DNA of 64,000 bases from Cupriavidus taiwanensis LMG 19424 (GTDB taxonomy: Bacteria > Pseudomonadota > Gammaproteobacteria > Burkholderiales > Burkholderiaceae): assembly GCF_000069785.1 (NCBI RefSeq), contig NC_010528.1, positions 1,612,001-1,676,000 on the forward strand, written 5' to 3'. The notes below the pieces were generated by a model. It ran no database searches, was not told the origin of the DNA, and saw nothing but the letters and a program-made list of their open reading frames with translations. Below are positions 1 to 64,000 of the stretch, one piece after another. Each line of letters starts with the position of its first letter. Within the stretch, counting starts at the first letter, position 1. The position numbers and the translations under genes are program-made.

Positions 1-647
1 GCGCGCAGCGCCTCCAGTTCGATATCCGCCGGCTGCAGCGCGGGCCACAGCACTGCCACCATGTCGGCGGCGGTCTGGTCGATGTCCACCTCGCGCTGGC
101 GCGCGATGGCGTCCCACAGGATATGTTCCATCGGTCCCAGGATGGCCGAGCGCAACAGGCTCAGCGGCACGTCGCGGCGAATCTCGCCATGTTCGCGGCC
201 GCGCGCCAGCAGGTCCATCAGCGGCGCCGTATAGCGGCGTTGCAGCGGCACGAATTCCTGCCCCAGTTCCGGCCCCTTGGCCCGGCCTTCGGACAGCACC
301 AGCGCGCACAGCCCGGTGCCCTGTATCAAGAACAGGCGCAGGTGCGTCTTCACGTAGAACGCCAGTTGCGCCCTGGTGCTCTGGTCGCGCGGCATGCCGC
401 GCTCGATGGCGCCGATGATTTCATCGTACCAATCCTCGATCACCCGCACGCACAGCTTGCGCTTGCTCTGGAAGTACGTGAACACCGTCGCCTCGGACAC
501 GCCCAGGCGCTGGGCGATCTCGGTGGTGGTGGTTTTCTCGTAGCCCAGTTCGGCGAATACCTCGCGGCTGACGCGCAGGATGTCGCGGATGCGTTGTTCC
601 GCCCTGGCGCCGGACGGGATCCGGCGGGCGGCGGCGTTGTCTTCCAT
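1..647 (-). CDS. TetR/AcrR-family transcriptional regulator (C-terminus off the left edge)
   Basis: The minus-strand frame from the ATG at 645-647 is open to the window edge (215 codons seen). The N-terminal DNA-binding domain is clear: a helix-turn-helix at residues about 39-60 (core TEIAQRLGVSEATVFTYF), followed by SKRKL. The rest is an all-helical ligand-binding domain typical of TetR. The gene diverges from an acyl-CoA ligase/methylcrotonyl-CoA carboxylase operon, so it is probably the local repressor, answering to an acyl-CoA or related thioester. Two palindromes in the intergenic region are candidate operators. The effector is not predictable from sequence. Confidence 0.88.
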   Translation of the reverse strand, partial: MEDNAAARRIPSGARAEQRIRDILRVSREVFAELGYEKTTTTEIAQRLGVSEATVFTYFQSKRKLCVRVIEDWYDEIIGAIERGMPRDQSTRAQLAFYVKTHLRLFLIQGTGLCALVLSEGRAKGPELGQEFVPLQRRYTAPLMDLLARGREHGEIRRDVPLSLLRSAILGPMEHILWDAIARQREVDIDQTAADMVAVLWPALQPADIELEALR

Positions 648-777
648 GGTGTCGGATCCCTGTGTGCAAAAGCACGAAATGATAGACCGTGCCCGGACCC
701 GGGCAAGGAGGGAAGGAGCGGCGGCGCGGCCTCGGCCTCGCGCGATGTCATCCCATCGTACTCGATTTTGGCCTGTA

Positions 778-804
778 GTTGAGTCAACCTCAAATTAAGG
801 TTGA
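778..804. promoter_or_regulatory. candidate TetR operator 1
   Basis: Two overlapping inverted repeats lie here: GTTGA-G-TCAAC at 778-788 and TCAACCT-N7-AGGTTGA at 784-804. The site is between the divergent TetR gene and the acyl-CoA ligase, and shares the TTGAG/CTCAA element with the second palindrome at 944-963. Binding by the adjacent regulator is inferred. Confidence 0.5.
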
Positions 805-943
805 ATTTTCCCGGCAGCCCGTATACCTTTTGGGCATTCCGATGTGACGAGACCGGAAGTCGAAATGACGAACCGGCAGCATTGATAGCAGCTTCACGGG
901 GTTAACCCGGACTGGGCGAATCACCCCGGCGATATTCGTGATC

Positions 944-963
944 TTGAGTTGTGCTCAACTCAA
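944..963. promoter_or_regulatory. candidate TetR operator 2
   Basis: A perfect 20-bp inverted repeat, TTGAGTTG-TGCT-CAACTCAA, lies 30 bp before the chosen start codon of the acyl-CoA ligase, where a repressor would block transcription. An upstream TTG codon at 949 falls inside this palindrome, which argues against that codon being the true start. A further GGGTTAACCC palindrome at 899-908 lies in the same gap. Confidence 0.55.
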
Positions 964-993
964 GTTGAAACCCGACGCGCTTTGGAGACAACG

Positions 994-2718
<1,725 letters not shown>

Positions 2719-2775
2719 GCGCCGGGCCCGAGAGATTGACCCTACACAACCGATAACCGACTGCCCGAGGCCCCT

Positions 2776-4383
2776 ATGGCGGTAATTGAAACCAAGCTGA
2801 ACGCCCGCTCCGAGTCGTTCAGGACCAATGCACAGGCAATGCAGGAGCTGGTTGCCGACCTGCAGCAAAAGATCGCGAAGCTGGCCGAAGGCGGCGGCGC
2901 GGCCGCGCGCGACAAGCACCTGGCGCGCGGCAAGCTGCTGCCGCGCGAGCGCGTGCAGCAACTGCTCGATCCGGGCACGCCGTTCCTGGAGCTGTCGCAG
3001 CTGGCCGCGTACGACATGTACGACGATGCTGCGCCGGGCGCCGGCATCATCACCGGCATCGGCCGCGTGGCCGGGCAGGAATGCGTGATCGTCTGCAACG
3101 ACGCCACCGTCAAGGGCGGCACGTATTACCCGATGACGGTCAAGAAGCATGTGCGCGCGCAGGAGATCGCCGAAGAGAACCACCTGCCGTGCATCTACCT
3201 GGTCGATTCCGGCGGCGCCAACCTGCCCAACCAGGACGAGGTCTTCCCCGACCGCGACCACTTCGGCCGCATCTTCTACAACCAGGCCAATTTGTCCAAG
3301 CGCGGCATCCCGCAGATCGCGGTGGTGATGGGCTCGTGCACCGCGGGCGGCGCCTACGTGCCGGCGATGAGCGACGAGTCGATCATCGTCAAGAACCAGG
3401 GCACCATCTTCCTCGGTGGCCCGCCGCTGGTGAAGGCGGCCACCGGCGAGGAAGTCAGCGCCGAGGACCTGGGCGGCGCCGACGTGCATACGCGCCTGTC
3501 CGGCGTGGCCGACTACTTCGCCCAGAACGACCACCATGCGCTCAGCCTGGCGCGCAATATCGTGCAGCACCTGAACCGCCGCAAGCCGGACCAGATCCGG
3601 CTGCACGAGCCGGTCGAGCCGCTGTACCCGGTGGAAGAGCTGTACGGCGTGATCCCGACCGACACGCGCAAGCCGTACGACGTGCGCGAGGTGATTGCGC
3701 GCATCGTCGACGGCTCCGAGTTCGACGAGTTCAAGGCCCGTTACGGCACCACGCTGGTGTGCGGCTTCGCGCGCATCTGGGGCTATCCGGTGGGGATCGT
3801 CGCCAACAACGGCATCCTGTTCTCGGAGTCGGCGCTGAAGGGCGCGCACTTTATCGAGCTGTGCTGCCAGCGCAAGATCCCGCTGGTGTTCCTGCAGAAC
3901 ATCACCGGCTTCATGGTCGGACGCAAGTACGAGAACGAGGGCATTGCCCGCAACGGCGCCAAGATGGTGACCGCGGTGGCGACCGCGCAGGTGCCCAAGT
4001 TCACGGTGATCATCGGCGGCTCGTTCGGCGCGGGCAACTACGGCATGTGCGGGCGCGCGTATTCGCCGCGCTTCCTGTGGATGTGGCCGAACGCGCGCAT
4101 CTCGGTGATGGGCGGCGAGCAGGCCGCCAGCGTACTGGCGACGGTGCGCCGCGATGGCATCGAGGCCAAGGGCGGCCAGTGGAGCGCGGAGGAAGAGGAA
4201 GCCTTCAAGCAGCCGATCCGCGACCAGTACGAGCACCAGGGCCACCCGTACTACGCCAGCGCGCGGCTGTGGGACGACGGCGTGATCGATCCCGCGCAGA
4301 CGCGCACGGTGCTGGGGCTGGGCCTGTCGGCCAGCCTCAACGCGCCGATCGACGAGATGAAGTTCGGCGTGTTCCGCATGTAA
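2776..4383 (+). CDS. liuB: methylcrotonyl-CoA carboxylase, carboxyltransferase (beta) subunit
   Basis: Biotin-dependent carboxyltransferase of 535 residues, the usual length of LiuB/MccB. It transfers the carboxyl group from biotin to 3-methylcrotonyl-CoA in leucine/isovalerate breakdown. The two crotonase-fold halves are seen, with oxyanion-hole segments [16 protein letters not shown] near residue 187 and [16 protein letters not shown] near 415. The C-terminus ends in the family-typical FGVFRM. It lies 57 bp behind the acyl-CoA ligase and 31 bp before the biotin carboxylase subunit. Geranyl-CoA carboxylase beta (AtuC) is a paralogue and cannot be wholly excluded, but overall similarity favours LiuB. 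Confidence 0.9.
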
Positions 4384-4414
4384 TCGTGGCATGTCACAAC
4401 GACTAGGAAGCTCC

Positions 4415-6442
<2,028 letters not shown>

Positions 6443-6504
6443 CGGCGCCGGGTCAGTGCTATCCTGCTGCCTCGCATCCATTGGGCCGAGGCCAGGAGGA
6501 CGGT

Positions 6505-7110
6505 ATGACCATGACGCTTTACTACAACCCCCAGAGCCGCGCGTCGGTGGCGCGCTGGATGCTGGAGGAGGTTGGCGCCGATTACGCGTTGCAGCACCTC
6601 GATATCGCCAAGGGAGAAAGCCGGGCGCCGGCTTTCCTGGCGATCAATCCGATGGGCAAGATCCCCACGCTGGTGCTGGACGATGGCACCGTGCTGACCG
6701 AGAACGGCGCCATCATCGCCTGGCTCGCCGATGCCTATCCGAAAGCCGGACTGATGCCGCCGGCGGGCTCGTCCGCGCGCGGCACGGTGCTGCGGTGGCT
6801 GTTCTTCTGCGGCAGCTGCTTCGAGCCCGCGCTGACCGACCGCATGATGCGTGCCCAGGCGCCGCTACCGAAGCAAACCGTCGGCTGGGGCGACTATGAC
6901 GAAGTCATCGACGCCATCGAAAAAGCCCTGTCCCCGGGCCCCTTCGTGCTCGGCGACAGCTTCAGCGCCGCCGACGTCTACCTGGGCGCGTCGCTGGCGT
7001 GGGCGGGGCAGTTCGGCGCGCCGCGGGTCCGCGAAAGCCGCCGCATCCAGGACTACGTCGGGCGCATCACGGCGCGCGACGCTTTCGTACGCGCGCAAAC
7101 CGCCCAGTGA
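6505..7110 (+). CDS. glutathione S-transferase family protein
   Basis: 201-residue two-domain GST. The N-terminal thioredoxin-like domain opens with MTMTLYYNPQSRASVARW and carries the conserved KIPTLVLDDG segment with its cis-proline and TENGAIIAWL for glutathione binding. The C-terminal half is helical. The ATG at 6505 is chosen because AGGAGG lies 5 nt upstream; the frame extends to a TTG at 6481. It follows liuD by 62 bp and may be co-transcribed. The substrate is unknown; it could detoxify electrophiles made during acyl-CoA metabolism. Confidence 0.85.
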   Translation: MTMTLYYNPQSRASVARWMLEEVGADYALQHLDIAKGESRAPAFLAINPMGKIPTLVLDDGTVLTENGAIIAWLADAYPKAGLMPPAGSSARGTVLRWLFFCGSCFEPALTDRMMRAQAPLPKQTVGWGDYDEVIDAIEKALSPGPFVLGDSFSAADVYLGASLAWAGQFGAPRVRESRRIQDYVGRITARDAFVRAQTAQ

Positions 7111-7262
7111 AGCGGCAGCGCCTGCCGCGGCGGCATGCCGGCTGCCTTCCCGTCGATGTGATGCAGCCATAGCATGCCTTGCCCTGCATGGCGCCGCGGA
7201 GTGTGAGACATTGGAGTCCCCGCCAACGGCGCCGCTCGTAACGGCACGCTGGCCCACCGGCC

Positions 7263-7290
7263 ACACGGCGCCGGAGATCCGGCGCCGTGT
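7263..7290 (+). terminator. strong GC-rich hairpin between GST and VOC genes
   Basis: A perfect 12-bp inverted repeat (ACACGGCGCCGG, loop AGAT, CCGGCGCCGTGT) is followed by a weak pyrimidine run (CCCTTCAACTTC). It may end the upstream operon or form a structured leader, since it lies only 25 bp before the next start codon. The lack of a true T-tract leaves its role open. Confidence 0.45.
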
Positions 7291-7315
7291 CCCTTCAACT
7301 TCAAGGAGACGCAAC

Positions 7316-7807
7316 ATGCCTGGCAAGAACACGATCTGCCTGTGGTACGACCGCGATGCGCTGGAAGCGGCCAACTTCTACGCCAAGACGTTTCCCGACA
7401 GCGCCGTCGGCGCCGTGATGCGCGCACCGGGCGACTATCCTGACGGCAAGGAGGGCGATGTGCTGACGGTCGAGTTCACCGTTGCCGGGATCCCGTGTGT
7501 CGGCCTGAACGGGGGCCCGCAGTTCAAGCACAGCGAGGCCTTCTCGTTCCAGATCGCGACGGACGACCAGGCCGAGACGGACCGGCTGTGGGACGCCATC
7601 GTCAGCAATGGCGGCCAGGAAAGCGCATGCGGCTGGTGCAAGGACCGCTGGGGCCTGTCGTGGCAGATCACGCCGCGCGCGCTGCTTGCCGCGATCACCG
7701 ACCCGGACCGCGCCGCGGCCAGGCGCGCCTTCGACGCGATGATGACGATGCGCAAGATCGATATCGCCACCATCGAGGCAGCAAGGCGAGGCACAACGCC
7801 GGTTTGA
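7316..7807 (+). CDS. VOC/PhnB-like (3-demethylubiquinone methyltransferase-like fold) protein
   Basis: 163 residues with the PhnB-like vicinal-oxygen-chelate pattern: [22 protein letters not shown] at the start, a [20 protein letters not shown] segment, and [16 protein letters not shown] near residue 105. Proteins of this family are often called 3-demethylubiquinone-9 3-methyltransferase, but that name rests on weak evidence and this one has no visible SAM motif. AAGGAG lies 8 nt before the ATG at 7316. The function is unknown, probably a small metalloenzyme or binding protein. Confidence 0.8.
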
Positions 7808-7889
7808 TGCAGCGCCCCGGCTTGCGCGGCGCAAGCCGGCCCGCTTCCTCCAGCATCCAGCGCATTTCCATTCCTGTTCCCGCAGCAAC

Positions 7890-10256
7890 GTGGCACTTCA
7901 GCAAGGCTTCATCCTGACGCGGCACTGGCGCGATACGCCAGCCGGGACCGAAGTCGAATTCTGGCTGGCGACCGATGACGGGCCGCGCCGGCTGCGGCTG
8001 GCGCCGCAGCCATCGGTTGCCTTTGTGCCGCAGGTGCAGCGCGAGCGCGCCGAGGCGCTGCTGGGCCGCGAACGCGGGGTCGAACTGCGCCCGCTGGCGC
8101 TGCGCGATTTCCAGCGCAGGCCGGTGCTGGGGCTGTATTGCGCCCAGCACCGGCAGCTGATCCAGTTGGCCAGGACGCTGCGCGATGCCGGCGTCGACGT
8201 GTATGAAGCCGATATCCGCCCGCCGGAGCGCTACCTGATGGAGCGCTTTATCACCGCGCCGGTGTGGTTCGATGGCGAGCCGGATGGCGCCGGGCTGCTG
8301 CGCAACGCCCAGATGAAGCCGTCGGCCGACTACCGGCCCGCGTTGCGGCTGGTGTCGCTCGATATCGAAACCAGCGCCGCGGGCGAACTCTATTCGATCG
8401 CGCTGGAAGGCTGCGGCCAGCGGCAGGTCTACGTGCTGGGGCCGGCTGCGCAGGTGCCCGCCGACGTCGATTTCTCGCTGGACTACTGCGCGACGCGGCC
8501 CGAATTGCTGCACCGGCTGAACCAATGGCTGGCCGACCACGATCCCGATGCCATCATTGGCTGGAACCTGGTGCAATTCGACCTGCGCGTGTTGCAGGAG
8601 CACGCGCGCCGGTTCCAGGTGCCGCTGCGGCTGGGGCGGGGCGGCACCGAGATGGAATGGCGCGAGCACAACGCGCAGCAGCACTTTTTCGCCAGCGCGC
8701 CAGGGCGCCTGATCATCGACGGCATCGAGGCGCTGCGGTCCGCCACCTGGAACTTTCCGTCCTTCAGCCTCGAGGCTGTGGCGCAGTCGCTGCTCGGGGA
8801 AGGCAAGGCCATCGACAATCCGTACGACCGGATGGACGCCATCGACCGCATGTTCGCCCATGACAAGCCGGCCCTGGCGCGCTACAACCTGCATGACTGC
8901 GAGCTGGTAACGCGAATCTTCGAGAAGACCGAGTTGTTGCCGTTCCTGCTCGAGCGCGCCACGGTCACCGGCTTGCCGGCCGACCGCAACGGCGGCTCGG
9001 TGGCGGCTTTCACGCATCTGTACATGCCGCTGATGCATCGGCAGGGCCTGGTCGCGCCCAACCTGGGCGAGAAGGCGCCCGAGGCCAGCCCCGGAGGCTT
9101 CGTCATGGATTCACGGCCAGGGCTGTATGAGTCCGTGCTGGTGCTGGATTACAAGAGCCTCTACCCGTCGATCATCCGTACCTTCCTGATCGACCCGGTC
9201 GGCCTGGTCGAAGGGCTGGCGCACCCGGACGATGCCGATGCGGTGCCGGGCTTCCGCGGGGCGCGTTTTTCGCGGACGAAGCACTGCCTGCCGGCCATCG
9301 TGGCGCGCGTGTGGCAGGGCCGGGAGGCCGCCAAGCGCGATGGCAACAAGCCGCTGGCGCAGGCGCTCAAGATCATCATGAACGCCTTCTATGGGGTCCT
9401 CGGGTCCAGCGGCTGCCGGTTCTTCGATGCGCGGCTGGCGTCGTCGATCACCATGCGCGGGCACGAGATCATGCGGCAGACCCGTGCGCTGATCGAGGCC
9501 CGCGGCTACGAGGTGATCTACGGCGACACCGACTCCACCTTCGTCTGGCTGCGCCGCGCTCGCACGGAAGCCGACGCCGCGCAGATCGGGCGCAGCCTGG
9601 TCGCGTACGTCAACGACTGGTGGCGCGACCACCTGTGGCAGGCCTACGGGCTCGAAAGCGCGCTGGAGCTGCAGTTCGAGACGCACTTCCGCCGCTTCCT
9701 GATGCCGACTATCCGCGGCACCGACCTGGGCAGCAAGAAGCGCTATGCCGGCCAGGTGGAGCGTCCGGGCGGCACGCGAGAGATGGTGTTCAAGGGCCTG
9801 GAGACGGTGCGCACCGACTGGTCGCCGCTGGCGCAGCGCTTCCAGCAGACGCTCTACGAGAAGGTCTTCAACCGCGAACCGTATGCTGACTATGTGCGCG
9901 ACATCGTGCGCCGCACGCTGGCGGGGGAACTGGACCAGGAACTGGTGTATCGCAAGCGGCTGCGGCGCAGGCTCGAAGAGTACCAGCGCAACGTGCCGCC
10001 GCACGTGCGCGCCGCGCGCATCGCCGACGACTATAACGAGCGCCAGGGGCGCCCGCGCCAGTACCAGCAGGGCGGCTGGATCAGCTATGTGATGACGGTT
10101 GCAGGGCCGGAGCCGCTGGAAGTCCGGACAGCGCCGATCGACTACGGCTACTACGTGACGCGGCAGCTCCAGCCGATCGCCGATGCCATCTTGCCATTCC
10201 TGGACGATGGCTTCGAGACGCTGTTATCGGGCCAGATGGCGCTCTTTCCGCAGTAG
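7890..10256 (+). CDS. polB: DNA polymerase II (family B)
   Basis: 788 residues, full length compared with the 783-residue E. coli PolB. The proofreading exonuclease motif SLDIETSA is near residue 154. The polymerase motifs are intact: A ([10 protein letters not shown], near 420), B ([12 protein letters not shown], near 495) and C (YGDTDSTF, near 545). It copies past lesions and restarts stalled forks. The start is GTG at 7890. In enteric bacteria polB is under LexA control; no CTGT-N8-ACAG box is visible in the 80 bp upstream, so SOS control is not supported here. Confidence 0.95.
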
Positions 10257-10552
10257 TCCAAGCCAAACCTTGGCCTGCCCTGGTCCTATGAGCTCGAGTC
10301 GACGCGAGGCGTCGAGGCCACGCCGCTGGTGGTGGACGGGGCAATATGCATCCTGCCCCGGTGGCGAGCGCGCCGCCCAGGTGCTAAAAGAGGCTCTTTT
10401 CATTGCGCTTGATAAAACGCTTGCAAGGCAGGCATCCAGGCATTAATATTCGCCCCCTCGTTCGCAAGGCATCGCGCAACGGGGAAGGAGCGGCGCGCAA
10501 GAATTGACTCGAAAGAGGGCGCCAGGCGCAATAAAGAATTTTTCGAAATCAG
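10257..10552. other. polB-rrn intergenic region
   Basis: Apart from the PQQ-dehydrogenase remnant at its left end, it holds no gene I can support. The right part becomes AT-richer (AATAAAGAATTTTT at 10530-10543), which fits an UP element for the rRNA promoter. Confidence 0.5.
10263..10353 (+). pseudogene. remnant of a PQQ-dependent dehydrogenase gene
   Basis: Read in the frame of the TGG at 10281, about 28 codons give LGLPWSYELESTRGVEATP followed by LVVDGAICI. This matches the N-terminal region of the intact PQQ dehydrogenase in this window (minus strand, about 39,025-39,105), which reads LGLVWSYNLESTRGVEATP then LVVDGVMYV. Similarity is lost on both sides. It is a fossil fragment between polB and the rRNA promoter. 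Confidence 0.75.
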
Positions 10553-10581
10553 TTGCTTAATCGAAAAAATTTCTTTAAAGT
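10553..10581 (+). promoter_or_regulatory. candidate rRNA operon promoter
   Basis: TTGCTT (10553-10558) and TAAAGT (10576-10581) are separated by exactly 17 bp, with an A/T-rich UP-like stretch just upstream. A second possible -35 element, TTGACT, lies at 10504-10509 but has no good -10 at normal spacing. The position, 260 bp before 16S, is usual for rrn leaders. Confidence 0.5.
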
Positions 10582-10637
10582 CTCGTTCCTTCGCTGCTGA
10601 CAACGCAGCGCGCTGAACGGCAAAGCCGGTGAGCGAA

Positions 10638-10650
10638 GTTCTTTAACAAA
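10638..10650 (+). promoter_or_regulatory. rRNA leader boxA antitermination site
   Basis: GTTCTTTAACAAA matches the conserved boxA core bound by NusB/NusE in rRNA leaders. A second copy is in the 16S-23S spacer at 12504-12514. Confidence 0.75.
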
Positions 10651-10840
10651 CAAACAACCGATAAGTGTGGGCGCTTGATAGCGGATGCGAAAGACTTCGG
10701 TCTTTTAGCTTAAAAGTTATACAGTGCTCGCACAGCAAAACGTGACTGGATCTTCGGATCTGGTCAGTCAGTTTTCTGAGAGTGAGCGACCGCTCGAAAG
10801 AGCGAGGACCGGTCGGGAAACCGAAGGTCCACACAGAGAT

Positions 10841-12373
<1,533 letters not shown>

Positions 12374-12436
12374 CAGAGCGTGCATCCAACGTTGAGCGTC
12401 CACACTTATCGGTGGTTTGTCGGTTAAGGCCAGGTG

Positions 12437-12477
12437 GCCAAATGCAAGCGCTTAAGGATTGAGCGTTTGCATTTGGC
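12437..12477 (+). repeat. long inverted repeat in the rRNA spacer
   Basis: The 16-nt arms GCCAAATGCAAGCGCT (12437-12452) and AGCGTTTGCATTTGGC (12462-12477) pair with a single G-T exception around the 9-nt loop TAAGGATTG. The hairpin lies where related operons carry tRNA genes. Confidence 0.8.
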
Positions 12478-12503
12478 ATTGCCAAGCGATCTAACGATCG
12501 GCT

Positions 12504-12514
12504 GTTCTTTAACA
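12504..12514 (+). promoter_or_regulatory. spacer boxA antitermination site
   Basis: GTTCTTTAACA repeats the leader boxA (10638-10650) and probably reloads the antitermination complex before 23S. Confidence 0.65.
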
Positions 12515-12696
12515 ATATGGGATGTAGTAAAGGTGTCGCGGTGCTTTGATGAGAAGCACAGTAGTTGAACGCGATACCGGGTTGTGATTGTATCAACCAA
12601 ATGTATTTTAAAGTGATCGAAAGATGACTTGGAATACGGCACAAATGCGAGAACTCAACCTGTAGTGAGCGTGTCCTCGAGACACACTTGTTATAG

Positions 12697-15575
<2,879 letters not shown>

Positions 15576-15689
15576 ATAACCAGTGTGTTTCACCTGGTGA
15601 GTCGATCGCCTTGTGCCTCGATACACACACAACCAACACTACATCCCGATTCGTGACGCTGGCTTCAACCCCAGCGCCACAACCCCTCA

Positions 15690-15806
15690 TGCCTGGTGAC
15701 CATAGCGAGTTGGAACCACCCCTTCCCATCCCGAACAGGTCCGTGAAACGACTCCGCGCCGATGATAGTGCGGATTACCCGTGTGAAAGTAGGTCATCGC
15801 CAGGCT
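15690..15806 (+). rRNA. rrf: 5S ribosomal RNA
   Basis: About 117 nt from TGCCTGGTGACCATAGCG to the complementary 3' end CATCGCCAGGCTC. The internal CCCATCCCGAACAG is diagnostic of 5S. It follows 23S by about 115 bp with no tRNA between them. Confidence 0.96.
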
Positions 15807-15816
15807 CTTATTGTGC

Positions 15817-15854
15817 AAAACCCCTCGACAGCGTGTGCTGCGAGGGGTTTTGTC
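15817..15854 (+). terminator. rho-independent terminator of the rRNA operon
   Basis: AAAACCCCTCG and CGAGGGGTTTT form a perfect 11-bp stem with a T-rich tail (TTTTGTCTTT), 11 bp after 5S. Confidence 0.88.
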
Positions 15855-16111
15855 TTTGGCGCGGCGCAAAAAAGACCTGTAGCCGAAATCCCGGCCAACT
15901 CCGCCTGGCTTTGGCGCGAGCGCGGGATGCCAGGGAGTATTTGCAAAGTCGGTCGCTGTTGGCACGGGAATTCGTTCAATCGTGACCGGCGATGTGCCCG
16001 GGCGGCAGGAGATTGCCGGCCTGACACGGCATGCGTTGGCCCAGACGGGGCCAAGGTGCTAACCTCAAAAGGCGCGCCACCCTGCCGTCACCTCTGACAT
16101 TGGGAGAGAAA

Positions 16112-16366
16112 ATGAGCCGCTTGCTGCTCACCAATATCGACCCCGGCACTTCGGACGAAGAGATCCAGGCGTTTCTGGAAAAATACGGTTTTCCGCCCTT
16201 CGACAACCTGGAGCACGAAGACGGCGACGGTACGCACCCGGCCGTTCTGCTGACGTATGGCAACCTGGACCCCGCGGTCCTTGGCAAGCTCCAGCAGCGT
16301 ATCGACCATATGTACTGGAAGAAGCGCCAGCTCAGCGCTTCCATCCTGCATGACCGGTTTGCGTAA
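16112..16366 (+). CDS. small RRM-like RNA-binding protein
   Basis: 84 residues starting MSRLLLTNIDPGTSDEEI. The spacing of LLLTNI, a helix SDEEIQAFLEKYG and later hydrophobic strands resembles a single RNA-recognition motif, though the RNP1 aromatic signature is weak. GGGAGAG lies 5 nt before the ATG. It is a lone gene between the rRNA terminator and the convergent SRAP gene. An RNA-binding role is inferred from the fold resemblance only. Confidence 0.7.
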   Translation: MSRLLLTNIDPGTSDEEIQAFLEKYGFPPFDNLEHEDGDGTHPAVLLTYGNLDPAVLGKLQQRIDHMYWKKRQLSASILHDRFA

Positions 16367-16371
16367 GTGGC

Positions 16372-17049
16372 CTACCGCGACGGAGAATCCACGTCCGTCG
16401 TGCCGGGTTCCTCGGCAGGCATGGGCGCAAGCGGTGCGGGGGTAGCCATCATTTTCTCGGCCGGATAGAGCGTCATGAAGCTTCGCGCCAGTTCGGGATC
16501 CCGGCACGCGAGCCAGGCATCCCACTGCAGGCGCGGAATCATGACGACCGAGCGTTTTTCCTTGCCGGGGGTGTGCATCAGCTTCATCACCGCATGGCCC
16601 GGCGCGCTTACCGTGAACATGGCGAAAGAGTAGGACCCATCTGGCCATTGCCTCCATAGTCCGGCGACGCCAATGGCTGGCTCGTCCGGTAGCCAGATCC
16701 GGTAGCGGACCCACCCCTGGCCGGCAACGTAGCATGGTTCGTAGATCGCCAAGGCAGGGACCACGCACAGTTGGGTACGGTGCCACGCGCTGCACGACCC
16801 TCGCTTGTCGCCGACATACTCCGCGCGGACGTTCATCATTTCAAAATCTTTGGCGCCATGGACGTGGCGCGAGCGCGGCACAAGTCCGAACGTCGCCATC
16901 AGGCACTCGCGTCGGCCCGTCGCATCTGCACGAACGATCGGCGCGGGGTCGCCCGGCCAGATCTCCGGTTTCCATGCGCCAGTGGGCGGCTCGACCCCGA
17001 AGACATCGCGCAGCATCGGCCCGGTCGCCGGGGCGAAATTGGTACACAC
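16372..17049 (-). CDS. SRAP-domain protein (YedK/HMCES type), abasic-site DNA-protein crosslinker
   Basis: 225 residues. SRAP proteins use an N-terminal cysteine, freed by Met removal, to crosslink abasic sites in single-stranded DNA. The start is taken as GTG at 17047-17049, not the ATG six bases upstream: AAGGGAG is 7 nt before the GTG but only 1 nt before the ATG, and the GTG puts the catalytic Cys at position 2 (MCTNF). With this start the other active-site residues are Asn73 (MMNVRAE), Glu104 (IYEPCY) and His159 (LMHTPGKEKR), close to YedK Asn75, Glu105 and His160. It is the last of three minus-strand genes. Confidence 0.9.
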   Translation of the reverse strand: MCTNFAPATGPMLRDVFGVEPPTGAWKPEIWPGDPAPIVRADATGRRECLMATFGLVPRSRHVHGAKDFEMMNVRAEYVGDKRGSCSAWHRTQLCVVPALAIYEPCYVAGQGWVRYRIWLPDEPAIGVAGLWRQWPDGSYSFAMFTVSAPGHAVMKLMHTPGKEKRSVVMIPRLQWDAWLACRDPELARSFMTLYPAEKMMATPAPLAPMPAEEPGTTDVDSPSR

Positions 17050-17150
17050 GATCATGCTCCCTTGAGGTCAGCCACGACTCGCTACACCTGTCCAGGTGGG
17101 GGTGCAAAGGGCCGGGCTGGCCTCTCTCCCGTGACCGGAAGTCCCGGTCA

Positions 17151-17693
17151 TTATCGCGATACCTCCGACGCCATCTTCTTTGCCGATTCCAGGTGATGCT
17201 CCAGCGTCGGCAGTGTCTTCTTTGCAAAAGCCCGTACATCGTTGTCGCGTGCGTCGCTTGCGGCCTTGCGGAACAACGCGACCGCATCGTTATGCGCCTT
17301 GACGCCGACTTCGCTGGCGTACTGCTTGTCGAAGCTGGCGCCTTGCAGGGCACCCATGGCTTCCAGCTTCTTCTGGTCGTCAGGACTCGGCGTGGTTGGG
17401 AGCTGCACCTCCTTGGCGGTAGCCAGCCGCTTGAGGTCTTCGGCGGCGGCGCGGTGGTCCTGCAGCATCTGGCTGGCAAAGCGCTTCACCGTGCCGCTCG
17501 CGGCCTTGGACTCGGCGAGTTTGCTGGCATCGATCTCCATCTGGCCTGCCTGTGCGGCCTTGTTCATGAAGTCCACGTCGCCGGCAGGCGGCGCGGCGTA
17601 CAGGCCAGTTGTGGTCAGGCAAAGCAACATTGCCGCAAGCGCGGTCCTGGCATGGCGCCCGGTGCGGGCGGGCTGGCGAGCATCGAATGGCAT
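17151..17693 (-). CDS. DUF4142 family secreted protein
   Basis: 180 residues. A signal peptide ends near residue 34 (TALAAMLLCLTTTGLYAAP), followed by the all-helical, ferritin-like DUF4142 domain (DVDFMNKAAQAGQMEIDASKL, MLQDHRAAAEDLKRLA, ending in TLEHHLESAKKM). AGGAG precedes the ATG at 17691-17693; the frame extends 14 codons further but without a better start. The biochemical function of DUF4142 is unknown. It lies 70 bp behind the copper oxidase and is probably co-transcribed, so both act in the periplasm. Confidence 0.85.
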   Translation of the reverse strand: MPFDARQPARTGRHARTALAAMLLCLTTTGLYAAPPAGDVDFMNKAAQAGQMEIDASKLAESKAASGTVKRFASQMLQDHRAAAEDLKRLATAKEVQLPTTPSPDDQKKLEAMGALQGASFDKQYASEVGVKAHNDAVALFRKAASDARDNDVRAFAKKTLPTLEHHLESAKKMASEVSR

Positions 17694-17763
17694 GACTGTC
17701 TCCTGAACGGGCAACCATACCCGGCATTGCAACAATCATGCCGCCGCGCAGCCAGTGCCCGAT

Positions 17764-19488
17764 TCAGGAGATGCGAACGAATTTCGCGACGGACGGCACC
17801 CCCTGGGAGTCGATGACAAACAGCATGTAATAACCGGGCGGCACCAGGGAGCTCGAGGCGGGCAGGGTGACCCTCAGGTTCTTGGCGCCTTGTTTGGTAT
17901 ACCGCAACTTGATATAGCGCTGGTGCATGTCGTTGCCATGGGTCACTGCCCCCGGCGCTACCAGGGCAACGCTGGAAACATTGGGGGTACTGGAGCCGAC
18001 GGTGAAGGTTTGCCCCAGGCTCACTGTACCGGGTGCGCTGGTGATGCTGGGGCGCGCGCCCTTGAACAGGTAGGGGGGCGAATAGACCTGGGCCTGGTGC
18101 GTGCTGGTTGCCAGCGGGTTCATATCATCCTGGGACAGCAGCACGGTCGCGTCGGGCAACAGAATGGCACTGGAGTGGTAGCCCGCCTGTATGGTGTTCG
18201 GACTCATCGAAATCCAGCTGCCGGTCGGATCGCCGGCCGGCTTGTTGTAGAGCTCGCTGTCAAAATGCGGATTGTCGTAACCGTTGCTGGCAGCATTTCC
18301 GCCCACCGTAAACAGCGTGCCATCGGGCAGGATCACGGTATTGGCGTTATGGCGAGGCTGCAGCCATTGCGGAAACTGTCTCCACCCGGCGTTAGGGTTG
18401 CCGACGTCAAACCATTCGTTGTTGCGGAAGGCGCTGTCGCCTTCGGCGCCACCCGCGATCATCACGACCTGCTTGACCGGCGTGACCGAGGCGTCGGTGT
18501 AGAGAACGCCGTTGGCGTATTCATAATGCGAGCTCAGCAAGTTCGGAATGCTGCTCCATGACCAGCTGCCAGGCGTCAACAGCAAGGTATTGTAGAAAGC
18601 AGGCCCGGCCTGCATCATCTGGCCCGATGACAGCAGGTACTGGAAAGGGTACATGCCGGATGGGTCGTGTAAAGAGACCACGCTCATCGTGCCGACCCCG
18701 TCCATGCTGGCGGCAGGGGTGAACACCTCGACCACCGCGGTGGTATTGCCGGAGCCGGTCTCGTCGAGACCGCTGGTAATCACCACCCTGTTGTCCGCCA
18801 GCCTGGTTGCCGTCGGATACCACCGGCCTACCGACATATTCGGTTGCGCGGTCCAGGTTTCGCTAAGCGGATTGAACGTATAGCTGCTCAGCGCGCCCCT
18901 GAAGTTTTGCTGTCCCTCCGGCGCGTTCGGGTCCGGGTAGCGCAGATTGCCACCGGCAATAAAAACCCTGCCGTCGCTCAATATCGTCTGTCCGGCACAC
19001 CAGATATTCTCCGGCGGCGTAATGGCGTATCCCGTCCGTGTGCGGGAATCCCAGAGGTAAGCGACGCCCGTGTTGGACGCCTCCGGATTATGGTATTGGG
19101 TCGGCTCGTACGACCAGAACAGCACCTTGCCGGTGTGCAGCAACACCGCCGTGATGCCGACTACGGGAATCACGAACGGTGCGCTCCATTGGCCGGCCGT
19201 ATTGGTCGCCTGGGCGCTGGCGGCAGCCAGCACCTGTTCATCCGGCGTTGGGGCCTTCTCCAGGCCCTTTGCCACGCGACACTGCTTGGCACGTGCCTTG
19301 GCATGCGATTCCGCATGGCCTGGGCCCAGCACAGCGGTTTCCCGCTGCCTCAGCCTGGCTTCGGCCGAGGGGTTGGTGCACGCATCGTTATCAAAGCTGA
19401 CAGGGGCCGCGCAAATCGGCGGCGCTGCCATGACCAGGCCAACCATCGATGCCCACACGGTTTTCCGGAAGATCGTGAGTTGACGCAT
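17764..19488 (-). CDS. secreted copper-radical oxidase (galactose/glyoxal oxidase family, AA5-like)
   Basis: 574 residues with a signal peptide to about residue 28. Kelch-like blades (for example PTATRLADNRVVITSG) are followed by a C-terminal DUF1929 domain. By motif comparison with galactose oxidase all metal and cofactor residues are kept: Cys164 (NIWCAG) for the Tyr-Cys crosslink, Tyr224 (GRWYPTA), Tyr437-His438 (AGYHSS) and His517 (AVTHGND). It should oxidise an alcohol or aldehyde to give H2O2. The substrate is unknown; glyoxal-oxidase or GlxA-like roles are possible. AGGAGG lies 8 nt before the ATG. Confidence 0.85.
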   Translation of the reverse strand: MRQLTIFRKTVWASMVGLVMAAPPICAAPVSFDNDACTNPSAEARLRQRETAVLGPGHAESHAKARAKQCRVAKGLEKAPTPDEQVLAAASAQATNTAGQWSAPFVIPVVGITAVLLHTGKVLFWSYEPTQYHNPEASNTGVAYLWDSRTRTGYAITPPENIWCAGQTILSDGRVFIAGGNLRYPDPNAPEGQQNFRGALSSYTFNPLSETWTAQPNMSVGRWYPTATRLADNRVVITSGLDETGSGNTTAVVEVFTPAASMDGVGTMSVVSLHDPSGMYPFQYLLSSGQMMQAGPAFYNTLLLTPGSWSWSSIPNLLSSHYEYANGVLYTDASVTPVKQVVMIAGGAEGDSAFRNNEWFDVGNPNAGWRQFPQWLQPRHNANTVILPDGTLFTVGGNAASNGYDNPHFDSELYNKPAGDPTGSWISMSPNTIQAGYHSSAILLPDATVLLSQDDMNPLATSTHQAQVYSPPYLFKGARPSITSAPGTVSLGQTFTVGSSTPNVSSVALVAPGAVTHGNDMHQRYIKLRYTKQGAKNLRVTLPASSSLVPPGYYMLFVIDSQGVPSVAKFVRIS

Positions 19489-20299
19489 TGGTATGTCCTC
19501 CTGGTGTCACGGCGTTGCCATCGAATCGACGTGAAAGCCGATTCCGGCAATCTCGGGAGGCCTGCCACCGAGCATCGATGCCAGAGTCATCTGCCAGGCG
19601 GACAGGCGAAGGGGCCTCGCGGGCGGGTCCGCGCGGGGTAGCTCAGGTGCGAATGCCGCAATGACATTCGCACCGGACTTTTCTAGCTTAGGGGGGCAAG
19701 CCGAGAGCCAATGTGGGCTGGCGCACGGAACGAATGCGATTGCGGGCTTGCATTTTGCTCAAGCTGCGTGCGCTGCGCTGCGTAGATGAGTGCTGCGAGG
19801 CGGCGCGGCGGACCCGCCGTGACGCAACGATCGCCGTGCGGCGCGAAGCCGTCTCGTCAGCCATCCGGGGACAGGTATTGGGCCGGGCAGAAGCGGCGTG
19901 TGTGAGGGGAGGGCGGAGCGGGCACGAAAGTAAATCGTTCTATCACGGCCCGCACTCCGTCGAAGATATGCAGCATAACGTGGAGGTGGCGCAGCGCCTG
20001 CTGACTGCGTGCACGGAGGGCCGATTGCAAGTTGGGCGGAGGCGGGAAGTTTTGTCGCCCCGTAGCTGCGCCGCATCAATTCTTGAATTCGTGCGGCGCA
20101 TCGTATATTTTCGAGGGGCATTCCGGTGGTTGCCGCCGTGTCGGCCGGTGCCTGTTACGAGGATCGGGTTCCTACAAGCCGCAATCAATAACGCATGCCC
20201 GGAACAAGGGCCATCGCCCCCGTCCGCGCAATGCGCGCGTGACCCTGCGCAGTTGCTTGCCGCTGCCCCCTTGCTCCTGCCCATCAGAAAGGCGCTGCC
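19489..20299. other. intergenic region, no gene recognised
   Basis: About 810 bp upstream of both the copper oxidase and the transporter. Open frames here on both strands look like GC-rich noise with no family resemblance. The one clear structure is the inverted repeat at 19646-19674. Confidence 0.5.
19646..19674. promoter_or_regulatory. 10-bp inverted repeat in the intergenic region
   Basis: GGTGCGAATG-N9-CATTCGCACC is perfect and is followed by GGACTTTTCT. No plus-strand gene ends nearby for it to terminate. It lies 158 bp upstream of the minus-strand copper oxidase, so it may be an operator or a stray hairpin. Confidence 0.35.
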
Positions 20300-21892
20300 A
20301 TGGATGCAGTCCGGACATTGCTCGAAACCCAGCCGCTGCTCACGCTGTTCCTCACGGTTGCACTGGGCTATGTCATCGGCGAGATTAATATCAAGGGCGT
20401 GTCGCTCGGATCGGGCGCGGTGCTGTTCGTGGGGCTGGCGATCGGCGGGTTCGCGCCGAAGTCCGCGCCGCCTGCCATCCTTGGCACGCTGGGGCTGCTG
20501 CTCTTTCTCTATGGCATTGGGATCCAGTACGGGGAGCAGTTTTTTAAAGGTCTGACCAGCCCCGACGGCATCAAGGCCAACGCCGCTGCGGTCCTCGGCG
20601 TGGTTGGCTCCGGACTGGTCGCGGTTGCGCTGGTGCCGCTGGTCGGCGTGAAGCTGGATGAGTCGCTAGGCATGTTCGCCGGCGCGGGAACCAGCACGGC
20701 AAGCCTGCAGGCCGCGATGACGGCGATGAAGAGCGACGGCGCCGCGGTGGGCTACAGCGTCGCATACCCCGTCGGCGTGGCAGGGCCGATCCTGTTTCTG
20801 TATGCCCTCACCGCGCTGCTCAAGCCGAATATCGTGCGGCCGCCACCAAAGCTGATTGAGACCGCCGAGATTGCGCTGACCAACCCGGCGTTTATCGGTG
20901 TGCGTCTGTCGGAGGTGGTAGCGCGCCTGCCGGAGGGGGTGGCGATTGCCGCCGTGCGTCGCGCCCACCACAACTACCCGTCCGCCGACGACCTGGTCCT
21001 GCAGGCCAACGACGTGCTGCTCGCGACCGCCACCGACCCGGCCTTGCTGCGTGAAGCCACCTCGCTGTGCGGAGAACTGCAGCCGGGCCGCATGACAAGC
21101 CATCGCGAAGACCTGGACTATATGCGCGTGTTCGCCTCAAGCCGGCTCGTGGTCGGGCACACGCTGCGCGATATCCGTTTTCCCGAAGGCATGGTCTGCT
21201 CGATCGCCCATGTGCGGCGCGGCGATGCGGACCTGATGCCCCGCGAGGACCTCACCCTCGAGTTCGGTGACCGCGTCGGCCTGCTGGTCAATCGCGCCCA
21301 TATGAAGCCGATTCGTGCGCTGTTCGGCGACTCCATCAAGGGCACCGCCGAGCTGAGCTTTATCTCGATCGGCATCGGCGCGGCGCTCGGGCTGCTGGTG
21401 GGGCTGATCCCGGTGCCGATTCCCGGCGTCGGCACGCTGGCGCTGGGGCTCGCCGCGCTGCTGCTGGTCGCCCTCGTGCTCGGCCGGATGCGCCGTCTCG
21501 GGCCGTTCGTCTGGACCATGCCGCTGTCGGCCAACCTGGTCCTGCGCAACTTCGGGCTGACCATCTTCCTCGCACAGGTGGGCATTGCATCCGGGCCGAA
21601 GTTCTTCGCCACCATCGGCGTGACCGGGGTGTCCTTCCTGATCTATGGCGTGGTAATTCTGCTTGCCCTGCTGCTGATTACTGCGATTTTCTGCCTGTGG
21701 GTCTTCAGGCTGCCGTTCGACCTCGCGGTGGGCGTGATCTGCGGCGCGACCGGCAATCCCGCCATCCTTGCCTTTGCCAATCGCGTCGCGCCCACCGACC
21801 GGCCCGACCTCGGCTACTCGATGATCTTCCCGTCAATGACCATCGTGAAAATCCTGTTCGTACAGGTCGCTGCCACACTGGCTGGCGGATAG
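20300..21892 (+). CDS. aspartate:alanine exchanger (AAEx/YidE-AspT) family transporter
   Basis: 530 residues. An N-terminal block of hydrophobic helices (to about residue 180) is followed by a cytosolic TrkA-C-like regulatory segment with two RCK-C repeats (about 195-355), then a second block of helices ending in the family-typical GNPAILAFANRVAPTDRPDLGYSMIFP. AAEx members exchange dicarboxylates or amino acids, but the substrate here is unknown. The gene is followed 52 bp later by a D-lactate-type dehydrogenase, so import of a 2-oxo acid or organic acid is conceivable. Confidence 0.85.
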   Translation: MDAVRTLLETQPLLTLFLTVALGYVIGEINIKGVSLGSGAVLFVGLAIGGFAPKSAPPAILGTLGLLLFLYGIGIQYGEQFFKGLTSPDGIKANAAAVLGVVGSGLVAVALVPLVGVKLDESLGMFAGAGTSTASLQAAMTAMKSDGAAVGYSVAYPVGVAGPILFLYALTALLKPNIVRPPPKLIETAEIALTNPAFIGVRLSEVVARLPEGVAIAAVRRAHHNYPSADDLVLQANDVLLATATDPALLREATSLCGELQPGRMTSHREDLDYMRVFASSRLVVGHTLRDIRFPEGMVCSIAHVRRGDADLMPREDLTLEFGDRVGLLVNRAHMKPIRALFGDSIKGTAELSFISIGIGAALGLLVGLIPVPIPGVGTLALGLAALLLVALVLGRMRRLGPFVWTMPLSANLVLRNFGLTIFLAQVGIASGPKFFATIGVTGVSFLIYGVVILLALLLITAIFCLWVFRLPFDLAVGVICGATGNPAILAFANRVAPTDRPDLGYSMIFPSMTIVKILFVQVAATLAGG

Positions 21893-21944
21893 TGCAGGGC
21901 AGTCTGGGCGGAGCGCCCCATGCGATTCGCCACGGAGACACATC

Positions 21945-22940
21945 ATGGAAATCGCCGTTTTCAGCGCAAAGTCTTACGATCGCCAACATCTCGATGCCGC
22001 GAATGCGGTCGAAGGCCATCAGCTCAAGTACTTCGAAGTTCCCTTGGACACCGAGACGGTGGGCCTCGCCGCGGGGCACGGCGCAGTGTGCATCTTCGTC
22101 AATGACCGCGCCGATGCGACCGTGCTGGAAGCGCTCGGACGCGGCGGCACCAGGCTGGTCGCGCTGCGCTGCACGGGGTTCAACAACGTCGACCTGAAAG
22201 CCGCGCAGGCGCTCGGGGTCAAGGTAGTGCGCGTTGTCGACTACTCGCCCAACTCGGTCGCCGAACACGCGGTGGCCCTGCTGATGGCGGTCAACCGCAA
22301 GATCCACCGGGCCTACAACCGCACGCGGGACTTCAATTTCTCGCTCGAAGGCCTGATGGGCTTCGACCTGTGCGGCAAGACCGTGGCCGTGATCGGCACC
22401 GGCAAGATCGGCCGCGTGTTTGCGAAGATCATGGTCGGGTTCGGTTGCAACGTGATCGGCTACGACAAGTACCCATCCCCCGAATTCGAGGCCCTTGGCG
22501 GACGCTACGCGGACGAGGGAGAAATCGGCGCAAGCGCGGACTGCATCTCGCTGCACTGCCCGCTCACGCCCGAGACGCATCACATCATCAACGCCGAAAC
22601 GCTGTCGCGCGCCAAGCCGGGAGCCTTGCTGATCAACACCAGCCGCGGCGGGCTGATCGACACGGAAGCAGTCATCGCGGCGCTCAGGAGCGGGCAACTC
22701 GGCGGGCTGGCGATCGACGTGTACGAGCAGGAGGCGGGGCTGTTCTTCCGCGACCTGTCCGGCACCATCATCGACGACTCCGTGCTGCAGCAGCTGGTTA
22801 CGTTCCCTAACGTGATCGTGACCGGGCACCAGGCCTTCCTCACCCGCGAAGCCGTGATGACCATTTGCGAAACAACCTTGCGCAGTGTGACGGAGTTCGA
22901 ACGCGGCAAGTCGCTCACGAACGAAGTCAGTGCCAGTTGA
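21945..22940 (+). CDS. ldhA: 2-hydroxyacid dehydrogenase, D-lactate dehydrogenase type
   Basis: 331 residues, the size and sequence pattern of LdhA, which reduces pyruvate to D-lactate with NADH. Visible features: the Rossmann motif VIGTGKIGRVFAKI near residue 150, the substrate arginine region LLINTSRGGLID near 232, and the catalytic His near 295 (IVTGHQAFLTREA). GGAG lies 7 nt before the ATG. It is probably co-transcribed with the AAEx transporter. It is convergent with the next gene across a 180-bp gap that holds nothing recognised. Confidence 0.88.
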   Translation: MEIAVFSAKSYDRQHLDAANAVEGHQLKYFEVPLDTETVGLAAGHGAVCIFVNDRADATVLEALGRGGTRLVALRCTGFNNVDLKAAQALGVKVVRVVDYSPNSVAEHAVALLMAVNRKIHRAYNRTRDFNFSLEGLMGFDLCGKTVAVIGTGKIGRVFAKIMVGFGCNVIGYDKYPSPEFEALGGRYADEGEIGASADCISLHCPLTPETHHIINAETLSRAKPGALLINTSRGGLIDTEAVIAALRSGQLGGLAIDVYEQEAGLFFRDLSGTIIDDSVLQQLVTFPNVIVTGHQAFLTREAVMTICETTLRSVTEFERGKSLTNEVSAS

Positions 22941-23119
22941 AGAACGGCTGTCGGCGTCATGTCGCCCCGCTAATGGCTTAAACCGCTGCCGGAAAAGCCT
23001 GCCGCCCAATCCACGATCGCGCGCACTCGCACCCGCTGTGAGGCGCGGGGGCGGCGCGAAACGAGGCCCGCGACGATGCGGCGCTGGCGACAGACCGGCA
23101 TTCACCGGCCTGTGCGGCC

Positions 23120-24139
23120 TTAATCAGCCGTGATGTGGTTGGCCTTCACCACCTCGCCCCACATCTTGTAGTGGGTGCGGGTCAGCGTTGCGAGCTGCTC
23201 AGGCGTGCCGCCGCCGGGCTCGTCGCCGCGATCGACGATGCTCTTGACGACGCCCGGGTCCTTCAGCGCCGTATTCAATGCGCCGTTGGCCTTCTTGACG
23301 ATGTCAGGGCTCAGGCCCGGCGGCCCGTACAGGCCGATGAACGAGATGATGGTGAAGTCCTTGATGCCGCTCTCGGTAGCGGTCGGCACGTCCGGGATCA
23401 TGGCTACGCGCTTCGGCCCCGTGACCATCAGCGGCCGTAACTGGCCCGATTTGATGAAAGGCGCGACGACCGACGTGGCATCGAACATCGCATCCAGGCG
23501 TCCGGCCATCAGGTCGACCATAGCCGGGCTGCTGCCTTTGTAGGGCACATGGTTCATCTTCGGGCCGCCCATGCGCTCGCGCAGCAATTCCATCGTGACA
23601 TGCGGCAATGCGCCGGTGCCGCCCGAGCCATAGTCGATGGTCTTGCCCGACTTGTCGCGCGCCTTGACCTCCTCGACGAACTGCGCGTAAGTCTTGATGG
23701 GCGAACTGGCAGGCACGACGAGGACCAGCGGCGACTGCAGCATCACGCCTATCGGCGTCAGCTTCTGTGGATCGACGATGCCAAGCTTGGTGTAGACGTG
23801 CGGCATGATCGTCATCGAGCCATTGCCTACCAGCAGTTTGTTCCCGTCAGGCGCCGCGCGCATGACCTCGATGGAGGCGATATTGCCGTTCACGCCGGCC
23901 TTGTTGTCGATGACAAACGACTGGCCGAGCGAACTCTGCAGGCCGTTAAGCAGCGCACGCCCCGCGAAGTCGGTCTGGCCACCGGGCGGAAAGCCCACGA
24001 GCAGCGTTACTGGCTTGGTCGGCCAGCTGGTCTGCGCCCACGCGGCGGTGGTTGCCAGCGCGCCAAGGCCGAGGGCAGCGACGCTCAGGATCAACGCGGA
24101 ACGGCGCGAATACACGGGCGATTTCTTGGTGATTGTCAT
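23120..24139 (-). CDS. Bug/TctC-family periplasmic substrate-binding protein
   Basis: 339 residues. A signal peptide with an Arg-Arg (YSRRSALILSVAALGLG) ends near AAWAQ. The mature part is typical Bug: WPTKPVTLLVGFPPGGQTDFAGR and the VDLMAGRLDAMFDATS core. It sits 47 bp behind the mannonate dehydratase and is probably in one operon with it, which suggests a sugar acid or uronate-derived ligand. No TctA/TctB membrane genes accompany it, as is common for Bug proteins in Cupriavidus and Bordetella. GGAG precedes the ATG at 24137-24139. Confidence 0.88.
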   Translation of the reverse strand: MTITKKSPVYSRRSALILSVAALGLGALATTAAWAQTSWPTKPVTLLVGFPPGGQTDFAGRALLNGLQSSLGQSFVIDNKAGVNGNIASIEVMRAAPDGNKLLVGNGSMTIMPHVYTKLGIVDPQKLTPIGVMLQSPLVLVVPASSPIKTYAQFVEEVKARDKSGKTIDYGSGGTGALPHVTMELLRERMGGPKMNHVPYKGSSPAMVDLMAGRLDAMFDATSVVAPFIKSGQLRPLMVTGPKRVAMIPDVPTATESGIKDFTIISFIGLYGPPGLSPDIVKKANGALNTALKDPGVVKSIVDRGDEPGGGTPEQLATLTRTHYKMWGEVVKANHITAD

Positions 24140-24186
24140 GACAGGTCTCCGATTATGTTTTGTCTGGGCCGCAGCCCCACGGCGCT

Positions 24187-25227
24187 TCAGGCCGTCTTTT
24201 CCATCGCTTCCCACATCCCGTTGATATAGACCGCGCCGAGTGCCCGGTCATAGAGGCCGTATCCCGGCTTGCCCGTCTCGCCCCAGATCATGCGGCCGTG
24301 GTCGGGGCGGTAATAGCCCTGGAAGCCGACGTCGTGGTACGCCTTGACGATCGCGGCAATATCCAGCGATCCGCAACTCGAGAGGTGGGCGGTTTCCTCG
24401 AAATCGCCTTCCGGCGTGATCTTGACGTTGCGGATATGGGCGAAGTGGATGCGTCCCATGCCGCCGAACTCGCGCACCAGCGCCTCGACGTTGTTCTGGG
24501 GGCCGGCGCCAAGCGAGCCCGAGCACAGCGTCAGGCCGTTTGCCGGCGTGTCGACGATCGCCAGGATGCGTGCCAGGTCGTCGCGGTTCTTGACGATGCG
24601 CGGCAGTCCGAAGATGGGCCGCGGCGGATCGTCCGGATGAATGGCCATCTTGATGCCGCACTCCTGGGCCACCGGAATGATCGCGCGCAGGAAATGCTCC
24701 AGGTGCTCCCAGAGCCTGCCTTCGTCGATGCCACGATATTCGGCCAGCAGCGACTGCAGTTCTGCGTGAGCGTAGCTGGAATCCCAGCCGGGCAGGGCGA
24801 TCCCCTGGCTGACGTCGATCTGTTCGACCTCGCGGGTGCTGAAGGCAAGGCAGGTCGAGCCGTCATCGAGCTTCTTTGCCAGTTCCGTACGGGTCCAGTC
24901 GAACACCGGCATGAAGTTGTAGCAGATGACCTCGATGCCCGCGGCGGCCAGGTTCCTGATGGTCTGCTGGTAGTTCGCAATCAGCCGCTCGCGCGTCGGC
25001 TTGCCGAGCTTGATGTCCTCATGGACGGGAACCGACTCCACCACCTTGAACTGCAGCCCCGCCGCCTCGATCGTGGACTTGAGCGCCTGGATCTTGTCCA
25101 GCGGCCATACCTCCCCGACCGGCTCGTCGTAGATGGCCGAGACGATGTGGGTCATGCCCGGGATCTGCCGGATGTATTCGAGAGGAATCGGGTCGGTCGG
25201 GCCAAACCAGCGGAACGACATCTTCAT
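24187..25227 (-). CDS. uxuA: mannonate dehydratase
   Basis: 346 residues. It dehydrates D-mannonate to 2-keto-3-deoxygluconate in hexuronate catabolism. Family signatures include [21 protein letters not shown] at the start, [31 protein letters not shown] (metal-binding region), [13 protein letters not shown], and [13 protein letters not shown] near the C-terminus. The length matches the shorter UxuA subtype. The ATG at 25225-25227 is chosen because AAGGAAG is upstream; the frame extends 18 codons without family similarity. It diverges from a GntR regulator with UxuR/ExuR-like operators between them. Confidence 0.92.
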
Positions 25228-25326
25228 GGGTGGGGCTTCCTTGGGGCGACTCTGATGCGGCAGAAGAGGGCGGAAAGGCAATCCGGCCTGAACCGGCGCG
25301 CGTCATGGCCGGCAGGCCGCGCGGCA

Positions 25327-25338
25327 TTGGTGTACCGG
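25327..25338. promoter_or_regulatory. UxuR/ExuR-like operator 1
   Basis: TTGGT-GT-ACCGG resembles the E. coli ExuR/UxuR core TTGGT-AT-ACCAA with one mismatched arm. It is the first of three similar sites between uxuA and the GntR gene. Confidence 0.45.
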
Positions 25339-25348
25339 ATTGGATTAT

Positions 25349-25360
25349 CTGGTTCACCAA
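25349..25360. promoter_or_regulatory. UxuR/ExuR-like operator 2
   Basis: TGGT-TC-ACCA is perfectly symmetric; its centre is 22 bp from operator 1 (about two helical turns). Confidence 0.55.
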
Positions 25361-25388
25361 TTATGAACAGGTTGCCCAATTTTGCCGT

Positions 25389-25402
25389 CATGGTTTACCA
25401 TG
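25389..25402. promoter_or_regulatory. UxuR/ExuR-like operator 3
   Basis: CATGGT-TT-ACCATG is a perfect 14-bp palindrome whose centre is 41 bp from operator 2 (about four turns). The upstream ATG at 25390 of the GntR frame falls inside it, supporting a later start for that gene. Confidence 0.55.
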
Positions 25403-25488
25403 GTCTGCATCAGGCACTGTCCGGCCCATGCCTTCTTGCGGCGAGTGGTCAACCGTTGATCACATCAGCAGTCGCCGCCTTACTTGCG

Positions 25489-26229
25489 ATGCCACATTCC
25501 ACCAGCGCTCTTGCAACCCGTCCGATACTCGAGAACCCGCCGGCGGCCAGCGACCGTTCGTACTTGAGCCTGGCCAGCCAGGTGCAGGCATTGATCGCAT
25601 CCGGAGAGTTCTCCGCCAATATGCGGCTGCCGTCCGAACGCACGCTGGCCGAGCGGTTCAGCGTCAGCCGTACCCTGGTGCGCGAGGCCATCATCGCGCT
25701 GGAGGTACAGGGACTGGTCGAAGTGCGCGGCGGCTCCGGGATCTACGTCTGCGCAGAAGCGCCCACGCCCGGTCGCGAGCCGTTTGAGATGCCCTGGCGG
25801 CCGGGGCCGATAGAATCACTGCGCGCCCGGGCTCTGATTGAATCGGAAATCGCCGGCCTGGCGGCCAGCGAGCGCAAGGACGGCGACCTTGACCGTATGT
25901 TCGCGGCCCTGAGCCTGATGCGCGAGCACATGGACGACAAGGAAGCCAACGAGGCGGCGGACCGGCAATTCCACCTGTGCCTGGCCGAATCGACTGGCAA
26001 CAGGGTCCTGCTGCATATGGTCACCGCGCTGTGGGACAGTGGGCGCAGCGATCCGCTATGGGGCAAGATCGAGGAACACTTCCATACCACGGGGCTGCGC
26101 GAGGCATCGCAGGAAGACCATCAGCGAATCTTCGCGGCGGTGATGGCCCGCGACGCGACAGCGGCGCGAGCGGCAATGCGTAACCACCTGGAAAGGGTGA
26201 TCAGCGAGTTTACGCAGGCGTGGCGTTGA
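25489..26229 (+). CDS. GntR/FadR-family regulator, probably of the uxuA operon
   Basis: 246 residues from the ATG at 25489. The winged helix-turn-helix is clear (RLPSERTLAERFSVSRTLVREAI, about residues 44-66), followed by an FCD ligand domain with the metal-binding-type histidines (RQFHLCLAE, ILLHMV-like and LREASQEDHQRI segments). FadR-subfamily members with this layout include UxuR, ExuR and LgoR. It diverges from uxuA, and the TGGT-N2-ACCA sites between them are its likely targets. No strong ribosome-binding site marks the start; ATG 25390 is possible but lies in operator 3. Confidence 0.85.
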   Translation: MPHSTSALATRPILENPPAASDRSYLSLASQVQALIASGEFSANMRLPSERTLAERFSVSRTLVREAIIALEVQGLVEVRGGSGIYVCAEAPTPGREPFEMPWRPGPIESLRARALIESEIAGLAASERKDGDLDRMFAALSLMREHMDDKEANEAADRQFHLCLAESTGNRVLLHMVTALWDSGRSDPLWGKIEEHFHTTGLREASQEDHQRIFAAVMARDATAARAAMRNHLERVISEFTQAWR

Positions 26230-26568
26230 GGGATAGCTCGTTGGGCAGAGCTCATAGCGCATTCCGTAGCGCCGGCCTGGTACGTCAACGATTTAACATA
26301 ATATACATTATGCGAAACGCGCGTGTAGCGGCAAAGTTGTAATGTCCGGTTCTGGCTAAGTTCAAATGTCCGAGTTGGTCCAAGGTTCCCAGACCGTGGA
26401 ACCCCCGGCAGACTTCCCGGTCCACTGAAATGGCCGTGGCGCGACGCCTTCCAGAAGCGGCGTGAACACCGGAAATACCGGAAAGGCTTCGTCTCCAAGG
26501 CGGACAGGCGCCTGAAGGATGAGTCGGTCATGGCCACCCCCAGCACGGTTCTTCCTCATCCGCCCATG
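26230..26568. other. intergenic region around dif
   Basis: It holds the dif site at 26291-26318 and, from 26341, two AATGTCCG-type repeats (AATGTCCGGTTCTGGC and CAAATGTCCG) that resemble the ends of some IS21-like elements. No transposase gene is present. The plus frame 26440-26530 is rich in Arg/Lys but matches nothing I recognise. Confidence 0.5.
26291..26318 (-). other. dif: dif site (XerC/XerD recombination site, replication terminus)
   Basis: Read on the minus strand the 28 bp are XerC arm GTTTCGCATAA, central TGTATA, XerD arm TTATGTTAAAT. The centre and XerD arm are identical to E. coli dif and the XerC arm differs at two positions (26 of 28 overall). XerCD resolves chromosome dimers here under FtsK control. 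KOPS-like octamers (GGGNAGGG) lie on the plus strand to the left (17860, 24790) and on the minus strand to the right (28800, 29763, 29777, 40506, 61990), all pointing toward the site. One opposite copy is in the 5S gene (15717). Confidence 0.9.
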
Positions 26569-27034
26569 AACATCCGACGCGGCCTCGAAACCGACGCCTC
26601 CATACTCAGCCATAGCGTTCCAGGCCAAGGCGCACTGGCCATACACCGCCGCCCAACTCGAAGCGTGGCGCGAAGACCTGACGATCGCTGGTGCATATGT
26701 CGCGCAAACCTTCACCTACGTTGCCGAAATCAATGGAAGGATCGCCGGGTTCTGTACAGTCCGCGCGACGGACGCGATGTCGGGCTGGCCGCTTGAGCAT
26801 CTGTGGGTCGTGCCGGACTACATGGGCCGGGGCATCGGCCGGGCACTGCTGCAGCATGCGTCCGGCCTCGCCGCCGCCACGGGCGTGAAACAGCTCACGA
26901 TCGATGCGGAACCGTATGCCGAACCGTTCTATATCGCTTGTGGCGCACGGCGTATCGGTGTCATCGATGCGCCTCTGGATGGAAATCCTTCGCGCCAGCG
27001 GCCGCAAATGCTGCTGGCAACGTCATTGGACTGA
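26569..27034 (+). pseudogene. GNAT N-acetyltransferase, frameshifted
   Basis: The frame from ATG 26569 reads MNIRRGLETDASILSH and then loses sense. Shifting by one base at about 26614 restores a continuous GNAT protein (AFQAKAHWPYTAAQLEAW, then FTYVAEINGRIAGFCTVRA, LEHLWVVPDYMGRGIGRAL and TIDAEPYAEPFYIACGARRIG) to the stop at 27034. The acetyl-CoA loop (YMGRGIGRAL) is intact. One extra base, or two missing, near CATAGCG explains it; a sequencing error is the alternative. It lies 250 bp from dif. Confidence 0.8.
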
Positions 27035-27231
27035 GACAGAACCCGCCGCGGGTGATGGTGAGTCCGGGTTATCCTAGCCCGCAAACAGCGCCCGGCATGG
27101 GGGGTGCCCGCAAATGCGGCGCCAGGACAGCGTGCGCCAACGCACGGAAGGAGAAGGCGGCGCGCGGCATGCTGGCGCATCGCCGTCCCCTCAGGGGGCT
27201 TGTGCTGTGCAAGCCATGGAGCGCGACTAGG

Positions 27232-28299
27232 ATGAGCCAGCCCGAGCCCGCGGACACCGCGCCCCCGCCGCTGCCCGACCTTCTGATATTCAGCGCCCCG
27301 TTCCATCCTTCCGTGGGCGGCATGGAGCGCTTTGCCGAGGACCTCGCGCAAGGGCTGACCGACCTCGGCTACCGGATCGAGTTGGCGACGCGTACGCCGG
27401 CGGCTGCGGACGACGCGGCGGCCTTTGCCTATCCGGTCACGCGCGTGGCCGGGTATATCTCGCTGGCGCGCGCCCTGCTGCGGCACTCGCTGGTTGTGTT
27501 CGTCGGGATGACGTTCTACGACGTGTTGCTGGCGACACTGCTGCGGCGGCGCATCGTGCTGACGCATCATGGCCCGTATGCCCATTATGGCGACGGGCGC
27601 CGTTTTACCGCCGGCACCGTCAAGCGCTGGATGTCACGCTTCTACGACAACATTTGCGTCAGCCGCTACCTGGCCGGATGGTTCCCAGGACAGCCACTGG
27701 TGATCCACAACGGGTACCGCGACGACCTGTTCGCGCACTCGTCCCCGCCGCGCCGGGCGTGCAGCTTCGTTTTTGTCGGGCGCCTGGTGACCGAGAAAGG
27801 CGTAGACATGCTGCTGCGCAGTTTCGCGAAGCTGCGCGGGCTGCGGCCCGACGCCCGCCTGACGATCATCGGCGATGGACCGCAGTACGCCTTGCTGGTG
27901 GCACTGGCGAACGCGCTGGAGTGCGCCGAGGCCGTGACCTTCGCCGGCGCGCAGCCAGCGGCGGCCGTGGCCGCGATGCTGGTACAGCACGCCTGCCTGG
28001 TAGTGCCGTCGATCGGCTACGAGCCGTTCGGCATCGTGGCACTGGAGGGCCTGGCGGCCGGCTGCGAGGTCATCGTGACGCATCGCGGCGGGCTGCCCGA
28101 GGCCGTCGACCGGTTCGGCTGGGTGGTGGAGCCTGAACCGGACCGGTTATGCGAAACCATGCTGGCCGTGTGTGCCGGCGAGTCGCGCCGCACCGAACCG
28201 GCCCTGCGCCGGTTCCTGGCCGACCACCGCCGCCAGGCCGTCGCGCGCCGCTATGCGCAAGCCATCGCGGGCTTCACGCTGCCACGCCGCGGGCATTGA
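27232..28299 (+). CDS. glycosyltransferase family 4 (GT-B) protein
   Basis: 355 residues. The N-terminal half starts FSAPFHPSVGGMERFAEDLA, the donor-independent GT4 signature; the C-terminal half has FVGRLVTEKGVDMLLRSFAKL, TIIGDGPQYALL and the E-x7-E motif in EPFGIVALE (Glu264, Glu272). It probably transfers a nucleotide-activated sugar to a glycolipid or polysaccharide. There is no neighbouring polysaccharide cluster. ATG 27232 is used; an ATG 21 codons upstream is possible. A CGTGGCC/GGCCACG hairpin follows at 28306-28324 without a T-tract. Confidence 0.85.
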   Translation: MSQPEPADTAPPPLPDLLIFSAPFHPSVGGMERFAEDLAQGLTDLGYRIELATRTPAAADDAAAFAYPVTRVAGYISLARALLRHSLVVFVGMTFYDVLLATLLRRRIVLTHHGPYAHYGDGRRFTAGTVKRWMSRFYDNICVSRYLAGWFPGQPLVIHNGYRDDLFAHSSPPRRACSFVFVGRLVTEKGVDMLLRSFAKLRGLRPDARLTIIGDGPQYALLVALANALECAEAVTFAGAQPAAAVAAMLVQHACLVVPSIGYEPFGIVALEGLAAGCEVIVTHRGGLPEAVDRFGWVVEPEPDRLCETMLAVCAGESRRTEPALRRFLADHRRQAVARRYAQAIAGFTLPRRGH

Positions 28300-28338
28300 G
28301 CGCACCGTGGCCCTTCAGGCCACGCTATCCCGCGCAAT

Positions 28339-28542
28339 CTAGCGCGAAGACTTTTTTGGTTTGCCGCTTTCCGCCTGGTGCTGCTTGCGCGGATCCTCGT
28401 TGCGGAATCCGCCATAGCTGCTCTGGCCGGGGTCGGCGCTGCGGCTCTTGATCTCGCTGGCATCCCGGTCCATGCGCGCACCCGGGTTCTTCTTGTCCGC
28501 GCCGCCCTTGCCTGCCGTCTTTCTGCTGGAACCTGGCTTCAT
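28339..28542 (-). CDS. small basic hypothetical protein
   Basis: 67 residues, very rich in Lys, Arg, Ser, Gly and Asp (MKPGSSRKTAGKGGADKK at the start, KQHQAESGKPKKSSR at the end), and probably disordered. AAGGAG lies 6 nt before the ATG at 28540-28542, which is good evidence for translation. Convergent with the glycosyltransferase. No family recognised; small stress-related KGG-like proteins have a similar composition, but this is only a resemblance. Confidence 0.6.
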   Translation of the reverse strand: MKPGSSRKTAGKGGADKKNPGARMDRDASEIKSRSADPGQSSYGGFRNEDPRKQHQAESGKPKKSSR

Positions 28543-28933
28543 CTCCAACTCCTTGTCATGACACGATGGTCGGTCTGAGAGGACTGCCTGCCCGCCCTGG
28601 CCACTTGCCTGGTCGGAAAGGGACTAGCGGTACTGGCGAGCAAGAACGACGCAACTTCTGTTCCACGAGGCAGGGCCTCCGCGCAGGAGCCGCTGGCCGT
28701 CGTCGCGGCCGCCCGCTGCGGCAAGGGCTGCCGCGGCGTTGCAGAATTTGCCGGCCGCCGTCCCCTTCCGAGACACTGCGGCCGTGCAGTGATATGCCCC
28801 CCTCCCCGGCATCTGGCTGCACAAGAACAAGACAACCGCCAACCCTGCATGCTCCCACTGCATCGGGCGTATTCCGCCACGGCCGCGACAACGCTGCGCT
28901 ACCGGGACCGGAGCCTGAACGCCAGCCGCGCCG
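28543..28933. other. intergenic region, no gene recognised
   Basis: About 390 bp. Open frames on both strands have no recognisable family. A KOPS-like octamer on the minus strand lies at 28800-28807. Confidence 0.4.
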
Positions 28934-29755
28934 TCAGGGCGCCGCGACCATGACCACGTGCGCCTGCATCGGGCCGGCCAGCGGCCCGGCGCCGTAGGCC
29001 TGGACCAGCGCCTGCTCGCAGTGATTGGTCGCACGCATCAGGGCGTCCGGCCCGCGTGCCTCCAACTCGGTGCGCAACGGCGTGCCCTGGCAGAACGCCA
29101 TGGCGGGAATGCGCGCGGCGGCGGCATGGCTGGTCTCGGCGACGGTCTCGAACACCGCGCCGGCGGTGAACCCGCCCGTGCGCAGGTCCTGCTCGATCGT
29201 GGCCTGGCTGTGGTAGCCATGCGGGACGCGCACCATGAAATCGGGCGGCGCATCGGGAAACAGCGTGGCAAGCGCCGCGGTGATATCGCGGGCAAAGGCG
29301 TTGAAGGCGATCCGGTCCCAGACGTTGAACACCAGCGTGCCGCCCGGCGCCAGCACGCGGCGCGCCTCGGCAAACGCCTTGCCCTTGTCGGGGAAGAACA
29401 TCGCGCCGAACTGGCATGCCACCAGGTCGAAAGTGGCGTCATCGAACGGCAGCCGCATGGCGTCGGCCTCGCGCCATTGCACCGGGCGCGCGGTGCCGGC
29501 GGCTTGCGCGCGTGCCAGCATTGGCGCATTCAGGTCGGTGGCGACCACCAGGGTGTCGGCCGGCATGCGCGCGGCGAGCTCGCGCGTCAGCGCCCCGGTG
29601 CCGGCTGCCAGCTCCAGCACCCGGCTTGGCCGCAGTGCGGCGATGCGCCGCCCCAGGTCGGCGGCATAGGGCGCGAAGATCATCGGCACCATCAGAGCCT
29701 CATAGGTCTCGGGAATTGCCCCGGCAAAGACTTTGTCCTGGTGTTGCATGCCCAT
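28934..29755 (-). CDS. class I SAM-dependent methyltransferase
   Basis: 273 residues with the canonical motif I VLELAAGTGALTRELA near residue 47, an acidic loop ATDLNAPML, DAMRLPFDDATFDLVACQFG (motif II) and RRVLAPGGTLVFNVWD (motif III). It is of the UbiE/BioC-like type 11 group. The substrate is unknown. The ATG at 29753-29755 follows GGAGGG; the frame continues upstream in low-complexity sequence. Confidence 0.85.
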   Translation of the reverse strand: MGMQHQDKVFAGAIPETYEALMVPMIFAPYAADLGRRIAALRPSRVLELAAGTGALTRELAARMPADTLVVATDLNAPMLARAQAAGTARPVQWREADAMRLPFDDATFDLVACQFGAMFFPDKGKAFAEARRVLAPGGTLVFNVWDRIAFNAFARDITAALATLFPDAPPDFMVRVPHGYHSQATIEQDLRTGGFTAGAVFETVAETSHAAAARIPAMAFCQGTPLRTELEARGPDALMRATNHCEQALVQAYGAGPLAGPMQAHVVMVAAP

Positions 29756-30019
29756 GGCCCCGCCCTCCCCTGACCGCCCTACCCAAACTCGCCGCCGTCG
29801 CCTGACTGGGTGTAGGTCACATCGCGGCGAATGTAAACCTGGCGCGCGGGGATGCGGTAAACGCCTTATGCCGGCGCGAACGCCTTCCGCTGTGGTACGC
29901 CGGCCACGGCGCGGATCTTGCGGAGCAGGCATGATCGGGCCGACTGTGACGGGCGCCCGGGCCGGCACGCGGGCAAGTTGGCGCCGTCGGTTGCAAAACG
30001 TACAGACCAGAGCATCACA

Positions 30020-30889
30020 ATGATCCGGATCGGCATCTCAGGCTGGCGCTATGCCGGCTGGCGCGGCGTGTTCTATCCCGAGGGCCTGCCACAACGGCGG
30101 GAACTGGAATTCGCGTCGCGCGCGGTCGAGACCATCGAGATCAACGGCTCGCACTACGCGCTGCAGACGCCGAAGAGCTATCGCGCCTGGCATGAGGCCA
30201 CGCCGCCGCACTTCGTCTTCAGCGTCAAGGGCCCGCGCTACCTGACCCACATGCTGCGCTTTCGCGACGACTCCGCCCGGCCAGCCATGGCCAACTTCTT
30301 TGCCTCCGGCGTGCTGGCGCTGGAGGAAAAGCTGGGGCCGGTCCTGTGGCAGTTCCCGCCCAACTTCGCCTTTGATCCGGAGCGCATGGAACGCTTCCTG
30401 TCGCTGATCCCGCACGACACGCACAGTGCCCGCGAACTGGCGCAGCAGCACAACCGCAACGTCCGGGAGCCGTGGTGCGAAACCCGGCGCCGGCGCCCGA
30501 TCCGGCATGCGGTGGAAATCCGCCACGCCAGCTTCTGCACGCCGGAATTCCCGGCGCTGCTGCGCCGGCACCGTGTGGCGCTGGTCATCTCCGACGCCGT
30601 TGCCGACTGGCCCTATGCCGAGGACGTCACCAGCAACTTCCTGTACCTGCGCCTGCATGGCTCCGAGACGCTGTATGGCGGCGCCTATTCCGATGCCGCG
30701 CTGGACCGCTGGGCCGCGCGGCTGGTCATGTGGGCCAACGGCCAGGAACCCGCCGACGCACAGCGGATCTCGCCAAAACGCCCACGCGCCGCCGCGCATC
30801 GGGACATCTACTGCTATTTCGACAACGACAAAAAGGTCAAGGCCCCATTCGACGCGCAGCGCTTGCGCGCGCGCATCGAGGAGAAATAA
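30020..30889 (+). CDS. DUF72 family protein
   Basis: 289 residues with the DUF72 TIM-barrel pattern: IRIGISGWRYAGWRGVFYPEG at the start, VETIEINGSHYALQTPKSYRAW, FSVKGPRYLTHMLRF, LGPVLWQFPPNF, AVEIRHASF and YLRLHGS. The biochemical role is unknown; endonuclease IV-like similarity has been proposed for the fold. It stands alone and divergent from the methyltransferase. Confidence 0.85.
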   Translation: MIRIGISGWRYAGWRGVFYPEGLPQRRELEFASRAVETIEINGSHYALQTPKSYRAWHEATPPHFVFSVKGPRYLTHMLRFRDDSARPAMANFFASGVLALEEKLGPVLWQFPPNFAFDPERMERFLSLIPHDTHSARELAQQHNRNVREPWCETRRRRPIRHAVEIRHASFCTPEFPALLRRHRVALVISDAVADWPYAEDVTSNFLYLRLHGSETLYGGAYSDAALDRWAARLVMWANGQEPADAQRISPKRPRAAAHRDIYCYFDNDKKVKAPFDAQRLRARIEEK

Positions 30890-31003
30890 GGTTGTGGACG
30901 AATGCTGAATTGATGCAGGTATGCGCGAATGGATGCAGTTGGCTTCGTGGATACTCCGGCAGCGCCCGCCAAGCACGACAACTCTATCAACGAGAGCCCA
31001 CAC

Positions 31004-31348
31004 TCAATCCCTGATCCTGGGCATCCACCCACTCCCCCGCGTCCGCGGATCCACCGGCAACTGCCGCTGCAGCGCAGCCTTGGCCAGCATATGCGCGCTG
31101 ATCGGCGCAGTCAGGAACAGGAACGCGGTCACCAGCAATTCATGCAGGGTGGCGTCGCCGCGAAAGCCGAAGTACGCCACCGACGCCAGTACCACGCCGC
31201 CCACGCCCAGCGTGGTCGACTTGGTCGGCCCGTGCAGGCGCATAAAGAAGTCCGGCAGCCGGAACAGCCCGATGGCCCCGACCAGCATGAACACGCTGCC
31301 CACCAGCAGCAGCGCGCAGACAATGAATTCGGCAACGGGATGCAGCAT
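31004..31348 (-). CDS. mrpG: Mrp Na+/H+ antiporter subunit G
   Basis: 114 residues, three membrane helices with the family core LVGAIGLFRLPDFFMRLHGPTKSTTLG. MrpG is a small accessory subunit of the multi-subunit Na+(K+)/H+ antiporter. Last gene of the operon, 11 bp behind mrpF. Confidence 0.9.
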   Translation of the reverse strand: MLHPVAEFIVCALLLVGSVFMLVGAIGLFRLPDFFMRLHGPTKSTTLGVGGVVLASVAYFGFRGDATLHELLVTAFLFLTAPISAHMLAKAALQRQLPVDPRTRGSGWMPRIRD

Positions 31349-31359
31349 GTGCCAGGCTC

Positions 31360-31632
31360 CTAGTATTCGATGATATCGCCGCGCTGCAGGTACTTGGACA
31401 GCGCCACGGTGGCGACAAAGCCCATCACCGCGATCAGCAGCGCGGCCTCGAAGAACACGGCCGAGTCCAGGCTGATGCCCAGCACGACGATCAGCGCGAT
31501 GGCGTTGATGTTGAGCGTATCCAGCGCCACGATGCGATCGGGCAGGCTGGGCCCGCGCAGCAGCCGGCCGAGCGTCAGCAGGAAGGCCAGGCCAAGGATC
31601 GCCAGGCAGATCGGAATCACGATGGCAAGCAT
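31360..31632 (-). CDS. mrpF: Mrp Na+/H+ antiporter subunit F
   Basis: 90 residues, three helices, with the conserved segment GPSLPDRIVALDTLNINAIAL. It overlaps the end of mrpE by 16 bp, indicating translational coupling. MrpF is needed for antiport and may influence bile or solute efflux in homologues. Confidence 0.9.
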   Translation of the reverse strand: MLAIVIPICLAILGLAFLLTLGRLLRGPSLPDRIVALDTLNINAIALIVVLGISLDSAVFFEAALLIAVMGFVATVALSKYLQRGDIIEY

Positions 31633-32120
31633 TGGAAGATCTCCTTGAGCGGGGTTTCATAGCGCGACTTGATCAGCGCGACCAGCGCGGCCTCTTCCTC
31701 CAGGTCCAGCACATGGACCAGCAAGGCGCGGCGGTCGTCGCTCAGTTCGGCGCAGAGTGTGCCGGGGCTGAGCGAGACGATGCTGATCAGCGCGGTGGTG
31801 GCGAGCTCATGCTCGACATCGAGCGGGACCACGATAAAAGCCGGCCGCAGCCGCGCGGTACGTCCCAGCACCATCACGGCCACTTCCAGGTTGGCCCTGA
31901 CGATGTCGATCAGCACGTGGCAGCTCAGCCGCAGGATCAGGTCCGGCCGCGACAGGCGGAAGGCGCCCAGCACCAGCCAGCGGTCCGCCAGCCGGCCGAT
32001 GGCCCAGCCCAGCGCCGCGCCGAGCAGCCAGTGCCCGGGCGCGACGCTCTGGACCAGCATCAGCCACATCAGCATCAGGATCAGGCTCAGCCAGGGATGG
32101 GGCAGCAGACGGCGCATCAT
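31617..32120 (-). CDS. mrpE: Mrp Na+/H+ antiporter subunit E
   Basis: 167 residues. N-terminal helices (PWLSLILMLMWLMLVQSV) are followed by the MNHE cytosolic domain with TALISIVSLSPGTLCAELS and LLVHVLDLEEE. It follows mrpD by 2 bp. Confidence 0.9.
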   Translation of the reverse strand: MMRRLLPHPWLSLILMLMWLMLVQSVAPGHWLLGAALGWAIGRLADRWLVLGAFRLSRPDLILRLSCHVLIDIVRANLEVAVMVLGRTARLRPAFIVVPLDVEHELATTALISIVSLSPGTLCAELSDDRRALLVHVLDLEEEAALVALIKSRYETPLKEIFQCLPS

Positions 32121-32122
32121 GC

Positions 32123-33664
32123 CTACCCCCGTTCGCCGGGCAGCACTGCCCGCAGGTAGGCGGCGCGGTCCAGCAGTTGCGCGGCAGCATCCGCCACGTA
32201 GTCGCTGACCGGACGCGCGCCGACGGTCAGCGCCAGGTTGCCCGCCAGCAGCAGCATGCAGCAGGCCAGCTTGCGCGCATCCGGCCGCACCCGCAGGCGT
32301 GCCGCGCCGGGATGGTCTTCGTCGAGGTATTCCGGGCCTTCGGCCACGCGCTGCGCTTCATGCGGCAGGCGCCACAGCATCCGCGTGCCGGTACGCGAGA
32401 CGGCGACCAGCATCAGCAAGCTGGACACCAGCACCGCGGGCCACAGCACCGGCATCCACTGCGCCGGCGTGGCGCGCAGGATCATGGCCTTGCCGAGGAA
32501 ACCCGACAGCGGCGGCAGGCCGACCGCCGCGACCACGCCCACCAGGTACAGCAGCCCCGCCAGGCGCGAAGCAATGACCGGCGCGCCGTCGGTGCGCGCG
32601 GCTTCGGGCTCGAGCGCGTCGGCCAGCAGGAACAGCGCGGCCGTGCACAGCGTGGTGCTGAGCAGGTAGTACAGCGCCGCGGCCCAGCCGGCCTGGCTTT
32701 GCATCGACACGCACGCCGCCAGCAGCCCGACCGAGGCCACCACCAGGTAGCTGGTCATGGCGCGCAGCGCCGTCGCCGCCAGCGCGCCCAGCGCCCCGAC
32801 CGCCAGTGTGGCCAGCGCCAGCGTGAACACCCAGTCGTGCAGGAACGGCCCCAGCAGCCCCTGCGCGCCGCCGAAGATCAGCGCGTCGCAACGCAGCATG
32901 GCGTAGATGCCGACCTTGGTCATGATGGCGAACAGCGCCGCCACCGGCCCGGTTGCGCTGCCGTAGGCGCGCGGCAGCCAGAAGTACAGCGGGAACAGCG
33001 CCGCCTTGAGCGCGAACACCAGCATCAGCATCGCGCCCGCGGCCACCGCCAGCGGCAGGTCCTGCGCCGGCAGCCCGGCCAGCCGCAGCCCCAGGTGTGC
33101 CATGTTGAGCGTGCCCGAGAGCCCGTACAGCACGCCGATCGCGACCAGGAAGAACGACGACGCCACCAGGTTAAGGATCACGTAGTGCAGGCCGGCGCCG
33201 ACGCGCGCGCGCCCTGCCCCGTGCACCAGCAGCGCGTAGGAAGCGATCAGCAGGATCTCGAAGAAGACGAAGAGATTGAAGAGGTCGCCCGCCAGGAACG
33301 CGCCGTTCAGGCCCATCAGCTGGAACTGGAACAGCGCGTGGAAATGCCGGCCCTGGCGCGCCGTGCTCTCGCCCGCCGCGGCCAGCGCGGCCACCGCCAG
33401 CAGCGCGGTCAGCGCCAGCATCATCGCGCCGGTGCGGTCCAGCTGCAGCACGATGCCGAACGGCGCGCTCCAGTCGCCCATGGCATAGACCGAGATGTCC
33501 CCGCCGGCCGCATGGCGCAGCAGCAGCACCGCCACCGGCACCAGCAGCAGCGTGGCCACCGCGCTGGCCGTGCGCTGCGCGTGCAGCCGCTGGGCCGGCA
33601 TCGCCGTCAGCAGCGCGCCGGCGAACATCGGGATCAGGATGGGCAGCAGCACGGCGTGGTTCAT
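32123..33664 (-). CDS. mrpD: Mrp Na+/H+ antiporter subunit D
   Basis: 513 residues, about 14 membrane helices. It is homologous to the NuoM/NuoN proton-channel subunits of complex I, with the FNLFVFFEILLIASYALLVHG segment carrying the conserved membrane glutamate and an ALKAALFPLYFWLPRAY segment carrying the lysine. With MrpA it forms the ion-translocating core. The stop overlaps mrpE's upstream region closely and the start overlaps mrpC by 4 bp. Confidence 0.93.
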   Translation of the reverse strand: MNHAVLLPILIPMFAGALLTAMPAQRLHAQRTASAVATLLLVPVAVLLLRHAAGGDISVYAMGDWSAPFGIVLQLDRTGAMMLALTALLAVAALAAAGESTARQGRHFHALFQFQLMGLNGAFLAGDLFNLFVFFEILLIASYALLVHGAGRARVGAGLHYVILNLVASSFFLVAIGVLYGLSGTLNMAHLGLRLAGLPAQDLPLAVAAGAMLMLVFALKAALFPLYFWLPRAYGSATGPVAALFAIMTKVGIYAMLRCDALIFGGAQGLLGPFLHDWVFTLALATLAVGALGALAATALRAMTSYLVVASVGLLAACVSMQSQAGWAAALYYLLSTTLCTAALFLLADALEPEAARTDGAPVIASRLAGLLYLVGVVAAVGLPPLSGFLGKAMILRATPAQWMPVLWPAVLVSSLLMLVAVSRTGTRMLWRLPHEAQRVAEGPEYLDEDHPGAARLRVRPDARKLACCMLLLAGNLALTVGARPVSDYVADAAAQLLDRAAYLRAVLPGERG

Positions 33665-34058
33665 GGCCGCGGCTCCTGGCCGGCAGCGTTGTCGCCAGCG
33701 TTGCCGCCTGCGTCAGCGTGGCCGTCGCGCGTCTCCGGCTGGCCGGCGGCGTCGACATGGTCGCTGCCGGTGAGCCCGAGCGAGCGCAGCGCCAGCACCA
33801 CCGCGAACGCGGTCATGCCGAACGCAATGACGATGGCGGTCAGCACCAGTGCCTGCGGCAGCGGATCGGCATAGCTGGCTCCTGGCGCAATCACCGGCGG
33901 CCGGCCGATCGACAGTCGCCCCATGCCGAGCAGGAACAGGCTGACCGCATAGGACAGCAGGGTCAGCCCCAGCACCACCGTAAACACGCGCTCGCGCAGC
34001 AGCAGGTAGATGCCGGCGGCAGTCAGGATGCCGATGGCGATGGCGTAGAGCGCGGCCA

Positions 34059-34059
<1 letters not shown>
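33661..34059 (-). CDS. mrpC: Mrp Na+/H+ antiporter subunit C
   Basis: 132 residues, NuoK-like with three helices (LYAIAIGILTAAGIYLLL, VVLGLTLLSYAVSLFLLGMG, ALVLTAIVIAFGMTAFAVVLA). The C-terminal tail after about residue 110 is polar and rich in Gly/Asp. Starts by a TGATG overlap with mrpA's stop. Confidence 0.92.
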
Positions 34060-36863
<2,804 letters not shown>

Positions 36864-37235
36864 CTCCGGCCCCGTCAACCGTTGCCGGGGCCAGGGGCCG
36901 GCAGGTGCCAGCCGGCCTTGCGGCGCATGGCGGGCCGGGCCGCGGGGTGGAAGACGGATCGGGTCTGGATGGTCGGGGCGGTGGTCATGGTCTGGATTCT
37001 TTCGGCAGGCGATCCCGGCCGCTACTGTCCGGATTCTGCCGGCATTGGGCCGCCTGTGCCAGTCAGTTGGCGCGATTTGCGAAAAAAATCATCGTATCGC
37101 GCAAGAATCCGAAAGCGTGTCGCCATGCGCATGCTGGTCGCCGGCAGGGCGCAGCGCATGGCCGGCGTGCCGCGTGCAAGCCGGTCGTCGACGCGACCGG
37201 CTTGCTGGCCGGAGACCGGACCCCCTGCCTTTTGT
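36864..37235. other. mrp operon upstream region
   Basis: It contains a possible 37-codon leader frame (36875-36988, minus) and a GGCCGGC/GCCGGCC hairpin (36896-36917) just before mrpA, and an A-run GCGAAAAAAATCATCG at 37079-37094. No other gene is recognised between mrpA and the end of the PQQ dehydrogenase. Confidence 0.45.
36875..36988 (-). CDS. possible 37-residue leader peptide before mrpA
   Basis: An ATG at 36986-36988 opens a frame reading MTTAPTIQTRSVFHPAARP and ending in PAPGPGNG, with its stop 11 bp before the mrpA start. A strong hairpin (36896-36917) lies within its 3' half. This resembles a translated leader, but no good ribosome-binding site precedes it and chance is possible. 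Confidence 0.25.
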   Translation of the reverse strand: MTTAPTIQTRSVFHPAARPAMRRKAGWHLPAPGPGNG

Positions 37236-39404
37236 TCAGGGCTTGGGCCGCACCGCGTCCGCGGTGCCCTGGATAAAGGCCTTGATCTTCTCGACGTCCT
37301 GCGGCATCAGCTTGCCGGTGAAGTCCGGCATGCCGCGCGCCATTGCCGGGCCCTTGAACACCACCTTGTCCAGGTTCTCGATGAAGGCCGCGTCGATATA
37401 GCCCAGGTTGGGGATATTGCCGCCGCGGTCCACGCCGGGCACGCCGTGGCACAGCACGCAGTTGCTGACGTAGAGCGCGGTGCCGTCCTTGACCAGCGCC
37501 GGATCGTACTTCACGCCCTGCAGCAGCTTGCCGGCGCGGTATTCGGCGAACGCCGGCAGCGGCGCCTTGCCGCCGAGCGCGAAGGTGTAGACCGTGCCCG
37601 GCCCTTGCCGGTTGGTGGCGCGCTGCGCCTGCCCGTAGACCCCGCCCCAGCCCACCGCGACCGAGACATACTGCCTGCCGTCGAGCTCGAAGCTGACCGG
37701 TGCGGCCACCACGCCGGTGCCGGTCGGCGATTCCCACAGCTTGTCGCCATTGCGCGCGTCGTAGGCGACGAAGCGGCCGTCCGCGGTGCCCTGGAACACC
37801 AGGTTGCCGGCCGTGGTCAGCGTGCCGCCGTTCCACGGCGAGACCAGCTCCTGCGTCCACGCGGCCTTCTGCTGCACCGGGTCCCACGCAATCAGCCGGC
37901 CGAAGGGCTTGCTTTTCGGCGGCTCGGCGTTGAGGAACTTGGCCGTGTTCCAGCCCACGTTGCCATGGGGCGTGCCGGGCTTGCCCTCATTGAACTGCCA
38001 GGTCTTGTCGTCCATCAGGTTGAGCGGCACGTGCTGCGCCGGCAGGTAGACCAGCCCGGTCTGCGGGTTGAACGACATCGGATGCCAGTTGTGTGCGCCG
38101 TACGGGCCGGGAATTGCGTCATAGGCCTTGTCGGCGGCGCGCGCCTCGGCCCGTTCGAGCGGGCGGCCGTTGGCGTCATAGCCGGTGGCCCAGTTGACGT
38201 CGACGAAGTTCTTCGCCGAGATGAACTTGCCGTTGGTGCGGTCGATGACGAAGAAGAAGCCGTTCTTGGGCGCGTGCAGGATGACCTTGCGCGGCTGCCC
38301 GTCCAGCTTCAGGTCGGCCAGCACCATCGGCTGGGTCGAGGTGTAGTCCCAGTTGTCGCCCGGGGTCTCCTGGTAGTGCCAGACGTACTTGCCGGTGTCG
38401 GGATTGAGCGCGACGATCGACGCCAGGTACAGGTTGTCGCCGCCGGCCGGGCTGCGCTTGCTGCGCGACCACGGCGCGCCGTTGCCGGTGCCGACGTACA
38501 TCAGGTTCAGTTCGGGGTCGAAGGCCAGCGTGTCCCAGGCGGTGCCGCCGCCGCCCGCTTCCCAGTACTTGCCGCTCGGGTCCCAGGTCTTCGCCGCGGC
38601 CGCCATCGACTCGTCCTCGAACGGTTTGGACGGATCGCCGGGCACGGTGAACCAGCGCCACTGCTGCGCGCCGGTAGCGGCGTCGTAGGCGGTGATGTAC
38701 CCGCGCACGCCGAACTCGGCGCCGCCGTTGCCGATGATGACCTTGCCCTTGAACACGCGCGGCGCGCCGGTGATGGTGTACGAATAGCGGCGGTCGATGA
38801 TGGTGTCCTGCTCCCACAGCTTGCGCCCGCTGGCGGCATCGAGCGCGATCAGCCGGCCATCGTAGGCGGCAACGAACACCTTGCCCTGGTACAGCGCCAC
38901 GCCGCGGTTGACCACGTCGCAGCAGCCGCGATAGCCGAGCGCGCGGTCCACCTTGGGATCGAAGCTCCAGAGCCGCTTGCCGGTGCGCGCATCGACCGCA
39001 TGCACCACGCTCCACGACGCGGTCACGTACATCACGCCGTCGACCACCAGCGGCGTGGCTTCGACGCCGCGGGTCGACTCCAGGTTATAGCTCCACACCA
39101 GCCCCAGGTCGCGCACATTGGCCGTATCGATCTGCCGCAGCCGGCTGAAGCGGGTCTCGGCATAGTCCAGGCCATGGCTGGGCCAGTCGCGCGTGGTGCT
39201 GGCATTGGCACTGATGAAGGCGCCGTCGACTTTCGCCGCCGCGTTGCGCGGGGCCGCGGCGTTGGCGGGCAACAGTTGCGCCGCCAGTGCCAGGGTGGCC
39301 AGCCAGGCCGCAGCGCGTGTCCTGGTACGGCGCCTGGCCGTGGCAACTTCGGACGCAAATTCGGCGGCAACGGGATCCGTTGCCAACTTCAACGCATGGC
39401 TCAT
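37236..39404 (-). CDS. PQQ-dependent quinohaemoprotein alcohol dehydrogenase
   Basis: 722 residues. The N-terminus is long and includes an export signal (TRAAAWLATLALAAQLLPANAAA). An eight-bladed quinoprotein propeller carries the vicinal Cys-Cys near residue 158 (YRGCCDVVNRG) and W-motif repeats (for example GRKLWEQDT). A C-terminal cytochrome c domain has the haem site CVLCHG near residue 650. Electrons from periplasmic alcohol oxidation pass via haem to the respiratory chain. It ends with a short KP-tail. AGGAG lies 5 nt before the ATG. The alcohol substrate is unknown, and no PQQ biosynthesis genes are here. Confidence 0.92.
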   Translation of the reverse strand: MSHALKLATDPVAAEFASEVATARRRTRTRAAAWLATLALAAQLLPANAAAPRNAAAKVDGAFISANASTTRDWPSHGLDYAETRFSRLRQIDTANVRDLGLVWSYNLESTRGVEATPLVVDGVMYVTASWSVVHAVDARTGKRLWSFDPKVDRALGYRGCCDVVNRGVALYQGKVFVAAYDGRLIALDAASGRKLWEQDTIIDRRYSYTITGAPRVFKGKVIIGNGGAEFGVRGYITAYDAATGAQQWRWFTVPGDPSKPFEDESMAAAAKTWDPSGKYWEAGGGGTAWDTLAFDPELNLMYVGTGNGAPWSRSKRSPAGGDNLYLASIVALNPDTGKYVWHYQETPGDNWDYTSTQPMVLADLKLDGQPRKVILHAPKNGFFFVIDRTNGKFISAKNFVDVNWATGYDANGRPLERAEARAADKAYDAIPGPYGAHNWHPMSFNPQTGLVYLPAQHVPLNLMDDKTWQFNEGKPGTPHGNVGWNTAKFLNAEPPKSKPFGRLIAWDPVQQKAAWTQELVSPWNGGTLTTAGNLVFQGTADGRFVAYDARNGDKLWESPTGTGVVAAPVSFELDGRQYVSVAVGWGGVYGQAQRATNRQGPGTVYTFALGGKAPLPAFAEYRAGKLLQGVKYDPALVKDGTALYVSNCVLCHGVPGVDRGGNIPNLGYIDAAFIENLDKVVFKGPAMARGMPDFTGKLMPQDVEKIKAFIQGTADAVRPKP

Positions 39405-39682
39405 ATCGTCTCCTGGAGGGCATTCTTGTTGGAATTCGGGACTGCAGGATTACGGTACTGCGCGGTATGGCGCGATGCCGGGCGGTGGCCGGGGCCCATC
39501 GATCATCGGCGAGCCCTCGCGTTATGGGTACAGGGATAACCCGGATCCGGCGGCATGGCCAGGCCGGCGACCAATATCCGCCGGATATCGCCTCGCAAGA
39601 AATGAATATTGGACGCTGCCGGCCGCCGTCGCTTAGCCTTGGCGCCAGGACAGACCCCCGCACTGCTACCCGGAGCCCCGAC

Positions 39683-40480
39683 ATGAGCCAGTTCCTTCTC
39701 TACGCACAGCAGGACCACATCGTCACCCTGACGATGAACGAGCCCGAACGGCGCAACCCGCTGACCGGCAATACCGCGGTGGCGGAATTCCTGGACGCGA
39801 TCGAGCGCATCCACGGCGACCGCAGCGTGCGCGCGGTGGTCATCACCGGCGCCGGCACGGCGTTCTCGTCGGGCGGGAATATCAAGGACATGGAGCGGCA
39901 GGCGTCCGGCACGGTGCCAGGCATGGAGATCCGGCAGGACTACCGCCGCGGCATCCAGCGGCTGCCGCTGGCCCTGTTCAACCTGGAAGTGCCGGTGATC
40001 GCCGCGGTCAACGGCGCGGCCATGGGCGCGGGACTGGACCTGGCCTGCATGTGCGACATCCGCATCGCCTCGGAACGCGCGCAGTTTGCCGAGTCCTTCG
40101 TCAAGCTGGGCATCATCCCCGGCGACGGCGGCGCATGGCTGCTGCCGCGCGTGATCGGCCTGTCGCGGGCGGCCGAGATGACCTTCACCGGGCAGGCGAT
40201 CGACGCCCGGCAGGCACTCGAATGGAACCTGGTGTCGCGCGTGGTCGCGCCCGACGCGCTGCTGCCCACCGCTTATGAGCTGGCTGGCCGCATCGCCGCC
40301 AATCCGCCGCACGCGGTGCGGCTGGCCAAGCGCCTGATGCGCGAGGCGATGCATACCCGGCTGGATACGCTGCTGGAGCTGTCGGCCGGCTTCCAGGCGC
40401 TGTCGCACCAGACCGCCGACCACCGCGAAGCAGTGCAGGCCTTCCTGGACAAGCGCACGCCGGTCTTTACCGGCAACTAA
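39683..40480 (+). CDS. crotonase-family protein, catalytic residues atypical
   Basis: 265 residues with the crotonase fold (oxyanion-hole segments FSSGGNIKDM and NGAAMGAGLDLACMCDIRIAS). In true enoyl-CoA hydratases two glutamates act; here the first position is Asp (GAGLDLAC) and the second aligns with Phe (SFVKLGIIPGDGG). An isomerase-like reaction, as in dienoyl-CoA isomerase, is therefore as likely as hydration. GGAG lies 7 nt before the ATG. Convergent with the IclR gene. Confidence 0.85.
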   Translation: MSQFLLYAQQDHIVTLTMNEPERRNPLTGNTAVAEFLDAIERIHGDRSVRAVVITGAGTAFSSGGNIKDMERQASGTVPGMEIRQDYRRGIQRLPLALFNLEVPVIAAVNGAAMGAGLDLACMCDIRIASERAQFAESFVKLGIIPGDGGAWLLPRVIGLSRAAEMTFTGQAIDARQALEWNLVSRVVAPDALLPTAYELAGRIAANPPHAVRLAKRLMREAMHTRLDTLLELSAGFQALSHQTADHREAVQAFLDKRTPVFTGN

Positions 40481-40507
40481 GGCGGCAACCGAAGCGCCGC
40501 AACGGCC

Positions 40508-41323
40508 CTACCCCGCCACGCCCAGCGCGCCTTCGACATTGCGCACCAGGCTGACCAGGCGCGGGCCGACATCTTCCTCCAGCTGCTTGCTCTGCTGGCT
40601 GAATACCGGCACCGACGCGGCGAAGATCCACGCCTCGCCGTCGCGGCGCGTTCGCATCGGCACCGCCACCGACTCCACCTCGCGGTGCAGATCGCGATGG
40701 CCGCGGCAGAAGCCGTGCTCCTGCAGGTCCTGCGCGGCATCGGCCAGGCGCGCCTGCAGCCACTCGGCGCGCGGCGGATCGGCGGCGCGCAGCTGGGCCA
40801 GGTAGGCCTCGCGCTCGGCCGCTTCCAGCTGCAGCAGATACGCGCGGCCCGAGCCGGTACGCGAGGCCGACACGCGCGTGCCGACCTCGGGCCGGAACAC
40901 ATGGCTGCCAACGCCCTGCGCGATCTCGACATAGGTCAGCGCATGGCCGCTGCCGACGATCAGCTCGACCTGCCCGGCGATATGGTCGGCCAGTTCCTGC
41001 ATCGCCGGTCGCGCCAGCTGGCGGACGGTCATGCGCGCCAGCGCCGGCGCGGCCAGGTTGATCAGGCCCACGCCCGGCACATAGCGCGACAGGCGTTCCG
41101 AGTAATGCAGCAGGCCAAGCCCGCACAGCGTGTCGAGCAGCCGGAACAGGGTCGGCTTGGCCAGCCCGGTGCGCTCCATCAGTTCCCGGCTGCTGAGTTC
41201 CCGCACCGTCGGCGAGAAGCAGTTGAGGATCGAGACGCCCCGCGCCAGCGCGCTGACAAGGCGCGCCTCGCCGTCGGCATCGGTGGATGCGGGGGCCACG
41301 GAGGCATGTGGAGCATTAGTCAT
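40508..41323 (-). CDS. IclR-family transcriptional regulator
   Basis: 271 residues from ATG 41321-41323. A winged helix-turn-helix (SSRELMERTGLAKPTLFRLLDTL, about residues 44-66) is followed by the IclR effector domain (VELIVGSGHALTYVEIAQG, SASRTGSGRAYLLQL). It diverges from the thiolase/SDR/crotonase/Bug operon, and two copies of a GATAC-N4-GTCTC palindrome in the gap are its likely operators. Upstream in-frame codons lack family similarity and run through the first operator. Confidence 0.88.
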   Translation of the reverse strand: MTNAPHASVAPASTDADGEARLVSALARGVSILNCFSPTVRELSSRELMERTGLAKPTLFRLLDTLCGLGLLHYSERLSRYVPGVGLINLAAPALARMTVRQLARPAMQELADHIAGQVELIVGSGHALTYVEIAQGVGSHVFRPEVGTRVSASRTGSGRAYLLQLEAAEREAYLAQLRAADPPRAEWLQARLADAAQDLQEHGFCRGHRDLHREVESVAVPMRTRRDGEAWIFAASVPVFSQQSKQLEEDVGPRLVSLVRNVEGALGVAG

Positions 41324-41345
41324 CGCAGGGCCTGGATCTGGAGTT

Positions 41346-41367
41346 TTTTGATACTCGTGTCTCAAAA
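41346..41367. promoter_or_regulatory. candidate IclR operator 1
   Basis: TTTTGATAC-TCGT-GTCTCAAAA is a 22-bp palindrome with one mismatched pair, 23 bp upstream of the IclR start, suited to autorepression. Confidence 0.6.
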
Positions 41368-41474
41368 CCCGGATGTTGCCCTTCGCCTTTTCGAAAGTCA
41401 AACCGGGATTTTTACGTTTACATGGCGGTTTTCCGACGCCAGAATCCCAATTCATCGTATCCGACGATCACTTT

Positions 41475-41492
41475 TCGATACAGACGTCTCAA
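41475..41492. promoter_or_regulatory. candidate IclR operator 2
   Basis: TCGATAC-AGAC-GTCTCAA repeats the GATAC-N4-GTCTCAA core of operator 1. The centres are 127 bp apart, close to 12 helical turns. It lies about 47 bp before the thiolase start. Confidence 0.6.
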
Positions 41493-41538
41493 TATCCCCG
41501 CACGACTCGCACCGCTCAGCTTTCTCAGGAGACTCCGC

Positions 41539-42717
41539 ATGCAACAAGCCGTCATCGTCGACGCCATCCGCAGCCCGATGGGCCGCTCCAAGCCGGGTTC
41601 GGCCTTTACCGAACTCCATGCCACCGAACTGCTGGCCCAGGTGCTCAAGGCGCTGGTCGAGCGCAACCGGCTGGACCCGGGCCTGGTCGACGACGTCATC
41701 ACCGGCTGTGTAACCCAGGCGGGCGAGCAATCCGCCGGCCCGGGCCGGGTAGCGTGGCTGGCGGCCGGATTCCCCGAACACGTGCCGGCCACCACCATCG
41801 ACCGCAAGTGCGGCTCGAGCCAGCAGGCCGTGCACTTCGCCGCGCAGGGCATCATGGCCGGCGCCTATGACATCGTCATCGCCTGCGGCATCGAGTCGAT
41901 GAGCCGCGTGCCGATGGGCTCGGCACGCATCGGCCAGAACCCGTATGGCCCGTCGATGGAAGCACGCTACGCGCCCGGCCTGGTGTCGCAGGGCGTGGCG
42001 GCCGAACTGGTCGCCGCGAAGTATGAGCTGTCGCGCGAGCAGATGGACAGCTACTCGGCCCGTTCGCACGAGCTGGCCGCCGCCGCGCGCGAAAGCGGCG
42101 CGTTCCGCCGCGAGATCGTCGGCATCAGCACGCCCAACGGCGTGGTCGAGCACGACGAGACCATCCGCCCCGGCACCTCGGTGGAAAAGCTCGGCACGCT
42201 GCAGGCGTCGTTCCGCAACGACGAGCTGAGCGCGCGCTTCCCGCAGATCGGCTGGAACGTGACCGCGGGCAATGCCTCGCAGATCAGCGACGGCGCTGCC
42301 GCCATGCTGCTGATGAGCGAGGCGATGGCGCAGCGCCTGGGTTTGAAGCCGCGCGCGCGCTTCGTCGCGTTCGACGTCTGCGGCGACGATCCGATCGCGA
42401 TGCTGACGGCCCCCATCCCCGCCAGCCAGCGCGCCATCAAGAAGAGCGGCCTGAAGCTGGAGCAGATCGACCATTACGAAATCAACGAAGCCTTTGCCTG
42501 CGTGCCGCTGGCGTGGCAGCGCGCGCTCGGCGCCGACCCGGCGCGCCTGAACCCGCGCGGCGGCGCGATCGCGCTGGGGCATCCGCTGGGCGCCTCGGGC
42601 GTGCGGCTGATGACCACCATGCTGCATGCGCTGGAAGACAGCGGCCAGCGCTATGGCCTGCAGTCGATGTGCGAAGCCGGCGGCATGGCCAACGCCACCA
42701 TCATCGAGCGCCTGTAA
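41539..42717 (+). CDS. acetyl-CoA C-acyltransferase (thiolase)
   Basis: 392 residues, a degradative-type thiolase with all catalytic residues: nucleophile Cys91 (DRKCGSSQQAV), His348 (GHPLGASG) and Cys378 (SMCEAGGMANATII). It cleaves a 3-oxoacyl-CoA with CoA. AGGAGA precedes the ATG at 41539. It is first in an operon with an SDR dehydrogenase, a crotonase and a Bug protein, which together form a beta-oxidation-like pathway for an imported acid not identifiable from sequence. Confidence 0.92.
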   Translation: MQQAVIVDAIRSPMGRSKPGSAFTELHATELLAQVLKALVERNRLDPGLVDDVITGCVTQAGEQSAGPGRVAWLAAGFPEHVPATTIDRKCGSSQQAVHFAAQGIMAGAYDIVIACGIESMSRVPMGSARIGQNPYGPSMEARYAPGLVSQGVAAELVAAKYELSREQMDSYSARSHELAAAARESGAFRREIVGISTPNGVVEHDETIRPGTSVEKLGTLQASFRNDELSARFPQIGWNVTAGNASQISDGAAAMLLMSEAMAQRLGLKPRARFVAFDVCGDDPIAMLTAPIPASQRAIKKSGLKLEQIDHYEINEAFACVPLAWQRALGADPARLNPRGGAIALGHPLGASGVRLMTTMLHALEDSGQRYGLQSMCEAGGMANATIIERL

Positions 42718-42729
42718 GCAACCCTTCCG

Positions 42730-42753
42730 TCGTTCCCGCGAAGGCGGGAATGA
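42730..42753. repeat. REP-like palindromic element
   Basis: TCGTTCCCGC-GAAG-GCGGGAATGA has one G-T exception in 10-bp arms. Palindromes of this kind (TTCCCGCGAAGGCGGGAA) are scattered in many Burkholderiales genomes. It lies between the thiolase and SDR genes. Confidence 0.7.
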
Positions 42754-42806
42754 CAGGCAGAGGATTCCTGCCCCATTCAGCAATAGCACCCTACTAGGAG
42801 ACATCC

Positions 42807-43571
42807 ATGAAACTCGAGCATATGTCCGCCGTCGTCACCGGGGGCGCTTCCGGCCTGGGCCTGGCCTGCGTGCGGCGCCTGGTGGAACGCGGCGTCGACG
42901 TGGTCATCGCCGACCTGTCGGAAGAGCGCGGCAACGCCGTGGTCGACGAGTTCGGCGGCAAGGTCTGCTTCCTGAAGGCCGACGTGACCGACACCGAGCA
43001 GATGAACGCGGTCTACGACGCTGCCGAGGCCATCGCCCCGCTGCGCGCGCTGATCCATTGCGCCGGCCTGGGCGGTCCGGTGCGCGTGGTCGAGAAGGAC
43101 GGCTCGCCGGGCTCGCTGGAAAAGTACGAGTCGATCGTGCGCATCAACCTGATCGGCACCTTCAACGCGCTGCGCCTCGGTGCCGCGCGCATGGCCAAGA
43201 ACGAACTGGTCGACGGCGAACGCGGCGCCTGCGTGCTGACCGCGTCGGTGGCCGCCTACGAAGGCCAGATCGGCCAGATTCCCTATGCCTCGGCCAAGGC
43301 CGGCATCGTCGGCATGACGCTGGTGGCCGCGCGGGACCTGGCGCAGCGCGCGATCCGCGTCTGCACCATCGCCCCGGGGCTGTTCGACACCCCGCTGCTG
43401 GCCAAGCTGCCCGAGAACGTGCGCGCCTCGCTCGGCGCCATGGTGCCGCACCCGGCCCGCCTGGGCGCGCCCGACGAATACGCCTCGACCGCGCTGCACA
43501 TCCTGGAGAACCCCATGCTCAACGGCGAAACCATCCGCCTGGACGGCGCCATCCGCATGGCACCGCGCTAA
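42807..43571 (+). CDS. short-chain dehydrogenase (3-hydroxyacyl-CoA dehydrogenase type 2-like)
   Basis: 254 residues with the SDR motifs TGGASGLG (residues 11-18, NAD binding), catalytic Ser in LTASVAAYEGQ and the YxxxK pair Tyr160/Lys164 (YASAKAG). The NGETIRLDGAIRM C-terminus and overall pattern resemble HSD10/type-2 3-hydroxyacyl-CoA dehydrogenase, fitting oxidation of a 3-hydroxyacyl-CoA before the thiolase step. It is followed 28 bp later by the crotonase. Confidence 0.88.
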   Translation: MKLEHMSAVVTGGASGLGLACVRRLVERGVDVVIADLSEERGNAVVDEFGGKVCFLKADVTDTEQMNAVYDAAEAIAPLRALIHCAGLGGPVRVVEKDGSPGSLEKYESIVRINLIGTFNALRLGAARMAKNELVDGERGACVLTASVAAYEGQIGQIPYASAKAGIVGMTLVAARDLAQRAIRVCTIAPGLFDTPLLAKLPENVRASLGAMVPHPARLGAPDEYASTALHILENPMLNGETIRLDGAIRMAPR

Positions 43572-43599
43572 ACCGGCCGAACCAGACAGGAGAGAACTG

Positions 43600-44364
43600 A
43601 TGAGCGATACCCTGCTGAAGGAAATCCGCGGCAACGTGATGGTGCTGACCATCAACCGTCCCGAGGCCCGCAATGCGATGGACTTCGAGACCGCCACGGC
43701 GATTGCCGCCGCGCTGGATGAACTCGATGCGCGCGATGACCTGAGCCTGGCGGTGCTGACCGGTGCCGGCGGCACCTTCTGCTCCGGCATGGACCTGAAG
43801 GGCTTCCTGGCCGGCAAGCGCCCCAGCATTCCCGGCCGCGGCTTCGGCGGCGTGACCGAGCAGCCGCCGCGCAAAGTGCTGATTGCCGCGGTCGAGGGCT
43901 ATGCGCTCGCCGGCGGCTTCGAGCTGGTGCTGGCGTGCGACCTGGTGGTGGCTTCGCGCGCGGCGAAGTTCGGCCTGCCCGAGGTCAAGCGCGGCCTGGC
44001 CGCCGCGGCCGGCGGGCTGATCCGCCTGCCGCGCCGCGTGCCGTACCACGTGGCGATGGAATATGCGCTGACCGGCGACATGCTGCCGGCCGAGCGTGCC
44101 TACGACCTCGGCCTGGTCAACCGCCTGACCGATGCCGGCGGCGCGCTCGACGCCGCGCTGCAGCTGGCCGAAGCGGTCGGCGCCAACGGGCCGCTGGCGA
44201 TTGCCGCCAGCAAGCAGGTGGTGGCGCAGTCCGGCGACTGGACCCGCGAGGAAATGTTCATCAAGCAGAAGCCGCTGATCGACCCGGTCTTCACTTCCGC
44301 CGACGCGCGCGAGGGCGCCGCCGCCTTCGCCGAGAAGCGCAAGCCGGTGTGGACGGGCAAGTGA
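43600..44364 (+). CDS. enoyl-CoA hydratase (crotonase family)
   Basis: 254 residues. Both catalytic glutamates are present: Glu108 (GGFELVLACD) and Glu128 (GLPEVKRGL). It should hydrate a 2-enoyl-CoA in the same pathway as the adjacent SDR and thiolase. AGGAG lies upstream of the ATG. Compare the crotonase at 39683, which lacks these residues. Confidence 0.9.
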   Translation: MSDTLLKEIRGNVMVLTINRPEARNAMDFETATAIAAALDELDARDDLSLAVLTGAGGTFCSGMDLKGFLAGKRPSIPGRGFGGVTEQPPRKVLIAAVEGYALAGGFELVLACDLVVASRAAKFGLPEVKRGLAAAAGGLIRLPRRVPYHVAMEYALTGDMLPAERAYDLGLVNRLTDAGGALDAALQLAEAVGANGPLAIAASKQVVAQSGDWTREEMFIKQKPLIDPVFTSADAREGAAAFAEKRKPVWTGK

Positions 44365-44385
44365 AACGCCCGCACCTGACATGAG

Positions 44386-44413
44386 AACGGCCGGCCGCAA
44401 GCCGGCCGTTCTT
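44386..44413 (+). terminator. hairpin between crotonase and Bug genes
   Basis: A perfect 10-bp stem AACGGCCGGC / GCCGGCCGTT with loop CGCAA, followed by CTTGCCTT. It may attenuate transcription into the Bug gene; the T-tract is weak. Confidence 0.5.
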
Positions 44414-44453
44414 GCCTTGCCAAGCAGCCCATAAACATACGTGGAGGAGACCC

Positions 44454-45467
44454 ATGACACCCAAGCTGCCCGCATCGCTGTTCCCGTCGCTGACCCATCG
44501 CAGCGCAGCACTGGTGCTGGCCACTGCCGCGGCGCTGCCCGGCATGGTCCCCGCGGCCGCGCATGCCGCCGCCTGGCCCGAGCGGCCCATCACCATCATC
44601 GTGCCCGGCGCGCCCGGCGGCACCACCGATATCCCGACGCGGCTGGTGGCGCAGAAGCTGTCGGCCATCCTGGGCCAGCCGGTGGTGGTCGACAACAAGC
44701 CCGGCAGCGGCGGCATCATCGGCACGCAGGCCTTCATGCGCGCGGCACCGGACGGCTACACGCTGCTGGTCGGCAATACCGGCTCGCATGCGATCAACTA
44801 CAGCGCCTACAAGCAGCTGTCCTACCAGCCGCAGGATTTCCTGCCGCTGACCGACCTGATCTCGTTCGCCAACGTGCTGGTGGTCGGCGCGCAGGCGCCG
44901 GTGCGCAGCGTGGCCGAGCTGGTGGCGCAGCTCAAGCATTCGCCGGGCAAGTACTCCTATGCATCGGCCGGCATCGGCCAGACCACCCACCTGACCGCCG
45001 AACTGTTCCGCCTGCGCACCGGCACCGAGGTCATCCACGTGCCGTACAAGGGCTCGACGCCGGCCACCACCTCCGTGCTGGCGGGCGAAACCACCTTCAT
45101 GTTCGACAACCTGACCCAGGCGCTGCCGCAGATCCGCGCCGGCAAGCTGCGCGCGCTGGCCGTGACCAGCCCCGAGCGCCTGCCCGCGCTGCCCGACGTG
45201 CCCACCATGGCGCAAGCCGGCGTGAAGGACTTCGTGGTGATGGGCTGGCTGGGCTTCTTCGCCCCGGCCAAAACCCCGCCGGCGGTGGCGGCGGCGCTGC
45301 AGGAAGCGCTGGGCAAGGCCATGCGCGATCCCGAGGTGGTGGCGCGCTTCCGCGACATGGGCGGCGTTGCCGGCGGCGAGCCGCAGCCGAAGTTCGCCGC
45401 GCTGGTGCGCGGCGAGATACAGCGCTGGGGCGAAACCATCCGGGCGTCGAAGGTCAGCCTGGACTGA
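44454..45467 (+). CDS. Bug/TctC-family periplasmic substrate-binding protein
   Basis: 337 residues. A signal peptide (LVLATAAALPGMVPAAAHAA) is followed by typical Bug sequence: WPERPITIIVPGAPGGTTDIP, VVDNKPGSGGIIGTQA, VIHVPYKGSTPATTSVLAG. GGAGGAG lies 6 nt before the ATG. It probably binds the acid broken down by the upstream operon. Parts of this gene recur nearby: an internal piece at 45560-45712 and the final 48 bp at 59811-59858. Confidence 0.9.
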   Translation: MTPKLPASLFPSLTHRSAALVLATAAALPGMVPAAAHAAAWPERPITIIVPGAPGGTTDIPTRLVAQKLSAILGQPVVVDNKPGSGGIIGTQAFMRAAPDGYTLLVGNTGSHAINYSAYKQLSYQPQDFLPLTDLISFANVLVVGAQAPVRSVAELVAQLKHSPGKYSYASAGIGQTTHLTAELFRLRTGTEVIHVPYKGSTPATTSVLAGETTFMFDNLTQALPQIRAGKLRALAVTSPERLPALPDVPTMAQAGVKDFVVMGWLGFFAPAKTPPAVAAALQEALGKAMRDPEVVARFRDMGGVAGGEPQPKFAALVRGEIQRWGETIRASKVSLD

Positions 45468-45468
45468 A
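45421..45468 (+). repeat. 48-bp direct repeat, left copy (3' end of bug gene)
   Basis: The last 48 bases of the intact bug gene, encoding QRWGETIRASKVSLD and stop, recur without a mismatch at 59811-59858. The two copies bracket the CDI island. Confidence 0.95.
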
Positions 45469-46286
45469 GGGCGGGCGTTGGCCGGGCCCAAGATCCAGAC
45501 GTCCTAAGGCTGGTCAGCCCGGAGCTAAGCTGTCTGGCACGCCAAGCAGCATTCGAGGGCTGACCACGGAATTGTTCCGCCTGCGCGCCAGCATCGAAGG
45601 TCATCCACGCGCCGTATAAGGGCTCGATGCCCGCCACCACTTCGGTGCTGGCGGGCCTTGGTGTTCGACGACCCGGCGCAGGCGCTGCCACCATTCCGTG
45701 CCGGCAAGCCGCCACCTTGCTTTGCGACGCAGAGTGGGCTCTTAACTTAGAGAACTTCGTGCCGTTATCCCAAGAACCGCCCCGTCGCCCGGTTCATCCC
45801 TAACTCCCTGGTGCGCTCCCGCACGGGCATTCCTTGGACAAGTGCCGCTGGGCCATATCGCCGGGCCGATGGCGCGGACACTTGCGTTCAGGGGACTTAG
45901 ATGGCCGACAACCATTCTTCTTACACGTCCCAGTCGCTTTCATTGCCGCTGCTACGCGTCGAGTCTCGTCCTGAGAATCCATAGATCAGAATTTTCAACA
46001 TGACTCTTATGAAAGCTCCACCTTTTTTGCCAGTTTTCGTGGCACGCGGCAAAGTTATTTAACAAATACCCGGCCTGACACCCTCGTTTTCACAAACGTT
46101 TTCATTCTTTCCTCGATTTTCAGACACGTCCTATCGACGCATTATTCAAATTGTCGGTTAATTCGTTTCCGATCGACCAGGACGAACGGTTGATCGCACA
46201 CGTCTGGCTTCCCGCTCCTTGGTCCGTCGTCCTGCACCCCGGGCATTCTTGGTCGCGTCAAAAAATATATCCCTCGAAGTAACCGC
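45468..46286. other. left border of the CDI island
   Basis: Contains a bug gene fragment (45560-45712), then about 570 bp of distinctly AT-richer sequence leading to cdiB, which probably holds the cdi promoter. No open frame with family similarity is seen. Confidence 0.6.
45560..45712 (+). pseudogene. degenerate internal fragment of the bug gene
   Basis: CTGACCACGGAATTGTTCCG and following bases align to 44989-45150 of the intact gene (LTAELFRLRTGTEVIHVPYKG, TPATTSVLAG, FDNLTQALPQIRAGK regions) with many substitutions and deletions; the frame is broken. Confidence 0.85.
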
Positions 46287-48098
46287 ATGGGTCAATGTCC
46301 TAACTCGTACATTTTCAGCGCCATACCGGTCGCCGCCTGCTTGCTGTTGGCTGGGACAGCTCTCGCGCAGGGTTCGCCAAATACTGAGGACGCGCTGCGC
46401 CGCTCCCGGCAGGAGCAAAACCAGCAATTGCAGCGAGAGCGCAATATCGAGCAGGCCGATGACCGCGCTCGCCAGGTGCAGTCACCCAATGTCTCGCTGG
46501 ACGGCAGAACTGCGGAGCAGGAAGCCCAATCGACTCAGCTTCCACTCGAAGCTCCATGCTTTGCCATTGAGCACGTGCAGCTGTCAGTACCAGAGGCGCT
46601 GTCTGCCGGAATTCGCGCCCAAGGCGCGAGCGCATTGCCGATGGACACATTCCACTTCGCACAGGTCTACCTGGACCAGTACGCAGGCATATGCATCGGT
46701 CGCGACGGCCTGAACATGATTGTTCGCCGTCTGGCCGCGCAAATCCTTGGACGAGGCTACACCACCACCCGCGTGGCCGTGCCGGAGCAAGACCTTTCGT
46801 CCGGCACGTTGCGACTGTCGCTGATTCCTGGCGTCATCCGTCAGATCCGCTTTGCCGACGACTCGCTTCGTGGGATGTGGCAGAGCGCATTTCCATCCCG
46901 CCCCGGCGATCTGCTCAATATCCGGGACCTCGAACAGGGGCTGGAGCAGATAAAGCGTGTCCCCAGCCAGGATGTCGAGATGCAGATCGTCCCCGGCGAG
47001 ATGCCTGGCGAATCCGATGTCGTCATTTCGGTGAAGCGGGTCAAGGCCTGGAGGGTGGTGGCTTCGCTTGACGACAGCGGCAGCAAAGGTACGGGACGCC
47101 TGCAGGGCAACCTGTCGCTGGGCATCGACAACCCGCTGGGCCTGAACGATCTCTTCAACGTTGGCGTCGGCCACGACGCCAATGTCAATCAGGGCGGACG
47201 TGGCACACGTGGCGCCAATGCCGCGTACTCCGTGCCTTGGGGAAATTGGACGCTCGGCGCCGCCGGTAGCAGCTACAACTACTTCCAGCGCATAGCCGGC
47301 GTGAATCAGGCGTTCGAGTCCAGCGGCAACTCGAGAACCGCCGAGTTCAAGGCACAGTACCTGTTCCAACGCGACCAGTTCCAAAAAAACTCCTTGCAGT
47401 TTCGCCTGGGCCACCGTTGGAGCCACGCGTTCATTGAGGACACCGAAATCCTCAACCAGCAGCGCAGCACGACTTTTGCGGAAGTCGGCTGGCTACATCG
47501 CCGATACTTCGGCGCATCGCAACTTGATCTCTCACTGGCTTACCGCTTCGGTGTGCCATGGTTCGATGGCCAGACGGAGATCCGCACGGTCGAACCTGAC
47601 TTCCCCAGCCAGCGTAGCAAGTTTCTCTATCGCATCGTCACGCTCGACGCCAACCTGGTGGTGCCCTTCTCGGTGCCAGGCGGCGCCGATGGCAGCCGGT
47701 TGCCGTTGCGCTATATCACTACATTCCACGGCCAATACACCGGGCAGGCACTATTCGCAAGCGAATTCATCTCTATCGGCAATCGTTGGACCGTGCGCGG
47801 CTTCGATGGCGACGTGACGCTCGCCGCCGAGCGCGGTGCCTACTGGCGTAACGATCTGGAAATTCCCCTCGGATCGACCGGACAGACTCTTTACCTTGGA
47901 CTCGACGCTGGCACCGTTGGTGGGCGCAGCGCCAGCTACCTGGCAGGCCGCACTCTGGTAGGCACGGCGATCGGCGTACGTGGCAGCCCCGTGAAGGGAC
48001 TGTACTACGACGCATTTCTCGGTTGGGGGCTGGTGAAACCCGCCAATTTTCCCACGCGCTCGCCAGCGGGCGGGTTTTCGGTGTCCTACCAATACTGA
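46287..48098 (+). CDS. cdiB: CdiB: two-partner secretion outer-membrane transporter (FhaC/ShlB family)
   Basis: 603 residues. A signal peptide (to about residue 28, TALAQ) is followed by an N-terminal helix/linker rich in Gln/Arg, two POTRA domains (about 90-240; CFAIEHVQLSVP starts the first), then a 16-strand beta-barrel with the conserved VRGF motif near residue 509 (WTVRGFDGDVTLAAERG) and a C-terminal aromatic (SYQY). It exports the CdiA protein encoded 72 bp downstream. Its upstream gap is AT-rich, unlike the flanking genes. Confidence 0.93.
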   Translation: MGQCPNSYIFSAIPVAACLLLAGTALAQGSPNTEDALRRSRQEQNQQLQRERNIEQADDRARQVQSPNVSLDGRTAEQEAQSTQLPLEAPCFAIEHVQLSVPEALSAGIRAQGASALPMDTFHFAQVYLDQYAGICIGRDGLNMIVRRLAAQILGRGYTTTRVAVPEQDLSSGTLRLSLIPGVIRQIRFADDSLRGMWQSAFPSRPGDLLNIRDLEQGLEQIKRVPSQDVEMQIVPGEMPGESDVVISVKRVKAWRVVASLDDSGSKGTGRLQGNLSLGIDNPLGLNDLFNVGVGHDANVNQGGRGTRGANAAYSVPWGNWTLGAAGSSYNYFQRIAGVNQAFESSGNSRTAEFKAQYLFQRDQFQKNSLQFRLGHRWSHAFIEDTEILNQQRSTTFAEVGWLHRRYFGASQLDLSLAYRFGVPWFDGQTEIRTVEPDFPSQRSKFLYRIVTLDANLVVPFSVPGGADGSRLPLRYITTFHGQYTGQALFASEFISIGNRWTVRGFDGDVTLAAERGAYWRNDLEIPLGSTGQTLYLGLDAGTVGGRSASYLAGRTLVGTAIGVRGSPVKGLYYDAFLGWGLVKPANFPTRSPAGGFSVSYQY

Positions 48099-48170
48099 GA
48101 GGCCTGCTGGTACCAGCTCCCTGTGCGCTGCCTCGGCGTGCCGTTGTTTGATGTTTGACGTACTCATAGC

Positions 48171-51100
48171 ATGAACCACAAGCGCTTTCGTCTGATCTTC
48201 AACAAGCATCGAAACATGCTAATGGCGGTGGCCGAGTGTGCCAGCGGCGCCCGCAAGGCAGCGTCCGCGGGGCGCGCGGGGAGTACCGGAGGAATGAGTA
48301 GCGCATGTTGCGCCACGCTGCGCCCCACGGCGTGGGCAGTGTTGCTTTCACTGGGATGTGTGCCCCCGGCCGCAGCGCAGATCGTGTCCGACCCGCGCGC
48401 CGGGCACGGTCCGAACGTCACGGGGGCGCCCAACGGCACGCCGCTGGTCGGCATCACTGCGCCATCAGCGGCTGGCGTTTCGCACAACCAGTACCAACAG
48501 TTCTCGGTGGACGGGCGCGGCGCGATCCTCAATAACGCCACGGCCATCACCCCGACACAACTGGGCGGTTATGTACCGGGCAATGCCAATCTGGGTGCAA
48601 GCGGTCCGGCGCGGGTGATCCTGAACGAAGTGACAGGCCCCCACCCATCGCAATTGAACGGCTATATCGAGATCGCGGGCCAAAGAGCCGACGTGGTCAT
48701 CTCAAACGGCAATGGCATTTCCGTAAATGGCGGCGGTTTCATCAATGCCAACCGCGCCACGCTGACAACGGGCGCTCCCGTGTTCGGCGGCGACGGCAGT
48801 CTCGCAGCCTTTCGTGTCACGCGCGGCGGCATCCAGGTCGAAGGTGCCGGCTTCAACGGGACCAGCCTCGATCAAGTGGACCTGATCGCACGGTCTGTCG
48901 AGGTCAACGGCAAACTCTGGGCTAACACTGCCAATGTGATCACGGGTGCCAACGAAGTGGATTACGCCAACCTCGGCGTGCGGTTGATTCAGGGCGAAGG
49001 CGCGGCCCCGACGGTCGGCATCGATGTGGCGAACCTGGGCGGGATGTACGCGAATCGCATTCGCCTGATTGGCACGGAGGCCGGCGTCGGCGTGCGCAAT
49101 GCCGGCACGCTGGCTGCCCAGGCAGGTGATTTCACCATCGACGGCGCTGGCCGAGTGTCGCTGTCCGGCACAACTTCGTCGACAGGTGCGCTCGCCATCC
49201 ACGGTGCGAAAGGGCTCGATAACAGCGGCTCCACGGCCGCGGGCGCCGGCCTTTCGGCTACGAGCGAAGGCGACATCCGGAACTCCGGTGCCCTGATTGC
49301 CGGACAGCACTTGCAAGTCGCTGGCCAGTCAGTGCAATCCACCGGCACCTTGGCCGCCGGCATCGACCCGAACGGCAACATGAGCCAGGGGGGCGACCTG
49401 ACCGTCACTGGTTCCCAGGGTGTGGCCGCAACCGGCCAGAATCTCGCCGGCAGCAATATATCGGTCACCGGAGCCAGCGTCAGCCTCACGGGCAGCCAGA
49501 CACGTGCTGCCGGCAATGTCGCGCTCACCGCGCAGACTGGCATGCTGGACCTGGCCAATGCCACCGTCACAGCAGGCCAGGGATTGACGGCAAGTACCAC
49601 CGGCCTGTTGCGTAGCGACGGCGCCAAAGTGAGTGGCGCGCGGATCGACGGCAGCGCGCAGCAACTCTCTAACCAAGGCGGCACGCTGTATGCGCAAAAT
49701 GGCACGGCCCTGGTGATCCGGGGCGACGCCGATAACTCCGGCGGACAGATCCTTGCCGATGCGGGCGACCTGTCGCTGTCCGCTGACGGCCTGTTGACCA
49801 ATGCCGGGGGCCGCATCACGAACGCCGGAACGGGCGGGACAACGATCCACGCCCAGCGCATCGAGAACACCAGCTTCGGCGCGATCGGTGGCAATGGCGT
49901 CGCGACCATCACCACTGACCAACTGGTCAACACCGGTGGCGCTCAACTTATCGCCGGTACCAACCTCGGCTTGTACCTCACCCAGTCGGCGGACAATTCC
50001 GGCGGACAAATCTACGTCGGACAGCGCCTCACCATCGATGGCAGCCACGTCACCTGGAACAACGGCGGCGGCACCATCTCGGGCAAGTCGGTCCAGTTCG
50101 CCGCGAGTTCGTTGTCGAATCGACAGGGTACGGTACTGGCCAGGGATAGCCTGGATATCGGAAGCACCGGAGACATTGACAACTCGGGCGGGGTACTACA
50201 GGGCGGCCAGTACCTCGGCATACGCGCGACAGGAAGCGTCTCCAATGACGGCGGCCAGGTGATCAGTGTCGATGCCAACAGCTCCGCGGTCGTGAATGGG
50301 GCGGCCGTCACGAACACCAACGGCGGTGTCGTGGGCGGAAACGGCTCGCTTTCGCTCACGGCCGACAGGCTGGCCAATACCAACGGCGCGCAACTGGTGG
50401 CCGGGACCGACCTGGCGCTGCACGTCAGCCAGACGGGCGACAACTCGGGCGGGCAGATTCGTGCAGCGCGGGCCGTGATCATGGACGGCACCGGTGTCGC
50501 CTGGAACAACGACGGCGGCACGATCACCGCCAATGCGTTGCGGCTGGCCGGCGGGTCGCTATCGAATCGGCATGGCGCCATCGTCTCCGATGGAGCACTC
50601 TCGGCCGCAATCGGTGGCGATATCGATAACGCGTCCGGCACCATCCAGGCGGGGGATGCGTTGGCCGTTGAAGCCACTGGCGCGCTTCGCAATGCCGGGG
50701 GGAGGATTGTCGGGACCAGCGCAGCCGACGCGACGGTGCGCGCCGCGATCATTGCCAATACACATGGCGGACTGCTTGGCGGCAATGGCGCCGCATCGGT
50801 TACCGCCGACCAACTGGTCAACACCGGTGGCGCCCAGTTGATCGCGGGCACGGACCTCGGCCTGCACCTCACCCAGTCGGCGGACAACGCCGGCGGGCAA
50901 ATCTATGCCGGACAGCGCCTCACGATGGAGGGTAGCCAGGTCACCTGGCGCAACGACGGAGGCACCATCTCCGGCAAGTCGGTCCAGTTTGCGGGTGCTT
51001 CGCTGTCAAACCGCCAGGGCACGATGCTGGCCGACGAGGAGCTGACTGGCTCGCTCAGCGGCAACGTGGACAACACCGGCGGAGCCCTGCAGGGCGGCGC

Positions 51101-54100
51101 TGCGCTGGACGTTTCGGCCGGTGGCACAGTCACCAATGACGCGGGCCAAATCATCAACACGGGCACGAGCCAGACACGAGTGGTTGCCACCAGCCTGGTC
51201 AATACGAACGGGGCCATGGTGGGAGGCAACGGCGACGTACAGGTGCAAGCGCGGCAGCTTACCAACACCACCAGGGCCCAGATCGTCTCAGGTGGCGCCC
51301 AGTTCCTCGACGTGGGCCAGTCGTTCAGCAATACCGGCGGCCAGGTTTATGGAGGGACTGGCCTGACGGTCAAAGGTGGCGCTGCTGCCCTGAATAATGA
51401 CGGCGGCAGCCTCGCCTCGGGCGGCAACAGCATTGTGCATGCCGCATCGCTCAGTAACCAGGCCGGCAAGGTTATCGCCGATGGCGATATCGGCATCGAT
51501 ACGAGCACTCTCACCGGGGTCGGCATCGTCCACAGCGGCCAGGACCTGCGCCTCGCCATGCAGGGCGACTACGCCAATGTCGCTGGCAACCTGCTCAAAG
51601 CGGAACGCAATCTATCGGTCGGCACCACCGGCGCCTTCACCAACCAGGGGAAACTGGAGGCCGTCAACGCCCTCACGATCAACGGCAGCCGCATCGTCAA
51701 CGAGGCCGGCGCGACCATCAATTCCGCGGCGACGACCTTGAACGCCACGACGGATCTCATCAATGCCGGCCGCATCGAAGGCGATATCGTTGCGACCAAT
51801 AGCGATGTGCTGACCAATACCGGCACGGTGATTGGCGGCGAGGTCACCGCTAGTCACCGGGAGGTTCACAACACGGGGGCGGCGGCCATCATGGCGGCCA
51901 CCGACACTCTGAACGCGTATGGCCGCGAGCTGGTCAGCAACACAGAAGGAGCGACGCTCTACAGCCTGGGCGATGTGAACATCGCTGCCAACCGCGAGCG
52001 CGACGAAAGGGGCTACCTCAAGAACCGCTCCGGCCGGGTGCTCAACGACAGCGGCACCATCGAGGGCGGCAGTGACTACAGCGTGGTCGAGATCGCGGCG
52101 CAGGAGCTGATCAACCAGCGCCCCGACCCGGTGATTGTGAGCGATACCACCGTCGATACCAAACACCAGCTCAAGCGCGAGAAGTACATCCACTGCGCGA
52201 CGACCAACGCTTACCCGCAAAAGGGTTGCACTCAGGAACTTTGGGAAGGCCCCTACAAGACCCCCGTCGATGCCACCTTCACTGCCGCGCAGATCCTGTC
52301 GCGCGACAATACCAAGCAACGGCTGGTGGTCGATATCAATGGCGTCGCCACCCAGATCGACTACAACACCCTTTCCGAGAGTAACGGCGGCGTACTGCAG
52401 GTCAACTACTGGGACGGCTACGACCGTGATGTCCACTACGACCCCGGCACCGAGTATGCCACCCTCAGCGATGCGCAGCGCGGCTGGCAACGCGTCGAGA
52501 TAGCGCGGGACACGACCACCACGACGACCACTGACCGCGACGCCACCCCTAATCAAGCGGCAGCAAACCTGGTGTCGGGCGGCGCCATGATTCTGGCTAA
52601 CGTCGGCAGCCTGACCAACCGCTACAGCACCATTGCCGCGGGTGGCAGCATGCAGATTGGCGACCAGAGCGCCACTTCCGGCGCGCTGGAATCCGGCCAG
52701 TTCGGCACCACCACCGTCACCAATGTCGGCCAGACGCTCTACCGGCGCACGACGCAGGACATTGTTTCCACTTATGCGTGGAGCAAGGACACCAGCCAGG
52801 ATGTCGGACCAGTCGCCCAGCCTGGCGTAGTGCTGGCGCCCGTCGCGGTCGGCAGGATAAGCGGCAACATTACCGCTGGCCAGCGACTTGCCATCTTCGG
52901 TGGCGACCTCCGCAACGAAGATGTCGGCAAGAGCGATCCGCTGGCGGGAACCGGCAGCACGGGCGTGTCGGGTGTGACCATCGCCGGCGCGTCGCCCATT
53001 CAGGGCAGTAATGCCGGTCAGGGCGGCGGCACCGGCGTGACCGGTCGCAGTGTTGATGCGCAATCGATCGCCGCCACCACTCTGACCAACGCGCCGATCA
53101 GCCTTCCGACCAATGGGCTGTACAAATACCATACCGAGCCCGGCTACACCTACCTGATCGAGACAGACCCGCGCTTCACCCAATACGGCAACTTCCTGTC
53201 GTCGGACTACATGCTGGGGCTGCTTGGGATCGATCCGGCCATGACGCAGAAGCGCCTTGGTGACGGCTTCTACGAGCAGAAATTGATCCGCGACCAGGTG
53301 ACGCGCCTGACAGGACGGGTCACGCTCGCCGGCTACGATAGCGCCGAAGAGCAATACAAGGCCCTGATGGCCTCCGGCGTTCATGCGGCCCAGCAGTTCA
53401 ACATCCTGCCCGGCATGGCGCTTACCGCGGCGCAGATGGATGCGCTCACCTCGGACATCGTCTGGCTGGTGTCGGAGACGGTCACACTGGCTGACGGCAG
53501 CACCCAGAGCGTACTAGTGCCGCGCATCTACCTCGCGCGTGCGCATGCCGCCGACCTGCAGGCCAACGGCGCATTGATTGCCGCCGATGACCTCGAGCTG
53601 CACAGCGCAGGAACCATGCGCAACAGCGGCATTGTAGACGCCAAGAGCCGCCTTTCGATTGCGGCCACGGATGATGTGGTGAACCGGGGTGCTATTCGCA
53701 GCCAGGGCACCACGGCCATCTCCGCCGGCCGCGACATCCTGAACCAGTCGGGCCAGATCAGCGGCGACAGGGTCGGGCTGGTCGCCGGGCGCGACATCCA
53801 GAACGTGACCCTGTTCGACCAGCGAGGCACGCAGTCAGCGGCAGGCAACTCGAAGGCCTCGACTAGCCTCTACGGCCAGCAGGCGGGCATCACCTCGACC
53901 GGCGATATGCTGCTCTCGGCGGGCCGGGACCTCACCGCTACCGGGTCAACCATCAATGCGGGCGGCGACGCCGCCGTGCTGGCTGGACGCAACCTCACCT
54001 TCGACGTGCTGGAAGGCAAGACCAGCCAGTCGATCTACAACAGCGACAGGCACCACAGCGAGGGCAGCCGCACCGAACATTCCGTCAGCTCCGTTGGGAC

Positions 54101-57100
54101 CGGCGGCAGCCTCACCACCAGCAGTGGAGGTGACACCACCCTCAAGGGTACCCAGGTCAAGGCCGGCACGGACCTGACCATGGTGGCCGGTGGCGACCTG
54201 AACGCCAGCGCCGTCACCAACGAAACCACCCATGACAACGTGGCGCGCCAGAGCAGGCAGCGCCAGCAGGAGGATCACCGCCGCGACCAGAGCACAGTCG
54301 GCGTGAAACTGGAGGCGGGCGGCAACGCCACGCTGGCCGCCGTCAAGCCGACGAGCCAAGGTGGCGGGCTGGATCGTACCGATGGTAAGGGCAACGTGAC
54401 GCTGATCGGGGCCAACGTGATGGCGGGCGCCGACGGTAAGGGCGGCAGCACCCTCAATGTGGTGGCCGACCGCGACGTGACCGTGGCCGAGGCGCGTGAA
54501 TTGCACGACAGCAGCGTCGATATCCAGCGCAAGTTCGGCAGCTTCGTGTCCCGGACTTCCACCAGCGAGCAGTCGAGCCGCCACAGCGACATCGGCGTGG
54601 GCAGCACGCTGTCCGGCGATACCGTTCGCGTCAAGGGCGGCAACGATGTGACCATCCGCCAGAGCGCTATCGCCGCGACCGACGGCGTGGCGCTGATCGC
54701 CACACGGGGCGATGTGCTGGTGACCGCGGGGCAGAACATCCACGAGGCAAGCGACGCCTTGAAGGTCAAGAAGTCCGGTATCTCCGGCTTCGCGGGTCAG
54801 GGCGGCATCGGCGTCTCGGTGGGCAAGAGCGAGGCGTCCGGGACAAGCCATAGTCTGGCGATCACCCAGAGCGACGCGCGCAGCGTGGTCGGCGCCAGCA
54901 ACGGCAACGTCGTCATCACCGCCGGCAAGGACGCCACCATCGTCGGCAGCGACCTCATCGCGGGCAGCAAAGGAGACAAGGACAAGTCCAGCGCAGGCAA
55001 CATCGATATCCTCGCGCAGAACGTCACCATTGCCGAGGGCGTGGACCGCGTATATCAGGATGCCAGCCAGCGCAACCGTTCCAGCGGCCTGTCAGTCGCT
55101 CTGGTCGGGACGCCCTACGATACCGTCAAGAACCTGCAGGCGGTGCAGAAGGATCCCAGCGCTGTCTCGCGCGTGACTGGTACGGTCAAGGAGCTGGGCG
55201 CGTCAGCGCTCACCCTGCCCCAAGTCGACGTACGCATCGGCAACCAGAAGAGCAGCGCCCAGGGCTCAAGCGTCACCACCACCAGCAGCGGCAGCAGCGT
55301 GACCGGGGCCGGCAACGTGCGCGTGCGCGCCACCGGCAACGGCGAGACCGATGCCAACGGCAAGGCACTCGACGGCAACGTCCTGGTGTCCGGCAGCACG
55401 ATCAGCGCCGGCGACGCCGCCATCCTGGACGCCGCGCGCGACGTGACAGTGCGCGCTTCCACCGATACCTATCAGGCCGCCAACAGCACCAGCAGCAGTG
55501 GCTGGTCCATCAGTAGCGCGTTACCCAGCCCCGGTGACGTGGCCCGCCATCTGAGCGGCGGCCCGAACAACAGCGGCGTGGGCATGGTGCCGTTTGGCAC
55601 CCAGAAGAGCAACGCCACCGGCGCCACCACCAGCAGCAAGCAGAACGCCAGCGTCATCACCGGCAACACCGTGGGCGTGAAGGCCCGCACGGGAGACATC
55701 ACCATCGCCGGCAGCGGCATCGCTGCCGAGGGCGATGTGGCGCTGTCGGCAGCCAAGGGCAAGATCGACATCCTGTCCGGGCAGGACACCCTGTCGCAGC
55801 GCTTGGACCGCACCAGCCGCCAGATTGGCGACCTGGGCGGCACCGGTTACTCCGGCACGGTGGGCGTGCGCAGCGAGTCGCACCACGCCGACGCCAGCCA
55901 GACCACCCAGAACACGATCCGCAGCCAGGTGGTCAGCAAATCCGGCAACGTGACCATGGCCGCGGGCGAGAACATCACCGCGCGCGGCGCCGACATCGAA
56001 GCCGGCAACGACGTGACGATGATCGGCAAGAACGTGATCCTCGATCCCGGCACGGACTCGGCGAGCCAGAACGAGCGCCATCGCACCAGTCAGTACGGCA
56101 CGACCCTGGCGCTGTCAGGCTATACCGTCACGGCGGCACAGGCCGTCGAGAATGCCGCCCATGCTGTCGAGGACAAGAAGGACGGCCGGGTGGCGACGCT
56201 TTATGGAGTCCAGGCGGGCCTAGCCATCGCCAACGGCATCCAAGGCATCCAGACGGTGACCAGCGGTGGGGTAAGCCAGACGGCGGCGATCAAGGTGACC
56301 GCCAGTGTCGGTGGCGCCAGCCAGCAAAGCGAAGCGCACAGCACGTCGAGCACTAACCAGGGCACGACCATCAAGGCGGGCAACGTGGTCACCATCGTCG
56401 CGACCGGCTCCGGCCAGAAGGATGCTGACGGCTTCGCCACCGACGGCGACATCAGCGGGCACGGCGTGCAGATCGAGGGCAAGACGGTCACTCTTTCAGC
56501 GGCGCGCGATGTGAACCTCGAAAGCGCGCAGGACCGCTCTACCTTGGACAGCCGCAGTTCGGGCAGCAATGCCAGCGTTGGTGTCGGATTCGGCGTCGGC
56601 GGCGACCAGTTCGGCTTTACGCTGGAACTGGCCGCGAGCCAGAACAAGGCCAAGGCCAATGGCGAGGCGGTGACCAACCACAACTCGCATGTGGTGGCCA
56701 CTGACAAGGTGACGGTGGTGAGCGGACGCGACACCAACCTCAAGGGCGCGCAGCTGATCGGCGACACCGTCGCCGGCACCGTGGGTCGGGACCTCAATAT
56801 CGAGAGCCGTCCGGATACCGAGACCTACCACAGCAAGGAATCGTCGTCGGGCATGCAGGCCAGCATTTGCGTGCCGCCCTTCTGCTACGGCACCACCGTG
56901 CACGCCAGCGCGAGCCTCACCCAGGGCAATACCGACAGCACCTACAGCTCGGTGCAGGAGCAAAGCGGCATCTATGCCGGCAAGGGCGGGTTCGATGTCG
57001 ACGTGAAGGGCCATACCGACCTGAAGGGTGGGATCCTGGCCAGTACGGCAGATGCGGGCAAGAACAACCTTAACACCGGGACGCTGACCACCAGCGACAT

Positions 57101-58580
57101 CGAGAACAAGGCCGAGTACAGCAGTGATTCGACCACCATCGTGGCGAGCTACAGCGGTGGCAAGAGCTTGGACGACGCGCTGGACCAGGATGGCAATCTG
57201 ATTGAGAAACATGTCCAGTGGGCAGGCAATACCAACCTGCTGCAAAGCGGCGCCAATAGCCTGGCCGCCACCGCTGCCGGCAATGCGCAAAAGTCGATTG
57301 ACGGCAGTGCCGCGGGCATCACCAAGAGTGCGATTGCGCCGGGCACGGTCGTCATTACCGACAATGCGGGCCAGCAGGCGAAGACCGGCCAATCGGCCGG
57401 TGACACCGTTGCCGGCCTGAACCGCGATACCACCAACGCCAACCAGAGCATCGACAAGATCTTCGACGCACAAAAGGTGAAGGATCAGCGGGAGCTGAAC
57501 CAGCTGCAGAGCCAGGTGGCGCAGCAACTGGCGCCGATGGTCTACAACCAGGTAGGTGGCCTGCTGGAGGGCCAGCCAGTGGCTACCAAGACGGCAGTGC
57601 ACGCGTTGCTGGGCGGTCTGATGGCTACGGCCTTGGGTGGGGACTTTACGGCGGGGGCAGCCGGCGGCGCTGCAGCCAAACTGGCGGTAGAAACCTTCGG
57701 TCAGCAACTTCTGGGCGTGGAAGGCCTGTCGGCTGATGACAGGAAGGCGCTGGTGCTGCTGGCTGGCACTATCGTGGGCGGTGCCGCCGGTGCTGCGACA
57801 GGTGGAACCGTTGCCGATGCAGCGGCTGGCGCCAACGTTGGCAAGGTGGCGACAGAGAACAACTACCTGACCCATACACAGAAGAAGGCTCGGGCTGAGG
57901 CAACGGTTGCTTGCAAGGACGGTAATTGCAAGAAACAAGTGCAGGAGAAGTACGCCGCAGAGTATGAGAGAAATAAGGCGGCAGTCGAGAATTGCTCCAG
58001 TCAGGCAGAATGTGTGTCAGTTGCCCAAGACCTGCGCGCGGAGCAACAGGCGCAAGGTCAGCGGATGGCAGAGTTGCAAGCCAAGGGGCCGACCAACTGG
58101 ACTGCGGCGGAAACTCTCGAGTACTCTGACCTGCGTTTTGGCGACGCCACGCTGAATCGCATGCGCAGTGTTGCCATCACTAATGCGAATCGGTTGGCAG
58201 GCGACAAACCGCTAGATCCCAATGCCGTTGCGAGTCTGGTGGCAGATGTCGGAATCGGCGCGGCTCCGGGCATTGCTGGCGCCATAAGTCCTAAAGGGCT
58301 AACCTATGAGGCAGCTCCGTATCACGGGTCTACCGACAATGCTGTCAAGAGCCGTGGGCCATCAAATGGACAAAGTGTTCTAGAAAATTCAGTTCAGGTA
58401 AAGGAGACATCGCCGCGCCGCGTTAGCGTTGATCCGCAAACTGGCGAATTTGTGGTTTTCGATCGAACTCTCGGTGATGTATATCACGGTCATGTCCGGG
58501 CATGGAAAGACCTTACCAGCGATATGCAGAATGCACTGGTGCGAGGCGGCTATGTGGATAGGAAAGGAAATCCGAAATGA
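48171..58580 (+). CDS. cdiA: CdiA: contact-dependent inhibition exoprotein with C-terminal toxin
   Basis: 3,469 residues, intact. Order: an extended signal peptide region (MNHKRFRLIFNKHRNMLMAV, cleavage near AAAQ at about 70), the TPS/haemagglutination domain (about 70-330), FHA-1 repeats including about 148-residue units (580-1100), a central domain with a Cys pair (about 1342-1351), FHA-2-type repeats (about 1800-2900), a pre-toxin region and, after TENNYLTH near residue 3228, a toxin tail of about 240 residues. The tail ends with SVQVKETSPRRVSVDP, VYHGHVRAWKDLTSDMQNAL and YVDRKGNPK, resembling polymorphic RNase-type toxin domains (type 17-like, tentative). Overlaps cdiI by 4 bp. Confidence 0.92.
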   Translation: MNHKRFRLIFNKHRNMLMAVAECASGARKAASAGRAGSTGGMSSACCATLRPTAWAVLLSLGCVPPAAAQIVSDPRAGHGPNVTGAPNGTPLVGITAPSAAGVSHNQYQQFSVDGRGAILNNATAITPTQLGGYVPGNANLGASGPARVILNEVTGPHPSQLNGYIEIAGQRADVVISNGNGISVNGGGFINANRATLTTGAPVFGGDGSLAAFRVTRGGIQVEGAGFNGTSLDQVDLIARSVEVNGKLWANTANVITGANEVDYANLGVRLIQGEGAAPTVGIDVANLGGMYANRIRLIGTEAGVGVRNAGTLAAQAGDFTIDGAGRVSLSGTTSSTGALAIHGAKGLDNSGSTAAGAGLSATSEGDIRNSGALIAGQHLQVAGQSVQSTGTLAAGIDPNGNMSQGGDLTVTGSQGVAATGQNLAGSNISVTGASVSLTGSQTRAAGNVALTAQTGMLDLANATVTAGQGLTASTTGLLRSDGAKVSGARIDGSAQQLSNQGGTLYAQNGTALVIRGDADNSGGQILADAGDLSLSADGLLTNAGGRITNAGTGGTTIHAQRIENTSFGAIGGNGVATITTDQLVNTGGAQLIAGTNLGLYLTQSADNSGGQIYVGQRLTIDGSHVTWNNGGGTISGKSVQFAASSLSNRQGTVLARDSLDIGSTGDIDNSGGVLQGGQYLGIRATGSVSNDGGQVISVDANSSAVVNGAAVTNTNGGVVGGNGSLSLTADRLANTNGAQLVAGTDLALHVSQTGDNSGGQIRAARAVIMDGTGVAWNNDGGTITANALRLAGGSLSNRHGAIVSDGALSAAIGGDIDNASGTIQAGDALAVEATGALRNAGGRIVGTSAADATVRAAIIANTHGGLLGGNGAASVTADQLVNTGGAQLIAGTDLGLHLTQSADNAGGQIYAGQRLTMEGSQVTWRNDGGTISGKSVQFAGASLSNRQGTMLADEELTGSLSGNVDNTGGALQGGAALDVSAGGTVTNDAGQIINTGTSQTRVVATSLVNTNGAMVGGNGDVQVQARQLTNTTRAQIVSGGAQFLDVGQSFSNTGGQVYGGTGLTVKGGAAALNNDGGSLASGGNSIVHAASLSNQAGKVIADGDIGIDTSTLTGVGIVHSGQDLRLAMQGDYANVAGNLLKAERNLSVGTTGAFTNQGKLEAVNALTINGSRIVNEAGATINSAATTLNATTDLINAGRIEGDIVATNSDVLTNTGTVIGGEVTASHREVHNTGAAAIMAATDTLNAYGRELVSNTEGATLYSLGDVNIAANRERDERGYLKNRSGRVLNDSGTIEGGSDYSVVEIAAQELINQRPDPVIVSDTTVDTKHQLKREKYIHCATTNAYPQKGCTQELWEGPYKTPVDATFTAAQILSRDNTKQRLVVDINGVATQIDYNTLSESNGGVLQVNYWDGYDRDVHYDPGTEYATLSDAQRGWQRVEIARDTTTTTTTDRDATPNQAAANLVSGGAMILANVGSLTNRYSTIAAGGSMQIGDQSATSGALESGQFGTTTVTNVGQTLYRRTTQDIVSTYAWSKDTSQDVGPVAQPGVVLAPVAVGRISGNITAGQRLAIFGGDLRNEDVGKSDPLAGTGSTGVSGVTIAGASPIQGSNAGQGGGTGVTGRSVDAQSIAATTLTNAPISLPTNGLYKYHTEPGYTYLIETDPRFTQYGNFLSSDYMLGLLGIDPAMTQKRLGDGFYEQKLIRDQVTRLTGRVTLAGYDSAEEQYKALMASGVHAAQQFNILPGMALTAAQMDALTSDIVWLVSETVTLADGSTQSVLVPRIYLARAHAADLQANGALIAADDLELHSAGTMRNSGIVDAKSRLSIAATDDVVNRGAIRSQGTTAISAGRDILNQSGQISGDRVGLVAGRDIQNVTLFDQRGTQSAAGNSKASTSLYGQQAGITSTGDMLLSAGRDLTATGSTINAGGDAAVLAGRNLTFDVLEGKTSQSIYNSDRHHSEGSRTEHSVSSVGTGGSLTTSSGGDTTLKGTQVKAGTDLTMVAGGDLNASAVTNETTHDNVARQSRQRQQEDHRRDQSTVGVKLEAGGNATLAAVKPTSQGGGLDRTDGKGNVTLIGANVMAGADGKGGSTLNVVADRDVTVAEARELHDSSVDIQRKFGSFVSRTSTSEQSSRHSDIGVGSTLSGDTVRVKGGNDVTIRQSAIAATDGVALIATRGDVLVTAGQNIHEASDALKVKKSGISGFAGQGGIGVSVGKSEASGTSHSLAITQSDARSVVGASNGNVVITAGKDATIVGSDLIAGSKGDKDKSSAGNIDILAQNVTIAEGVDRVYQDASQRNRSSGLSVALVGTPYDTVKNLQAVQKDPSAVSRVTGTVKELGASALTLPQVDVRIGNQKSSAQGSSVTTTSSGSSVTGAGNVRVRATGNGETDANGKALDGNVLVSGSTISAGDAAILDAARDVTVRASTDTYQAANSTSSSGWSISSALPSPGDVARHLSGGPNNSGVGMVPFGTQKSNATGATTSSKQNASVITGNTVGVKARTGDITIAGSGIAAEGDVALSAAKGKIDILSGQDTLSQRLDRTSRQIGDLGGTGYSGTVGVRSESHHADASQTTQNTIRSQVVSKSGNVTMAAGENITARGADIEAGNDVTMIGKNVILDPGTDSASQNERHRTSQYGTTLALSGYTVTAAQAVENAAHAVEDKKDGRVATLYGVQAGLAIANGIQGIQTVTSGGVSQTAAIKVTASVGGASQQSEAHSTSSTNQGTTIKAGNVVTIVATGSGQKDADGFATDGDISGHGVQIEGKTVTLSAARDVNLESAQDRSTLDSRSSGSNASVGVGFGVGGDQFGFTLELAASQNKAKANGEAVTNHNSHVVATDKVTVVSGRDTNLKGAQLIGDTVAGTVGRDLNIESRPDTETYHSKESSSGMQASICVPPFCYGTTVHASASLTQGNTDSTYSSVQEQSGIYAGKGGFDVDVKGHTDLKGGILASTADAGKNNLNTGTLTTSDIENKAEYSSDSTTIVASYSGGKSLDDALDQDGNLIEKHVQWAGNTNLLQSGANSLAATAAGNAQKSIDGSAAGITKSAIAPGTVVITDNAGQQAKTGQSAGDTVAGLNRDTTNANQSIDKIFDAQKVKDQRELNQLQSQVAQQLAPMVYNQVGGLLEGQPVATKTAVHALLGGLMATALGGDFTAGAAGGAAAKLAVETFGQQLLGVEGLSADDRKALVLLAGTIVGGAAGAATGGTVADAAAGANVGKVATENNYLTHTQKKARAEATVACKDGNCKKQVQEKYAAEYERNKAAVENCSSQAECVSVAQDLRAEQQAQGQRMAELQAKGPTNWTAAETLEYSDLRFGDATLNRMRSVAITNANRLAGDKPLDPNAVASLVADVGIGAAPGIAGAISPKGLTYEAAPYHGSTDNAVKSRGPSNGQSVLENSVQVKETSPRRVSVDPQTGEFVVFDRTLGDVYHGHVRAWKDLTSDMQNALVRGGYVDRKGNPK
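49880..51530 (+). repeat. tandem about 148-residue repeats inside cdiA
   Basis: Equivalent points of the unit (DQLVNTGGAQLIAGT, DRLANTNGAQLVAGT, DQLVNTGGAQLIAGT, RQLTNTTRAQIVSGG) begin at 49917, 50364, 50808 and 51252, spaced 447, 444 and 444 bp. Units 1 and 3 are the most alike (TISGKSVQFA, LSNRQGT), unit 2 differs more, and unit 4 is the most diverged. They form part of the beta-helical shaft. Confidence 0.85.
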
Positions 58581-58927
58581 CAATGAGGTATCAAGAACCG
58601 GCCCGCATTCCTAATGCCGAGATTGACCACGTACTTGCTTCTGGTAATCCAGAGGCCATAGCCGATGCCTGTTTGAGCATCGCGTATTATGAAGATGACT
58701 GGGAATGGGCATTTAAGCGATTGAAATCTGTCGCGTTCGATCTTAACCGGCCGGACTCCTTGAGGAGCCTGGCGGTAACATGTGTTGGACATTTGGCGCG
58801 GCGAATTCATGATTTGGACGTCGCCATGGCAGAAGAGTTTCTCTTGAGCTTGGGGGGGGATCAAGCTGTTGCCAGCGCAGCGTCTGACGCTCTGGATGAC
58901 CTGCGCATCTTTCGCATGAGCGACTAA
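58577..58927 (+). CDS. cdiI: CdiI immunity protein (candidate)
   Basis: 116 residues, starting inside the last codons of cdiA (ATGA overlap); GGAAAGGAAA provides a ribosome-binding site. All-helical, acidic, with HEAT-like pairs (ADACLSIAYYEDDWEWAFKRL, LRSLAVTCVGHLARRI, LDVAMAEEFLLSLGG). Position, size and charge are as expected of a cytosolic immunity protein that neutralises the adjacent CdiA tail. The base composition is more AT-rich than the surrounding DNA, as in many exchanged toxin/immunity modules. The family is not recognised. Confidence 0.8.
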   Translation: MTMRYQEPARIPNAEIDHVLASGNPEAIADACLSIAYYEDDWEWAFKRLKSVAFDLNRPDSLRSLAVTCVGHLARRIHDLDVAMAEEFLLSLGGDQAVASAASDALDDLRIFRMSD

Positions 58928-58941
58928 TCGAAGTTGCGCAT

Positions 58942-59764
58942 GGACGCTGACCACCAGCGACATCGAGAACAAGGCCGAGTACAGCAGTGACTCGACCACG
59001 CTCGTGGCGAGCTACAGCGGCGGCAAGAGCGTGCCCGCGAGCGATCCGAACCTGGGGCCGGTGCAACCGGCGCACGTTGACTGGGCGGGCAATGCGAACC
59101 TGCTGCAAAGCGGGGCCAACAGCCTGGCGGCCACCGCTGCGGGTAACGCGCAGAAGTCGATTGACGGCAGTGCCGCTGGCGTCACCAAGAGTGCGATTGC
59201 GCCGGCCAGGGTCATCATCACCGACAACGCGAGTCAGCGGGAGAAGACCGGCAAGTCGGCCGACGAGACCGTGGCGGCCTGAACCGCGACACGGCCACCG
59301 CCAACCAGAGCATCGACAAGGTCTTCGATACACAGAAGGTGAAGGACCAACGGGAGCTGAACCAGTTGCAGAGCCAGGTGGCACAGCAACTGGCGCCGAT
59401 GGTGTATGACCAAGTGGGCACGCTGACGCAGAACCAGCCAGCGGAAGTGAAGGTCGCATTGCACGCGGTCATTGGCGGTCTGATGGCGCAAGCGATGGAC
59501 GGCAGTTTTGCGGCCGGCGCTGCCGGGGACGCGACCGCTACGTTGGCAGCCGAGCTGGTCGGCCAGCAGATCCTGAGCAATCCGGACTTGCAGAAGCTTT
59601 CCGAACAGGACCGCAAGGCGCTGGTGCAGATTGCGGGCACCATCGTGGCGACTGGCCGGGCATGCAGGCCAGCCTTTGCGTGCCGCCCTTCTGCTACGGC
59701 ACCACCGTGCACGCCAACGCGAGCCTCACCCAAGGCAGTACCAATAGTATCTACAGCTCGGTGC
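58942..59764 (+). pseudogene. decayed orphan copy of cdiA 3' region, toxin lost
   Basis: From GGACGCTGACCACCAGCGAC at 58942 the DNA matches cdiA from 57079: LTTSDIENKAEYSSDST, YSGGKSV, NTNLLQSGANSLAATAAG-like segments. A one-base deletion near 59278 (GTGGCGGCCTGA against GTTGCCGGCCTGA) stops the frame, which resumes as KDQRELNQLQSQVAQQLAPM to GTIVA near 59650. There it joins a second cdiA piece (59655-59764, from about 56850: GMQASLCVPPFCYGTTVHA). No toxin tail or immunity gene follows. Confidence 0.88.
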
Positions 59765-59765
59765 A

Positions 59766-59858
59766 GCTTCAGCTGGCGTCGGCCAGACCGCCCACCTGAC
59801 CGAGAACTTCCAGCGCTGGGGCGAAACCATCCGGGCGTCGAAGGTCAGCCTGGACTGA
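59766..59858 (+). pseudogene. internally deleted bug gene fragment at the right border
   Basis: In one frame it reads ASAGVGQTAHLTENF and then QRWGETIRASKVSLD and stop. The first part matches an internal segment of the intact bug gene (ASAGIGQTTHLTAELF, 44961-45008), the second its C-terminus. The middle of the gene is missing. Confidence 0.88.
59811..59858 (+). repeat. 48-bp direct repeat, right copy
   Basis: Identical over all 48 bases to 45421-45468 and in the same orientation. It marks the right boundary of the CDI island; the next gene (MFS) is 200 bp on. Confidence 0.95.
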
Positions 59859-60059
59859 GCTGGCGGCCGCTCACCGGGCCCCCTTTGCCAAATCGGAAGG
59901 CGGCCCGCCCCAAAGCCAAATTGACACGGCCCGGCGCCGCGGCATACCCTCGCCTTACCCTGCGGTATATTCAGTGCCCGCTTAAATTGCAGACATTGCA
60001 GACATGGAAGGCGCCCGGGGTCCACAACGATAACGATAACCCCCGCGACGAGACCCACC

Positions 60060-61304
60060 GTGCCCCTCTCCCCCACTCCTTCCCGCTTCGAGGGCCTGCG
60101 CCCGGCGCTGCCGATCCTGCTCGGCGCTTCGGTAATGCTGAGCCTGGCCATGGGCCTGCGCCAGAGCCTGGGCATCTTCATGCCACCGCTGACGCGCGAT
60201 ATCGGCATCTCGGTGTCGGATTTCACCGTCGCCATCGCCGTGCAGAACCTGGCGTGGGGGCTGCTGCAGCCGCTCGCCGGCGCGTGGGCCACGCGCATCG
60301 GCTTCCGTCCGCTGATGATGGCGGGCTCGCTGCTGTACGTGACCGGCCTGGTGCTGCTGGCGACCGCGCACAGCCTGGTCGGCGTCACGCTCGGTGCGGG
60401 CGTGGCCATCGGCGCGTCGATGGCCTGCACCGGCAGCGCGCTGGCGATGGCGGTGGCGGCGCGGCCGGTGCCGGCGGCGCTGCGCAGCACGGTGCTGGGG
60501 CTGGTGTCGGGCGCGGGCTCGCTCGGCGCGCTGCTGGCGGCGCCGATCGGACAGATGGTGACCCAGGCCTATGGCTGGCGCACCGGGCTGGCCGCGTTCG
60601 TGCTGCTGGCGCTGGTGATGCTGCCGGCGGCGTGGGCGGCCGGGCGCGTCGACCGGCTGCCGCTGGCGACGCCGGCGGGCATCGGCCAGGACAACGCGCG
60701 CCAGGCGCTGGGCACCGCGCTGCGCCATGCGCCGTTCGTGGTGATGGCGCTGGCGTACTTTGTCTGCGGCATGCAGCTGGTGTTCCTGACCACGCACCTG
60801 CCGTCGTATCTGGACGTGTGCGGCATGGATCCGATGCTCAGCGCCGAAGCGCTGGGCGTGATCGGCGGCTTCAACGTGCTGGGCAGCATCTTCTTCGGCT
60901 GGGCCGGCGGCCGCTACAACAAGCTGATGCTGCTGGGCGGAATCTATACGCTGCGTTCGCTCGCGCTGACGTGGTATTTCTCGTCGGCACCGACGCCGCA
61001 GAGCACGCTGGTATTCGCCGCGGTCATGGGCTTCCTGTGGCTCGGGGTGGCGCCGCTGGTATCGGGCTGGATCGCCGAGACCTTCGGCCTGCGCTGGCAG
61101 GCAATGCTGGGCGGCGTGGCCTTCTTCAGCCACCAGATCGGCAGCTTTGTCGGCGCCTTCGGCGGCGGGCTGGTCTATGACGCACTGGGCTCCTATACCG
61201 TAGCCTGGCAGGCCGGCGTGGCGCTGGGGCTGGCCGCGGGGCTTGCGCAGATCGCTTTCGCGGTGGCGACGCGGCCGCGGCCGCCGTTGATGGCGACGTC
61301 CTGA
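60060..61304 (+). CDS. MFS transporter
   Basis: 414 residues, 12 predicted membrane helices in two sixes split by a loop near residue 200 (GRVDRLPLATPAGIGQDNAR). The first half has RQSLGIFMPPLTRDIG and a short R-x-G-x-R loop (ATRIGFRPLMM), as in the monocarboxylate/oxalate-formate antiporter branch. The start is GTG at 60060. The substrate is unknown. It is the first ordinary gene to the right of the CDI island. Confidence 0.88.
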   Translation: MPLSPTPSRFEGLRPALPILLGASVMLSLAMGLRQSLGIFMPPLTRDIGISVSDFTVAIAVQNLAWGLLQPLAGAWATRIGFRPLMMAGSLLYVTGLVLLATAHSLVGVTLGAGVAIGASMACTGSALAMAVAARPVPAALRSTVLGLVSGAGSLGALLAAPIGQMVTQAYGWRTGLAAFVLLALVMLPAAWAAGRVDRLPLATPAGIGQDNARQALGTALRHAPFVVMALAYFVCGMQLVFLTTHLPSYLDVCGMDPMLSAEALGVIGGFNVLGSIFFGWAGGRYNKLMLLGGIYTLRSLALTWYFSSAPTPQSTLVFAAVMGFLWLGVAPLVSGWIAETFGLRWQAMLGGVAFFSHQIGSFVGAFGGGLVYDALGSYTVAWQAGVALGLAAGLAQIAFAVATRPRPPLMATS

Positions 61305-61448
61305 GCGCGGCGGCGGTAAGAACGGGCGCGCATTGTAAATCTGGCGTCACGCGGCGCGCGCCCAGGGCGGTACGGCGCGGGCCGCGCCGCTGGAACGGTT
61401 CCTGCCTGTCTGCGCAGAGACGCAACGCCCAGACCCAAGGAGGCCCCC

Positions 61449-61928
61449 ATGACCTCGACCGAACAGGAAATCCTGGTGTGCGGCCCGAAAGACGGCCGCT
61501 GGCATCTGGAAATGCGCACCGGCAAGGGCGCACCGGAGCGGCTCGACGGCGAGTTCGACTCGCCCGAGATGGCGATCGCCGGCGCCCAGCAGGTCTATCC
61601 GTCGATTCCGGTACGGGTGACCGATATCTCCGGCGCGCCGGCCCCGTCGGCCCCTGCGCATGAAGGATCACTGACCGACTACCACTACGGCGGCCACAGC
61701 GTCACGCAGGACGAGAAACTGACCGGCCGCGCGCATCCGTCCAGCGATACCTCGCAGCCTCCGCCCGGCCCGCATCCTTACCAGCCCACCGGACTTGGCA
61801 ACCTGCCGCCAGGCACGCCGCGCCACGGCATGTACGGGGTCGCCTCCAGCCCGGCCGAGGCCGAGGCGGCCGACCGCAAGGACGAGGCGGCGCGGCGCCA
61901 CACCGGCTCGCGCGACGCCGAAGACTAG
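61449..61928 (+). CDS. hypothetical protein
   Basis: 159 residues. The N-terminal third (EILVCGPKDGRWHLEMRTG, GEFDSPEMAIAGAQQVYP) looks like a small beta-rich domain similar in pattern to DUF2188-type proteins. The rest is Pro/Ala/Gly/His-rich and probably disordered (SDTSQPPPGPHPYQPTG, EAEAADRKDEAARRH). AAGGAGG lies 6 nt before the ATG. The function is unknown. Confidence 0.7.
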   Translation: MTSTEQEILVCGPKDGRWHLEMRTGKGAPERLDGEFDSPEMAIAGAQQVYPSIPVRVTDISGAPAPSAPAHEGSLTDYHYGGHSVTQDEKLTGRAHPSSDTSQPPPGPHPYQPTGLGNLPPGTPRHGMYGVASSPAEAEAADRKDEAARRHTGSRDAED

Positions 61929-62000
61929 CGCCCGGGACGCCAGGGCGCGCGGCAGCACGTACAATCCGGGTTTTCCTTTCGCACCGCCGCCCTTCCCGCC

Positions 62001-63206
62001 ATGACCACCCTCGGAACGCCCCTTTCCCCCTCCGCCACCAAAGTGATGCTGCTCGGCTCCGGCGAGCTCGGCAAGGAGGTGCTGATCGCGTTGCAGCGCC
62101 TGGGCGTGGAGACGATCGCGGTCGACCGCTATGACAACGCGCCCGGCCAGCAGGTCGCGCATCACGCCCGCACCATCGCGATGAGCGACCCCGACCAGCT
62201 CAAGGCCCTGATCGAAGCCGAGAAGCCGCACCTGGTCGTGCCCGAGATCGAGGCCATCGCCACGCCGATGCTGGAAACGCTGGAAGCCGCCGGCACCGTG
62301 CGCGTGATTCCCACCGCCCGCGCCGCGCGCCTGACCATGGACCGCGAAGGCATCCGCCGGCTCGCCGCCGAATCGCTCGGGCTGCCAACCAGCCCCTACA
62401 AGTTCTGCGATTCGCTCGAAGAGTTGCAGGCCGCCATCGACGGCGGCATCGGCTACCCGTGCGTGGTCAAGCCGGTGATGAGCAGCTCCGGCAAGGGCCA
62501 GAGCAAGATCGACGGCCCCGAAGGCGTCAAGGCGGCGTGGGACTACGCCATGGCCGGCGGCCGCGTCAGCCACGGCCGCGTCATCGTCGAAGGCTTTATC
62601 GATTTCGACTACGAGATCACGCTGCTGACCGTTCGCGCGATCGGCGCCAGCGGACAGGTCGAAACCCGGTTCTGCGCGCCGATCGGCCACGTGCAGGTCA
62701 GCGGCGACTATGTCGAGAGCTGGCAGCCGCAGCCCATGCACCCGGCCGCGCTCGCCAGCGCGCAGCGCATCGCGCAGGCGGTCACCGCCGACCTCGGCGG
62801 CATGGGCCTGTTCGGCGTGGAGCTGTTCGTCAAGGGCGAACAGGTCTGGTTCAGCGAGGTCAGCCCGCGCCCGCACGACACCGGCATGGTGACCATGGCC
62901 ACGCAATGGCAGAACGAATTTGAGCTGCATGCCCGCGCCATCCTCGGCCTGCCGGTCGACACCACGCTGCGCAGCCCCGGCGCCAGCGCCGTGATCTACG
63001 GCGGCGTGGAGGCGCAGGGCGTGGTCTTCGACGGCGTCGACCAGGCCTTGCGCGTGCCGCAGACCGAGGTGCGGCTGTTCGGCAAGCCGGAGAGCTTCGC
63101 CCGGCGCCGCATGGGCGTGGCGCTGGCGTATGCCGACGATATCGACACCGCGCGCACGCGGGCCAAGGAAGCCGCCAGCCGCGTGCGCCCGCGCGCGGTG
63201 GGCTGA
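62001..63206 (+). CDS. purT: formate-dependent phosphoribosylglycinamide formyltransferase
   Basis: 401 residues. An ATP-grasp enzyme that makes formyl-GAR from GAR, formate and ATP in purine synthesis. Visible: the N-terminal [35 protein letters not shown] (ATP-grasp loop, near residue 155), [12 protein letters not shown] near 290 and [15 protein letters not shown] near the C-terminus. The length matches E. coli PurT (392) with a short N-terminal extension. It stands as a single gene. Confidence 0.95.
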
Positions 63207-63241
63207 GCCGCTGAAACGCTAGAACGCCGAAACGCCGCGCG

Positions 63242-64000
63242 CTACATCGGATGGCTGCCCGCGGCGGCCCCGTGCGCCGGGGCATGCTGGACCGCCTGTG
63301 CCGCCGCCACCTGCGCGGCGGCCAGCACCGGCGCGATGCGCACCCCGTTCAGGTCGGCGCCCGACGGCGCCTGGTACAGCCGCAGTCCCAGTTCCGGCAG
63401 GATCGCCAGCAGGTGGTCGAACACATCGCCCTGGATGCGCTCGTAGTCCATCCACGCGGTCAGCGCGGTAAAGCAGTAGATCTCGACCGGGATGCCCTGC
63501 GAATCGGGCTCCATCATGCGCACGTTCAGCAGCAGGTCGTGGTGGATCTCGGGATGCGCCTTCAGGTAGGCAATGCCATAGGCGCGGAACGTGCCGATAT
63601 TGGTCAGCCGGCGCCGGTTGACCGGGTCGTTGCCGGCGGCGATCAGCAGCCGGTTGGCCTCGTCGACCTCGCGCTGCTTTTCTTCCAAATAGTCGTGCAG
63701 CAGGCGGAAGCGCATCAGCGCGTGGACTTCGCGGTCTTCCAGGAAGCGCACGCTGCCCGCATCCAATCGCAAGGTGCGCTTGATCCGGCGCGCGCCGGAC
63801 TCGAACATCTGGCGGTAGTTGCGATAGCTCTCCGAGAACAGCTTGTAGGTCGGCACCGTGGTCACGGTGTTGTCCCAGTTCTGCACCTTGACCGTATGCA
63901 GCGCGATGTCCTTGACGTAGCCGTCGGCATTGCACTGGGGCATTTCGATCCAGTCGCCGATGCGCAGCATGTCGTTGGAGGTCAGCTGCGTGCTCGCCAC
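63242..64000 (-). CDS. MscS-family mechanosensitive channel (N-terminus off the right edge)
   Basis: 252 residues of the C-terminal part. The beta domain of MscS channels is seen (LRIGDWIEMPQCNADGYVKDIALHTVKVQNWDNTVTTVPTYKL in shorter pieces: RIGDWIEMP and VQNWDNTVTTVP), followed by a long helical cytosolic tail (ALMRFRLLHDYLEEKQREVDEAN) as in YbdG. The frame is open to the window edge, so the true start and membrane helices are not visible. It opens under membrane tension to release solutes. Confidence 0.88.
   Translation of the reverse strand: MASTQLTSNDMLRIGDWIEMPQCNADGYVKDIALHTVKVQNWDNTVTTVPTYKLFSESYRNYRQMFESGARRIKRTLRLDAGSVRFLEDREVHALMRFRLLHDYLEEKQREVDEANRLLIAAGNDPVNRRRLTNIGTFRAYGIAYLKAHPEIHHDLLLNVRMMEPDSQGIPVEIYCFTALTAWMDYERIQGDVFDHLLAILPELGLRLYQAPSGADLNGVRIAPVLAAAQVAAAQAVQHAPAHGAAAGSHPM

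Follow-up and report, generated by a model that had tools for sequence, protein, structure and literature searches.

The stretch of 64,000 nucleotides of Cupriavidus taiwanensis LMG 19424 analyzed here (the window) carries the dif site of chromosome 1, and its sequence makes it almost certain that the XerC-side flank of this site is a docking place for insertion sequences (ISs) of the IS1202 family, with the left end of one IS surviving there (Table 1). The site itself is an ordinary chromosome-1 dif, an unremarkable member of its kind. With this dif, the terminus of chromosome 1 and the extent of its two replichores are set.

Table 1. Features of the dif locus and octamers (KOPS) pointing at it, in window positions.
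Feature	Position	Strand	Remarks
dif site, chromosome 1	26291..26318	minus	XerC arm GTTTCGCATAA, centre TGTATA, XerD arm TTATGTTAAAT
5-bp spacer GCGCG, XerC arm to IS end	26319..26323		Would be one copy of the target site duplication; other copy gone with the right end
Left end of IS1202-family (ISAjo2-group) IS	26324..26376	+	About 53 bp; terminal-repeat-like 26 bp at 26324-26349; no interior or right end
First inner repeat, transposase-site-like	26331..26347	+	GCAAAGTTGTAATGTCC; from sequence
Second inner repeat	26355..26371	+	GCTAAGTTCAAATGTCC; 7 bp beyond first repeat
Ordinary flank	26384..27068		Similarity to genome G047 resumes, 86.7%
Plus-strand KOPS toward dif (four)	12046, 17860, 19906, 24790 (span 12046..24797)	+	Motif count
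Minus-strand KOPS toward dif (seven)	28800, 29763, 29777, 33212, 40506, 55213, 61990 (span 28800..61997)	-	Motif count

An earlier note on this DNA had proposed a chromosomal dif here, and the 28-mer with the arms and centre that it gave is present in the predicted orientation, as a 6-bp centre flanked by two 11-bp arms. The window contains one match to the 28-mer at up to 3 mismatches, and shuffled sequence gave 0 in 100. Throughout the genome (6.48 Mb in three contigs, C1 of 3,416,911 bp, C2 of 557,200 bp and C3 of 2,502,411 bp), the site is the sole match to the inner 26 bases at up to 3 mismatches; the 28-mer is single-copy, and the several copies named in the note as a sign against a chromosomal dif were not found. 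A looser dif pattern identified exactly one site per contig. The centres are all different, GAATAC on C2 (C2:104743) and TAAGTG on C3, where the XerD arm has one change. The note's count of 26 matching bases of 28 holds against the sequence that we take to be E. coli dif, but the dif of E. coli strain E69 (locus L149) is identical at 25/28, the mismatches being outer XerC-arm bases.

The position and the polarity of the surrounding sequence bear out the replication terminus that the note had claimed. The dif site lies at C1:1,638,291 of 3,416,911, 47.9% of the way round from dnaA (C1:0.7-2.5 kb). The KOPS octamer GGGNAGGG occurs 12 times in the window against 10.6 expected, which is no excess over chance; 11 of the 12 point at dif, and the only one pointing away, at 15720-15727, is within the 5S gene (15692-15805), as the note had said. 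All of the KOPS that it named are present, but its list left off those at 19906 (+), 33212 (-) and 55213 (-). We sampled 864 kb of the 3.417 Mb of C1, a quarter of the replicon with the window included, and counted 46 plus-strand and 8 minus-strand octamers to the left of dif and 4 and 61 to the right (Fisher 9e-20). A control octamer read backward, GGGANGGG, gave 21/18 on the left and 15/31 on the right (p 0.08). The switch on C1 falls between 24790 and 28800. Sampled plus/minus counts to the left and right of dif were 13/0 and 5/8 on C2, and 28/5 and 2/22 on C3. In the C1 samples, cumulative GC skew rises to the dif region and then falls, with its peak in the 20-kb chunk immediately left of the one bearing dif, a chunk that includes an rRNA operon which adds to the peak. 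Both checks suggested in the note, octamer polarity and skew, thus place the turn at dif in the sampled sequence.

These data also bear on whether the site belongs to a pdif-type module, or is an attachment site for an IMEX, rather than being a working chromosomal dif. ISs of the IS1202 type are best known from pdif sites, as outlined in PMC10132070, which would suit such an origin. However, there is one site on the replicon with no inverted one nearby within 3 mismatches, and the terminus position and KOPS switch are those of a chromosomal dif, which makes this explanation scarcely credible. A set of pdif modules was rejected on the single 28-mer and the one site per contig with different centres.

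The genome encodes XerD, above the cut-off of the curated model; the second-best match to that model, at C1:61295 (250.8 bits, below the cut-off), is presumed to be XerC. Two FtsK-gamma genes are present on chromosome 1 above cut-off, at C1:766697 and C1:1566769, the second about 71 kb from dif. FtsK is guided by polar KOPS, and XerCD strand exchange at dif resolves chromosome dimers at division. Judging from sequence, position, polarity and gene content, the two arms would be bound by XerC and XerD, and FtsK, steered by the KOPS, would arrive at dif and activate the dimer-resolving strand exchange.

Other loci of the window deserve mention. An rRNA operon (10842-15805, +) whose 16S-23S spacer is without tRNA genes lies 14 kb from dif. 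Among 15 relatives with full 16S copies, the copy nearest to chromosomal dif on the same replicon is within 170 kb in 14 (about 335 kb in G003), and it is oriented toward dif in 15/15; the operon nearest to dif in G038 also has a spacer without tRNAs. The genome has two full 16S genes only, that of the window on C1 and one at C3:658631. A 101-bp 16S tail occurs at C1:3137400-3137500, where relatives have operons, which reflects a real loss or a collapsed assembly. At 46287-58580 (+) there is a two-partner secretion pair made up of a ShlB/FhaC-type transporter and a 3469-aa filamentous-haemagglutinin-like protein. The latter carries a PT-VENN pre-toxin domain, and by its sequence the locus resembles a contact-dependent inhibition locus.

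The earlier reading of the locus was right about dif but overlooked the IS end beside the XerC arm. This end starts with TGTAGCGGCAAAGTTGTAATGTCCGG, 5 bp (GCGCG) past the arm, and its inner part is repeated 7 bp on. It matches a complete IS at locus L125 at 94% over 49 bp, and L154 at 98% over 53 bp. Chance was rejected as the source of the match, given an E value of 2e-15 between the window and the L125 IS, the recurrence at equal spacing in 43 of 60 genomes with 0 control matches, and the offsets. Another dif has the L125 IS 5 bp outside its XerC arm; this IS is flanked by ACTGG on both sides and has its transposase in an open frame of 485 codons. That protein, for which no PDB relative was found by sequence, reaches 521 bits against the NCBIfam ISNCY transposase model and has a Gln seven residues after the catalytic Glu. 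As the score and the Gln spacing are marks of IS1202 and ISAjo2, the window end was assigned to the IS1202 family, ISAjo2 group.

A simple motif search of the 20-36 kb region detected no right end (ACA-3'); right ends with a 5-bp target duplication do occur in relatives (L125, G047 and G033 C3). With the L125 transposase as a query, no transposase was found in the window or on C1, all four matches in the genome being on C2. The window therefore holds an IS remnant, not an IS. In a distant search of 26230-26620 against plasmids, which returned 363 records, the best 10 of 363 match dif and 50-70 bp on its XerC side. The same genome has another such end at +5 of the C3 dif (TTGCT, then TGTTGGGG) and a transposase fragment about 180 bp from the C2 dif, on the XerC side. 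A stop-free 93% relative of the L125 transposase is found at C2:393967, away from the C2 dif. It is in the region of a second IS1202-type cluster (C2:393297-395343, L365) that includes an IS with an open transposase frame; beside this IS, GCACG is followed by another left end facing the opposite way along the array.

The place equivalent to the window in G047 indicates what may have been lost. There, dif is followed by GCACA, an IS of 1529 bp, GCACA again and another left end. Sequence like that of the window is back 2.4 kb on; those 2.4 kb of IS material lie between the counterparts of window positions 26376 and 26384. As G047 has an array at this place, an array of this kind has most likely lost its interior in the window. 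On this reading, the XerC-side flank is a docking place at which an ISAjo2-group IS inserts 5 bp outside the XerC arm, with its left end toward dif and dif intact. By comparison with relatives, the interior and right end of the IS in the window were most likely deleted later, leaving the left end. The dif-side end would survive because deletions the other way destroy dif and are selected against.

We then looked at dif sites across the genus. A dif match was present in 58/60 genomes, and dif together with an end at exactly this spacing in 43/60 (pattern, up to 2 mismatches), with 0 control matches. Two sets of dif sites were fetched. Set 1 came mainly from complete genomes on a list made by dif only, to which G001, G038, G043 and G047 were added with their end-at-spacing results known; set 2 comprised the listed sites of other genomes from the dif-only list, with these results also known. 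At least 10 genomes for which two or more sites were listed (G006, G009, G011, G018, G022, G036, G051, G052, G053 and G056) were left out. An end was present at exactly +5 in 39/58 sites of set 1 and 15/40 of set 2. On the XerD side, none of the 98 sites had an end within 60 bp, and the background rate of the end motif was 14 in 1.6 million positions. In Cupriavidus, IS1202-type elements have landed time and again on the XerC side of dif.

Copies can also stack. We examined 127 distinct loci that have an end and offer 1.5 kb of flank or more; they were picked partly for the end, and motif counts for them are lower bounds. A right end whose duplication is exact is present in at least 22, and in at least 11 the first IS is immediately followed by another left end. 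Stacked copies include those at G001 C1, G033 C3, G047 C76 and G057 C2. In G059, an end with 85% similarity to that of the window is separated from dif by a complete IS; apparently, the newest copy of a stack is the one next to dif.

The shortage of complete ISs raises the question of whether the left end beside dif is retained for a function, for instance as a bound accessory site, instead of being a decaying stump. Ends without a recognizable right end are far commoner than complete ISs, and the end is supplied by several different IS lineages, both points in favour of a function. However, the excess arises in part by construction, as the loci were picked partly for their left end, and there is no end at +4 to +6 in 16/58 sites of set 1 and 23/40 of set 2, nor at any of the three dif sites of G031. 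Selection against dif-destroying deletions accounts for the surviving dif-side end without any function. We thus regard a retained function as very unlikely, and a decaying stump as the better account.

The association extends beyond the genus. For other bacteria the evidence is a pattern scan that matched at least 120 stretches in all, with Acinetobacter, Burkholderiaceae, Enterobacterales and others among the 80 listed. In the E. coli E69 chromosome (L149), a complete ISNCY-type IS adjoins chromosomal dif. A 1787-bp query containing this IS had matches in 175/5426 E. coli genomes, at 36 chromosome and 142 plasmid places, many of them partial.

Different dif centres are thought to prevent recombination between separate replicons. 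We compared 99 dif sites, with 34 genomes represented by two or more, after removal of G047 C105, a near-identical copy of C102. For each site we considered the centre, the outer four XerC-arm bases with the 5-bp spacer (XerC9) and the nine bases past the XerD arm (XerD9), and a pair was counted as alike at 75% or more. In 18/34 genomes at least two sites have like XerC9 sequences, a number reached in 0/2000 label shuffles (mean 1.7, maximum 6). XerD9 sequences are alike in 2/34 genomes (G039 and G030; shuffle mean 0.8), and centres in 1/34 (shuffle mean 7.5; 1/2000 shuffles as low). Thus, in Cupriavidus the centres are kept apart, the XerD flanks are mostly private and the XerC flanks are often shared. 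This pattern was first noticed in set 1, which is hence no test of it (6/16 genomes without the four added ones); set 2 is the nearest to one, with sharing in 9/14 genomes, or 8/13 without G032, in which sharing had been seen beforehand. Two pairs from outside the genus, one of Ewingella (L138/L143) and one of Erwinia (L151/L155), give the same picture; both were selected for their ends.

The shared blocks extend from dif into the IS end, and the point at which they stop varies, as in G038 C1/C2 (143 bp, 98%) and G035 C1/C2 (433 bp, 97%). The sharing pairs whose blocks were compared diverge 36 to 433 bp from the start of the XerD arm, the exceptions being G033 and G001 (about 1.73 kb, 92-95% identical), so recent copying of a whole IS is not enough to explain the shared halves. 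Past the nine shared bases, one replicon of G019 and of G021 has an IS and the other has unrelated DNA; sought among the other fetched loci, this DNA was present only at its own site. Draft contigs of G002, G017, G050 and G058 (L323, L326-L328, L352, L353, L357 and L358) stop about 5-390 bp from dif on the XerC side, as expected if the flank is a repeat shared between replicons.

Two sharing pairs have a complete IS on both replicons, and each consists of one partner with equal and one with unequal duplications: AGTGA/AGTGA on G001 C1 and AGCGA/AAGTT on C2, TGTGC/TGTGC on G033 C3 and TGTGT/TTGCG on C2. The unequal duplications are as expected if the dif-side half was replaced. Our tentative proposal, to which we give less than even chances, is that the XerC half, comprising outer arm, spacer and IS end, has been repeatedly exchanged or copied among chromosome, chromid and megaplasmids, while the centres differ and the XerD flanks are private. 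The likely agent would be XerC strand exchange where XerC arm and centre meet in dif sites that do not match, or else conversion of the XerC half; homologous recombination between the ISs at +5 would help, and the mismatched target duplications would be the scars. Counter to exchange, XerD flanks too are shared in two genomes (G039 and G030), unequal duplications also occur in G059 C1 and C2 and in G023 C1, which are not sharing pairs, and 16/34 genomes have no sharing. The window's genome is one of these, with different XerC9 sequences at its three sites (AAACGCGCG, CTCTGTGGC and AAAATTGCT).

That difference also speaks against the notion that XerC halves are alike within a genome by fit to the host XerC and not by copying. 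Variation in dif resides in the outer XerC arm, a point in favour of this notion. However, pairs within a genome are almost identical or else match no better than chance, and the identity extends into the spacer and the IS, making host fit an unlikely cause.

Sharing might instead come from integrative elements or dif modules that dock with an XerC half of their own, without exchange between resident sites, a possibility that we hold open though at less than even chances. Three sites of G017 and two of G058 carry the flank of the dif of megaplasmid pHG1, on which two annotated tyrosine recombinases lie beyond that flank's dif, and these two genomes fit an integrative element better than exchange. 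Inverted dif-like pairs about 1.1-1.3 kb apart in G019 and G025 point the same way. Without G017, G058 and G032, however, the pattern stays in 6/11 genomes of set 2 (shuffles mean 0.80, maximum 4), no such element was noticed in an unsystematic look at the other sharing sites, and the two recipients with unequal duplications have partners with equal ones. The sharing can be explained by exchange, by copying or by one integrative element arriving at several dif sites. If it is exchange, the shared halves record recombination at dif between separate replicons.

Regarding the elements themselves, the two annotated tyrosine recombinase genes of pHG1 from C. necator H16 (L362, 5001-7890) start about 110 bp outside the XerC arm of a dif-like site. 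Distant relatives of this pair, with 23-40% identity, occur in Acinetobacter and enterobacterial loci (L132, L162, L171 and L180), about 0.6 kb from dif on the XerD side. The inverted pairs of G019 C171 and of G025 C2 and C3 have their XerC arms inward, which is the layout of C-type dif modules.

Chromosomal dif sites served by XerCD and FtsK/KOPS, with one dif per replicon, are described for Vibrio cholerae (PMC2533119), and a KOPS polarity switch at dif is on record for chromosomes and for large additional replicons, Burkholderia and Cupriavidus being among the bacteria covered (PMC13342612). The window has the same 28-bp architecture, terminus position, KOPS switch and single site per replicon with a different centre, and the site itself is without difference from the known ones. 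IMEXs, as presented in PMC9765430, are mobile DNA that uses dif and brings its own half site. An imported half site is one way to obtain shared XerC halves; at the dif of the window, we saw no Xer-integrated element. Our search of the open-access literature, which is weak evidence of absence, found no description of XerC-half sharing, which might be new and belongs to the genus, not to this window.

The IS end in the window is a new instance of the habit of a known family. The ISAjo2 group of the IS1202 family consists of known dif and pdif hunters, with a 5'-TGT left end, a second inner repeat 7-10 bp away, and insertion at 5 bp from the XerC arm, the left end facing dif (PMC10132070). The window has the same TGT end, second repeat (7 bp apart), 5-bp spacing and orientation (26319-26371), differing in that the left end alone remains. 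The clear dif-targeting cases given in that paper are those of Acinetobacter together with ISKpn21 and ISSen13, with ISKpn65 and ISLad2 less clear, and the portions consulted do not describe stacked copies at one dif such as those of Cupriavidus. The targets of its Burkholderia entry, ISBcen27, are merely loosely dif-like (PMC10132070), whereas at this locus the canonical dif of a Burkholderiaceae chromosome was used.
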